From Bacilli bacterium (GTDB taxonomy: Bacteria; Bacillota_I; Bacilli_A; RF39; UBA660): a stretch of DNA of 43,480 nucleotides. Position 1 is the first letter of the stretch; every line of letters begins with the position of its first letter. Made by a program: the position numbers and the translations under genes. This document shows, one piece after another, positions 1-43,480 of the stretch. The stretch is from positions 1 to 43,480 of the forward strand of contig JAGAFD010000006.1 of NCBI GenBank assembly GCA_017612805.1, read 5' to 3'. The notes beneath the pieces are model-generated. The model was not told the DNA's origin. It did not search any database and saw nothing but the letters and a program-made list of their open reading frames with translations.

Positions 1-1
1 A

Positions 2-88
2 ATATCTTCGATACAAGAATATCAAGCACTTGTTGAAGATTGGATATTATTTTACAACACTTCTAGAATAAAATCAAAAAAGACTTAG
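2..88 (+). CDS. IS3-family transposase (orfB/integrase), C-terminal end, partial
   Basis: An open frame enters from the left edge and stops at TAG 86-88. Its last residues (EDWILFYNTSRIKSKKT) resemble the C-terminal end of IS3/IS150-group transposases, where a W-x-x-x-YN-x-x-R-x-K motif normally precedes a 'LSPxxYR' tail. That tail is absent, so this copy may end early or be a diverged variant. A terminator and an IS-like end follow at once. The match rests on about 28 residues, so the family call is an inference. Confidence 0.5.
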   Translation: MSSIQEYQALVEDWILFYNTSRIKSKKT

Positions 89-113
89 AATATTTTCTAA
101 ATCTTCTTTTTAT
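80..113 (+). terminator. Intrinsic terminator after the transposase end
   Basis: An 11-bp stem (AAGACTTAGAA / TTCTAAATCTT, one C-A mismatch) with a 4-base loop is followed by a short T-rich run. It lies just after the stop of the transposase fragment. Confidence 0.55.
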
Positions 114-120
114 TATTGTG

Positions 121-141
121 AACTATTTGGGGTTCACTTCA
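121..141 (+). mobile_element. Probable right terminal inverted repeat of an IS3-family element
   Basis: The reverse complement of this stretch starts TGAAGTGAACCCC, the style of IS150-group ends (TG...CCCC followed by AAA and GTT). On the plus strand it ends in CA, as IS3-family right ends do. It follows the transposase tail by about 30 bases. The left end is outside the window, so the pair cannot be compared. Confidence 0.45.
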
Positions 142-172
142 GTAATTACTTCTTTTTTTGTTGTTTTTTTCT

Positions 173-201
173 TTGACATCATTATTAAATAATAATATAA
201 T
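173..201 (+). promoter_or_regulatory. Consensus sigma-A promoter for the gene at 230
   Basis: TTGACA at 173-178, a 17-base spacer and TATAAT at 196-201 match the consensus perfectly. It sits about 30 bases outside the presumed IS end. Confidence 0.85.
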
Positions 202-229
202 AAATATTAATTTCAGGGAGGAACTAAAA

Positions 230-985
230 ATGGAAAAACTACGAGCAAAGAGAACCTTAGATAAACGTACTAAAGAGATTAAAAAAATGGCTGAAGAACT
301 TGCCAAAAGATGTAGCATGGATCAATATTCTAAATATAACATTACTAAAAAATATAATTATACCAACGGAATTATTGAAGTGGAATACTATCAATATACA
401 GAATATGATTTGAAAAAAAGTAGAGGTGTTCGGATCAAAGTATGTGAGAGCACTGTATTTGAATATGATTATCGAGTAGGTTTAATTACTATTGCTGATG
501 GTGAATGGGTTGAATTATTAAAAGTGTTATATTCAAAAATATCAGAACTTGAAGCTGAAAAAAATAAGGAACTAGAAGAACAGGAATATAATTTAAAATG
601 TAAAAAACGTTCATTTGAGATATTTGAATATATTTTATATTGTAAAAGAGAAAGAATGCCAGTTTATAGGTTTATTATTGATCAATTAAAGAATAAGGGC
701 CTTAGATTAGAAGCGGGAAAAACATCAGAAAATTCTCATATGGGATTTATGAAAATCTTATATAAAGGTAATAATGGTCAATATAAAGGAAATGAAGGAA
801 TAGTTGTTGAGGTAACTGATTCTGATTGTTTTTGGAAAGTTATAAAATTTAATAATGGTGAGTGGTTTAATACATTTGTAGCAGTTATTCAAGCAGTACA
901 AGAAAATGAAGCTGAGATTATTAATACGGCAATTAATTCTCGCGTTGAAGCAGCTATAATGAAATTAACACCAGATAAAAAGTAA
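230..985 (+). CDS. Unknown cytoplasmic protein with two copies of one domain
   Basis: I chose the ATG at 230 because GGGAGGA at 216-222 is correctly placed before it. The 251-residue product has no signal peptide or membrane segment. It is charged and contains a coiled-coil-like middle (about residues 95-120). Two parts look like copies of one fold. The first holds a V-x-I/V-x-V strand, a 'DGEWVELLKVL' helix start and an ELEAE helix (about residues 68-115). The second repeats this order with V-V-V-E-V, 'NGEWFNTFVAV' and ENEAE near the C-terminus. I do not recognise the family. It is monocistronic, with a strong promoter upstream and a bidirectional terminator downstream. Confidence 0.75.
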   Translation: MEKLRAKRTLDKRTKEIKKMAEELAKRCSMDQYSKYNITKKYNYTNGIIEVEYYQYTEYDLKKSRGVRIKVCESTVFEYDYRVGLITIADGEWVELLKVLYSKISELEAEKNKELEEQEYNLKCKKRSFEIFEYILYCKRERMPVYRFIIDQLKNKGLRLEAGKTSENSHMGFMKILYKGNNGQYKGNEGIVVEVTDSDCFWKVIKFNNGEWFNTFVAVIQAVQENEAEIINTAINSRVEAAIMKLTPDKK

Positions 986-1006
986 ATCTTATTGATTTAC
1001 TTTTTT
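977..1006. terminator. Bidirectional intrinsic terminator
   Basis: A perfect 12-bp stem (977-988 / 994-1005) with a 5-base loop has A-runs on one side and T-runs on the other. It contains the stop codons of the convergent genes at 230 (plus) and 1005 (minus) and can serve both. Confidence 0.85.
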
Positions 1007-1766
1007 AATTGTTATATAAACGATAGACATTAATACTTGGATGATTAAATAACCTAAATTCAAATTCATTAGTACCTAAACCATATGAGATATAAATCTC
1101 TTTATTTTTTTCTTTTATATAATTAGTTTTATAATTATTATCACCAAAGATATCTTTATTAATTGGTAATCTTATTAAACCACCCATTGTTTTACCTGCT
1201 AAAACTAAATTGCTATTTAATTTTTTGCTATTCTCTGGATTATGAGTAAATAGGATAGTGTAGTAATCATATTCGTTTAAAACATCTTTTCCATAACCAA
1301 TTAAGTTTATTGGTTCATTACCTTTATAATAGATTAATTTATTTGTATTATCTAAATTAATAAAATTAGTTTTATTTAAGATCATACTGGATTTTTCATT
1401 ATCTTTATTACCACTAACATAAAAGCATCCAAGTTTTGCTTCAATTTTATTTAATGATGCAATTACTTTTTCTGATTTAATATCATTATTACTAACTAAG
1501 TTACCAGTAAACACTACGATATCAGGATTATATTCATTGATCTTTTTAACTAATTTGTTTAAATCTTTTTCATTAAAGGTTGTACCATAAAACATATCAC
1601 TAAAATGAACAATTTTTAAACCGTTAAAACTTTCTGGTACTTTTTCATTAACTACTTGATATTCATTAATAATAAGTCCTTTAGTGCCAATAAAATGACT
1701 ATATAAAATCGTTGCAACGATTATTAAAACAATAATAATTCCGCTAATAATAAGTTTCTTTTTCAT
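1005..1766 (-). CDS. Metallophosphoesterase-fold membrane protein with lost active-site motifs
   Basis: The start is the ATG at 1766, preceded by AGGGATGAT and overlapping the upstream stop as ATGA. The 253-residue protein begins with a membrane anchor (about residues 4-25), then an ectodomain laid out like YkuE-type calcineurin-like phosphoesterases. The usual metal-binding motifs are in order but damaged. D-x-H reads D57-M-F59, GD reads G88-N89, GNHD reads G119-N-K121-D, and GHTHGGQ reads GKTMGGL (191-197). Only one conserved His (H175) remains. In this family those residues bind two metal ions, so hydrolysis is unlikely and a binding or regulatory role is possible. Last gene of a three-gene minus-strand operon. 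Confidence 0.75.
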   Translation of the reverse strand: MKKKLIISGIIIVLIIVATILYSHFIGTKGLIINEYQVVNEKVPESFNGLKIVHFSDMFYGTTFNEKDLNKLVKKINEYNPDIVVFTGNLVSNNDIKSEKVIASLNKIEAKLGCFYVSGNKDNEKSSMILNKTNFINLDNTNKLIYYKGNEPINLIGYGKDVLNEYDYYTILFTHNPENSKKLNSNLVLAGKTMGGLIRLPINKDIFGDNNYKTNYIKEKNKEIYISYGLGTNEFEFRLFNHPSINVYRLYNN

Positions 1767-2482
1767 GATACGATCATCCCTAATAAAATAATAATTAAAC
1801 AATATGTATTATGCATCATATGAACAAACATCGTAGTACAAATATTGTCCGTATTGCGATAAGCAAAACCAAACGATAATGCTAAGCAAAAGTATGGAAA
1901 GAAATGAAATAATTCTTGAAAATTAATTAATATTTCACTAAATGAATTAAATGATGCAATTAAATGAACCGATGCAAAGATAATGCTAGTAATAATGATA
2001 AATAATGTCTTATTAGGAATAATTTTTCTAAAACTTAATCTAAATACTATTTCTTCAATGATTGGTCCAAATATCGCAATGGCTGGAATTGCATATAAAG
2101 GTAATTTGGTAATGATTTCACGATTAACGCTTTCATTTTCACTTAATCCACCACCCATTACAAAGGTGATTAAAACATTACAAATAACCATGCCAATCAT
2201 TCCAAGAAGCCAGCATACAAAACCAATTCCAATGTTTTCAAAAGGATGTTTAAAAAAGGTTTTAATATTATCGATAATTAATTTATGATAAATACCAATT
2301 AAAACGATAAATACTAATATTTCACTACCAATTAATAATAAACTTTTTAAGATGTTTGGCATAGTACCTAAGCTATTCATAAAAGGTAGTAATACTAATG
2401 GTTGTAAATATTCATATACAACAATAGTTATTATTAATAATAAAACGTATTTTAACCATTCTAATATTTTATTTATTTTCAT
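1763..2482 (-). CDS. CPBP-family intramembrane metalloprotease
   Basis: This polytopic membrane protein of about 239 residues carries the CPBP (CAAX protease / bacteriocin-processing) signature. E143-E144-x-x-x-R148 is present, followed by an FASVHLI segment and a late HMMHN segment supplying the usual conserved His residues. Family members cleave prenylated or small peptide substrates in the membrane, or act in bacteriocin immunity; the substrate here is unknown. Three near-consecutive start codons lie at 2482-2488, and I chose the last. It overlaps the thioredoxin-like gene upstream, and its TGA stop overlaps the next start as ATGA, so the three genes are probably translationally coupled. 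Confidence 0.8.
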   Translation of the reverse strand: MKINKILEWLKYVLLLIITIVVYEYLQPLVLLPFMNSLGTMPNILKSLLLIGSEILVFIVLIGIYHKLIIDNIKTFFKHPFENIGIGFVCWLLGMIGMVICNVLITFVMGGGLSENESVNREIITKLPLYAIPAIAIFGPIIEEIVFRLSFRKIIPNKTLFIIITSIIFASVHLIASFNSFSEILINFQELFHFFPYFCLALSFGFAYRNTDNICTTMFVHMMHNTYCLIIILLGMIVS

Positions 2483-2939
2483 CATCACTAATCAACCCTA
2501 ACGATTTTAATCTTGTAACTAAATTTGTTTTACTAGTTTCACCAATAATACGATTAAGTGGAGTAGTCTCAACACCAGCAAAATAGAAAATCGTGGTTGG
2601 TGTTCCAGAATAATGAACAATGCTATTAAAAGCATTCTTATCATCTTCACTTAAATCGGTAGTATTAATATTATAGATATCGATTTTATATTCATTACTA
2701 ACATCTTTAACAATTGGTAAATAATTTGCGCAATGTCCACAACCAGTTTGATGAATAACTAAAATGATATCATCACCATTATCAATTTTTTTCTTTAATT
2801 CTTTAAAACCAATAGTATGATAATAAGCATCTTTACTATTATTTTCTTTTTGTTTATTTTTATAAATTATTAAAACAGTTAAGCCACTAAGTGCTAAAAT
2901 AATTAATAATCCGATAATAAAAACTATTACTTTTTTCAA
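2469..2939 (-). CDS. Membrane-anchored thioredoxin-like protein (CGHC)
   Basis: The product is 156 residues with an N-terminal membrane anchor (about 4-25) and an outward thioredoxin-like domain. The redox motif C67-G-H-C70 follows a beta strand ('ILVIHQTGCGHC'), and a cis-Pro region GTPTTIF comes about 45 residues later, both as expected in the fold. It probably makes, breaks or shuttles disulfides outside the membrane, which fits the many Cys-rich exported proteins encoded further along. The start codon is TTG at 2939 with GGTGA about 7 bases before it; no ATG fits. First gene of the minus-strand operon. Confidence 0.8.
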   Translation of the reverse strand: MKKVIVFIIGLLIILALSGLTVLIIYKNKQKENNSKDAYYHTIGFKELKKKIDNGDDIILVIHQTGCGHCANYLPIVKDVSNEYKIDIYNINTTDLSEDDKNAFNSIVHYSGTPTTIFYFAGVETTPLNRIIGETSKTNLVTRLKSLGLISDDENK

Positions 2940-3007
2940 TTTACTTCACCATATATAATATAACATAATTACACTACATAAGAAAGAACATTTTATTAAA
3001 TAAATGA

Positions 3008-3036
3008 TTGTATTTTACTTTATTAATTGTTATAAT
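3008..3036 (+). promoter_or_regulatory. Promoter for the gene at 3061
   Basis: TTGTAT (3008-3013), a 17-base spacer and TATAAT (3031-3036) lie 25 bases before the start codon. GGGTTGAT at 3050-3057 acts as a weak ribosome-binding site. Confidence 0.7.
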
Positions 3037-3060
3037 TCTAAATAGAATAGGGTTGATATA

Positions 3061-3783
3061 ATGAAAAAAATAATTACTTTTGTTATCTGTTCATTTTTAC
3101 TTTTACCAATTTTTGCATTAGCTGCTGAATGTGATAATAAAGAGATTGTTCGTTTAAAAACAGAAGCAAGTAAAGTTGGAATAAAATTAATTGATGCCAA
3201 GTATCCAAAATTAATGCATAGTGATGATGCTGATGAAGATTATATTGTTGAGATCCCATATTTAAAATTATATTTTAGTAATTTATCAAAAGATTTGAAA
3301 TATCAAATTGTAAAAGATTCATATGTTCTTTGGGATTCATCTGATGCTACTATTGAAAATAATTCCTATACATATCCAATAGTTGATAATTATGACAGTA
3401 TTAGAACATTAACGGTAGTTATTGGTTCAAATAACGCTGATTGTCTTATTAGCAGCGTAAGAAAAGAAGATGTAACAATTCCAATGTTAAATCCATATCG
3501 AAATTTAAGTATTTGTAAGGATGTAAAGGATTTTTACTTATGCCAAGACTTTTGGTATCAAGATTATACTGGTGTAAAAATAGATGAAAAAGTTAATAAA
3601 TATAAAAACAATGAAATAGATGAAAAAGGCAAGAAAAAAGAATCTAAAACTTTTTTGAAAAAAATAGGCGAATTCATTAAGAAACATGCTATTTTCTTCA
3701 TTGCTGCTGGAGCAGTAATTGTTGGTGTAGTAGTATTCTTAATTATTCGTCGAAGAATAATTATGAAGAAACACTTTGGATAG
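3061..3783 (+). CDS. Unknown exported protein with C-terminal membrane anchor
   Basis: The 240-residue product has a classic signal peptide (MKK..., hydrophobic core, cleavage near ALAAE at about residues 20-22). An ectodomain of about 180 residues contains a few Cys residues. A single membrane helix (about 209-229) is followed by a basic tail (RRRIIMKKHFG), giving the type I topology. No family is recognised. It has its own promoter and terminator. It lies upstream of the large secretion locus and shares the 'ectodomain plus C-terminal anchor' plan with the lipoprotein at 27536, so a surface role tied to that system is possible but unproven. Confidence 0.75.
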   Translation: MKKIITFVICSFLLLPIFALAAECDNKEIVRLKTEASKVGIKLIDAKYPKLMHSDDADEDYIVEIPYLKLYFSNLSKDLKYQIVKDSYVLWDSSDATIENNSYTYPIVDNYDSIRTLTVVIGSNNADCLISSVRKEDVTIPMLNPYRNLSICKDVKDFYLCQDFWYQDYTGVKIDEKVNKYKNNEIDEKGKKKESKTFLKKIGEFIKKHAIFFIAAGAVIVGVVVFLIIRRRIIMKKHFG

Positions 3784-3805
3784 GATTAATACCTATCTTT
3801 TTTTT
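3779..3805 (+). terminator. Intrinsic terminator
   Basis: GATAGG / CCTATC stem (3779-3784, 3792-3797) followed by a run of T. It overlaps the stop of the gene at 3061. Confidence 0.8.
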
Positions 3806-3819
3806 GTTTATCAAGAAAC

Positions 3820-3868
3820 TGTCAACCAAAGTCGAATTATTGACATTTATTGACAAAGGTGGTATATT
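3820..3868 (+). promoter_or_regulatory. Promoter with flanking TGTCAA/TTGACA repeats
   Basis: TTGACA (3840-3845), a 17-base spacer and TATATT (3863-3868) form a good sigma-A promoter for the gene at 3895. An inverted copy, TGTCAA, sits at 3820-3825 and a second direct TTGACA at 3850-3855. The symmetric arrangement around the -35 box could be an operator, or chance. Confidence 0.65.
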
Positions 3869-3894
3869 ATACATGAACCGAGGGGAAGAGTTAA

Positions 3895-4806
3895 ATGAAA
3901 AAAGTTGTTAAAATTAATAGAGAAAATTTAGCTAAAAGATTAGTAGGTACAGTGGCACTTGCTACTACAACTATTGCAGTAACATTATCAACCGCTTGTA
4001 CTGAAGAAGAAATGAATCAAGCAATTGATACATTGAATCAAATGACTACGGAACAAAATACTAATGCGGAAACAACTCATGATATCGATATTCCTATGGA
4101 TACTGACAAACCAGAAGAAACTCCAGAAGATAATACAAATGTTGATGAACCAGTAGAAGAACCAGAGGAAAATCAAGTAGAAGAAGTTAATCCGAGAGAT
4201 ATGCAAGCAGTTTATGGCTTAGACTTTGAAGTTCCTATTTATACTGAAGAAGAAGTTGAACAAGCTAAATATAACTTGCAACATAATTATAGCGATTATA
4301 ATGGGATTTTTGAAGAAGATTATTCTGAAGAACAAATCCTTGCTATTAAAGATGATTATTATATTGCTAACCAAGATTTTTGGTATCAATTGTACAATAT
4401 GACTAAAGATTTCAAATGTAAAACTGCACGTATTGATGGTAAAGGCTATTATTATTTGGAAGATAAAGATTGGTATATTGAAGTCCAAAAGGATGCAATA
4501 AGAATATATGGTGATATATATGGTTCAGGATATACGTTTATTAGTCATGGAAACACTAGTGGAGATGAAAAAGATATACCTAATACAATAAAAATGCAAC
4601 GAATATGCGTTGGGCCAGGGGCTTATGTGTTAATAGCAGATAAAGGATATTATAAGTCTATTCAAGAGTACTTCGAAGAAAGAGGCGAAATTTTTGATTC
4701 ATCAAAAGATTTGGAAGAATTAGAACATTATGGTTTCCATAATAATGAATTAACTGCTGAATATACAGGCTATTTAAATGGTAATAGTTTAACGCTTGAA
4801 CAATAA
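3895..4806 (+). CDS. Probable surface lipoprotein of unknown function
   Basis: The 303-residue product has a 34-residue export signal ending in 'LSTAC'. The last residues resemble a lipobox, although Ser rather than Leu sits at -3, so lipid attachment is likely but not certain. An acidic Thr/Pro/Glu-rich stalk follows (about residues 45-98), then a folded C-terminal part (about 100-303) with many Tyr, Trp and Gly residues. I do not recognise the domain. GAGGGGAAGAG supports this start. The gene is a single unit with its own strong promoter and terminator, directly upstream of the secretion locus. The acidic stalk suggests a domain held away from the membrane. Confidence 0.75.
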   Translation: MKKVVKINRENLAKRLVGTVALATTTIAVTLSTACTEEEMNQAIDTLNQMTTEQNTNAETTHDIDIPMDTDKPEETPEDNTNVDEPVEEPEENQVEEVNPRDMQAVYGLDFEVPIYTEEEVEQAKYNLQHNYSDYNGIFEEDYSEEQILAIKDDYYIANQDFWYQLYNMTKDFKCKTARIDGKGYYYLEDKDWYIEVQKDAIRIYGDIYGSGYTFISHGNTSGDEKDIPNTIKMQRICVGPGAYVLIADKGYYKSIQEYFEERGEIFDSSKDLEELEHYGFHNNELTAEYTGYLNGNSLTLEQ

Positions 4807-4818
4807 AATAATCAAAAG

Positions 4819-4847
4819 CAATCATTTAAAAAATGGTTGTTTTTTCT
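4819..4847 (+). terminator. Intrinsic terminator before the secretion locus
   Basis: CAATCATT / AATGGTTG stem (one G-T pair) followed by eight T. Its T-run abuts TTGTAT (4847-4852), a possible -35 box for the next operon (17 bases before TAAACT at 4870-4875; a weak match). Confidence 0.7.
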
Positions 4848-4900
4848 TGTATAAAAATATATATCGTGATAAACTTTGTATAGATAGGATGATATAAAAT

Positions 4901-7900
4901 ATGAAGATACTAAAATTTAGATATATAATAGTTTTCTTGCTAGCATTAAGCTTTTATCCTTTAGTTATTAATGCGGTTAATATAAAAGATTCTTTAACAC
5001 ACTCTGATGCGAGTCATATATGTGAACAGTATATTAGAAAAGAAAAAGCTTGTAAGGATGCCGGGTGTAAATTTCTTGAATCCGGAGTTTGTGTTGCTCC
5101 AAACTGCGATAGCGATGATATTACTTTTTCTAGTTGCAATACCTATAGTTATTGTACTACTACCAGTGTATTAAGGACAAAAACTAATCAATGTTTAGAA
5201 AAAGTAAGTTATAATCATAACGGAATGAAGTGTTATCCATATGATGATTATGGAGAAAAAAATCCAAACTATGATCCAACTGGATGTTCATATGGTGATT
5301 ATAATCCGGTAAAACTTGCATATGGTGGTACTTCTTCTGAAAGCCTTTGTCAATTATTATATGCCATGCCTGATGATCAAAAAATAGGAGAAACAGTAGC
5401 TCAAGCATATTGTGAGAATAAAATTCCGAATGCCGATCATAACTCTTTAAGCAATTGTATTAAAACCAATAGCAATTTAACGGTTTCATCTTTAAGATCA
5501 GAAAAATGTGGGGTTAATAATTGTACTGGAAAAAATAGGGTTCCATATAAAGACACTAATGGTTCTACTGGCCAAAAAGTAAACGGCTGTACTTGTGCTT
5601 TCGGGTATAAACCAGATGCAAATAACACATTGAATTGTGTTAAAGGAACTGGCTCTGGCAGCTCATCATGCGTTAATGTTTCTTCATTTGTGGAATCTTA
5701 TAGCGTTAATAATGTTTGTACTGGTGATAATAATTGTAGTTTGGCCGATTGCAGCGGAAATGGTGATGCTAATCCATTTGATAAGAGCAACGGTTCAAAA
5801 TTTGATACCGGTATATCATATATTAAAACTAAAGATGGCAACAAATCCTATAATCAAGCTTGGCGTTATCGTGGTACTTGTAATGGAAAGAATACTGACG
5901 TATTTTGTATAGACCCAGGTGCCAAATATCATGACAATAATGCTGGATATACTTGTAAAAGCTCAATGAATGAAGACTCAGACATTGATGCTGGTTATAT
6001 CAAAATTTATCAATCTGCACTTCAAACATATGCAGCGATGTATGCCGATGGAACGCAAGAATTAACTGATGACCAATATCAAGGTATTCATTTTGCATTC
6101 CGTTTTTGGACTTTCTATAAAAATATGGACCGTTATAATGGTGAGGATAGCGCTGATAACCCGGATATTACAGAAGATAATAGTATTTACGCTTATACCA
6201 ATTCAGAAATATCTCATGGCTTTAATGGTACGTCTTTAAGATTAGCTGGTAAAGCATCAAATGATGCTTACTTTGTAGTAAAACCTGGAATTAATGGTTA
6301 TGAATATGGAAAAAGTGCTCAAATGTCTGATGCTGGTTATCGTGATGCTGTGCAATTCTTTAGAGATGCTGTTAATGATGGAAATATTTGGGTTAACCCA
6401 TTAAAATTTTCACTTGTCAGCATTGATAAAAATAATCATACTGCTAAAGTATCATTAGATAACATTCAATTATTAAGAGATTCAAGATTCTTAGACGGAA
6501 GCGGAAATCCTAAGTTCAACTTTGTTAGAAATATTTATTGTACTGGTGGTTGCTCTGTTATTGGATTAGATCCTAATACAGATTATTTAAGAAATGGAAC
6601 AAATAGCGTAACATTTACTGTTAAATATTCAGGAAGTAGTTTTACTGTTGGTGTTTATTATTATGATAAACGTGATGGTAAAAATGTAATATTAGCAACT
6701 GCTGGACAACCAACTGAATATCAAAGATTAGTATTTGTTACATCAGCATTAGCTGGTAGTTCAACAAGAGAATTTAGAATTGAAAAAACTTTCGATTATA
6801 ATGATAAAATGCCTTGCCAAATTTCAAATGGCAGATTCTATGATCGCGACGGTAACTTATTAGTTTCTGATAATAATGGTAAAGATTATGAAAAATATGT
6901 TATGTCAGGTCAATGTTGTGAACCTTACGTTGTTAATAACGAAAATGGTGATCATGATACGTATTGTAATATATTAAAAAGTAGAGGCGTAGATAAATCT
7001 GATTCAGATTTCTACACATTGGCTTGTAACAGTCAATATAAAGATAAGTGGGCAAAAAATGGATGTAATCCTTTATGTTCACCAAATAATACCAATCCCG
7101 AAGGCGGTAACTGTTATAAGTTAGAAGGAGATACTGTAACTATTTCTGACTTAACCGATCCTACTGATATGGGATTACCAAGTTCTTATTATTCTTCAGA
7201 CAATTACTGCTTAAAATGCGTTGGAAATAATGGAAGAACTGTTGATAATGGTGGAACAAGTTATAGTCACCAATTCTATACATCAAATAATTATTGCGAT
7301 ATTTATTGTATTGAAGAATACAAATTTAAAGTTCCAAAAGGATTAACTACTAACGGCGGAACTGCTAAATATGGTAGATATCTTACATTAGAGGTTCCTT
7401 CAACAGCTACTAAGATTTGTTATACAGATACTCAAAAACCTATTGATTATGAACAATTCAAGAAGGATGTTAATGCTAAAAAGAATGAAGTAATAGATGC
7501 AATTAATGTATTAAATAAATATATTACTGCTTATAACGAAGCTAAAAATAATATGGATAAGTTTACAGAATCAAGTGGAGATGTATGTAAGACTACTAAA
7601 GAAGAAACTGGTCCAACTTGTCCAGCTGGAACTACATATGGTACTAATAAATGTAAAACAAGTTGTGAAGAATGTACAGCTGCTAATGAAAATGGTTGTA
7701 TTGATTCTATATGTACTGATCCAACCGGAACAGGAATAACATATTCAACAGTAAACTGCGATGGAAATCCAACGCCTAAATCATATTCATACACTTCAAG
7801 TAATGGAGTTTCCGCATCATCTGGTGGTTCTTGTAGTGAATGTAGTGCAAATAATGGTTCTAAACAAGCTGTTGTAGATGCATTTAAAAAATATCAAGAT

Positions 7901-9076
7901 GACCAAAAAGCGGTAGTTAAAGCTTTAATTGATGAATATGACACGATATTTGCACATTATAATAAGTGTTATACATTTGATACTGGTTCATGTATTGGCA
8001 GTAATCAAAATAATAACCCATATATTGAATATTCATATGCTGAAGAATATTACATGCAATTAATAGGCTCTAATAATAAATTACAAGGAGAATGGGCAAC
8101 TCAAACTAGAGAACGTATATATCATGATACTTTAAATACTGATAAGTGTACTTATGGTGATCGTGGAATAGATGCTAACGGTTCTAATGCTGGTACATAC
8201 TCAAATGATAATTATAAAAAATTTGTTGCTTCTGGCGATTCTTATGTATTAGATAGCGATGCTAATTCATTTAAAGTATTAGTTAATAAATATGTATATT
8301 TAAAAGAAACTAAGGGAGCTACTTTAAAACCGGTTTCTACTTGGTATACTGTAACTGGTAATGGTACTGCTACATTAAATGCTAATGAGAAAAACGCTAA
8401 TTATTTAGGTAGAGTATTACCAATCAGCCGTGTTTGTAAACCAGGTCAAAATACTTTCAATTATGAATTAAAATTCATGAATATTGGCCAAGACCCTGAT
8501 AGTTGTCAAATGGGAAGATTAAATAAAGTTATAAAATCACTTAATGATCCAACCGAAACAGATAATTATGTATGTAATTACACAGTTTCAGATAAAGAAT
8601 GTAAACCTTGTGAAGAAACTTACTATGTTAGACCAATTTCGTTATCCGATGTTTTCCCTAAATCAGGTAAAGGAATTGAAGAAAGATCTAAAGAAGCTGA
8701 TGGAGCTGACTATCGTTCAGATGTTTCAATTAAACAATCGAAATTATATAATGAACGTAGTGCTGCACCAAACTGGACAACTGCTAAAGGTAAGGAAACA
8801 CAAAAGCGAGTTGAAGCAGCTGCTGAATCAATTTATGGTGATAATAACAAATATCTAGAGTATTCATATACTATTACTCCAGCAGGAATGAAACAAATTA
8901 GAGAGTATAATAAAGATAAAAAATATACTGATTTTGAAGAATTGAAGTGTACTAATCATGATTGTACTAGTCCATTCTTAGATAAGATTGCTAATAATGA
9001 ATTAGGATCTGGTGTTAAGCAAAATAAACGTAATGCTAAACACGAACGATTTACTGATGGATCAATTTGGAAATAG
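4901..9076 (+). CDS. Giant Cys-rich secreted surface protein, first gene of the Tad/T4SS locus
   Basis: The 1391-residue protein has a signal peptide (hydrophobic core about residues 8-23, cleavage near residue 25) and no later membrane segment or LPXTG motif. It is rich in Cys, Gly, Asn and Tyr. Many Cys come in EGF-like or knottin-like spacing at the N-terminus (about 40-260) and in the middle (about 880-1000). A segment around 'VFCIDPG' (Cys336) followed by a Q394...W403 helix recalls thioester (Cys-Gln) adhesin domains, but the Gln spacing does not fit the known motif, so this is only a suggestion. A helical stretch (about 845-885) is also visible. Position at the head of the operon suggests an adhesin or substrate of the machine. 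Confidence 0.8.
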   Translation: MKILKFRYIIVFLLALSFYPLVINAVNIKDSLTHSDASHICEQYIRKEKACKDAGCKFLESGVCVAPNCDSDDITFSSCNTYSYCTTTSVLRTKTNQCLEKVSYNHNGMKCYPYDDYGEKNPNYDPTGCSYGDYNPVKLAYGGTSSESLCQLLYAMPDDQKIGETVAQAYCENKIPNADHNSLSNCIKTNSNLTVSSLRSEKCGVNNCTGKNRVPYKDTNGSTGQKVNGCTCAFGYKPDANNTLNCVKGTGSGSSSCVNVSSFVESYSVNNVCTGDNNCSLADCSGNGDANPFDKSNGSKFDTGISYIKTKDGNKSYNQAWRYRGTCNGKNTDVFCIDPGAKYHDNNAGYTCKSSMNEDSDIDAGYIKIYQSALQTYAAMYADGTQELTDDQYQGIHFAFRFWTFYKNMDRYNGEDSADNPDITEDNSIYAYTNSEISHGFNGTSLRLAGKASNDAYFVVKPGINGYEYGKSAQMSDAGYRDAVQFFRDAVNDGNIWVNPLKFSLVSIDKNNHTAKVSLDNIQLLRDSRFLDGSGNPKFNFVRNIYCTGGCSVIGLDPNTDYLRNGTNSVTFTVKYSGSSFTVGVYYYDKRDGKNVILATAGQPTEYQRLVFVTSALAGSSTREFRIEKTFDYNDKMPCQISNGRFYDRDGNLLVSDNNGKDYEKYVMSGQCCEPYVVNNENGDHDTYCNILKSRGVDKSDSDFYTLACNSQYKDKWAKNGCNPLCSPNNTNPEGGNCYKLEGDTVTISDLTDPTDMGLPSSYYSSDNYCLKCVGNNGRTVDNGGTSYSHQFYTSNNYCDIYCIEEYKFKVPKGLTTNGGTAKYGRYLTLEVPSTATKICYTDTQKPIDYEQFKKDVNAKKNEVIDAINVLNKYITAYNEAKNNMDKFTESSGDVCKTTKEETGPTCPAGTTYGTNKCKTSCEECTAANENGCIDSICTDPTGTGITYSTVNCDGNPTPKSYSYTSSNGVSASSGGSCSECSANNGSKQAVVDAFKKYQDDQKAVVKALIDEYDTIFAHYNKCYTFDTGSCIGSNQNNNPYIEYSYAEEYYMQLIGSNNKLQGEWATQTRERIYHDTLNTDKCTYGDRGIDANGSNAGTYSNDNYKKFVASGDSYVLDSDANSFKVLVNKYVYLKETKGATLKPVSTWYTVTGNGTATLNANEKNANYLGRVLPISRVCKPGQNTFNYELKFMNIGQDPDSCQMGRLNKVIKSLNDPTETDNYVCNYTVSDKECKPCEETYYVRPISLSDVFPKSGKGIEERSKEADGADYRSDVSIKQSKLYNERSAAPNWTTAKGKETQKRVEAAAESIYGDNNKYLEYSYTITPAGMKQIREYNKDKKYTDFEELKCTNHDCTSPFLDKIANNELGSGVKQNKRNAKHERFTDGSIWK

Positions 9077-9093
9077 ATAGGAGGTATTTATAA

Positions 9094-9534
9094 ATGAAGG
9101 AGTCGTATTGGGGTTACTTCTTGATTCTTTTAGGAATTTTTGTTATAGTAATTATGATGCTAGTTAATAATGTTACAACTACTAACACTCAAGATTACTA
9201 CTTGCTAAAAGAAGTTACACAAGCTGCAATGATTGATAGCGTTGATTATGGATATTATCGAGAAACTAACGAATTAAGAATTGTAAAAGAAAAGTTTGTA
9301 GAAAATTTCTTAAGAAGAATTTCTGAAAGTGTTAACATCAATAATACTTACACCTTTGATTTTTATGACATTTATGAATGCCCTCCAAAAGTCAGTATTA
9401 AGGTTACTACTAAAACTGGATCATTTACTATTGGTGGTAATGCGAGTAGTTTTGATATTGTTAACAAGATTGATGCAATTTTAGAGGATGGTTTGGATAC
9501 TCCTGAATCAATCGAAAAAGATCGAAATAGTTAG
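9094..9534 (+). CDS. Small bitopic membrane protein, TadE/pseudopilin-like
   Basis: The 146-residue protein starts MKESYWG, then one membrane helix (about 7-27), then an external domain of about 115 residues. The start motif M-[KR]-E-[SA] recurs in four more proteins of this locus (13600, 13828, 14080, 14556), and the plan 'short cytoplasmic end, N-terminal helix, small globular domain' is that of TadE-like minor pilins. GGAGG precedes the start, and the gene follows the giant protein by 17 bases and precedes cpaB-like by 15. The family is unnamed here; function is inferred from context. Confidence 0.7.
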   Translation: MKESYWGYFLILLGIFVIVIMMLVNNVTTTNTQDYYLLKEVTQAAMIDSVDYGYYRETNELRIVKEKFVENFLRRISESVNINNTYTFDFYDIYECPPKVSIKVTTKTGSFTIGGNASSFDIVNKIDAILEDGLDTPESIEKDRNS

Positions 9535-9549
9535 AAAGAAGGAAAAGGG

Positions 9550-10359
9550 ATGCAAAATATTTTAAACGGTATTAAAAAGTTTTTGATGAACAAAAACACA
9601 GTAACAATTTTAGGGGTGTTAGCAGGTATTGCGGTACTTTATATTGGTTACAATTGGCGTGTAAAACAAGCAATTGATCCACAAAAAGTGCCATATGCTA
9701 AGGTTGAAATTTCTTCAAGAACATTAATCACTGAAGATATGGTTGGTTATACAACTGTTTCAGCAGAAATGTTAAAAAATAATCCAAACATTGTAAGAAA
9801 TAGTGGATTAATTGTAGGTAAATATGTTAGTTATGGAACAACTATTCCAGAAAACAGTTTATTCTATTCACAAAGTTTAATGACAGAAGACGAAATGCCT
9901 GATAGTGCATTTGCCGATATTCCTGATGATTATACAATTTATAGTTTAGCAGTAAACTTACATACTACTTACGGTAATAGTATTTTCCCAGGTAATTATA
10001 TCGACTTATATGTAAAATTAACTAATGATGAAGGCGATGTAGTATTTGGTAAATTAATTGAAAGTATTGAAGTACTTGCTGTAAAAGATTCACAAGGAAA
10101 TCATGTATTTGAAACCACTGTAGAATCTCGTCAACCAGCAGAACTTCTATTTGCTGTACCAAATGAAATGTATAGTTTATTAATGAAATCTGGATACATT
10201 GGATATGGACTAGAAATTATTCCGGTTCCAAGAAATGCATCTTATAGTGCAAATCCTGGTGAAACAATCGAATCAAGTGAATATATTAAAAACTTCATTT
10301 TATCTAAAACGGTTATTTTACCTGAAGAAACAAACACTAATTCAAAAACTACTAATTAA
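9550..10359 (+). CDS. cpaB: CpaB/RcpC-like Flp pilus assembly protein (SAF domain)
   Basis: The 269-residue protein has an N-terminal membrane anchor (about 17-35). A SAF-type domain follows with the typical pattern 'VPYAKVEISSRTLITEDMV' (about 48-66) and 'GLIVGKYVSYGTTIPENSLF' (about 92-111). A C-terminal beta-rich domain comes next. CpaB proteins sit at the outer face of the membrane and support Tad pilus assembly. In Gram-negative bacteria they work with the CpaC secretin, which is not expected or seen here. The gene lies directly upstream of the CpaF ATPase, the normal Tad order. The last residues are a short Asn/Thr-rich tail. Confidence 0.75.
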   Translation: MQNILNGIKKFLMNKNTVTILGVLAGIAVLYIGYNWRVKQAIDPQKVPYAKVEISSRTLITEDMVGYTTVSAEMLKNNPNIVRNSGLIVGKYVSYGTTIPENSLFYSQSLMTEDEMPDSAFADIPDDYTIYSLAVNLHTTYGNSIFPGNYIDLYVKLTNDEGDVVFGKLIESIEVLAVKDSQGNHVFETTVESRQPAELLFAVPNEMYSLLMKSGYIGYGLEIIPVPRNASYSANPGETIESSEYIKNFILSKTVILPEETNTNSKTTN

Positions 10360-10388
10360 GATATAAAGAATAAAAAGGACTGATAAAG

Positions 10389-11819
10389 ATGAATGACGCT
10401 ATATTTGATCAAATGGACTTTGGTCCGTTAAAAGAGTTTTTAGAAGAAGACGATATTACCGACGTATCATATAGTAACGGTGGTCAAATATGGCTAAAGA
10501 CTTTGTCAAAAGGTATTTATCAAGTTGAAAGACCTGATATTAATAATGAATTTATGGAAAAGCTTGCTTTCCAATGTTCTAACGTTATGGGTGTTACATT
10601 TAATATGGCGCATCCTTTTCTTGATGCTGAGAGTGCTGAATTACGTATGAACTTCGTTCACGATTCAATTGCTACCAATGGAATCGCTTGTGTAATTCGT
10701 AAAACTCCGGCAAAAATTAGATTAAATCGTGAAAAATTATTAAGTGAACAATATGTATCAGCACAATTACATGATTTCCTAGAACAATGTGTTAAAGGAA
10801 GAGCAAATATTATTGTTGCTGGTGAAACTGGTTCAGGTAAAACTGAGTTAGTTAAATATTTAGCAAGTAAGACTACTGAAAACGAAAAAATTATAACAAT
10901 TGAAGATACGCTAGAATTACACTTAGATAAGATATTTCCACATCGTGATATTGTAGCAATGAAAACTAATAATATTGCTTCTTATTCAGATGTATTAGTA
11001 ACATGTATGCGACAAAACCCAATTTGGATTTTGTTATCAGAAGTTCGTTCTGGTGAAGCAGTTATGGCAGTTCGTAACTCAATTTCATCAGGTCACCATA
11101 TTTTATCTACAATCCATGCTGATAAAGCGTCTTCAATTCCAATGCGTATGTATTCATTATTAGAAAGTAGTCAAGATATTGATCAATTCTTAGCAAGTAT
11201 TCACCGTTATGTACAAATTGGTATCTATGTAAAGGGTTATTATAGTGCTAGATTACAAAGATTCCAAAGAGAAATAATGGAAGTTTGTGAATTCTATGTT
11301 GATGAAGATAATAATGCTAAATCAAATATTATATATAAAAAGGATTTAAATGGACATGCAACATTAAGAAATCCTACGAAAAATTTAATTAGTTATTTAA
11401 GTATAGGTAATGTGTTCTTAGATGATGATGTATTTGGTCTAGGTGATAATGAGGAAAAAGAAGAAGACTTAAATGAGACTGCTACACAATACGCGGAACT
11501 TAATAAAGTTGAAGAAAAACCGGTTGAAGTAGCACCAGTAAGTGGCATTGTTCCAACTCCAGAAGTTGTTGCACCAGTTTCCAATCCAGTTCCTCCAATA
11601 ACTCCTAGTGTTACACCAGTTACACCGGTTGTACCAAGTGCTACACCAGTAGCACCAATACCACAACCTCAATTAGAACCAAAAGCAGAACCAATGCCAC
11701 AACCACAAACTGTGGTAATGCCAAGCTCAAATAACGATAATTCTTCTAGTGAACAAACAACTACAGGTAATCAGGGTGGTAGTGGTATTCCAATAACTGG
11801 AATAGGAAGTTTATTTTAG
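10389..11819 (+). CDS. cpaF: CpaF/TadA-type secretion ATPase with Pro-rich tail
   Basis: This 476-residue member of the VirB11/PilT superfamily has a Walker A at 145-152 (GETGSGKT) and an Asp-box region 'IITIEDTLEL'. A Walker B-like 'IWILLSEVRSGEA' and the His-box segment 'SSGHHILSTIHADKAS' follow. The N-terminal domain 'ELRMNFVHDSIATNGIACVIRKTP' matches the CpaF layout. It forms a cytoplasmic hexamer that powers pilin polymerisation. Oddly, about 90 C-terminal residues (from about 385) are low-complexity Pro/Val/Thr/Gln followed by Ser/Asn, absent from ordinary CpaF. They may bind other machine parts. TadB and TadC follow, confirming the Tad assignment over VirB11. Confidence 0.88.
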   Translation: MNDAIFDQMDFGPLKEFLEEDDITDVSYSNGGQIWLKTLSKGIYQVERPDINNEFMEKLAFQCSNVMGVTFNMAHPFLDAESAELRMNFVHDSIATNGIACVIRKTPAKIRLNREKLLSEQYVSAQLHDFLEQCVKGRANIIVAGETGSGKTELVKYLASKTTENEKIITIEDTLELHLDKIFPHRDIVAMKTNNIASYSDVLVTCMRQNPIWILLSEVRSGEAVMAVRNSISSGHHILSTIHADKASSIPMRMYSLLESSQDIDQFLASIHRYVQIGIYVKGYYSARLQRFQREIMEVCEFYVDEDNNAKSNIIYKKDLNGHATLRNPTKNLISYLSIGNVFLDDDVFGLGDNEEKEEDLNETATQYAELNKVEEKPVEVAPVSGIVPTPEVVAPVSNPVPPITPSVTPVTPVVPSATPVAPIPQPQLEPKAEPMPQPQTVVMPSSNNDNSSSEQTTTGNQGGSGIPITGIGSLF

Positions 11820-11834
11820 AAAAGAGGAATGAAT

Positions 11835-12731
11835 ATGATAGAGATAATATTATTGGTTATAATTGCTATTTATGTATATTCCTATCGAAAAAATAATGGC
11901 CAAAATGTATATAAGTTTGTCTCTGATGCAGTAGTTAAAGCTTATAATACATATGCACCATATAGTCTTAAAGAAGTTAGAGAAAAAGTTAAAGAATTAG
12001 GCCAAGAATATACGGCCAGACAATATTTAACTCAAGTATTATTGATTGGTGGATTTGCTGCCGTTGTTTCATACTTGTATTTCTTTAGTATTATATGGAC
12101 AATCATTTATGTATTAATTGCAATACTATTTATTCCATATCTTGCATTCTTAAGATGCAAAAGAGTATATAGCGAATATATTTTTGAACAAATTCAAACT
12201 TATACTACCAACGTTATTATGGAATTTAACACAACCCAATCATTTGTTAAATCGCTAGAAGGTGTTAGAGATTCAGGAATCTTAGAAGAACCAGTTGTTG
12301 GCGATGTTAAAACCATGATTGATATGGCTTATCAAAATGGTACGATTGATGAATCAATTAGTTTCTTTAATCAAAGATATCCATTCTATATGGTAAAAAA
12401 CATGCATCAACTATTCTTACAAATTACTAAAGAAGGTGCTAAGGATTCTGGTGAATCATTAGAAAACATGTCAATGGATATCGATGCCTTAGTTGAAGGT
12501 GTATATCGTGATAAAATGGACCGTCAAGAATTCCATAAGAAATTCTTAACGTTTGGTTGTATGCTATTCTTATTAGTAATGGCAATGCAATTACTATTAG
12601 GTAATGATGCCTATTTAAATATGTTAAAACTATGGTACGTACAACTTCTTCTACATGCCATAATTATTGTTAACTGCTACTTCTTATTAAGTGGTGAAAA
12701 ATATTACAATGAAGATGTGGGGGTTGAATAG
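11835..12731 (+). CDS. tadB: TadB-like inner-membrane platform protein (T2SSF)
   Basis: The protein has about 298 residues. AAAGAGG at 11821-11827 favours the ATG at 11835 over the one at 11829. It has a membrane helix at the very N-terminus, a pair near residues 65-110 and another pair at the C-terminus. Between them lies a cytoplasmic helical domain with the T2SSF signature region (FVKSLEGVRDSG, ISFFNQRYPF, DSGESLENMSMDIDAL). In Tad systems TadB and TadC form the platform that CpaF turns or pushes. It sits 10-16 bases after cpaF and 2 bases before tadC. Confidence 0.82.
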   Translation: MIEIILLVIIAIYVYSYRKNNGQNVYKFVSDAVVKAYNTYAPYSLKEVREKVKELGQEYTARQYLTQVLLIGGFAAVVSYLYFFSIIWTIIYVLIAILFIPYLAFLRCKRVYSEYIFEQIQTYTTNVIMEFNTTQSFVKSLEGVRDSGILEEPVVGDVKTMIDMAYQNGTIDESISFFNQRYPFYMVKNMHQLFLQITKEGAKDSGESLENMSMDIDALVEGVYRDKMDRQEFHKKFLTFGCMLFLLVMAMQLLLGNDAYLNMLKLWYVQLLLHAIIIVNCYFLLSGEKYYNEDVGVE

Positions 12732-12733
12732 TT

Positions 12734-13522
12734 ATGTCTTGGGAAATAGTTGTTATCGCGGCAATTGTAATCTTTGTATTAAATTATAGTGGTCGCATTA
12801 GTACTAATAGATTTGTTAAAGATAATTCAACATATTTATTAAAATTAAAAGAAAGTGATTATGACTTCTTTGTTCGTGCTAAATATGGTCAAGATGTTGA
12901 CCCAAATGTATTATTTGAAAAAAGAATTAAAAATGCATTTATAGTTATTGTATTGTTATTATTCTTCTTTATAACCAGTTTAAATTATGTAAAAGTAATC
13001 TTTGCATTAGCCGCTGGTTTTGGAATGTTTAAAATGCAATATCTAAGTTTAAAAAAATATTATAAGAATCACTTACACATCATTGATTCAATGTTACCAC
13101 ATTACTTAAAAGGTCTTGAAATTTTAATTCAACACTATACTGTTCCGGTAGCAATTGGTAAATCGATTGAAGATGCTCCAGAAATCTTTAAAGAAGGTTT
13201 AGGCGAAATGATTGATCGAATTAATGCTGGTGATTCATCAATTGAACCTTATATGGAATTTGCAAGAAAATATCCAGTAAGAGATTCAATGCGTATGATG
13301 CGTTTATTATATCGTTTAAGTTTAGGTAGACAAGAGCGTAAGCAAGAACAATTAATGATGTTTTCAAGAACCATTTCAAACTTACAACAAAAAGCTCGTG
13401 AAACAAGATATAAAAATCGTTTGGAAAAAATGGAAGGTAAAACAACCTCAATGTTGCTTGCTACTGGGCTTGGTTTAATGGTATTATTAATTGTTTCTGT
13501 AATGCAAATGATTCAAATGTAA
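12734..13522 (+). CDS. tadC: TadC-like inner-membrane platform protein (T2SSF)
   Basis: The 262-residue partner of TadB has an N-terminal helix, a helix pair near residues 73-105, a cytoplasmic helical domain and a C-terminal helix (about 240-258). The domain includes 'MLPHYLKGLEILIQHY' and 'RKQEQLMMFSRTISNLQQKARETRYKNRLEKM', a typical T2SSF lead-in. GGGGGTTG just upstream within the tadB end provides the ribosome-binding site. It is the last gene before an internal promoter, so the Tad core (cpaB-cpaF-tadB-tadC) forms one block. Confidence 0.82.
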   Translation: MSWEIVVIAAIVIFVLNYSGRISTNRFVKDNSTYLLKLKESDYDFFVRAKYGQDVDPNVLFEKRIKNAFIVIVLLLFFFITSLNYVKVIFALAAGFGMFKMQYLSLKKYYKNHLHIIDSMLPHYLKGLEILIQHYTVPVAIGKSIEDAPEIFKEGLGEMIDRINAGDSSIEPYMEFARKYPVRDSMRMMRLLYRLSLGRQERKQEQLMMFSRTISNLQQKARETRYKNRLEKMEGKTTSMLLATGLGLMVLLIVSVMQMIQM

Positions 13523-13538
13523 AGTTTCGATAAAATAA

Positions 13539-13567
13539 TTGATAATTAAAATAAAAAAGCTTATAAT
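13539..13567 (+). promoter_or_regulatory. Internal promoter for the small pilin genes
   Basis: TTGATA (13539-13544), a 17-base spacer and TATAAT (13562-13567) lie 33 bases before the start at 13600, and AAAGGAGG (13581-13588) follows. A separate strong promoter fits a structural protein needed in many copies. Confidence 0.75.
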
Positions 13568-13599
13568 AAAAGTATAAAATAAAGGAGGATTATAAATAT

Positions 13600-13806
13600 A
13601 TGAAAGAGGCAACTGGAGAATTAAATATGACTGTAATTACAGTAGTTGCTATTGCTGCTGTAGCTGCATTCTTCTATGCCATTGTATGGCCAGCTATTAA
13701 AGCTAGTATTGGTAAAAACACATGCGAAAATGGTGGCGGTACATGGAATGCTTCAGCTAAATGTTGTACAGAAGCAGGAGCAACAACTACTTGTACAGGT
13801 AGCTAA
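13600..13806 (+). CDS. Small pilin-like protein, candidate major subunit
   Basis: The 68-residue protein has an N-terminal MKEATGELN leader-like end, one long Ala/Val-rich helix (about 10-31) and a short Cys-containing tail (C, CC and C, probably disulfide-bonded). The size and helix are like Flp/Tad pilins. The short charged start ending in Gly6 could be a prepilin leader, but Glu lies at +1 rather than +5, so processing is uncertain and no prepilin peptidase is seen in this window. It has its own promoter and a strong Shine-Dalgarno site. The next gene is a paralogue. Confidence 0.75.
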   Translation: MKEATGELNMTVITVVAIAAVAAFFYAIVWPAIKASIGKNTCENGGGTWNASAKCCTEAGATTTCTGS

Positions 13807-13827
13807 TTAATAAAGAGGTAATAACAT

Positions 13828-14073
13828 ATGAGAGAAGCCACGGGAGAATTAAATATAACTGTTGTTGTTGTAACACTAGTTGCAGTTCTAGTGGCTTTTT
13901 TCTATGGAGTTATTTGGCCTAATGTAAAAGGTGGGCTATCTTATACGCAAAACTGTAATAATGTTGTATGTGATAGTAAAACTTATAATCGTGCTACTGG
14001 AAAAGTTAAATGTAAATATTACGATAATAAAGGTAATGCTGCTAAAGATATAGAATGTTCATGGAAAGGGTAG
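13828..14073 (+). CDS. Small pilin-like protein, paralogue of the preceding gene
   Basis: The 81-residue protein is nearly identical in plan to its neighbour. It starts MREATGELNITVV, has one helix (about 10-31, ending FFYGVIWP like FFYAIVWP in the other) and a short tail with four Cys and Lys-rich turns. The pair looks like a tandem duplication followed by divergence of the exposed tail. AAAGAGG precedes the start. It may be a second pilin type or a tip/minor subunit. Confidence 0.72.
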   Translation: MREATGELNITVVVVTLVAVLVAFFYGVIWPNVKGGLSYTQNCNNVVCDSKTYNRATGKVKCKYYDNKGNAAKDIECSWKG

Positions 14074-14079
14074 TAAACA

Positions 14080-14532
14080 ATGAAAGAAAGTATTGGAACT
14101 AGTTATTTATTTCAAATAGTTGTTGTTTTTGTCTTGCTATTTACAGGATATTTATGCCTTTCTATCAATTATGCTAGATCATTTGCAGTTAAAAATAACA
14201 TTGTTAATAACATTCAACGTGAAAAAGGCTTTAACGATATAACAAGAAAAAAAATATCTCGATATTTATCTGATGTTGGTTTTAAAAGTACCGGAAGATG
14301 TCCAGACGGATATAATGCATATAATGCTGATGGGACTTTACAAGGTGATGGTAAAACAGGCATTTACTGTGTAAAAAAAGTTATTACTGCACCATACCAA
14401 AAGGATATTCCGCAAGTATCTTATTATCGTGTTGTGGTTTTTTATAAGTTAGATTTACCAATTTTTAGTGCAGTATTTAGATTTAAAAATTTTGGTGACA
14501 CATATCTTATAGGAGATTTAAATCAAGGATAG
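14080..14532 (+). CDS. TadE/F-like minor pilin
   Basis: The 150-residue protein starts MKESIGTSYLFQ, has a membrane helix (about 10-30) and a TadE/F-like external domain. The domain shares several blocks with the next protein: 'TGRCPDGY', 'YCVKK', 'YYRVVVFYKLDLPIF' and a closing F/V-x-G-x-x-x-L/Y strand. Both have two Cys at equivalent places, probably a disulfide. It lies 6 bases after the second small pilin, in the same transcript. TadE/F proteins are thought to prime or cap pili; the role here is by analogy. Confidence 0.7.
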   Translation: MKESIGTSYLFQIVVVFVLLFTGYLCLSINYARSFAVKNNIVNNIQREKGFNDITRKKISRYLSDVGFKSTGRCPDGYNAYNADGTLQGDGKTGIYCVKKVITAPYQKDIPQVSYYRVVVFYKLDLPIFSAVFRFKNFGDTYLIGDLNQG

Positions 14533-14555
14533 AAATATAAAAAGGAGGAGTAATA

Positions 14556-15842
14556 ATGCGTGAGTCAATCGGTGGAACATGGACAATGCAAATTGTTATT
14601 GTTTTCATTTTATTTTTTGTTGCATTTATAACTTTAACCATTAACTATACAAGAGCATTTAAAGTTAAAAATGAGATAATAAGTATTATTGAACGTGAAG
14701 ATGGCTTTACGTGGAGTGCTCCTGATAATATTGATGATCCGGCTGGGGCTCGTGAACTTATTGCGGCTTATTTAAGAAACAATAAATATTCTGCAACTGG
14801 AAGATGCGACGAAGGCTGGGTTGGTGTTAAATCTATTGCTCAAAATGATGTTTCAGATAATAGTACGTATGTAAGTATCGATGAAGATACTAAATCACAA
14901 AAGTATTATTATTGTATTAAGAAAATTAATGTTCCTATTAAAGGAAGAGCTGACTATGAAGCGTATAATTATAAGAATCGTGCTTATTATAAAGTAAGAA
15001 TGTTCTTTAAGTTCAGCATTCCTATTTTTGGCGATTTAACTACCTTTAAAGTAGAAGGAGAAAGCTTGGAGGTTTATTTTAATCAAGACGGTTTAAAACT
15101 AAATCCAGATGAAGATTTTAAAGCGCCAGCAGCACAAGTTACAACATGTACTTCAGGATATACTTTAGTTAAAGGTGCATGTAAGGACGTTACTGCTCCG
15201 ACGGTACCAACACTTGAATTATTTAATCCAATTGTTAGTTCTTCTACAGCTAGTTATTGTTTAAGAATGTCTGATTCAGTTGATGAAGCTGATGGAAAAA
15301 CTGTATCACAAGTTACTTATGAAGTAAAAATTAATAATTATTGGAAAATTTGTTCTGGTGAAAGCAATTGCTGTTTTAATTTAGAAAATGCTAATACTAA
15401 TTATCAAATAACTGGTAGGGCATGTGATACATCAAATAACTGTTCATTTGCTAAAAGAACAATTCAAATGAATCCAAAACGTTTGTATATTTGGCAAGTT
15501 TACCAATATCTTCGTTCTAATAACGGTTCATCAATTATTGGTCAACCTTCAGAAGATGAAATAAGCAGCAATTTAGCTAGCAACAAAATGGCTGACAATG
15601 TTAAAGGTATGTATAGTTCAAAAGAATCATATGATTACTTTGGCCCAATGGGTGCTGAAGATGTTCTAATACATTATTATCGTGGTATTTTAGGCCGTAA
15701 TTACGATGATGCTGGTATGGCTGATAATATGAGAGCTTATAATATAGAAGGTAGAATAAATATGATTAAAACCTTTGTTAATTCAAAAGAAGCGCAAGAC
15801 TATATTTATGCTAAATGGGGTTTAGGTACAGGTACAGTTTAA
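14556..15842 (+). CDS. Minor pilin fused to an Ig-like and a DUF4214-like domain
   Basis: Of 428 residues, the first about 185 (MRESIGGTW, membrane helix about 10-31, 'TGRCDEGW', 'YYCIKKINVPI', 'FFKFSIPIFG') are paralogous to the preceding minor pilin. A short Cys-containing linker follows, then a beta-rich Ig/FnIII-like domain (about 212-305: 'TAPTVPTLELFNP', 'CDTSNNCSFAKRTI'). The C-terminal helical domain (about 310-428) has 'YYRGILGRNYDDAGM', the hallmark of DUF4214 modules found in bacterial surface and matrix proteins. The fusion suggests a tip adhesin displayed on the fibre. GGAGG precedes the start. Confidence 0.75.
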   Translation: MRESIGGTWTMQIVIVFILFFVAFITLTINYTRAFKVKNEIISIIEREDGFTWSAPDNIDDPAGARELIAAYLRNNKYSATGRCDEGWVGVKSIAQNDVSDNSTYVSIDEDTKSQKYYYCIKKINVPIKGRADYEAYNYKNRAYYKVRMFFKFSIPIFGDLTTFKVEGESLEVYFNQDGLKLNPDEDFKAPAAQVTTCTSGYTLVKGACKDVTAPTVPTLELFNPIVSSSTASYCLRMSDSVDEADGKTVSQVTYEVKINNYWKICSGESNCCFNLENANTNYQITGRACDTSNNCSFAKRTIQMNPKRLYIWQVYQYLRSNNGSSIIGQPSEDEISSNLASNKMADNVKGMYSSKESYDYFGPMGAEDVLIHYYRGILGRNYDDAGMADNMRAYNIEGRINMIKTFVNSKEAQDYIYAKWGLGTGTV

Positions 15843-15876
15843 TTAATATTACAAGAATAAAAGAGGGTGTAATTAA

Positions 15877-16917
15877 ATGAATGTAGTGGTTTCTAATAAA
15901 TATCAATCCCTATTATTAGGCTTAGATATTGATATTATTAAAAATCTTAATGGTGAATTTAGCGTTGATGATTTAGTAGCTAATTTTACTAACTATTATT
16001 TTAATAAAATGGTTATCGATGTTACAGCTTTAAAAGACTATCAACAATTAAGTACTTATCAACAATTATCACTAGAAATGGATATGTCTAAAATAATTTT
16101 ATTATTAGATGATTCAGAAGCTTTAAATGAACCAATGTTCATTTCTGGTTTAATAAGCATGGGTATTTATAATTTTACACGTAATATTGAATCAGTTAAA
16201 TTTTTAATTGATAATCCAAATAGTTATAAAGATGTTGCTCAATTCCATCAAATTAATCCTGTTATTCCAACTCCACAAGCAACTAGTGATTCAAATAATA
16301 AAGAAATTGTATATGTTGATCGTGTTGTTGAATCAGGAACTCGTAATACTAGAGTAATTGGTGTTAAGAACTTAACGGAAGGTGCTGGTTCTACAACATT
16401 AGCTTATTTAATGGTTAAAGCTTTAGATAAACATTATAGCGTTTGTGGCTTAGAAATTAATACTCGTGATTTTGCTTACTTCAATGATAAACGTCTTGAT
16501 TGTATAAGTGATGTTGCACTACAATCTACTATTTCTAAAAATAGTGATAAAGATGTAATAGTTGTTGATTTAAGTAGTTCAACAGAATTAGAAAAACAAT
16601 GTAGTGAAGTTATATATTTAATTGAACCAGGTATTGTTAAATTAAATAAATTAATCAGAAAGAACAAAACTGTCTTTCAAAAACTTAAAAATGATAAAAT
16701 TATTCTTAATAAGAGTACTTTATCAAGTCATGATGTTAATGACTTTGAATTTGAATCAGGTGTTCACATTACCTTTAATATTCCTTACTTAGATGATCGT
16801 AAGGATAACAATAAAATAATTGAAGATTTCTTAGTAACTTTAGGGTTCGGAAGATTTAATGGATCTAGTGGTGGATCATCTAAATTATTTAACTTTTTTG
16901 GTAAAAAAGATAACTAA
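15877..16917 (+). CDS. CpaE/TadZ-like protein with degenerate P-loop
   Basis: The 346-residue cytoplasmic protein has an N-terminal part of about 125 residues resembling a receiver-like fold, then a MinD/ParA-like domain beginning about residue 155. The nucleotide site reads 'TEGAGSTTLAY' (about 167-177), where CpaE/MinD proteins have KGGxGKTT. The P-loop Lys is missing, and the deviant-Walker Lys is absent too. 'VIVVDLSSS' takes the place of the Walker B strand. TadZ proteins place Tad machines at the cell pole and some have atypical ATP sites, so the role may survive without hydrolysis. Last gene of the Tad half. Confidence 0.68.
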   Translation: MNVVVSNKYQSLLLGLDIDIIKNLNGEFSVDDLVANFTNYYFNKMVIDVTALKDYQQLSTYQQLSLEMDMSKIILLLDDSEALNEPMFISGLISMGIYNFTRNIESVKFLIDNPNSYKDVAQFHQINPVIPTPQATSDSNNKEIVYVDRVVESGTRNTRVIGVKNLTEGAGSTTLAYLMVKALDKHYSVCGLEINTRDFAYFNDKRLDCISDVALQSTISKNSDKDVIVVDLSSSTELEKQCSEVIYLIEPGIVKLNKLIRKNKTVFQKLKNDKIILNKSTLSSHDVNDFEFESGVHITFNIPYLDDRKDNNKIIEDFLVTLGFGRFNGSSGGSSKLFNFFGKKDN

Positions 16918-16946
16918 TCAAACTTTACAGAATATTGAATAAAATC

Positions 16947-16975
16947 TTGACAATTACAGTGATTTTATTTAAAAT
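16947..16975 (+). promoter_or_regulatory. Promoter for the VirB2-like gene at 17002
   Basis: TTGACA (16947-16952), a 17-base spacer and TAAAAT (16970-16975) are followed by AAGAGG as ribosome-binding site. This starts the type IV secretion half of the locus. Confidence 0.72.
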
Positions 16976-17001
16976 TAAATTATGAAAGAAGAGGTAATAT
17001 T

Positions 17002-17385
17002 ATGTATTTATTAGACGCTAGTACATTTTGTGCTGACACTGCTAACGTATGGCAAGTAATCGGATGGGTATTAACAGTATTTAAGATTGTTATTCCTCTA
17101 TTATTAATCATTTTTGGTATGATTGATATCGGTAAAGCTGTTACAAGTAGTAAAGAAGATGAAATTAAAAAAGCAACAGGTGCTTTAATGAGAAGAGCAA
17201 TTGCTGCTGTAGTAGTATTCTTTATTCCTACATTAGTTGGTGTAATCATGAGTTTAGTTAAAAATGCTCCAGATTATAAACCTTGTCGTAAATGTATTAC
17301 TAATCCAGGTGGAACTTATTGTAAAGACGCTGCTAATTTAATTTGGAACGACGATGACGATACTTCTACAGTTAGTAGTAATTAA
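17002..17385 (+). CDS. VirB2-like T4SS pilin (two-helix protein)
   Basis: The 127-residue protein has two membrane helices (about 14-40 and 62-88) joined by a short basic loop 'SSKEDEIKKATGALMRRA'. A Cys-containing tail (CRKC...C) follows. This is the layout of VirB2/TrbC-like pilins of Gram-positive type IV secretion systems. There is no cleavable signal of normal length. The same two-helix module, with K-E/D-E and R-x-A-I/A-A-A motifs and 'FIPTLVGVIMSLV'-like second helix, forms the C-terminal end of the next two proteins. It has its own promoter and terminator. Confidence 0.75.
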   Translation: MYLLDASTFCADTANVWQVIGWVLTVFKIVIPLLLIIFGMIDIGKAVTSSKEDEIKKATGALMRRAIAAVVVFFIPTLVGVIMSLVKNAPDYKPCRKCITNPGGTYCKDAANLIWNDDDDTSTVSSN

Positions 17386-17400
17386 TAGTATTTACGTAAA

Positions 17401-17444
17401 AACAATTCATTTGAATTGTTTTTTTTATGCCACTTTGTTATAAT
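17401..17444 (+). promoter_or_regulatory. Terminator-promoter module, copy 1
   Basis: AACAATTCA / TGAATTGTT forms a perfect 9-bp stem (17401-17409, 17412-17420) with a T-run. The same bases give TTGTTT (17416-17421), exactly 17 bases before TATAAT (17439-17444). So the terminator of one gene supplies the -35 box of the next. A second copy lies at 18835-18879. Confidence 0.78.
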
Positions 17445-17467
17445 TTAGTTGGAGAGTGAATTAACTT

Positions 17468-18826
17468 ATGAAAAAAGTAATTATCAGTATTTTATTAACC
17501 ATATTTATGATATTACCAATGAGTATTAAAGCTGATTTAAAATGTAATTATCCGGTTGCGTTTTCTAATGGCGATTTAAACTTAGGTAATATTAAAATTG
17601 AAAATAAGGGCGGAAAGTATTACATCAATGATAAACAAATCAAAAATAAAAGTGAAAATGGTTCTGGAGACATTAATTTAGGGAATTTAAATGGAACTGA
17701 TTTTGTATTTAAATCAACTATTTTATATAATGCTTCAGCTGATTTTTCTAGTCATAAGAATTATGATGTAGTGAAAAGTTTATTTAATGGAAGCACTTGT
17801 CCAAGTCTTAATTTTTATTACGAATACAATAATGAAAAATTAAAAGCTAAACCATCAGTACTTGAGTATTCCGTACTTATATTAACAAATGATGAAATAG
17901 CTAATACCAAAGCACCTTTGACAGAAAACTATAATTTATTAAAAGTTACTCCGATAAATCTTAGTAGTAGCGATAAGGATAGTGGAATTAAAGAAATTGC
18001 TTTTTCAATAACTGATTTAAATATAACCACTGGGTTGCCAGATAAGAATTCTTATATTCAAAAGATTACATATACTAAAAATACTAATATGTTGTCTATT
18101 CAATTAAAACAATCATCATTTGGAGATAAGACAGTTTATTTATTAGGCATCCATGATAAATCGCAAACTGTTGACTTCGTTAGTGCTAAGACATTTTATA
18201 TGATGGGAAATCCGCAAGCGGTATTACGTGCAAGATTTAACATATATGAAGATTTAAAGGATTATTTACAAAATAATAATACTTTAGTTGTTGCCTTTAG
18301 AGGATATGATTCTATTGAAAATAAGTTTGATTTTGATATCATGAAACGTGATTCTTTAGATAATTATCTTGATAACTATGTTGCTGATACCGATGAACAA
18401 ACGCGTATTAAAGAAGAGGCTGACCGTCAAATTAAGGACTCGTTAAATCGTATCCAACGTATGGAAACTTCATCAATCGCATTTTGTGCTTCGACTTCTG
18501 GAGTATTAAAAGTGTTTAAATTGGTAGGTTATGCAATTATTATTATTCGTATTTTAGTTCCTATCGCTTTAATTATTTATGGATCAATTGAGATGTTTAA
18601 GGTAGTTATGAGTGGTAAAGAAGAAGCAATGAGCACTGCAATATCTAATTTATTTAAAAAATTCATTGCTGCTTTAATAATATTTATAGTACCTACAGTT
18701 GTTAATTTTGCTGTTAGTTTAGTTGGCAATGCAATTCAAAAAAATGATGATTATTTCAAGAATTGTAACACGTGTATCTTCAACCCAGATAAGTGTCCAA
18801 TTAAAGATTCAACATCTGAAGAATAA
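17468..18826 (+). CDS. Exported protein with C-terminal VirB2-like two-helix domain (paralogue 2)
   Basis: The 452-residue protein has a signal peptide (cleavage near 'SIKADL', residue 22), a large ectodomain (about 23-320) of unknown fold and a short amphipathic stretch. At the C-terminus is the two-helix module also seen at 17002 and 18931. Helices lie at about 348-376 and 398-421, joined by 'MSGKEEAMSTAISNLFKKF' and followed by a Cys-containing tail (C-x-x-C...C). A pilin-like membrane unit carrying a 300-residue external domain is unusual and could decorate or gate the channel. GGAGAG precedes the start; it has its own promoter. Confidence 0.75.
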   Translation: MKKVIISILLTIFMILPMSIKADLKCNYPVAFSNGDLNLGNIKIENKGGKYYINDKQIKNKSENGSGDINLGNLNGTDFVFKSTILYNASADFSSHKNYDVVKSLFNGSTCPSLNFYYEYNNEKLKAKPSVLEYSVLILTNDEIANTKAPLTENYNLLKVTPINLSSSDKDSGIKEIAFSITDLNITTGLPDKNSYIQKITYTKNTNMLSIQLKQSSFGDKTVYLLGIHDKSQTVDFVSAKTFYMMGNPQAVLRARFNIYEDLKDYLQNNNTLVVAFRGYDSIENKFDFDIMKRDSLDNYLDNYVADTDEQTRIKEEADRQIKDSLNRIQRMETSSIAFCASTSGVLKVFKLVGYAIIIIRILVPIALIIYGSIEMFKVVMSGKEEAMSTAISNLFKKFIAALIIFIVPTVVNFAVSLVGNAIQKNDDYFKNCNTCIFNPDKCPIKDSTSEE

Positions 18827-18834
18827 TCGCTAAA

Positions 18835-18879
18835 AACAATTCATTTTGAATTGTTTTTTTTATGTAGTTTTGTTATAAT
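18835..18879 (+). promoter_or_regulatory. Terminator-promoter module, copy 2
   Basis: AACAATTCA / TGAATTGTT (18835-18843, 18847-18855), a T-run, TTGTTT (18851-18856), a 17-base spacer and TATAAT (18874-18879). Apart from one loop base and a few spacer bases it repeats the module at 17401-17444. Confidence 0.78.
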
Positions 18880-18930
18880 GAGAATAGGTTATCGTGTGTA
18901 TAACAATTTTAATATGAAATGTGTGATTAT

Positions 18931-19770
18931 ATGAAAATTATTAAATTTTTATTTGTATTTATTTGTGCCTTATTTTTAGGCTTTATAACGGTATCAGCGT
19001 GTACTTCTGACGATTGTTGTACTGGTTGTAGTTATTATCAAGCTGAAACATCATGCAAAGCTGCTATGACGCAAGCTCAAAAAGATAAGTGCAGTGGCAA
19101 GTCTTCAAACAGCAGTAGTTGTAATGTTGATAGTTGTTGTAGTAATTGTGCTACTGAAACAATGGCAAGTTCATGCAGACAATCAATGACTTCTGCCCAA
19201 AAAAACAAATGTAATGGTGGAAATAGTTCCAATAATGGTAGTAATGGCGGCGGAAGTTCAAATAATGGTGGAGGAAGTAGCATTACTCCAGAAATAAGCA
19301 GTGAATGTGATGATCAACTTAAAGAAACATGTGAAACTCAAAGTGATCCGGTGCAATCATTAAAAGATAAATGTAATGAATGCGGGTTCCCATTAAAAAC
19401 CTATAATAATGGAAATGGAACTCAAGACGGAACCCTTTATACTGATGATGATACTGGAATTACTAAACTAACTGGTTGCGAAAATGTATTTGGTGAATTA
19501 AAAGATGGTAAGTTTGATAAAGATTCATTAGGATATTTTTTACAAGTAGCATTTAATGTAGTTAAGTATATTGTACCAGTACTTTTAATAGTCCTAACAT
19601 CAGTAGATTATTTAAAAGCAATATCTAGTGGTGACAAAGAAAATGTTAATAAGGCAACTACTAAATTAACTAAACGAGCAATTATTGCTCTTGCAATATT
19701 CTTGGTTCCAACAATTTTGAATTTTATATTAAAAATAGTTGCTGAATATGGAACATGTGGAATTAAATAA
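18931..19770 (+). CDS. Cys-rich exported protein with C-terminal VirB2-like domain (paralogue 3)
   Basis: I chose the ATG at 18931 (MKIIKFLF) because GTGTGAT precedes it; an in-frame ATG lies 12 bases earlier. The about 279-residue product has a signal peptide, then two tandem Cys-rich repeats of about 40 residues (C-x-x-D-x-C-C-x-x-C pattern, each ending in 'KCxG'). A Ser/Asn/Gly linker and a small Cys domain follow. The C-terminal two-helix VirB2-like module (about 210-270) has the loop 'SGDKENVNKATTKLTKRA' and a tail ending CGIK. It is read together with the VirB6-like gene 30 bases downstream. Confidence 0.72.
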   Translation: MKIIKFLFVFICALFLGFITVSACTSDDCCTGCSYYQAETSCKAAMTQAQKDKCSGKSSNSSSCNVDSCCSNCATETMASSCRQSMTSAQKNKCNGGNSSNNGSNGGGSSNNGGGSSITPEISSECDDQLKETCETQSDPVQSLKDKCNECGFPLKTYNNGNGTQDGTLYTDDDTGITKLTGCENVFGELKDGKFDKDSLGYFLQVAFNVVKYIVPVLLIVLTSVDYLKAISSGDKENVNKATTKLTKRAIIALAIFLVPTILNFILKIVAEYGTCGIK

Positions 19771-19799
19771 AAATAATTATAAAGGAAGGTGGTTAACCA

Positions 19800-22631
19800 A
19801 TGATTAATATTATGGATTCATGGTATATGACTTCTACTTTTGGCGAAGTTATAAAGTTTTTATTATTTATTGACTCAATTATTTATTGGTTAATTGCAAG
19901 ATGTTTTTCTTTTATAATTGACGTTGCTGCAACTGACTTTCTATTAACTGATTTAGTAAATCAAATTATCAACCGTACATATATTATTGTCGGTGTTTTT
20001 GCTTTATTTTTAGTATCATATGCATTAATTAAAGGATTATTTGATCCTGATAGTGCTTTTAAAGGTAAGAATTCTGTTACTGCAACAGTGAAGAATTTGC
20101 TTCTTGCAATTGTTTTAGTTGCTTTAATGCCAACAATATTTCAATATATGTACCGTTTTCAATCAATTGTTGTAAACAACAATATTATTGGTTCAATAGT
20201 TATGGGTAATGATGCCGCAATCACGGTTCATTATGATGATCCAGAAAGTGATGGATATATTACTGATGAAATAACTATCGAAGATATCGGCTATGAAAAC
20301 TATATTAAATTAGCAGGGAATAAAGTTGCTTTTACGGCTTTAAATTCATTTTTATATACTGATGATGAATTCCAAGATTTAAAATTAGAAGCTGGTGAAG
20401 TAATTGGAACATGGATATCTCCTAAAACATCACAATTTGGGATTGCTTTAAATATTAAATCAAGAATTGGAATGATTATTTCTCAACTTGGTGAGAAAAC
20501 ATTCAATGATGTTAGAAATAGAGCTACCTTGAATGGTGATTTCTTATCCGTTAACGGATTAGCCTACGTTTTATCAACTGGTTTCAATAAAGATTCTGAA
20601 CATCAAGTTGCATATTTCCCATTGGTTTCAACCCTATGTGGAATAGTAATGTTGGTATTAATCGTCGGATTCTGTGTAAATATTGTTATTCGTGTATTTA
20701 ATTTATTCTTACTAGAATTAATATCACCAATTGCATCTTTCTCATTAATTATTCCTAATAGTAAGGTATTTGATAATTGGTTCAAAGAAGTATTAAAAGA
20801 GTATTTAGATGTATTCATTAGATTGGCAACCTTTAACTTAATGTTGTTATTCTTTACAAATTATAATGCCATTGTCGGGAATGTTGCTTCAGTAGCAAGT
20901 TCATCATTCCAAATCTTAAATATTTTCTTTATTATTGGTTTATTAATATTCATTAATGAAGCACCAAAAATAATGAAAGACATATTTGGAATTAAAGAAA
21001 GCAAAAAAATCAAAGATCGTTTATTTACTGGTGCAGTTGCATCTACGTTGGGTGCAGCCGCTGGTTTTGCTGGTGGATTAGTTGCTGGTGGTGTAAATGT
21101 TGGACGTGCTTTAGGTGATAAAACACCTGATTTAAAACCAACTTCAAGAGCATGGAATGTTTTAAATGGTGCTGGTTCAGGATTTGTTTCAGGCAGTAAA
21201 GCTGGTAGCAAAGCTAAAAACTTTGGCGATCTTAGAGGAGCAATTGCAAAGAATGTGTCTGAGGCTGATGCAAGACGTACTAAAGGTAATTTATATCGTT
21301 TCCAACATGGTAATACTATTGCTGGTGTTATAGGTGGCTTAAGAGACGATGCTGTTAATTATGTAACTAATGGGGATCCATTCACAAGATATAAAGATTA
21401 TGAAGCACAACAAGGTAAAGTTAATGATATTAAAAAGGATATTGATTCAATTTACGACTTAGCCGATAAAGGTGCTGCTGTTTCTGCTAAAAAATCAGAT
21501 TTTGAAACTCATAAATCTTCTTTATTAAGTAGAGACGATTTCTTGCATAATACTAGAGATACATATAAAGCTAATATGGAACAAAGACGTAAAGAATTTG
21601 AGCAAATGACGCGCCCTGAAAGAGCTAGTTATTCTACAGATGCTGACTATACTGCTGCATATCAAGCGTGGTGGAATAAAAAGCAAGAAGTTGATACTGC
21701 TGAAGCTGCATATAATAACATCTTGAACGATGTAGGATTCCAAGATAAGGAATATCGTGAATACATGCGTAAGTTTGAAGCTAAAGCTCAAAAACTTGAA
21801 ACTGATTATAAAACTGAAAGACTTAATTGGATTAATAAACAAGCTGCTGATCAAGGATCAGAGGTTCACTACAAATACAACAAAATTAAGAGTGATCTTG
21901 CTAAACAAGTTCAACTTAACAATCGATTTACTGCTGGCATAAATGTTGATAATTATGAATCAGACAATACACATACTTTTACCGATTCAACTGGTGCTAC
22001 AAGTAGTGTAATAGATGTAAATCAAGTTTTATCTGATATTAAAGATGATATTTTTGGTAAGAGCGAAATTTACAATAGTAAAGTTCAATTAGATAAAGAC
22101 TTTGGATCACTTAAAGGTATCGACTTTAGTACCAAAGTATTTAATGAAGCCAGTGATTTTGCAATTCCTTTAAGCACAAAGACTACCAAGATATGGAATT
22201 CTACTGAAGGAAAATATGACATAAATACTTTTGGTGGATATGAAACAGCCATTGTTGATTTAATTGCAAGTAAAAAAGGTTTGAGCAAAGAAGCCGCGAA
22301 AGCATTTAAGAAGAAATTTAAAGAAGATAATGCTGCTGCATTAACTCAATTTGCTAAAGACGCTGTAGAATATTATAATGCTCGTGCTGCAGATGATATG
22401 GCTGCTGCAACAAGTGCTCAAGCTAATTGGAATAACTTCTTTACTGCAACAGCAGTTAATCCAGCAGATGTCACAATGCCTGAGTTAATGAAAGAGTTAT
22501 TAAAGGTTAATGCTGGTACTTCTAGACCAGCTTCTAATGGTAATGTACAAAAAGTTCATAATACTGAAGATTATCGAAATGCCTTTGAACAAGCTCAAAA
22601 AGCTTATGAACAACAAAAAGATGGTAAATAA
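19800..22631 (+). CDS. VirB6/TrbL-like polytopic T4SS channel protein with long cytoplasmic tail
   Basis: The 943-residue protein has about six or seven membrane helices. Two lie near 15-45, others near 58-80 and 95-118, and a cluster from about 275 to 390 includes 'LVLIVGFCVNIVIRVFNLFLLELISPIAS', typical of VirB6/TrbL. A Gly/Ala-rich segment (about 410-435) follows, then some 500 mainly helical, charged residues with coiled-coil character. The extended tail is far longer than the classic VirB6 (about 300 residues) but is known in Gram-positive versions. Strong Shine-Dalgarno AAGGAAGGTGG. It probably forms the membrane channel core with the VirB3- and VirB4-like proteins that follow. Confidence 0.75.
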   Translation: MINIMDSWYMTSTFGEVIKFLLFIDSIIYWLIARCFSFIIDVAATDFLLTDLVNQIINRTYIIVGVFALFLVSYALIKGLFDPDSAFKGKNSVTATVKNLLLAIVLVALMPTIFQYMYRFQSIVVNNNIIGSIVMGNDAAITVHYDDPESDGYITDEITIEDIGYENYIKLAGNKVAFTALNSFLYTDDEFQDLKLEAGEVIGTWISPKTSQFGIALNIKSRIGMIISQLGEKTFNDVRNRATLNGDFLSVNGLAYVLSTGFNKDSEHQVAYFPLVSTLCGIVMLVLIVGFCVNIVIRVFNLFLLELISPIASFSLIIPNSKVFDNWFKEVLKEYLDVFIRLATFNLMLLFFTNYNAIVGNVASVASSSFQILNIFFIIGLLIFINEAPKIMKDIFGIKESKKIKDRLFTGAVASTLGAAAGFAGGLVAGGVNVGRALGDKTPDLKPTSRAWNVLNGAGSGFVSGSKAGSKAKNFGDLRGAIAKNVSEADARRTKGNLYRFQHGNTIAGVIGGLRDDAVNYVTNGDPFTRYKDYEAQQGKVNDIKKDIDSIYDLADKGAAVSAKKSDFETHKSSLLSRDDFLHNTRDTYKANMEQRRKEFEQMTRPERASYSTDADYTAAYQAWWNKKQEVDTAEAAYNNILNDVGFQDKEYREYMRKFEAKAQKLETDYKTERLNWINKQAADQGSEVHYKYNKIKSDLAKQVQLNNRFTAGINVDNYESDNTHTFTDSTGATSSVIDVNQVLSDIKDDIFGKSEIYNSKVQLDKDFGSLKGIDFSTKVFNEASDFAIPLSTKTTKIWNSTEGKYDINTFGGYETAIVDLIASKKGLSKEAAKAFKKKFKEDNAAALTQFAKDAVEYYNARAADDMAAATSAQANWNNFFTATAVNPADVTMPELMKELLKVNAGTSRPASNGNVQKVHNTEDYRNAFEQAQKAYEQQKDGK

Positions 22632-22655
22632 TTAAGAATAAAAGGGTGATTTCAA

Positions 22656-22970
22656 ATGAATAATAGATATTTGATACCAGCCAATTCCAAAAAATCAATG
22701 TTAATCTTAGGATATTTTACAACATTTGATATAATAATGTTTGGTATTGGTTGCGTAACAACTATGACATTACTGGTTATCGTTAATACATCAAAAATAA
22801 CCACAATATTATTAATATTATTACCGGCTTTAATAACAGGAATGTTAGTAATGCCGATTCCTAATTATCATAATGTATTAACATTAATTAAGAATGTATA
22901 TAACTTCTTCTCGGGTCGAAGAAGATATTATTGGAGAGGTTGGTGTGTAAAAGATGAAACCAAAGATTGA
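22656..22970 (+). CDS. VirB3/PrgI-like small membrane protein
   Basis: The 104-residue protein has two adjacent membrane helices (about 21-45 and 48-67) and a basic C-terminal end 'GRRRYYWRGWCVKDE'. This layout, and the position directly before VirB4, are those of the VirB3/PrgI family, which docks the ATPase to the membrane. The start is set by GGGTGAT. It stops at TGA and overlaps the next gene by 17 bases, suggesting coupled translation. Confidence 0.75.
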   Translation: MNNRYLIPANSKKSMLILGYFTTFDIIMFGIGCVTTMTLLVIVNTSKITTILLILLPALITGMLVMPIPNYHNVLTLIKNVYNFFSGRRRYYWRGWCVKDETKD

Positions 22971-23508
22971 GACATCAAAATATAGTGAAGATTGGTTACC
23001 AGTTAAACAAATATTAAATGGTATGATTCAATTAGATGATGGATATTATGTAACAGGAGTTAAAGTATCTCCTAAGAATATCTTTATTATGGATGAACAA
23101 TATCAAGATAACGTAATCTTCTCATTAAGAAATTTATATAATACCATTGATTTCGAATTCTGGATGGTTATTGCCGATCGCCCAGTAGATATTAGTGTTT
23201 ATTTATCAAGTCTACAAATCCTTTATTCTCGTAGTAATGATGCAGTTCAAAGAAAACTAATTCAACAAGATATTAACAAAGCTAATATGTTTAGAAGTCA
23301 AGAATATAACGTAGTTGATACAGAATATTATATTTTATTTAAAGAAAAGAAAATGGAAGTTATTCAAAAGAAACTTCATAATATCTTAAGTGGTTTAGTA
23401 AATTGTGGTTTAAATAGCCAACAAGTTTCTAATAATGATTTAAGAATGTTATTAGACAATTTCTTTAATGCTGGTAAACCAACTACATTTGGGACGGTGA
23501 CAGCATGA
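22954..23508 (+). CDS. virB4: VirB4 N-terminal domain as a separate protein
   Basis: The 184-residue protein matches the N-terminal part of VirB4/TraC-type ATPases ('YSEDWLPVKQILNGMIQLDDGYYVTGVKVSPKN', shown here only as a pattern of an entry beta sheet; then a central helical part). It contains no ATP site. It ends at TGA overlapping the start of the VirB4 ATPase gene as ATGA. In most systems both parts are one chain of about 750-800 residues; here the combined length is about 779. The split is clean, with a start codon for part two, so two coupled proteins are more likely than an error. Confidence 0.75.
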   Translation: MKPKIETSKYSEDWLPVKQILNGMIQLDDGYYVTGVKVSPKNIFIMDEQYQDNVIFSLRNLYNTIDFEFWMVIADRPVDISVYLSSLQILYSRSNDAVQRKLIQQDINKANMFRSQEYNVVDTEYYILFKEKKMEVIQKKLHNILSGLVNCGLNSQQVSNNDLRMLLDNFFNAGKPTTFGTVTA

Positions 23509-25292
23509 GTATATTTAAGAGTGAAGTTGCTCCTAAGGGAATGCAATTTAATGTTACCGATTTTATGATAAGTGGTAAACATGCAACTATTCTAACAGTT
23601 GTAAGTTTTCCTAAAGACATCTATCCTGGTTATTTATCTAATGTAACTAGTGTAAATGGTGTTAAAGTTGTTATTAAACATATTCCGATTGATTTTAATA
23701 TCATGAAGAAAATGTTAAATAAAGAGATTGCTGATTTAAAGCAACGTTATCAAACTGAACGTGATCGTACAACTCAAGAACGTATTCGTCAAGATTATGA
23801 ATCATTAGAACAATTTGTATCAATGCTTGCAGCAACTCAAACAAGAATTTTTGATTTTCAAATGCATTTATTAGTTATGGCTGATAGTGCTGAAGAACTT
23901 GAAATGAAAAAGATGCAAGTTAGAACTTTCTTGGATGCAATGGGAATGCGTGCAATTCCATTAATGTTTGAACAAGAAAAAGTGTTAAAATCAATGATGC
24001 CTATCTTCCCACGTCAAGACGTAGAAGATCGTGTTGGAACACCAATTCCTGCATTAACTATTGCTGCAATGTATCCATTCGTATTTGATAGTATTAAAGA
24101 CCCAGGAGATTCACTATTATTTGGGGTTGATTTCTCTGGTGGTGTGGTTTTATTCAACCAATTCTTATATCAAATTAAGAAAGAACATAACCGAAATAAT
24201 GCCAACATGATTATGTTAGGTACTTCTGGTTCTGGTAAATCTACTGCTGAAAAAATGTTAATAAGAAGCCATATTAGAAACGGCTATAAGGTAGTAGCAA
24301 TTGACCCAGAAGGTGAATTAGCAGATATGACTAAGAACCTAAAAGGTGATTTCCTTGATTTAGGTAAGGGTGGCGATTATGGTATGATCAACCCTCTAGA
24401 AATTGTTATTGATGCTGATGAACAAGAAATAGCTGAAGGGTTAGGTTATACAATTTTAACTAGAACCTTACAAAGTTTAAAAGCATTTATGAAATATTAT
24501 TCACCAGATATTGAAGAAGATGTATTAACAATGTTTAGTGAAGTAGTTCAAGATACTTATAAACGTTATAAAATTGATTTTGATAGTGATTTTTCTAAAT
24601 TTAGTTCTGCTGATTATCCGACTTTTGATGATGTTTATGCAACTATCAAAGGAAGATTATTATCAATGAATGATAAAACTCATGAACGTGATGTTATGGA
24701 ACGTTTAGAGTTAAAAGTAAGACCTTTAGTAAAAGAATTAAGATATTATTTTACAGGTAAAACAACATTAAATATTAATTCTAACTTTATTGTATTTAAT
24801 ATTCGTGAATTAATGAATAGTGATGAAAATATTCGTAATGCCTTATTCTTCAATATTTTGAAGTATGCATGGGGCTTATGTTTAGATAGTAGTATTAATA
24901 CAGTAATGTGTGTTGATGAAGCTCACGTATTACTATCTGGTAAAAATGAATTAGGTGCTGAGTTCTTAGCACAAATTCAAAGACGTAGTCGTAAATATAA
25001 CACTGGTACTATTATTATTACTCAACAACCAACTGACTTTGCTGATTCAAAAATTATTATGCATGGAAAAGCAATCTTTGATAATGCCTCTTATTACTTA
25101 GTAATGGGCTTAAAGAAACAAGCAGTTGAAGATTTAGCAAAATTAATTGATTTAAATGAAAGAGAAATGGATAGTATTAAATATTATAATCAAGGTGAAG
25201 CATTATTTGTATGTGGTAGTCGAAGAATGCGTGTTAACGTTGTTGTTAGCCAAGAAGAACTAGACACATTTGGTGCTGGTGGAGGATTATAA
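23505..25292 (+). CDS. virB4: VirB4 ATPase, C-terminal part
   Basis: The 595-residue protein begins with the second half of the VirB4 N-terminal region, including a long helical hairpin (about 64-110). Then comes the motor domain. Walker A is GTSGSGKST at about 239-247, a 'VAIDPEGELADM' strand follows, Walker B 'MCVDEAHVLL' lies at about 467-476, and 'TGTIIITQQPTDF' supplies the sensor motif. VirB4 powers substrate transfer and pilus assembly at the inner face of the membrane. All catalytic motifs are intact. It starts inside the stop of the previous gene (ATGA). Confidence 0.9.
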   Translation: MSIFKSEVAPKGMQFNVTDFMISGKHATILTVVSFPKDIYPGYLSNVTSVNGVKVVIKHIPIDFNIMKKMLNKEIADLKQRYQTERDRTTQERIRQDYESLEQFVSMLAATQTRIFDFQMHLLVMADSAEELEMKKMQVRTFLDAMGMRAIPLMFEQEKVLKSMMPIFPRQDVEDRVGTPIPALTIAAMYPFVFDSIKDPGDSLLFGVDFSGGVVLFNQFLYQIKKEHNRNNANMIMLGTSGSGKSTAEKMLIRSHIRNGYKVVAIDPEGELADMTKNLKGDFLDLGKGGDYGMINPLEIVIDADEQEIAEGLGYTILTRTLQSLKAFMKYYSPDIEEDVLTMFSEVVQDTYKRYKIDFDSDFSKFSSADYPTFDDVYATIKGRLLSMNDKTHERDVMERLELKVRPLVKELRYYFTGKTTLNINSNFIVFNIRELMNSDENIRNALFFNILKYAWGLCLDSSINTVMCVDEAHVLLSGKNELGAEFLAQIQRRSRKYNTGTIIITQQPTDFADSKIIMHGKAIFDNASYYLVMGLKKQAVEDLAKLIDLNEREMDSIKYYNQGEALFVCGSRRMRVNVVVSQEELDTFGAGGGL

Positions 25293-25319
25293 TAGTTAAC
25301 TAGAAGTGGGGTGATTAGC

Positions 25320-27515
25320 ATGGACGATGAACATAAAAATGGTAATGAAGAAAACTTTCTTGAGCGATTAAGTCGTGATATAAGTGAAGTTAGTGAATAT
25401 TCACGTCCTAGTGATGCTGATTATCCAACTGATGAAGAACAACAAGAAGATGATGGATCCAGTAGTAATAGCAGTGATCCTAATCGTTTTAGAAGAAGAA
25501 GTAGAGGCGAAGATAGGGTTGACGAATCTAATGAAGGTGGTAACCCGTCTGAACCTAGACTAAATAAAGATAAAAGCGACGAGTTTATTGATCGCCGACC
25601 AAATGAACAAAATCGTTTTAAAAATGACAAATTAAATAGTAATCCAAATAGCCCGAACAATCCTACCAGTCCGGGCGATTTGTCGCGAAATAAAATGCCT
25701 AATCAAAGATTAGGTGGCCCAAATCCAGGTGTTCCTAATGCCGGTGGTGAAGTTGCTAAAGACGCTGCTTCTGGTATCGGTGAAGCGGCTAAGGATGCTG
25801 CTTTAAGTTCAGGAGAAGTTGCTAAAGACGCTGCATTAGGTGCTGGAGGCGAACTTGCTAAAGATGCTGCATTAGGCGCTGGTGGAGCTTCAACCGTTGG
25901 AGCCGCCGGAGTTGGTGGAGCAGCAGCTGAAGCGGCTAAGGATGCTGGTATTGCTGGTGCAACAACCGCAGCTGGTACAACCGCAGCTGCTACAACTGCC
26001 GTAGGATCTACTGCTGCAGCTACAACAACAGTAGCTGGAACTACTGCAGTTGAAGGATCTGCTGCTGTTGGTGGAACAGTAGTAGGAGGTGGTGGTCTTG
26101 CTGCCTTATTATCTAATCCACCTGGTATGGTTGCGCTTGGAGTAATGGTAGGTATTGCAGTTGTTTGTATAGTGGTAGCTATTGCTCTTGTTATAATAGT
26201 GTTTGCTGCGGTGTATACTAATAGTTTAACGGATATTAAGCTACAAAACGGATATGCTCTTATTGATGCTGGTTATTGTGAACACGTAACGGTTTATGAT
26301 TCAAATGCTGATGGTACTTACCCATACGAAACATATATAGCTGGAGTAGTTACTGCTGAAGTGGGAATGTTTAATAATGATACTGTAAATAAGGTATTTG
26401 CAGTTGCTGCACGAAATTATTTTTACAATAATAATAAAAACTGTACAATAGCGGGTAATGCAACTAAGCAAGCTTTTTCTAAACCTACTGCTGCAGCACT
26501 AAGTGCAGCTAAGGCAACCGAAGGAATAATAATGTTATCAAACGGAAAAATTCCTACAGCCATGTATGATGCCTTTGCTTATAAAAGTGAAGATGGAAAT
26601 AACTATTATTTAAAGCAAAAGAATCAAGCTATTTCTAAAAGTTGGTTTAGAAGCCATTATAAAACTGAAGAAGCATTTAATAGTGCCTTAAAATTTTATA
26701 AATCAGCCAATCATGGTAAAGGAATGAGTCAATGGGGTGCCCTATATTTAGCAGAAAACGGAAAAAACTTTGAAGAAATATTAAAATTTTATTATGATGA
26801 TATTCAAATAGCTAGACAAGCTAGTGCATTAGCATATAATCCAAATGTTCATGTTACTAATGCTCCTGCTAATCGAAAATTAACTAAATCTTTTGATCAA
26901 TTCCTTTCTGAACAAGGGTCTTCAATATCTTCATATAATCAAGCAATATTTAAAGCCGTAAATGAAGCAGGATATGGTACTCGTGCTGGTGTTGTTGCTG
27001 CTGGATATTCATTAATATCATTATTAGATGATAATTATGGATTAAGATTCCCATATGCCAATGGAGGACATTCATTTAAATTGGGTTCAAAATTTGATAA
27101 TTGGCAAAATCCATTAGGAGCTGATCCTGGATGGGGATCTTATAATAAAGATGGCTGGTGTGTAAATGTGTGTTCAGAACATTATGGTATGGATTGTACT
27201 GGCTTTGTAACGTGGGCATTATATAATGGTGGATATAAATATTATCATGTTATCCACAATAAAGAAACCTTAGCCAAAGATTTAGGTGTTACATATTGTC
27301 ATGCATCTGACTCTGATTGTAATGGTCAAGCTGGAGATTTATTAGTAAGCAATGGACACGCCGTGTTAATTGTTGGTTTTACTAATACGAGTTACATAAT
27401 TGCACAAGCATCTTCGCCAAGCGAAGGTATGAAAGTAAATGCGATGGGAAAAAGAAATAGCAGTTATTATGTTATAAAAATGGATAATTTTTATAAAAAC
27501 TGGCCTCGCCGTTAA
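25320..27515 (+). CDS. Membrane-anchored cell-wall hydrolase: SpoIID/LytB plus NlpC/P60
   Basis: The start is the ATG at 25320, set by GGGGTGAT. The 731-residue protein has four parts. First is an acidic, Ser/Asn/Pro-rich disordered cytoplasmic part (1-140), then an Ala/Gly-rich stretch with repeated 'AKDAA' (about 143-250) and a membrane helix (about 270-300). Next is a SpoIID-like domain (about 305-505) with 'YIAGVVTAEVG' (E347 at the catalytic Glu place) and 'HGKGMSQWGALYLAENGKNF'. Last is an NlpC/P60-type domain (about 560-731) with Cys626 in 'DCTGFVTW' and His680 in 'NGHAVLIVGF'. SpoIID is a lytic transglycosylase family and NlpC/P60 cuts stem peptides. Together they can open the wall, the role of VirB1 in T4SS. 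Confidence 0.85.
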   Translation: MDDEHKNGNEENFLERLSRDISEVSEYSRPSDADYPTDEEQQEDDGSSSNSSDPNRFRRRSRGEDRVDESNEGGNPSEPRLNKDKSDEFIDRRPNEQNRFKNDKLNSNPNSPNNPTSPGDLSRNKMPNQRLGGPNPGVPNAGGEVAKDAASGIGEAAKDAALSSGEVAKDAALGAGGELAKDAALGAGGASTVGAAGVGGAAAEAAKDAGIAGATTAAGTTAAATTAVGSTAAATTTVAGTTAVEGSAAVGGTVVGGGGLAALLSNPPGMVALGVMVGIAVVCIVVAIALVIIVFAAVYTNSLTDIKLQNGYALIDAGYCEHVTVYDSNADGTYPYETYIAGVVTAEVGMFNNDTVNKVFAVAARNYFYNNNKNCTIAGNATKQAFSKPTAAALSAAKATEGIIMLSNGKIPTAMYDAFAYKSEDGNNYYLKQKNQAISKSWFRSHYKTEEAFNSALKFYKSANHGKGMSQWGALYLAENGKNFEEILKFYYDDIQIARQASALAYNPNVHVTNAPANRKLTKSFDQFLSEQGSSISSYNQAIFKAVNEAGYGTRAGVVAAGYSLISLLDDNYGLRFPYANGGHSFKLGSKFDNWQNPLGADPGWGSYNKDGWCVNVCSEHYGMDCTGFVTWALYNGGYKYYHVIHNKETLAKDLGVTYCHASDSDCNGQAGDLLVSNGHAVLIVGFTNTSYIIAQASSPSEGMKVNAMGKRNSSYYVIKMDNFYKNWPRR

Positions 27516-27535
27516 TAAATTTGAAAGGGAATAAT

Positions 27536-28210
27536 ATGAAATATATTAAAATTATAGTGTTATTATTAAGTATTACATTATTATCCGGCTGTACTATAAA
27601 TTATGAATTAGAATTAGGTAGCAAAAACTCTGAGGCAATTACTTTTACAAATACCAACATGAGTTTAAATAAAGAAATACCGATAAACATTGATGATTAT
27701 TATTCAACATTTGAATTACAAGAAAAAGCATCTGGAGTTAATTATTACAAGAAGACAATTAATCAAAATTATACTAAGTATGAAACAAGCTTAAATAATA
27801 ATGATATTGAAAAGTCTACAGCATGTAATTTGATGTTTGAAAAATGTGTGTTTATTAATACAGAATCAAATAAATATATGTTATCTACTACTACTGGAAC
27901 ATCCGTTTTTGATGATTATTCATCGTTAGATAGTGTAATTATTAACATTACCGTTAATGGTGAAGTTTCAAAAAATAATGCCGACTCAATAGATGGAAAT
28001 GTTTATACATGGGTTATTAATAGAAATAATCAGTCTGAAAAAAATATCTTATTAGAGTATTCTTCTAATAATCAAGGAAAAATAGGTAACGATGAAAAAG
28101 AAGAGGACAAAAAGATAGAAAATATTATTTATTTGGGTATTTTATTAATAGTATTATTAGGTTTGGCAATAGTTGTAATTATTGCTAACAAAAAGAAATA
28201 TAAGCAATAA
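27536..28210 (+). CDS. Secretion-locus lipoprotein with extra C-terminal membrane helix
   Basis: The start is ATG 27536 with AAAGGGA upstream. The 224-residue protein has a clean lipoprotein signal, 'LLSGC' with Cys at about residue 19, then an ectodomain of about 165 residues rich in Asn, Ser and Lys. Near the C-terminus is a membrane helix (about 195-217), followed by 'NKKKYKQ'. Being held at both ends, the domain would lie flat on the membrane surface. No family is recognised. It lies between the wall hydrolase and VirD4, which suggests a structural role in the channel. Confidence 0.75.
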   Translation: MKYIKIIVLLLSITLLSGCTINYELELGSKNSEAITFTNTNMSLNKEIPINIDDYYSTFELQEKASGVNYYKKTINQNYTKYETSLNNNDIEKSTACNLMFEKCVFINTESNKYMLSTTTGTSVFDDYSSLDSVIINITVNGEVSKNNADSIDGNVYTWVINRNNQSEKNILLEYSSNNQGKIGNDEKEEDKKIENIIYLGILLIVLLGLAIVVIIANKKKYKQ

Positions 28211-28214
28211 TTAA

Positions 28215-28243
28215 TTGCTCTAAAAATATAAGAGTGTTATACT
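28215..28243 (+). promoter_or_regulatory. Promoter for the VirD4-like gene
   Basis: TTGCTC (28215-28220), a 17-base spacer and TATACT (28238-28243), then AAAGAGG before the start at 28268. It allows the coupling protein to be made apart from the upstream channel genes. Confidence 0.6.
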
Positions 28244-28267
28244 ATTCTTTAGAAAGAGGTTTTAAAC

Positions 28268-30484
28268 ATGAAGTTTAGAATTACCAAGCGTGATTTTATA
28301 ATATTTGTAATATTTTTAATCTTATTACTATTATTATCATCAATCTTAGTTGTTAATTTTTATTCATTAGGTAATGATGGTGTTTTCTATGGTTTAAATC
28401 CAATTAAAGGTTTATTACCACCATATTTACCAGTAACCTTAATCGTTTTTGTTGCAGCAATTATTGTAATCTTTGTTTCTGTATCTTCATATATTTTCGA
28501 TAAAGAAAAAGGTAAAGGAATCGGATTACTTTTTGGTGAAAAGAAAGAAAAAGGCTATTCAAGATGGGCAACTGATAAAGAAATGAAAGAAGGAGCAGGA
28601 ATTTGCAAAGTAAATCCTAGCGATGAAAAGCTTTCAGCTGCCGGTGTGCCAATTATTAATAATGGTAAAGAAATTTGGTGTGATAATGGTTATTATCATA
28701 GTTTAATTATTGGTTCTACTGGTTGTGGTAAATCTGAATCAATTGTTAAACCAACCGTTAAATTACTTGCTAAAAAGGGTGAAAGTATGGTTGTTACTGA
28801 CCCTAAAGGTGAGTTATACAAAGAAAGTGCTGAAGTATTAAAGAAAATGGGTTATAACATCATTACTTTAAACTTCCGTGAACCAAATCATGGTAATGCA
28901 TGGAATCCTTTATCATTACCTTATCGTTACTATCGTGAAGGTAATAAAGATAAAGCTATCGAATTACTAGAAGATATTGGTGCTAATATTTTAATTGATC
29001 CTAAGAATCAAGCTGATCCATTCTGGGAAAAATCGGCTTGTGATTATTTCTCTGGTATTGCATTAGGATTATTTGAAGATGCTACTGAAGAAGAAGTTAA
29101 CTTAAACAGTATTAACTATGTTGCTACTGTTGGTGAAGAACGTGTTGGTGGATCTTCAAGATATATTAATGAGTATTTTAAAACTAAGAGTCCGGATAGT
29201 TCTGCAAATATTTTTGCATCAGGAACTATTAATTCCCCTAATGAAACTAAGGGTGGAATTATCTCAATGTTTAAGAATAAAATTCGTATTTTCTCTACTC
29301 GTGATAATTTAAGTGAAATGTTATCATATAGTGATTTTGATATGCGTAAGATTGGTAAAGAAAAGACTGCTGTATTCATTATTATTCATGATGAAAAAAC
29401 AACATATCATTCACTTGCAACGATCTTTATCAAACAATGTTATGAATGTTTAATTGACGTTGCTCAAGAAAATGGTGGTAAATTAAAATATCGTACTAAT
29501 TTCTTATTAGATGAGTTTGCCAACATGCCACCAATTCGTGATGTTGATTCAATGGTATCAGCTGCTCGTAGCCGTGATATTAGATTCTTATTCATTATTC
29601 AAAACTTTGCCCAATTAAAGGATGTTTATGGTGAAAACGTTGCTGAAATTATTAAAGGTAACTGTGGTAATATTATTTACTTAATCAGTACTGAAATGTC
29701 AGCATTGGAAGAAATTTCTAAATTATGTGGTGAAGTAAAATCAAAAGAAAAAGAAAAGACGGCCTCAACGCCATTAGTTACGATTACTGACCTACAAAAG
29801 ATGAAGCTAGGTGAAGCTATTTATAAACGTTTAAGAATGGACCCATTTAAAACTAAATTGGCTCCTGACTTTGATGTTAAATGGGGCTTTGAAAATATTG
29901 AAAGTCATTATCCAACAAGAGAACCAAAACCGCCAAAATTATTTGATGTAAAAGCGTTTGTTGATGAACACCGTAAAAATAATATGCCTCAAGGTATGGG
30001 CCCAGGAATGGGTATGGGTATGCCACCATTTGGTGACAATTTTAATCCATTCGGTGGTGGTGGTGCATTAAGAGAACCAACTCCTAAGAATGAACCAATT
30101 GACTTTGACAGCATGATGAAGGATATTGAAAAACGTATTCAAGAGATTGAAGAAGAAGAACGTAAAGAACAATTAGAAAAAGAAGCAAAGACTAAAGCTA
30201 CTGCTCCAGTAGTAAAAGAAGAACCAGCAGATTTTACAATTAAATCTGATATGGACAAGATTGAAGACGACTTAACACCTATTAACATTTATAATGAAGA
30301 ACCAGAAAAAATTGATATTCCAGAGGTTGTTAAAGTGGAGAAAAATCCAGTTAAAGAGGATATTAAGGAAACACCAAAGCCACAAGAAAAACCAATTATC
30401 AATGTTGATTCTGATAGTGTTATTGTTAATGAAAATGTTGTTACTGATGATGAATTCTTTGATGACTTTTTTGGTGATGATTAA
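28268..30484 (+). CDS. virD4: VirD4/TraG-type coupling protein
   Basis: The 738-residue protein has two N-terminal membrane helices (about 9-31 and 52-75). Then comes the motor domain, with Walker A GSTGCGKS at 149-156, 'MVVTDPKGELYKESAEVL' and 'WNPLSLP'. Walker B is 'FLLDEFANMPPI' (Asp-Glu at about 415-416), followed by 'FLFIIQNFAQL', all standard for VirD4. Coupling proteins pick substrates and hand them to the channel. About 170 C-terminal residues form an acidic, Pro/Glu-rich tail with a Gly/Met-rich 'GMGPGMGMGMPP' stretch, absent from short VirD4 forms and a likely docking site. It has its own promoter and terminator and closes the locus. Confidence 0.9.
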   Translation: MKFRITKRDFIIFVIFLILLLLLSSILVVNFYSLGNDGVFYGLNPIKGLLPPYLPVTLIVFVAAIIVIFVSVSSYIFDKEKGKGIGLLFGEKKEKGYSRWATDKEMKEGAGICKVNPSDEKLSAAGVPIINNGKEIWCDNGYYHSLIIGSTGCGKSESIVKPTVKLLAKKGESMVVTDPKGELYKESAEVLKKMGYNIITLNFREPNHGNAWNPLSLPYRYYREGNKDKAIELLEDIGANILIDPKNQADPFWEKSACDYFSGIALGLFEDATEEEVNLNSINYVATVGEERVGGSSRYINEYFKTKSPDSSANIFASGTINSPNETKGGIISMFKNKIRIFSTRDNLSEMLSYSDFDMRKIGKEKTAVFIIIHDEKTTYHSLATIFIKQCYECLIDVAQENGGKLKYRTNFLLDEFANMPPIRDVDSMVSAARSRDIRFLFIIQNFAQLKDVYGENVAEIIKGNCGNIIYLISTEMSALEEISKLCGEVKSKEKEKTASTPLVTITDLQKMKLGEAIYKRLRMDPFKTKLAPDFDVKWGFENIESHYPTREPKPPKLFDVKAFVDEHRKNNMPQGMGPGMGMGMPPFGDNFNPFGGGGALREPTPKNEPIDFDSMMKDIEKRIQEIEEEERKEQLEKEAKTKATAPVVKEEPADFTIKSDMDKIEDDLTPINIYNEEPEKIDIPEVVKVEKNPVKEDIKETPKPQEKPIINVDSDSVIVNENVVTDDEFFDDFFGDD

Positions 30485-30500
30485 CTCATCACTTTTTTTT
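30474..30500 (+). terminator. Intrinsic terminator at the end of the secretion locus
   Basis: A perfect 7-bp stem GTGATGA / TCATCAC, whose first arm lies in the last codons of virD4, followed by eight T. Confidence 0.88.
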
Positions 30501-30536
30501 ATGAATTAAATATGATAAAATAATTTTGTGATAATT

Positions 30537-31124
30537 ATGAAAGAATTGTTTTTAAGTCTTTATAATAATATTGAAACCTTTATATTAAGTATTGGTTATT
30601 TTGGTGTGCTAGTAACGGCATTATGTATTGTTTTTGAATCAATTATTCCAATTGTACCAGTAGCTTTATTCTTTGCATTAAGTTGTATGATTTTAGGTAA
30701 AATTTATGGTTTAATTGTTGCTTATATTGCTACCATTATTGGGTGTATGTTATCTTATATATTAGTAAGCAAAATATTCCGCGATAAATTTCATCACTTT
30801 TTATCAAAGAAGAAAGCTGGTCGTAAAGTTTTAGCATTTGTGGATAGTGCTTCCGTTACATCCCTAACGGTTATTATGGCAATTCCCTTTGCTCCAGCAT
30901 TCTTAGTTAATATTGCTGCCGGATTATCAGATAAAGTAACCAAAAAAACATTCTTGATATCGTTACTTATTGGTAAAGCATTCTTAGTATATTTCTGGGG
31001 CTTTATTGGAACTAGCTTAAAAAATAGTTTAAGTGATCCATTAATAATTGTTAAAATAATTATAATGTTATTAATTGCTTATATAATTAGTCAAATAGTT
31101 AATAAAAAGTTAGGAGTGAAATAA
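30537..31124 (+). CDS. DedA/VTT-domain membrane protein
   Basis: The start is ATG 30537, with GTGAT just before it; a GTG nine bases earlier is possible. The about 195-residue polytopic protein has helices near 14-60, 66-85, 120-140 and 150-190. The order 'FGVLVTALCIVFESIIPIVP', 'GLIVAYIATIIGCMLSYILVSKIF' and a short polar loop with 'FAPAFLVNIAAGLS' fits DedA/VTT family proteins, which move lipid carriers or phospholipids across the membrane. It overlaps rmuC by one base (TAATG), so both are probably co-transcribed. Confidence 0.75.
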   Translation: MKELFLSLYNNIETFILSIGYFGVLVTALCIVFESIIPIVPVALFFALSCMILGKIYGLIVAYIATIIGCMLSYILVSKIFRDKFHHFLSKKKAGRKVLAFVDSASVTSLTVIMAIPFAPAFLVNIAAGLSDKVTKKTFLISLLIGKAFLVYFWGFIGTSLKNSLSDPLIIVKIIIMLLIAYIISQIVNKKLGVK

Positions 31125-32197
31125 TGGAATATGTCATTATTAGTTTACTAGGCGTAATTATCCTTTTATTAATATTAGTGTTGTTAAAGAAACGTGATAG
31201 TAAAGATGAAATTGAAAGATTAGGTCGTTTTGAAACCAATATCTTAAAAGAGATTGGTGATTTTAAGTTTGAAACATCTAAGCTAATGAATGATGATTTT
31301 TTAAAAATGAATGAAATCATTAATAAACAAATTAAAGAATTAGATGAAAAAGTTAATGAACGTATTGATAAGAACTTTGATAAAACCAATAAAACCTTTA
31401 ATAGTGTATTAGAACGATTAACTAAAATTGATGAAGCGCAAAAGAAAATTGATAGTCTATCTAGCGATATTGTTTCTCTTCAAAGTGTATTAACTGATAA
31501 GAAAACACGTGGTATTTTTGGTGAAGTTAACTTAAATTATATTTTAACTAGTATTTTTGGTGAAAACAAAAAAGTATATGATATTCAACATAAATTAAGT
31601 AATGAAACCTTAGCTGATGCTATTATTTTTGCACCAGAACCATTAGGAAATATTTGCGTTGATTCTAAGTTCCCACTTGAAAATTATGAACGAATGACGG
31701 ATAAAACTTTATCTAAAGAAGCTAGGGAAGCAGCATTAAAATTATTTAAAGCTGATGTTAAAAAACACATCGATGCGATTAGTTCGAAATATATTATTGT
31801 AGGGGAAACGGCTAATGAAGCAATTATGTTCTTACCAGCAGAAGCTATTTTTGCCGAAATTAATGCTTATCATCCTGATTTAATTAAATATGCTTATGAG
31901 AAAAAAGTATGGATATGTGGACCAACAACATTGATGGCAACTTTATCAATTATTGGTATGATTTTAAAGAATCAAGAGCGAGATAAATATGCTAAGATTA
32001 TTCATGACGAATTAAACAAATTAAGTTTTGAATTTGACCGTTATCGTGAACGTTGGAATAAATTATCTAAATCAATTGATACAGTATCAAAAGATGTTAA
32101 AGATATTCATATCACTACTGATAAGATTACTAAACGTTTTGATTCAATTAATCATGTTGATAATAATATATTAATTGATCATCAAGGTGATGAATAA
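31124..32197 (+). CDS. rmuC: RmuC-like DNA recombination protein
   Basis: The 357-residue protein has an N-terminal membrane anchor (about 2-20), a coiled coil (about 25-115) and the RmuC nuclease-like domain. Typical RmuC blocks are 'GIFGEVNLNYIL', 'ADAIIFAPEPLGNICVDSKFPLENYERM', 'EAIMFLPAEAIFAEI' and 'VWICGPTTLMATLSIIGMI' (read as separate blocks). RmuC limits inversions between short inverted repeats; biochemical activity is poorly known. GGAGTGA precedes the start and the gene follows the DedA protein directly. Confidence 0.88.
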   Translation: MEYVIISLLGVIILLLILVLLKKRDSKDEIERLGRFETNILKEIGDFKFETSKLMNDDFLKMNEIINKQIKELDEKVNERIDKNFDKTNKTFNSVLERLTKIDEAQKKIDSLSSDIVSLQSVLTDKKTRGIFGEVNLNYILTSIFGENKKVYDIQHKLSNETLADAIIFAPEPLGNICVDSKFPLENYERMTDKTLSKEAREAALKLFKADVKKHIDAISSKYIIVGETANEAIMFLPAEAIFAEINAYHPDLIKYAYEKKVWICGPTTLMATLSIIGMILKNQERDKYAKIIHDELNKLSFEFDRYRERWNKLSKSIDTVSKDVKDIHITTDKITKRFDSINHVDNNILIDHQGDE

Positions 32198-32228
32198 TTA
32201 AATTACTAATAATTTCATAATATGTAAT

Positions 32229-32432
32229 ATGATTAAGTTTATATTAAATAACATATTAATGATAATCATTAGTTTTTTTATGGCTTTATTTATTATCAGT
32301 TTAAGCTATTTATTAGTAACCCATTCATTAATCAAATTCATCGTTTTTGATCTACGTAATGGCATAATTGAAAGTATTATGGCATCGTTTATTATTTTAG
32401 TTATTATTAATCATCAAAAAGTATCGAAATAA
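32229..32432 (+). CDS. Small two-helix membrane protein of unknown function
   Basis: The 67-residue protein is almost entirely hydrophobic, with two predicted membrane helices (about 5-28 and 42-62). It ends 'NHQKVSK'. No ribosome-binding site is seen before the ATG, which makes the start less sure. It sits 31 bases after rmuC, and a terminator overlaps its end. It could be a real small protein of this operon. Confidence 0.5.
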   Translation: MIKFILNNILMIIISFFMALFIISLSYLLVTHSLIKFIVFDLRNGIIESIMASFIILVIINHQKVSK

Positions 32433-32453
32433 AGAAAAAGGCTTTATTTTTTT
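32427..32453 (+). terminator. Intrinsic terminator
   Basis: AAATAAAG / CTTTATTT stem with a 7-base loop and a T-run. A TATAAT at 32466-32471 follows, 17 bases after TTTATT (32443-32448) in the terminator arm, a likely promoter for the next gene. Confidence 0.7.
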
Positions 32454-32505
32454 ACGGTAATAAGATATAATGAATATATAGTAGAAAATAGGATAGGTGA
32501 TTACT

Positions 32506-34521
32506 TTGGAGAAGAATGTCATAGATATTAAAGCCTTAGAAGAATTAATAAATAATAATCAAAATCATATAATCGAATTGGAAGCTGCACTTACCGTTTA
32601 TAAGAGATGTACCGAACAAGTTAAAGAACAATTTGATAATATTGAAAAATTAAAAAGTGAAATGGCTACAAAAAACGATCATAGTGAAATTTTTGAGATT
32701 GCCAAAAAAATTGGTGAAGTTGAAGCTGAATTAATTATTTTAAATAATGAAATTGAAAAATCATTAAAAGTAATTAATGGTGCAAGTGGAATTGTTAATG
32801 TTAATGAAGAAATAGTTAACGCAATACCTAAGAAACCAGTTACTGAGGAAGTTATTAAAAAAGGTAAGGAAAACCGCAATAATATCTTTAAGCAATTTAA
32901 AGAAGACAAAAAGAATGCTAATGAAAGAATTGAAGCTGCTATAAAATCAGATAATCCAAAAAAAGCACTTGAATCAGTTTCAATCAGAGAGTTATTTGCA
33001 TATTGTCGTTCTAAACATTATAAAAACTGTTATCGTTTAAGTAAAGATGATTTAATTGATTATTTATCTATTCACCAATCAACGAATGTTGAAGAAATAG
33101 TTAAGGTAATTAAAAAATTAAATCCAAAGGCAGAAATTGAAATTGCATCAGAAGGTTTAAATCACACAATTAAATCTTCTGTAGATGTTAAAGATTTAAT
33201 ACTACCTGCCGAATTTTCACATAATGATAAACATGATATAACTAATAAACATAAAACATTCAGTGGAGCATATTGTACAATTGCTGTTGAACCAATGGTT
33301 GAAGAATTAATATTCAAACCATTAACACCGGAAGAACCAGTTGTTAAAAAAGAACCAGATGTAAAATTAAGCGCTGAACAACAAAAATTATTTGATAGTT
33401 TCACTGATGATCAAGTAGCAACAATTATTGCTAATAATTCAAATCAAAAAGATGATTTTGTAGTAATGTCAATGAATGGGGTAACATTAACACTAGCTGA
33501 ATTTAAAGCTGCCAAACGTGTTAATAAACCAGTCGTTGGTTCAGCAAAAGCAGAAGGAAAAGCTGAAGTAAAAGAAGAAGAAAAATCAATATTAAATATT
33601 AAAGATGGTGAACCATTATTTAAAAATATTGATAAATACGATGATGAATTAAATAAAATGGAAGCTGATCGTATTAAGATGGCTTCTAGTAAACAACTTG
33701 AAGCATTAGGTTATGAAGTTAAGAAACCGGGAAAAGCGGCAAAAGAAGAAAATAAACATCAAGTAGTTAAAATTGAAAAAGTTAAAACTGACGTAGCGCA
33801 AAAAATCTTTGATAAATTAAAAGCTGGAAAAGCTAAAATTAAACCATTTACTGATAAATTAAAAGACATTCGTGATAATGTTGTTGATAAAGTAATAGAA
33901 ACCAAAGATAACGTTATTAGTACAATAACTCATCGTAAACCTTTAGATCAAGATGAGATTAGTAAAAAAGAATACTTCTATGCAATTGATCATATCTTCT
34001 TCCCAATAAGAGATATGGATAAAGATTTTGCTGATAAATATCAAGAACAAATTTTAGAAGATATTGAAAAAGGAACTATTACCGAAGAAAACGTTCGTAA
34101 TATTAATATTGAAGAATTAAAGGCACGTTATAAAAATAAACTTGCTAGCACTGATCCTGAAGAATTAAAAAAGAATGCCGAAACATTTGAAACTCTTAGC
34201 ACTCTTCAAAATATTGTAAATAATCTTACTGAAGAAAGTGAAGCACTTGATAATTTAAGACATAGTAAGTTATGCCAAAAGTTAGTAAATGGATTAGATG
34301 CTAATAAACCTGACTCAAGTGATTTATTACCTGCTTATTTATATTCATATTTAAATACAAATACAGAATATCATGAAAAAGCAAAATCTCTTGTTGGTTC
34401 AATATTAACTCCAGATGAAGTTAACCAATTGGTAGATGAATGCAAAAAAGCCGTTGTTCAATATCAAAAAGAACAAGAGGAAAAAGAAAGTTTTCCTGTA
34501 TTTAAACCAGTGGCAGTGTAG
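32506..34521 (+). CDS. Large coiled-coil protein of unknown function with a Rho_N/HeH-like motif
   Basis: The start is TTG 32506, placed 6 bases after AGGTGAT; a GTG in that site is less likely. The 671-residue soluble protein is rich in Lys and Glu. It has an N-terminal coiled coil (about 5-95) and a helix-turn-helix-like block 'IRELFAYCRSKHYKNCYRLSKDDLIDYLS' (about 155-185; quoted as pattern L-F-x-Y-C...L-S-K-D-D-L-I) that resembles the Rho_N/HeH/SAP motif used for nucleic-acid binding. A long linker with Pro-Val-Val-Lys-Lys-Glu runs precedes a C-terminal helical region. No family is recognised. The DUF1292 gene follows in the same transcript. Confidence 0.7.
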   Translation: MEKNVIDIKALEELINNNQNHIIELEAALTVYKRCTEQVKEQFDNIEKLKSEMATKNDHSEIFEIAKKIGEVEAELIILNNEIEKSLKVINGASGIVNVNEEIVNAIPKKPVTEEVIKKGKENRNNIFKQFKEDKKNANERIEAAIKSDNPKKALESVSIRELFAYCRSKHYKNCYRLSKDDLIDYLSIHQSTNVEEIVKVIKKLNPKAEIEIASEGLNHTIKSSVDVKDLILPAEFSHNDKHDITNKHKTFSGAYCTIAVEPMVEELIFKPLTPEEPVVKKEPDVKLSAEQQKLFDSFTDDQVATIIANNSNQKDDFVVMSMNGVTLTLAEFKAAKRVNKPVVGSAKAEGKAEVKEEEKSILNIKDGEPLFKNIDKYDDELNKMEADRIKMASSKQLEALGYEVKKPGKAAKEENKHQVVKIEKVKTDVAQKIFDKLKAGKAKIKPFTDKLKDIRDNVVDKVIETKDNVISTITHRKPLDQDEISKKEYFYAIDHIFFPIRDMDKDFADKYQEQILEDIEKGTITEENVRNINIEELKARYKNKLASTDPEELKKNAETFETLSTLQNIVNNLTEESEALDNLRHSKLCQKLVNGLDANKPDSSDLLPAYLYSYLNTNTEYHEKAKSLVGSILTPDEVNQLVDECKKAVVQYQKEQEEKESFPVFKPVAV

Positions 34522-34539
34522 AAAAGGAGATAATGGATT

Positions 34540-34797
34540 ATGGATAAATTAGAAGCTATAACATTAGAAAATGATCTACAATATGTTATTATTAGTACAC
34601 TAAATCATAAAGAAAATGCTTATATTTTAGTTGCTAATATTACTGGTGAAGAAACTGGCGATGAATTAGAAATTTTCAGAGCTACTCAAGGTGAATCTGG
34701 TTTGAGTGTTGAAAATATTGAAGATGAAAACTTATATAACGAAGTAAAAAATATCTTTGATGAAAAGCTTAAAAGGTTTGCACAAAATAATGCTTAA
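34540..34797 (+). CDS. DUF1292-family protein (YrzB-like)
   Basis: The 85-residue protein has the DUF1292 layout: 'ITLENDLQYVIISTL', 'ENAYILVANI', 'DELEIFRA', then a helix 'LYNEVKNIFDEKLKRF'. The family is widespread in Bacillota and its function is unknown. In Bacilli it usually lies beside the Holliday-junction resolvase yrrK, which is not seen here. AAAGGAGA precedes the start. A terminator overlaps its end. Confidence 0.8.
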   Translation: MDKLEAITLENDLQYVIISTLNHKENAYILVANITGEETGDELEIFRATQGESGLSVENIEDENLYNEVKNIFDEKLKRFAQNNA

Positions 34798-34812
34798 TAG
34801 CATTATTTTTTT
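34786..34812 (+). terminator. Intrinsic terminator
   Basis: AATAATGC / GCATTATT stem with a 6-base loop and a T-run, spanning the stop codon of the DUF1292 gene. Confidence 0.85.
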
Positions 34813-34839
34813 ATGGCTTCATATAATTAGTTGATGAAT

Positions 34840-35901
34840 ATGAAAAAAATAATAATCTTTATAATAATCTTAATTCCAATATATACTAAAGCAATTAGTG
34901 CTGATGCCTATATCGTAATGGATGCAAATACTAATCGCGTTTTAGATGGCAAAAACATTAATAAAGAACATCTTATTGCATCAACTACTAAAATAATGAC
35001 GGCTATCATTATCATTGAAAATGTTAATTTAAATGAAGAGGTTGAAGTTAGTGATGTAATATTAAAATCATATGGCAGTAGTATGTATTTAAACGTTGGA
35101 GAAAAACTAAGGGTAATTGATTTATTATATGGGTTATTGCTACGTAGTGGTAATGATGCCGCAATAATGCTTGCTAATTATTACAGTGGTAGTATGGAAG
35201 CTTTTAGTGTGGTTATGAATAACTACGCTAAAAAACTTGGTATGAATCATACGACATTTATTAATAGCAGTGGACTAGAAAATGATGCTGGGATTGGTAA
35301 TATATCGACTGCTTATGATATGGCTATTTTAGAAAGTTATGCGATTAATAATAACATCTATAATAAGATTAGTGGAACAAAGTATTATAACTTTAAAAGT
35401 AGTAATAAAAGTTTTAGTATGAAGAATAAAAACAAATTATTATTTGAAACCAATTATGTGATTGGTGGTAAAACAGGATATACCAAAAAAGCGAGAAGAA
35501 CATTAGTATCAGCTGGTATAAAAGATAACAAAAAAGTAATTGTGGTAACACTTAATGATCCTAATGATTTTAACGATCACAAAACTTTATATCAAAAAGT
35601 ATTTAAGAATTATCAAATTAAAAATGTTTGCGAAAATATTCATTCTATTAAAGATCCTCTAAATTTATATGATGGGTATGAATTCAATTATGATGAAGAA
35701 TGTAATTTATTATTAAATAAAGATGAGATTAAAAGCCTTAAAATTGATTATGTATTATTTGATAATCATTCTAAAAAAAATCATATTGCCGGAATTATTA
35801 AGTTTAAAATAAATAATAATATTATCTATCAAAGTTTAATTCGCCTAAAGAAAAAAGTGAAGTGGTATCACTATTTACAATGTCTATTTAATGGTTGTTA
35901 A
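34840..35901 (+). CDS. dacF: D-alanyl-D-alanine carboxypeptidase (DacF/PBP5-like)
   Basis: The start is ATG 34840 (MKKIII); ATG 34834 is an alternative. The 353-residue protein has a signal peptide and the serine peptidase S11 motifs: S48-T-T-K51 (acyl Ser and Lys), S103-G-N and K211-T-G. The enzyme trims the terminal D-Ala of peptidoglycan stem peptides outside the membrane and so limits cross-linking. The C-terminal part is an extra beta domain and ends in a hydrophobic/aromatic segment 'WYHYLQCLFNGC', perhaps a weak membrane anchor. Its presence shows that the cell has a normal peptidoglycan wall. rluB follows. Confidence 0.9.
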   Translation: MKKIIIFIIILIPIYTKAISADAYIVMDANTNRVLDGKNINKEHLIASTTKIMTAIIIIENVNLNEEVEVSDVILKSYGSSMYLNVGEKLRVIDLLYGLLLRSGNDAAIMLANYYSGSMEAFSVVMNNYAKKLGMNHTTFINSSGLENDAGIGNISTAYDMAILESYAINNNIYNKISGTKYYNFKSSNKSFSMKNKNKLLFETNYVIGGKTGYTKKARRTLVSAGIKDNKKVIVVTLNDPNDFNDHKTLYQKVFKNYQIKNVCENIHSIKDPLNLYDGYEFNYDEECNLLLNKDEIKSLKIDYVLFDNHSKKNHIAGIIKFKINNNIIYQSLIRLKKKVKWYHYLQCLFNGC

Positions 35902-35940
35902 TTTATGGTTTGATTGATATAATTTAATCGGTGGTACCTT

Positions 35941-36678
35941 ATGGAAGAAAGATTACAAAAAAAGATTGCTGCTAGTGGTTTATGTTCAAGGAGAAAAGCC
36001 GAAGAATTAATTACTGCTGGAAAAGTATTGGTTAATGGTAAAATTGTAACTGAAATGGGTATAAAAGTAAGTAATAAAGACGAAATAATGGTTGATGGTA
36101 AATTAATAAATAACACTGATAAATTATATTATTTATTGTATAAACCAGAAAAAGTTATTAGTTCAACTAAAGACGAACATAATCGTAAAACGGTCGTTGA
36201 TTTGATTGATTGTACTAACGAAAAAATATATCCGATTGGACGATTAGATTATGATACAACTGGCATTATTTTATTAACTAATGATGGTGCTTTAACGGAT
36301 ATTTTAGCTCATCCAAAAAATATGGTTCCTAAAACTTATGTTGCTAAGATTAATACAATATTAACTAAAGATGAAATATATCAAATTAAAAATGGTATTA
36401 AGATTGATAATCGTAAAGTTGAAGTACTATATTTTAAAGTAAGAAAGGTCAATAAAGAAAATCGTGTTTCAACAATTGAAATAACAATTAGTGAAGGTAG
36501 AAATCATATTGTCAAAAATATCTTCTTATCATTAGGCCATAAAGTATTAAAATTAAAAAGAACTACTTATGGGTTCTTAGATTTATCCGGATTAAAAAAA
36601 GGGGAATATCGTTCATTAACGATTAAAGAAGTTAAAACTTTATATGCTTATAAAAATAATAAAATAAAAAAAGTATAG
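35941..36678 (+). CDS. rluB: rRNA pseudouridine synthase RluB/RsuA family
   Basis: The 245-residue protein has an N-terminal S4 RNA-binding domain ('RLQKKIAASGLCSRRKAEEL', about 4-60) and a synthase domain. The catalytic Asp103 lies in 'GRLDYDTTGIILLTNDG'. 'KTYVAKI', 'EGRNHIVKNIF' and 'LKRTTYGFLDLSGLKKGEYRSL' are further family blocks. RluB makes pseudouridine in helix 89 of 23S rRNA. CGGTGGT precedes the start and TATAAT lies further upstream. In Bacilli, rluB also lies near dac genes, which fits. Confidence 0.9.
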   Translation: MEERLQKKIAASGLCSRRKAEELITAGKVLVNGKIVTEMGIKVSNKDEIMVDGKLINNTDKLYYLLYKPEKVISSTKDEHNRKTVVDLIDCTNEKIYPIGRLDYDTTGIILLTNDGALTDILAHPKNMVPKTYVAKINTILTKDEIYQIKNGIKIDNRKVEVLYFKVRKVNKENRVSTIEITISEGRNHIVKNIFLSLGHKVLKLKRTTYGFLDLSGLKKGEYRSLTIKEVKTLYAYKNNKIKKV

Positions 36679-36695
36679 TTCTCTATACTTTTTTA
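36666..36695. terminator. Bidirectional intrinsic terminator
   Basis: AAGTATAG / CTATACTT stem (36671-36678, 36683-36690) flanked by A- and T-runs, between the convergent rluB and ferredoxin genes. Confidence 0.87.
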
Positions 36696-36983
36696 TTTAT
36701 GGCAAGGGCAACCATCACCGCAGTGACAATCATCGCCACAATTACATTCATCATCGCAATTACATTCTTCACCGCAATCACAAGCTTCTTCAGCTTTTTC
36801 TATAATAGTAATTGCTTCAGTAGGGCAAGAATCAATTGCATCAAGTAAGGCTTGATCATCTAAATTATCATTTGATATAACAGATGGGAATCTTCCATCA
36901 AGGAAATCAAAATGAGTTTGATCAATTCCACAGCAACTTCCACAACCAATACATTGGTTTTTATCAATATTAATAACTTTCAT
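36693..36983 (-). CDS. Ferredoxin with a Cys/His-rich C-terminal tail
   Basis: The 96-residue protein begins with a single-cluster [4Fe-4S] ferredoxin domain: C11-x-x-C14-x-x-C17 (C18 adjacent) and C53-P in 'SCPTEAI'. It is of the type called Fer in Bacilli (about 80 residues), an electron carrier. After about residue 66 an unusual tail follows. It contains ten Cys (68, 70, 74, 76, 80, 82, 86, 88, 92, 94) and two His (87, 95) in a repeated C-x-C-x-x-x-C rhythm with Asp, Glu and Gly. Such spacing suggests metal binding like metallothionein. AGGAGG precedes the start. Confidence 0.85.
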   Translation of the reverse strand: MKVINIDKNQCIGCGSCCGIDQTHFDFLDGRFPSVISNDNLDDQALLDAIDSCPTEAITIIEKAEEACDCGEECNCDDECNCGDDCHCGDGCPCHK

Positions 36984-37000
36984 TTAATCCTCCTGAATTA

Positions 37001-37029
37001 ATTATATTGATAATTAATAAAAAAGTAAA
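37001..37029 (-). promoter_or_regulatory. Promoter for the ferredoxin gene
   Basis: On the minus strand, TTTACT (37024-37029), a 17-base spacer and TATAAT (37001-37006) lie just upstream of AGGAGG and the ATG at 36983. Confidence 0.65.
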
Positions 37030-37035
37030 TATATA

Positions 37036-37064
37036 TTTAAAAATAATGAAATATATGATATTAT
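37036..37064 (+). promoter_or_regulatory. Promoter for the gene at 37090
   Basis: TTTAAA (37036-37041), a 17-base spacer and TATTAT (37059-37064), divergent from and close to the ferredoxin promoter. Confidence 0.5.
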
Positions 37065-37089
37065 GTAATTGATGATAGTTGGTGATTAT

Positions 37090-37902
37090 ATGGAATCTCG
37101 TGCTGAAAAATTTAAAGATACTGTCTTAGAAGAACAACCGGTAGAAATAAAATCTCGTTCATCTAGAAATCAAGAATTATATCATAATATAAGTAATGAA
37201 GAATTAGACAGTGTCACAATTAAAGCAAATTCTAGTGTTTTAACTGATGATGTTCATAATATTAATATTGCTCAAGTAAGAGATATGTTAGATAAAAAAT
37301 ATCGTGATGATTATGATCGTAAAACCATTAATATTCCCGAACAATCTAGCTATGAAGAAATTGAATTTGAAAAAACACGTGAATATGATATTAATCAAAT
37401 ATTAAATAGTGCTAAAAGTGAAAATGCTAAAAATGATTATAATGAAGAACGCTTAAAAAAATTACGTGATACGCAATTTGATATTTTAAAGAATTTAGAT
37501 TTAAAAGAAAAAGATACTGTTGGAGCTCCTGATGATCCTAAATCAATGGGATTAATGGAATTAATAAATACTATTACAGAAAATGAATTAACTAATACAA
37601 CGGTTGATCCCCTAGATATATTAAGTGATCTTAAGGGTGATGAAAATACTAAAATGATTAATACTACTAAATTAACACAAGCAGTTGAAGTAAGTGTTAC
37701 TAATAATAAAGAAGAAAAAGATGTTAATACTTTGACTGATTCAATTGAGTTTAATAATAGTGATTTTGATGATTTTGATGATATTAATAAAACTAAATCA
37801 AATAAAATTGTCTTAGTAATTTTATTTACGTTATTAGGAATTGGTTTTGTTGCTGGGTTAGTTGTTTTATTAAATTATATCTTAGGATGGGGTCTATTTT
37901 AG
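37090..37902 (+). CDS. Unknown protein with C-terminal membrane anchor
   Basis: The start is ATG 37090, set by TTGGTGAT; a TTG/ATG pair upstream is in frame but lacks such a site. The 270-residue protein is highly charged and mostly disordered or helical. It ends with a single membrane helix (about 240-266), so its bulk faces the cytoplasm, tail-anchored. No motif is recognised. The next gene (37926) also encodes a small membrane protein, and the pair may act together. A hairpin spans its end. Confidence 0.65.
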   Translation: MESRAEKFKDTVLEEQPVEIKSRSSRNQELYHNISNEELDSVTIKANSSVLTDDVHNINIAQVRDMLDKKYRDDYDRKTINIPEQSSYEEIEFEKTREYDINQILNSAKSENAKNDYNEERLKKLRDTQFDILKNLDLKEKDTVGAPDDPKSMGLMELINTITENELTNTTVDPLDILSDLKGDENTKMINTTKLTQAVEVSVTNNKEEKDVNTLTDSIEFNNSDFDDFDDINKTKSNKIVLVILFTLLGIGFVAGLVVLLNYILGWGLF

Positions 37903-37912
37903 ATCCCATTTT
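37887..37912 (+). terminator. Hairpin, possible weak terminator
   Basis: A 10-bp stem ATGGGGTCTA / TAGATCCCAT (one G-T pair) with a 3-base loop is followed by only four T. It lies 14 bases before the next start codon, so it may weaken rather than stop transcription. Confidence 0.5.
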
Positions 37913-37925
37913 AATATGCTTTAAT

Positions 37926-38608
37926 ATGAAACTAAAATTAAAAAAAAGCCTTCTTTTTGGATTTATGTTATTTTAGGAATAGTTGAAGTTATTATTCTGG
38001 TTGTTTTAGTATTAACTAATTTAGGAAAAAAAGCTTATGAAATAACTATTTTTAATATTGAAAAGAAATTAGACCGTAATGTTTTAAAATATTATAGTTT
38101 TGATAGTATTACTAATTATAATGTGAATGATTTGATTAAAATCGAGTATAGTAAGAACGAAAAGGAAATTATTAATGTTAGATATGATGTTAATAATACT
38201 AATCATTTTATCGATGAAAACTTAGGTCAAATAGAAAACTTATTAGTATTAAATAGTTCAAATAATTGGTTTAATAATACTAATTATCTAGTTGTAATGG
38301 TTCCGGTAGGAATGTTATTCAATAATTTATACTTTGATTCCATGGGACCAAAAATTCCTTTTAAGATTTATTATATGGAAAGTTTTTATGCTAACTTATA
38401 TACTAAAATCACTAATTATGGAATAAATAACTCCCTAGTGGAACTATTTATTGTTGTAACGGTTAAGTATCAAATCATAGGCTATCGCTCTAAAACAATC
38501 AAAAAAACATATGATTATTTATTAGCTGCCACCTTGATTAATGGCAAAGTACCTAATATGTATAATGAAGGAATAGTTAAAGAATCGAATAAAGTTGAGT
38601 TAAAGTAA
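37926..38608 (+). pseudogene. Membrane protein gene with a frameshift in an A8 run
   Basis: ATG 37926 opens a frame that ends at TAG after 16 codons. In the +1-shifted frame a long open reading continues from the A8 run (37940-37947) to TAA 38608. If one A is added, the product is one chain of about 228 residues. It would have a Lys-rich start, a membrane helix 'WIYVILGIVEVIILVVLVL' right after the run, then an external domain ('LIKIEYSKNEKEI', 'NLYTKITNYGIN'). Without the shift, translation could only begin at a GTG (38123) that would omit the helix. The cause may be a sequencing or assembly error, a real mutation, or slippage on the A-run. No family is recognised. Confidence 0.7.
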
Positions 38609-38623
38609 AAAATTAGTTATAAT
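38595..38623 (+). promoter_or_regulatory. Promoter for the YutD-like gene
   Basis: TTGAGT (38595-38600, within the preceding gene), a 17-base spacer and TATAAT (38618-38623), followed by GGTGGT before the ATG at 38642. Confidence 0.68.
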
Positions 38624-38641
38624 GAAGATGGTGGTATTAAT

Positions 38642-38920
38642 ATGAAATCAATTAAAATTAATGATATTAATTATAAAGTAATTAAAGATGATTCCGGTAT
38701 TATTAATGTTGAAGAATTAAATGAATTAATAACTGATTATTTTACACCATATGATTATATCGTTGGTGATATTGCTTATAGTCATTTAAGATTAAAAGGA
38801 TTTAATAATAAAGATAATCCTGGTTTTAATAAAATTAACGATTATACTAAAGTTGATGATTATATCAAAAATAAGTGTGCTTATGGTTGCAAGTTTTTCA
38901 TTATAGAGAAAGAAAAGTAG
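38642..38920 (+). CDS. yutD: YutD-family protein (DUF1027)
   Basis: The 92-residue protein carries the two YutD signatures: 'YDYIVGDIAYSHLRLKGF' in the middle and 'KCAYGCKFFII' near the end, spaced as in Bacillus YutD. Length is typical. The family is conserved in Bacillota but lacks a firm function. In Bacillus it belongs to the yut gene region with yutH and yutI; relatives of both lie close by here (39830 and 40698). Confidence 0.78.
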   Translation: MKSIKINDINYKVIKDDSGIINVEELNELITDYFTPYDYIVGDIAYSHLRLKGFNNKDNPGFNKINDYTKVDDYIKNKCAYGCKFFIIEKEK

Positions 38921-38923
38921 CAT

Positions 38924-38969
38924 AAAGTAAAGAAATTTTATTGTTTCTTTACTTTTATTTTGATATAAT
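38924..38969 (+). promoter_or_regulatory. Terminator overlapping the next promoter
   Basis: A perfect 12-bp stem (38924-38935 / 38944-38955) with a T-rich tail ends the yutD transcript. TTGTTT (38941-38946) in its loop and arm stands 17 bases before TATAAT (38964-38969), the promoter of the gene at 38996. Confidence 0.75.
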
Positions 38970-38995
38970 AATTATTAGGATAGAGGCGTATCTAG

Positions 38996-39763
38996 ATGAA
39001 GATAATTGTTAACAAACAAAATTATGAAGCAGATTTAATGTTTACAATTAATACTGCCACTGGGACTAAAAACGTTATTATGTATACTGATGATAAGGTC
39101 CTTGATGGTGGTTTTTATGCGTTCTTTATTGGTGAATTAATTGGTAATCAAATTAGTAGTATAAGTGGAGAATATTGGCAATTAGTTACTAATACTATTA
39201 TTAATATGATTAAAACTAATCAACCACCAGTATTTAATTTACCTACCGGTGAATTAGAGGCGGTTAACAATATAGGTGGTATTCGTGTGCCAATAGATAC
39301 AATTATTATTTATCGTAATAGCATCAAAGATAGGGTATTCCAAGTTGAACCACAACCAATGCCACCGGTTTATCAAAGCGTTGTAACACCGATTCCTGTG
39401 GTTAATACTATTAATAATCCAACACCAATGGTAAGTAATCCTAATGAATATATGTATTCACAACCAGCACCAGCACCAGCACCAGTCGTATCACAACCTA
39501 GTAACGAACCGATAGCTACTCCAGATAGTTTTAAGGATACATTTGCTAAAGAAGTAGATAATATTTTAACTAATCAAGAAGCAGTTGCCGAAAATCTGAT
39601 TGAGGCTTCATCTGATATTAAAAAACTAGAAGAAAAAGTAAGTGCTATGGAACAAAGAATAAACGCTCTAGAAACAGCACTAAAACAATCTTATCAAACC
39701 TATAATAATCAGCAACCAGTTGAAGAACAAAGTGTTGATGTATTTGGTAAATTAGCTGCTTAA
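38996..39763 (+). CDS. Unknown soluble protein with Pro-rich linker and coiled coil
   Basis: The 255-residue protein has three parts. An N-terminal globular alpha/beta domain (1-115) starts 'MKIIVNKQNYEADLMF' and has no known motif. A Pro/Val/Ala-rich linker (about 118-170, with 'PAPAPAPVV') comes next, then a C-terminal coiled coil (about 190-238, with 'LEEKVSAMEQRINALETAL'). It probably forms oligomers. AGGATAGAGG fits this start. It has its own promoter and terminator. Confidence 0.7.
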   Translation: MKIIVNKQNYEADLMFTINTATGTKNVIMYTDDKVLDGGFYAFFIGELIGNQISSISGEYWQLVTNTIINMIKTNQPPVFNLPTGELEAVNNIGGIRVPIDTIIIYRNSIKDRVFQVEPQPMPPVYQSVVTPIPVVNTINNPTPMVSNPNEYMYSQPAPAPAPVVSQPSNEPIATPDSFKDTFAKEVDNILTNQEAVAENLIEASSDIKKLEEKVSAMEQRINALETALKQSYQTYNNQQPVEEQSVDVFGKLAA

Positions 39764-39767
39764 TAAA

Positions 39768-39791
39768 AATAGTTGTAATAACTATTTTTTA
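39768..39791 (+). terminator. Intrinsic terminator
   Basis: AAAATAGTT / AACTATTTT stem around a short loop, followed by a T-run, just after the stop of the gene at 38996. Confidence 0.75.
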
Positions 39792-39829
39792 TTTTGTATA
39801 ACTATTATTTTTTTCGAATATGTTTTATT

Positions 39830-40714
39830 ATGAAAGAAGACATATTTAATAATTATCAAATTATTGTAGAAAATATTGAAAAGATTAACGATAATGTCAC
39901 TAAAATTATTACCTCTAGTGCTAATTACTATTATTATCAAACCCGATTATCCGAAACAGTTATTAAAGAAGCTTATGAAGTTTATGGGGTATTAAAAAAA
40001 CATAATATCTTAACTAATGAAATAATAAAGACTACTTATAATACTTATTCTACTAAAGATAATTATGTATTAGTTAAAATAAATAAGGATCTGACAAATA
40101 ATCTTGATCTAGAAGATATCTTACTTTTTTTAGATAATCAATATATGAAAAATAATCGCAGCAGTAATCTATCAAATGAGTGGGCTTTAGAAGTTGATCA
40201 AATAAATAAAATAATTGTTGAAAATAAGATTAATGATATTGATATTTTAACAATTCATCATTATTATGTGGGGTTAGCAGAAAATGCCATATATTATTAT
40301 AATATGTACGTTAATAAAGAAACTCATTTAGTCGTACCTAGCCATCGAATAATAACTCTTTATGCTAACGATTTATATAATCCACTAAATTTATATTGGG
40401 ATAGTAGGGTAAAAGACTTATCAGATTATTTTAAATTAAAAATGATTAATAAATCATTTGATATTCAAGAATTAGAATACGTATTAATAACCAAAAAATG
40501 GGACAAGAATGATATATTAGAACTAATTGCAAGATTAATGTATTGCAATAATTATTTTGATAGTATGAAACGTTATCTTAGTGATAAAAAAGAAGATATA
40601 AAAAAATATTTGCTAATGGCAAATACTTATCAAAATGATTTAAAAATAGTTATGATGATGTTAAATCAATATTATCAAATTCCGATTGTGTATTGGCTTA
40701 TAGCGGAACATTAA
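39830..40714 (+). CDS. YutH/CotS-like protein, kinase-like fold, probably inactive
   Basis: The start is ATG 39830 (MKEDIFNNY). The protein has about 294 residues. Two stretches recall the Bacillus YutH/CotS group of aminoglycoside-phosphotransferase-like proteins: 'HYYVGLAENAIYYYN' and 'NLYWDSRVKDLSDYFK', the latter in the place of the usual D-H-x-x-R-D-L-A-E block. The H-x-D and D-F/W-D catalytic motifs of true kinases are not seen. The nearby yutD and nfu genes (both yut-region genes in Bacillus) support the idea. The gene ends 17 bases inside the convergent nfu gene. The family call is tentative. Confidence 0.5.
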   Translation: MKEDIFNNYQIIVENIEKINDNVTKIITSSANYYYYQTRLSETVIKEAYEVYGVLKKHNILTNEIIKTTYNTYSTKDNYVLVKINKDLTNNLDLEDILLFLDNQYMKNNRSSNLSNEWALEVDQINKIIVENKINDIDILTIHHYYVGLAENAIYYYNMYVNKETHLVVPSHRIITLYANDLYNPLNLYWDSRVKDLSDYFKLKMINKSFDIQELEYVLITKKWDKNDILELIARLMYCNNYFDSMKRYLSDKKEDIKKYLLMANTYQNDLKIVMMMLNQYYQIPIVYWLIAEH

Positions 40715-40928
40715 TAACATCAATTACTTCTGGAACTTGTTCCTTAACATAATTTAATACGCCATCTTTTAGGGTAACATCCATCATTTCACAATTTTCG
40801 CAGTGGCCGGATAATCTAACATATAAATAATTATCTTCATATTTAACAAATTCAATATTACCACCATCAGCTTCTAAGAATGGAGCAATTTCCTTAATTA
40901 ATTCTTTTAATTTTTCAGTATTATCCAT
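40698..40928 (-). CDS. nfu: NifU-like Fe-S scaffold/carrier protein (Nfu)
   Basis: The 76-residue protein starts at ATG 40928 (MDNTEK), set by GGTGAT. It is a single NifU C-terminal domain: 'EIAPFLEADGGNIEFV', then the cluster-binding C43-E-N-C46, then 'VLNYVKEQVPEVIDVI'. It carries a [4Fe-4S] cluster held between two subunits and hands it to target proteins. Size and sequence match YutI/NfuA-like small forms in Bacillota. Its 3' end overlaps the convergent gene at 39830. The ferredoxin at 36693 is a possible client. Confidence 0.9.
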   Translation of the reverse strand: MDNTEKLKELIKEIAPFLEADGGNIEFVKYEDNYLYVRLSGHCENCEMMDVTLKDGVLNYVKEQVPEVIDVINVPL

Positions 40929-41038
40929 GGCCATCACCAATAAAATTATACTTTATTATATGATTGGTTGTAAAGTAAAAAACAATATATTGCTTTATGT
41001 TTAAGGGGTTTAATGATATAATCTATTTGTGATGTGAA

Positions 41039-41374
41039 ATGAAGAAGTATAAAATTGGTGATGTAGTAACTGGTACTGTGACTGGTATCGAGAGTTATGG
41101 CGTATTTGTTAACGTTGATGAATATTATACCGGTATGGTTCATATTTCTGAAATATCTGATAAATTTGTTAGTAATATAGCTGATAATTATTTAGTTGGT
41201 GATAATATTAGAGCAATTGTTATTGATATCATTGAAGAAAAAAAGCAACTAAAACTATCCATTAAATCATTAAATAAAAAGGAATGTATTGATAAATCAT
41301 TAAATGGTTTTGAACCATTAAAAGAAAAATTACCAGAATGGATTAATGATAAGATTTCTGAAATAGAGCAATAA
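41039..41374 (+). CDS. S1-domain RNA-binding protein (YugI/CvfD-like)
   Basis: The 111-residue protein contains one S1 domain, 'KIGDVVTGTVTGIESYGVFVNV' (about 5-26), 'GMVHISEIS', 'VGDNIRAIVIDI' and 'KKQLKLSIKSL', followed by a short helical tail. This matches general stress protein 13 (YugI) and CvfD of Bacilli, which bind RNA or the ribosome. TATAAT lies at 41017-41022 and GTGATGTG precedes the ATG. A terminator follows directly. Confidence 0.85.
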   Translation: MKKYKIGDVVTGTVTGIESYGVFVNVDEYYTGMVHISEISDKFVSNIADNYLVGDNIRAIVIDIIEEKKQLKLSIKSLNKKECIDKSLNGFEPLKEKLPEWINDKISEIEQ

Positions 41375-41378
41375 AAAA

Positions 41379-41405
41379 ACACCTTTAATAAGGTGTATTT
41401 TTTTA
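41379..41405. terminator. Bidirectional intrinsic terminator
   Basis: A perfect 7-bp stem ACACCTT / AAGGTGT with TAAT loop, flanked by A7 and T8 runs. It serves the S1-domain gene and the convergent tRNA-Leu. Confidence 0.87.
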
Positions 41406-41407
41406 AA

Positions 41408-41496
41408 TGGTGCCCAAGGCCGGACTTGAACCGGCACGAGCTTTAACACCCGCAGGATTTTAAGTCCTGTGCGTCTACCAATTCCGCCACTTGGGC
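41408..41496 (-). tRNA. tRNA-Leu (anticodon UAA)
   Basis: The minus strand gives a full class II cloverleaf: acceptor GCCCAAG / CTTGGGC, D-arm, anticodon loop CTTAAAA, a long variable arm, T-loop TTCAAGT and encoded CCA. 89 bases. Confidence 0.95.
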
Positions 41497-41526
41497 GGGC
41501 ACCAATCTCTTTTTCAAGACTCTTTA

Positions 41527-41555
41527 ATTATATGATAGTTTTTTACAAATAGCAA
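41527..41555 (-). promoter_or_regulatory. Promoter for tRNA-Leu
   Basis: On the minus strand TTGCTA (41550-41555), a 17-base spacer and TATAAT (41527-41532), 30 bases before the tRNA 5' end. A hairpin (41547-41584) with a T-run on the plus strand overlaps the -35 box. Confidence 0.65.
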
Positions 41556-41584
41556 GTATTTTTTGCTATTTTTTGTTATGTAGC

Positions 41585-41725
41585 CTAAAAAAGGCGGTAG
41601 CAAATATTAAAAAGCCAATATTTAGGAATGTTAGGCGTCATTAATCCAGCAAGCTACTAGTATTAGATTCGAACCATTTAATAAATAAAGTGCGTTTATC
41701 CGGACTTATTTTTTGCTTATTTTTA
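41585..41725. other. Unexplained intergenic stretch between divergent tRNA genes
   Basis: There is no open reading frame of note. Small inverted repeats are visible (AGCCT/AGGC near 41582; AATATT pairs near 41607-41628). The minus strand holds GGTTCGAATC near 41672-41681, the core of a tRNA T-arm, with no matching acceptor or anticodon arm. It could be a decayed tRNA gene. Confidence 0.35.
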
Positions 41726-41755
41726 TTGACTTTTTAAAAATAGTTATGTTATAAT
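41726..41755 (+). promoter_or_regulatory. Promoter of the tRNA Ser-fMet-Asp-Phe cluster
   Basis: TTGACT (41726-41731), an 18-base spacer and TATAAT (41750-41755), 12 bases before tRNA-Ser. Confidence 0.8.
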
Positions 41756-41767
41756 CAATTTGTTGTC

Positions 41768-41860
41768 GGAGGAATACCCAAGTCCGGTTGAAGGGACTGG
41801 TCTTGAAAACCAGGAGGTCGTGTGAGCGGCGCAGGGGTTCGAATCCCTTTTCCTCCGCCA
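41768..41860 (+). tRNA. tRNA-Ser (anticodon UGA)
   Basis: Acceptor GGAGGAA / TTCCTCC, discriminator G, encoded CCA, anticodon loop CTTGAAA and a long variable arm typical of Ser. 93 bases. Confidence 0.95.
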
Positions 41861-41884
41861 GTTTATTTTTAAAAATTTATTCAT

Positions 41885-41961
41885 CGCGGGATGGAGCAGT
41901 TTGGTAGCTCGCTGGGCTCATAACCCGGAGGCCGTTGGTTCAAATCCAGCTCCCGCAACCA
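41885..41961 (+). tRNA. Initiator tRNA-Met (anticodon CAU)
   Basis: Acceptor CGCGGGA / TCCCGCA has the C1-A72 mismatch that marks bacterial initiators. The anticodon stem carries three G-C pairs (GGG / CCC) next to the loop CTCATAA. CCA is encoded. Confidence 0.93.
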
Positions 41962-41966
41962 TTGTT

Positions 41967-42043
41967 GGTTCGTTAGTCTAGTGGTCTATGACGCCTGCCT
42001 GTCACGCAGGAGATCACGGGTTCAAATCCCGTACGAACCGCCA
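41967..42043 (+). tRNA. tRNA-Asp (anticodon GUC)
   Basis: Acceptor GGTTCGT / ACGAACC, anticodon loop CTGTCAC, T-loop TTCAAAT, encoded CCA. 77 bases. Confidence 0.95.
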
Positions 42044-42049
42044 TTTTTT

Positions 42050-42125
42050 GGCTCCATAGCTCAGTCGGTAGAGCAGAGGACTGAAATTCCTTGGGTCGCT
42101 GGTTCAATTCCCGCTGAAGCCACCA
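42050..42125 (+). tRNA. tRNA-Phe (anticodon GAA), with two stem mismatches
   Basis: Length, D-arm, anticodon loop CTGAAAT and encoded CCA are normal. The acceptor stem GGCTCCA / TGAAGCC has a C-A mismatch at the fifth pair, and the T-stem GCTGG / CCCGC has a T-C mismatch at the third. It may be a weakened gene or carry sequence errors. Confidence 0.85.
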
Positions 42126-42137
42126 GTTAGAAAAATT

Positions 42138-42159
42138 ACAGCCTAAAAGGCTGTTTTTT
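42138..42159 (+). terminator. Terminator of the tRNA cluster
   Basis: ACAGCC / GGCTGT stem with a 5-base loop, followed by a T-run. Confidence 0.85.
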
Positions 42160-42160
42160 G

Positions 42161-42189
42161 TTGATTATTTAAGGGTTTTGGGTTATTAT
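42161..42189 (+). promoter_or_regulatory. Promoter for the gene at 42220
   Basis: TTGATT (42161-42166), a 17-base spacer and TATTAT (42184-42189), then AAAGGAGGGGG as ribosome-binding site. Confidence 0.6.
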
Positions 42190-42219
42190 TATAAATTGTA
42201 AAAAAAGGAGGGGGTAAAT

Positions 42220-43206
42220 ATGGCTATTTTTGCTACTAAGAAACAAATAGATGCTTTTAAAGATTTAAGTGTTACTTTAAGTGAATACTCATGCAAGTTA
42301 AAAGATGCTTCATTAGTGGAGCAGTTTAATTTAGTGGAAGAAATACATCAATTGATTAAAGAATCAGCCCCTATCTTTTATAAAGATCGTAGTTTCTGTG
42401 TGTATTATAAGAAATTATTAGATTTAGTAGTAGAGTGTGAAAGTGTTTATAGTGCGGGTAATTATCCATATGATGGAGATATTTTCTCTTTCTATGATCG
42501 TAGTGATTTAAAAAATGTAGATAATTTATTGGATTATATTGCTACTAAAATAAGAAAAAATTTAATAGAAGATTATCGTATATATATAAGAAAACAATAT
42601 AAAGTAGATAATCCTTATTTAACTATTGATAAAGTAGATGTTACTAACATGTGTAAGAGAGTTAGTAGGGAAGTTCAAGAGGAATGTGAAAAATTAGGAG
42701 TTAAATGTAAAAGAATTAGAATAGAGCCTGGTTTTAGCAAGGATGTATCTTTATATGGTGGCTGTGGATATCATTATTTTAATGTAATAACATTTAGAGG
42801 TAGAGAATATTTAATGGATTTAACTTATAGTCAATTCTTCTGTAATAATTCTACTAATATGCTATCTAGATTAGGAGTACCAATACTTGTACCATGTAAT
42901 CCAGGAATATATATGTTAATGGATGAAAAATGATCTCAGACAGCAGAGATTATATTAGAAAGAGGATGGGTTCCTTTCGATGAAGCAAATATTAAGAATT
43001 ATTTTGATGGTTTTGCTTTATCAGTAAGAAATGGTTTGTTTTATGAAATGAATGGGGAAGTTGATTATCATACTCCATATAGCGCTAGTGATTATATACA
43101 TTTTTTAGAAGGATCTGATAATATGTTTAAACATGAACCAAAGGAAGGTTTAGGTAGACAAATAAGACCACTTAAGGATCCTTCAATGGTATTTAATAGA
43201 AAATAA
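42220..43206 (+). pseudogene. Transglutaminase/papain-like Cys-protease-type gene interrupted by TGA
   Basis: A very strong Shine-Dalgarno site precedes ATG 42220. The frame is open for 237 codons, meets TGA at 42931-42933, then continues in the same frame for 90 more codons to TAA 43204-43206, so the intact form would have 327 residues. The first part is helical. From about 140 it shows the order Cys ('NMCKRVS'), His ('CGYHYFNVI') and Asp ('YLMDLTYSQFF'), a catalytic-triad layout of transglutaminase-like Cys proteases. The part after TGA ('AEIILERGWVPF', 'DGFALSVRNGLFYE') reads as coding sequence. A mutated TGG (Trp) codon is one simple explanation. Function unknown; an effector or toxin is possible. 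Confidence 0.72.
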
Positions 43207-43208
43207 AA

Positions 43209-43227
43209 AGACCTTAATGGTCTTTTT
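43209..43227. terminator. Intrinsic terminator between convergent genes
   Basis: AGACC / GGTCT stem with a 5-base loop, A-rich on the left and T-rich on the right, between the interrupted gene and the minus-strand gene. Confidence 0.75.
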
Positions 43228-43480
43228 AAATAAATAGATTTTCTTGGTATTTAATATTATACTTTGATAATAATAAACCTAGTGAGTCTTCTTGTTCATA
43301 AATATGTTCATATTCATTATTATAGATGGTTGTAAATGGATTTGCATTAGAGCATATAGTAAAGTTTAAATATTTTTGGTTATTAAAGATTATCATTATT
43401 TCAACGATATCTTGTCTTTCTTTAAGACGGTTTAATTTATAGGATTCAGTTGTCTTATTATTGATATTTAATAATAAGAA
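43226..43480 (-). CDS. Unknown protein, C-terminal 84 residues (partial)
   Basis: An open frame on the minus strand runs in from the right edge and stops at TAA 43226-43228. The visible residues ('YKLNRLKERQDIVEIMIIFNN', shown as a stretch of alternating charge and beta-type residues; ends 'KYQENLFI') match no family I know. No in-frame stop occurs over 84 codons. Its start lies outside the window. Confidence 0.6.
   Translation of the reverse strand, partial: FLLLNINNKTTESYKLNRLKERQDIVEIMIIFNNQKYLNFTICSNANPFTTIYNNEYEHIYEQEDSLGLLLSKYNIKYQENLFI

Follow-up and report, generated by a model that had tools for sequence, protein, structure and literature searches.

Introduction

Arrays of 2-11 VirB2-like pilins located beside VirB4 and VirB6 have been described in Patescibacteria (PMC12102498), and the T4SS together with its pilin array is reported to be essential for epibiotic growth (PMC12857230; PMC12102498). 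Variable copies of VirB2 and VirB5 occur in the Bartonella Trw system, for which a role in host contact has been proposed (PMC12857230), and according to a 2025 review, Gram-positive T4SSs lack VirB2 pilins, Patescibacteria being the exception (PMC12857230). In a model of the R388 system, VirB2 is recruited by VirB6, which serves as its platform (PMC12624023).

The window analyzed here is a stretch of 43,480 nucleotides (GCA_017612805.1, contig JAGAFD010000006.1) from a member of the RF39 lineage of Bacilli. Most RF39 species are predicted to have a peptidoglycan wall and to be without some precursor-synthesis steps (PMC10868615), and the literature search on RF39 together with Tad or T4SS returned nothing relevant. 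Coordinates below refer to the window, and all features given with coordinates lie on its forward strand (+).

A two-helix module shared by three tandem genes

Three tandem ORFs were verified at 17002-17385 (A, 127 aa), 17468-18826 (B, 452 aa) and 18919-19770 (C, 283 aa). Pilin A (17002..17385) is a plain VirB2-like unit, in which the module (about residues 15-86) is followed by a Cys-containing tail. Pilin B (17468..18826) consists of a signal-like N-terminus, an N-terminal head of ~340 residues, the module at about residues 348-420 (18509..18727 in HMM coordinates) and a Cys tail. Pilin C (18919..19770), the true start of which is probably the second ATG at 18931, has a signal-like N-terminus, two Cys-rich repeats in its head, the module at about residues 204-274 (19528..19740 in HMM coordinates) and a short tail with CGIK as its final residues. 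The original prediction, made from the DNA alone, that one module occurs by itself, after a large head and after two Cys-rich repeats is thus borne out.

The common module comprises ~70 residues and is composed of a helix, a short charged loop and a second helix with the motif [IV]PT[LIV], which reads IPTL, VPTV and VPTI in the three ORFs. Helix 2 is preceded by RRAI, KKFI and KRAI, whereas the charged loop varies as KEDE, KEEA and DKEN; the helix-2 motif and R/K-x-A/F-I are therefore present as predicted, but the loop is looser than the K-E/D-E originally proposed. The similarity of the three modules is far above chance, with Smith-Waterman scores of 170 (A-B), 131 (A-C) and 136 (B-C) compared to maxima of 63 for plain shuffles and 89 for shuffles preserving the hydrophobic pattern (2,000 of each), which upholds the idea of a single module in all three ORFs.

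ORF A exceeded the curated cut-off of Pfam T4SS_pilin (PF18895; E 1.3e-7, 32.1 bits, cut-off 26.6 bits), ORF C matched the same family under the cut-off (E 7.8e-4, 19.9 bits), and ORF B, which alone had no T4SS_pilin match at E<=1, is tied to A by direct alignment. The assignment of A also rests on its location directly 3' of the tadZ-like gene, both in the window and in relatives, and on its AlphaFold model, a hairpin of helices 6-49 and 52-88 with a mean pLDDT of 81. Foldseek with this model found no known T4SS pilin (best E 6.5), a bare hairpin being a poor query, and the Foldseek/VIA lists contained only generic helical hairpins. Matches of the module to unrelated membrane families, named in advance as evidence against the prediction, were confined to GPCR-type ones (7tm_1, E 3e-4; Frizzled; rhodopsin chains, E 0.05), which were dismissed as chance, generic two-helix resemblance because all were under cut-off.

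Predicted topology and transcription-like elements

K+R make up a fraction of 0.219 of the loop residues, compared to 0.065 of those in the flanks. Among the decorated units, 116 of 121 begin with a signal-like N-terminus, and cysteine occurs in 207/211 tails. Based on the charge distribution, the signal-like N-termini and the wall-cutting heads described below, the module is predicted to be a two-helix hairpin with the loop inside, in the cytoplasm, and both ends outside, several independent lines pointing the same way. The external placement of the heads that had been suggested earlier is supported by the same three observations.

Terminator-plus-promoter-like elements are located 3' of A (17410..17444) and 3' of B (18845..18879) and form a 35-bp direct repeat flanking B, the second copy being 89% identical and no further copy being present in the host genome. 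This repeat is the sole strong case among the loci compared, in which no lineage-wide cassette-flanking repeat was found. A promoter-like site (TTGACA-17-TAAAAT, 11/12 consensus match) lies 5' of A at 16947..16975, but sites of this type are not more numerous in the region than in shuffles. Separate transcription, and hence different amounts of the products, appears plausible. The gap between C and virB6 is 29 bases, with similar gaps in relatives, and these two genes are presumably co-transcribed.

Gene neighborhood

The module genes are located downstream of a Tad-like cluster and just upstream of genes for VirB6, VirB3-like, VirB4 and VirD4 proteins, although the VirB3-like assignment is weak. 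The candidate VirB3/TcpE-like small membrane protein (22656..22970) was named on the basis of its position and weak matches to TcpE (0.037) and the VirB4_plasma N-terminus (0.042). VirB4 is encoded in two parts, an N-terminal part (22954..23508; NF045975 positions 101-277, E 4e-15) and an ATPase part (23505..25292; NF045975, E 2e-101). They are followed by a SpoIID plus NlpC/P60-like cell-wall enzyme, a putative VirB1 analogue (25311..27515; SpoIID_LytB, E 6.8e-18), whose translation contains a C-terminal DCTGFV motif, by a lipoprotein with a C-terminal membrane helix (27521..28210), which was recognized from its translation, is found in many relatives and had no Pfam match, and by a VirD4 coupling ATPase (28268..30484; Pfam E 1.6e-55, NF045973 above cut-off). 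No relaxase was recognized among the scanned ORFs of the window, and no VirB5- or VirB8-like parts were recognized at the locus.

The Tad-like cluster (9094..16917) includes genes for DUF5411, CpaB/RcpC-like, TadA ATPase, TadB/TadC-like and TadZ-like proteins as well as two tiny pilins and two pseudopilin-like proteins. Pfam matches were obtained for DUF5411, T2SSE (TadA, E 1.7e-28) and RcpC (2.4e-6, just under cut-off); TadB, TadC, TadZ, the tiny pilins and the pseudopilin-like proteins are putative names given by position and translation. A TadA ATPase, a CpaB-like protein and membrane partners are thus all represented.

The host genome (1.05 Mb) also contains two ordinary conjugative-type T4SSs on contigs C10 and C3, which have relaxase-like genes and single small pilin-like proteins and provide an internal contrast to the pilin array.

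VirB6 and its pilin-like hairpin

The protein encoded next to pilin C is VirB6/TrbL-like (19800..22631, 943 aa) and matches Pfam TrbL_4 (PF19597) above cut-off (E 2.9e-10). The best solved structural matches of its model were R388 TrwI/VirB6 (Z 10.4) and Legionella DotA (Z 10.1), versus a Z of 7.3 for the next unrelated chain, so that a TrbL/VirB6 sequence match and a VirB6 fold coincide in this protein.

A hairpin near its N-terminus (approximately residues 50-126; 19947..20177), modeled as helices 50-81 and 93-126, resembles the pilin module. In hhalign, the pilin profile matched VirB6 at about residues 74-122, the loop and second helix with PT, with P 3.6e-5, compared to 0.011 or worse for eleven control segments and their reversed versions; other alignments gave P 3.8e-4. 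PF18895 was the commonest Pfam match among 64 VirB6 N-termini (16/64), a PF18895 match in the genome of the window was located at C6:19944-20147 (E 0.007), and, conversely, two VirB6-type models were the commonest NCBIfam matches of the pilins, aligned at model positions 54-121. Taken together, this is moderate evidence that the VirB6 hairpin is homologous to the pilin module, which we grade as likely and no higher because the alignment between the two covers only 42 columns.

Distribution across the lineage and turnover of heads

Usually in one copy, the VirB4 of this locus was detected in 122/145 genomes at the family level (65-81% identity) and in 215/241 at the order level, and the small-pilin profile matched 36/38 family genomes versus 0/258 other Bacilli genomes. 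TadA was present in 119/145 family genomes, and of the 52 genomes with TadA and virB4 on one contig, 49 had the two <20 kb apart (median 10.3 kb). The locus therefore belongs to the core gene content of this uncultured order of Bacilli. An ICE was considered as well and rejected, because the locus is conserved lineage-wide, usually in single copy, and has no recognized relaxase; the relaxase, mobility genes and sporadic distribution of such elements were not found, and the ICE-like systems of this genome are those on contigs C3 and C10.

The tandem organization of plain and decorated VirB2-like units that was first predicted for the window is well supported and extends across the whole lineage. 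Where complete, the tadZ-virB6 interval of relatives contains 2-9 module genes, whose heads range from almost nothing to ~530 residues. A tree of the modules separates three positional classes, namely A (after tadZ), middle and C (before virB6); tails are 20-46 residues long and Cys-rich in class A, and in class C most measure 7-13 residues and typically have CGI close to their end. Plain A units have been kept in nearly every locus with a visible tadZ side. Many relatives have a ~370-aa gene between A and B; it was considered as a fourth pilin and rejected, as it encodes a different membrane protein without the module.

The slot immediately before virB6 (slot -1, the position of pilin C) is occupied in 64 loci. 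Modules in this slot were alignable in 1242/1262 and 391/394 locus pairs (~98-99%); with VirB4 identity increasing from 72 to 95%, the heads in the same slot were alignable in 0/140 pairs, 1/632 pairs (78-85% VirB4 identity) and 63/285 pairs (85-95%). The remaining genes of the locus stay alignable between loci, a comparison that is biased because these genes were found via similarity to the window. For the pilin B head, the matches listed among family genomes covered only residues 1-92 and were from the same genus.

Some genomes depart from this organization. Genome G057 has at least 14 modules over many contigs, most of them distant from the T4SS and most carrying C-terminal domains, and one protein of genome G038 has domains on both sides of the module. 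In two other genomes (G106 and G020) the clusters lie apart, with small pilins near TadA and the other modules near virB4. Since some genomes thus have modules far from virB4 with a C-terminal domain, not all units need belong to this T4SS.

Head domains

Among 120 decorated pilins, heads matched Amidase_3 (10), NlpC/P60 (8), peptidase C39 (6), D-Ala-D-Ala carboxypeptidase M15 (2) and a VgrG3-like C-terminal domain (2). Peptidoglycan-hydrolase heads were counted in roughly 20 of the 120 proteins, an approximate figure because at least two proteins carry two of these domains and the scan gives no overlaps. The strongest single heads were M15 (E 3.8e-24), Amidase_3 (E 2.4e-13) and NlpC/P60 (E 2.2e-10), six NlpC heads retain both the DCS and NHxGI motifs, and those hydrolase heads that could be placed belong to VirB6-proximal pilins of the short-tail class. 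Neither the B head nor the C head of the window matched any family, enzymatic or other; a sub-threshold OmpL47-like stretch (E 0.07) only hints at a possible Ig-like fold in the B head.

The original prediction did not cover the hydrolase heads in relatives, the turnover of heads or the likeness of the VirB6 hairpin to the module. On the whole it is partly supported, the mixed fiber or channel that it envisaged being a candidate assembly.

Proposed role and alternative explanations

At the level of sequence, the conserved hairpin in three positional classes, the large variable heads (often predicted hydrolases in relatives), the T4SS neighborhood and the order-wide conservation are established. 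The explanation we favor, with a probability of roughly 0.6, is a relaxase-less chromosomal T4SS that resembles that of Patescibacteria but resides in Bacilli, and in which VirB2-type pilins, assembled on VirB6, act as a conserved chassis that carries exchangeable outside domains. The pilins would adopt the predicted membrane orientation, with an inner loop and outer ends, would be recruited to VirB6 and would presumably polymerize into a short stalk or fiber. Plain A units may form the bulk of this structure, decorated B and C units would display adhesive or enzymatic heads, and pilin C, whose gene adjoins virB6, might be the unit at the base or the one bound to VirB6. Hydrolase heads could open the wall locally, in the manner of VirB1, or target a cell in contact, and the hairpin of VirB6 is a possible seed of the stalk. 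Instead of plasmid conjugation, the system may serve contact with other cells (adhesion, or uptake or secretion of molecules), by analogy with epibiotic Patescibacteria. A more general version, in which VirB2-type pilins are a display chassis, T4SS stalk subunits carry exchangeable domains including hydrolases that cut the own or a neighboring wall, and a hairpin copy in VirB6 seeds the stalk, is put forward tentatively.

It is also conceivable, though rather unlikely, that the modules are non-polymerizing two-helix anchors that hold adhesins and hydrolases around the VirB6 channel, giving a display platform and not a pilus. Heads of up to ~530 residues seem bulky for a helical fiber, VirB2 and VirB5 are stated to be absent from Gram-positive T4SSs apart from Patescibacteria (PMC12857230), and the mostly T4SS-distant modules of G057 with their C-terminal domains fit anchors; a pure anchor, however, hardly explains why near-bare A hairpins persist in almost all loci with a visible tadZ side, and the T4SS_pilin match and the VirB6 resemblance argue against it too. 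The rapid replacement of heads at a fixed slot may suggest an array for antigenic or host-range variation, as proposed for Bartonella Trw and Patescibacteria, in which an ordinary T4SS pilus changes its surface through pilin paralogues; published parallels are the arrays of 2-11 pilins (PMC12102498) and the variable Trw pilins (PMC12857230). Such variation is less likely than not and is compatible with the exchangeable chassis; what is exchanged, however, is whole domains including enzymes and not point changes in a small pilin, and the A unit is conserved.

The location of A directly 3' of tadZ, and the small pilins that stay near TadA where the clusters are separate (G106 and G020), could mean that the A class serves a Tad-like pilus and that only C, perhaps with B, belongs to the T4SS. 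This division is improbable given that the module matches T4SS pilins and not Tad/Flp pilins, that A, B and C have one module in common, and that both clusters are linked in most single-contig cases. The sub-cut-off GPCR matches illustrate that two-helix patterns draw spurious matches, and hydrophobic hairpins might have converged without common origin; yet the scores of 131-170 lie well beyond what pattern-preserving shuffles reach (at most 89) and ~99% of slot -1 modules remain alignable lineage-wide, which makes convergence extremely improbable.

VirB2-type pilins are a core trait of this large uncultured lineage of gut Bacilli, against their reviewed absence from Gram-positives, and their heads vary on a constant hairpin. 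The fusion of a pilin with a wall-cutting enzyme would join VirB1 and VirB2 functions, and a pilin-like hairpin within VirB6 bears on how VirB6 may seed VirB2. By analogy, this genome-reduced lineage might touch other cells as epibiotic Patescibacteria do.

Comparison with known systems

The literature searched, which covered few subscription journals, contained no description of a pilin array that spans a lineage of Bacilli and bears exchangeable, often enzymatic heads. VirB2-like arrays are already known from Patescibacteria; such an array in Bacilli with swappable heads would be new. Both systems have a PF18895-type pilin array near VirB4/VirB6, VirD4, cell-wall enzymes and a chromosomal location in reduced genomes, mostly without a relaxase, and the combination of a VirB2 array with a relaxase-less chromosomal T4SS is found here as well, which denotes functional likeness and not origin. 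The window locus differs in being in Bacilli, in its linked Tad-like cluster and in having VirD4 near VirB4, and its lineage has large exchangeable heads including hydrolases, which the Patescibacteria literature covered does not describe.

The Mycoplasma ICE (pilin-like Mbov_0395, Mbov_0396 and Mbov_0397) provides the best match of the window VirB4 (E 2e-101), VirB6 matches Mbov_0396/MMCAP2_0566 and the pilins weakly match the same models; unlike the ICE, however, the window locus is core chromosomal, has no recognized relaxase and possesses at least three pilins, with heads. Tandem variable pilin paralogues are shared with Bartonella Trw, whose pilins are small and function in a Gram-negative envelope, whereas whole domains are exchanged in the window lineage. 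Local wall opening would be expected as for the VirB1-type enzymes of Gram-positive T4SSs (PrgK, TraG of pIP501 and TrsG), but relatives carry the enzyme as a fusion with the pilin hairpin, and in the window the SpoIID/NlpC-like protein is separate. Similarly, the fold match with R388 TrwI/VirB6 links the window VirB6 to a proposed VirB2 platform (PMC12624023), although at 943 aa it is much longer than TrwI.

Repeats and gene content around the pilin genes

Gene B (17468-18826), a pilin gene of the tandem VirB2-like array, is flanked by two copies of a 35-bp direct repeat (17410-17444 and 18845-18879; 89% identical), each of which reads as a terminator-like hairpin joined to the promoter-like sequence TTGTTATAAT. 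A search of the whole genome found this composite only in the two copies bracketing gene B. Through recombination between the repeats, the B cassette could be lost or swapped for another. In many relatives, a gene for a membrane protein of ~370 residues, which is missing from the window, lies between pilin genes A and B (e.g., L018 3405-4544 and L027 3680-4795); this protein was considered as a further pilin and rejected, as it lacks the module.

Related modules and secretion systems elsewhere

Genes for the pilin module were also observed far from T4SS genes in two genomes, G057 (loci L118 and L120-L126) and G038 (L127, L129, and L130), with large additional domains that are C-terminal in most cases. 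One G038 protein (L127 2866-5682, minus strand) carries domains on both sides of the module and has an end judged by eye to be CHAP/NlpC-like, for which a Pfam match was absent. A second VirB6-like gene adjoins a decorated pilin gene in L120 of G057. The Tad-like and T4SS clusters are separated in G106 (contig C17, L137) and G020 (contig C15), with small A-class pilin genes near the Tad genes and the remaining modules near virB4. The window's own 1-Mb genome contains two more conjugative-type T4SSs (contigs C10, L009, and C3, L010), both accompanied by relaxase-like genes.

Unassigned large proteins

After the T4SS genes, a 674-residue protein is encoded (32497-34521), for which no clear Pfam family was found. 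Directly upstream of the Tad-like cluster lies the gene for a secreted Cys-rich protein of 1,391 residues (4901-9076), which had no match in a Pfam search and contains an FCIDPG motif that we take to be reminiscent of thioester-type adhesins.
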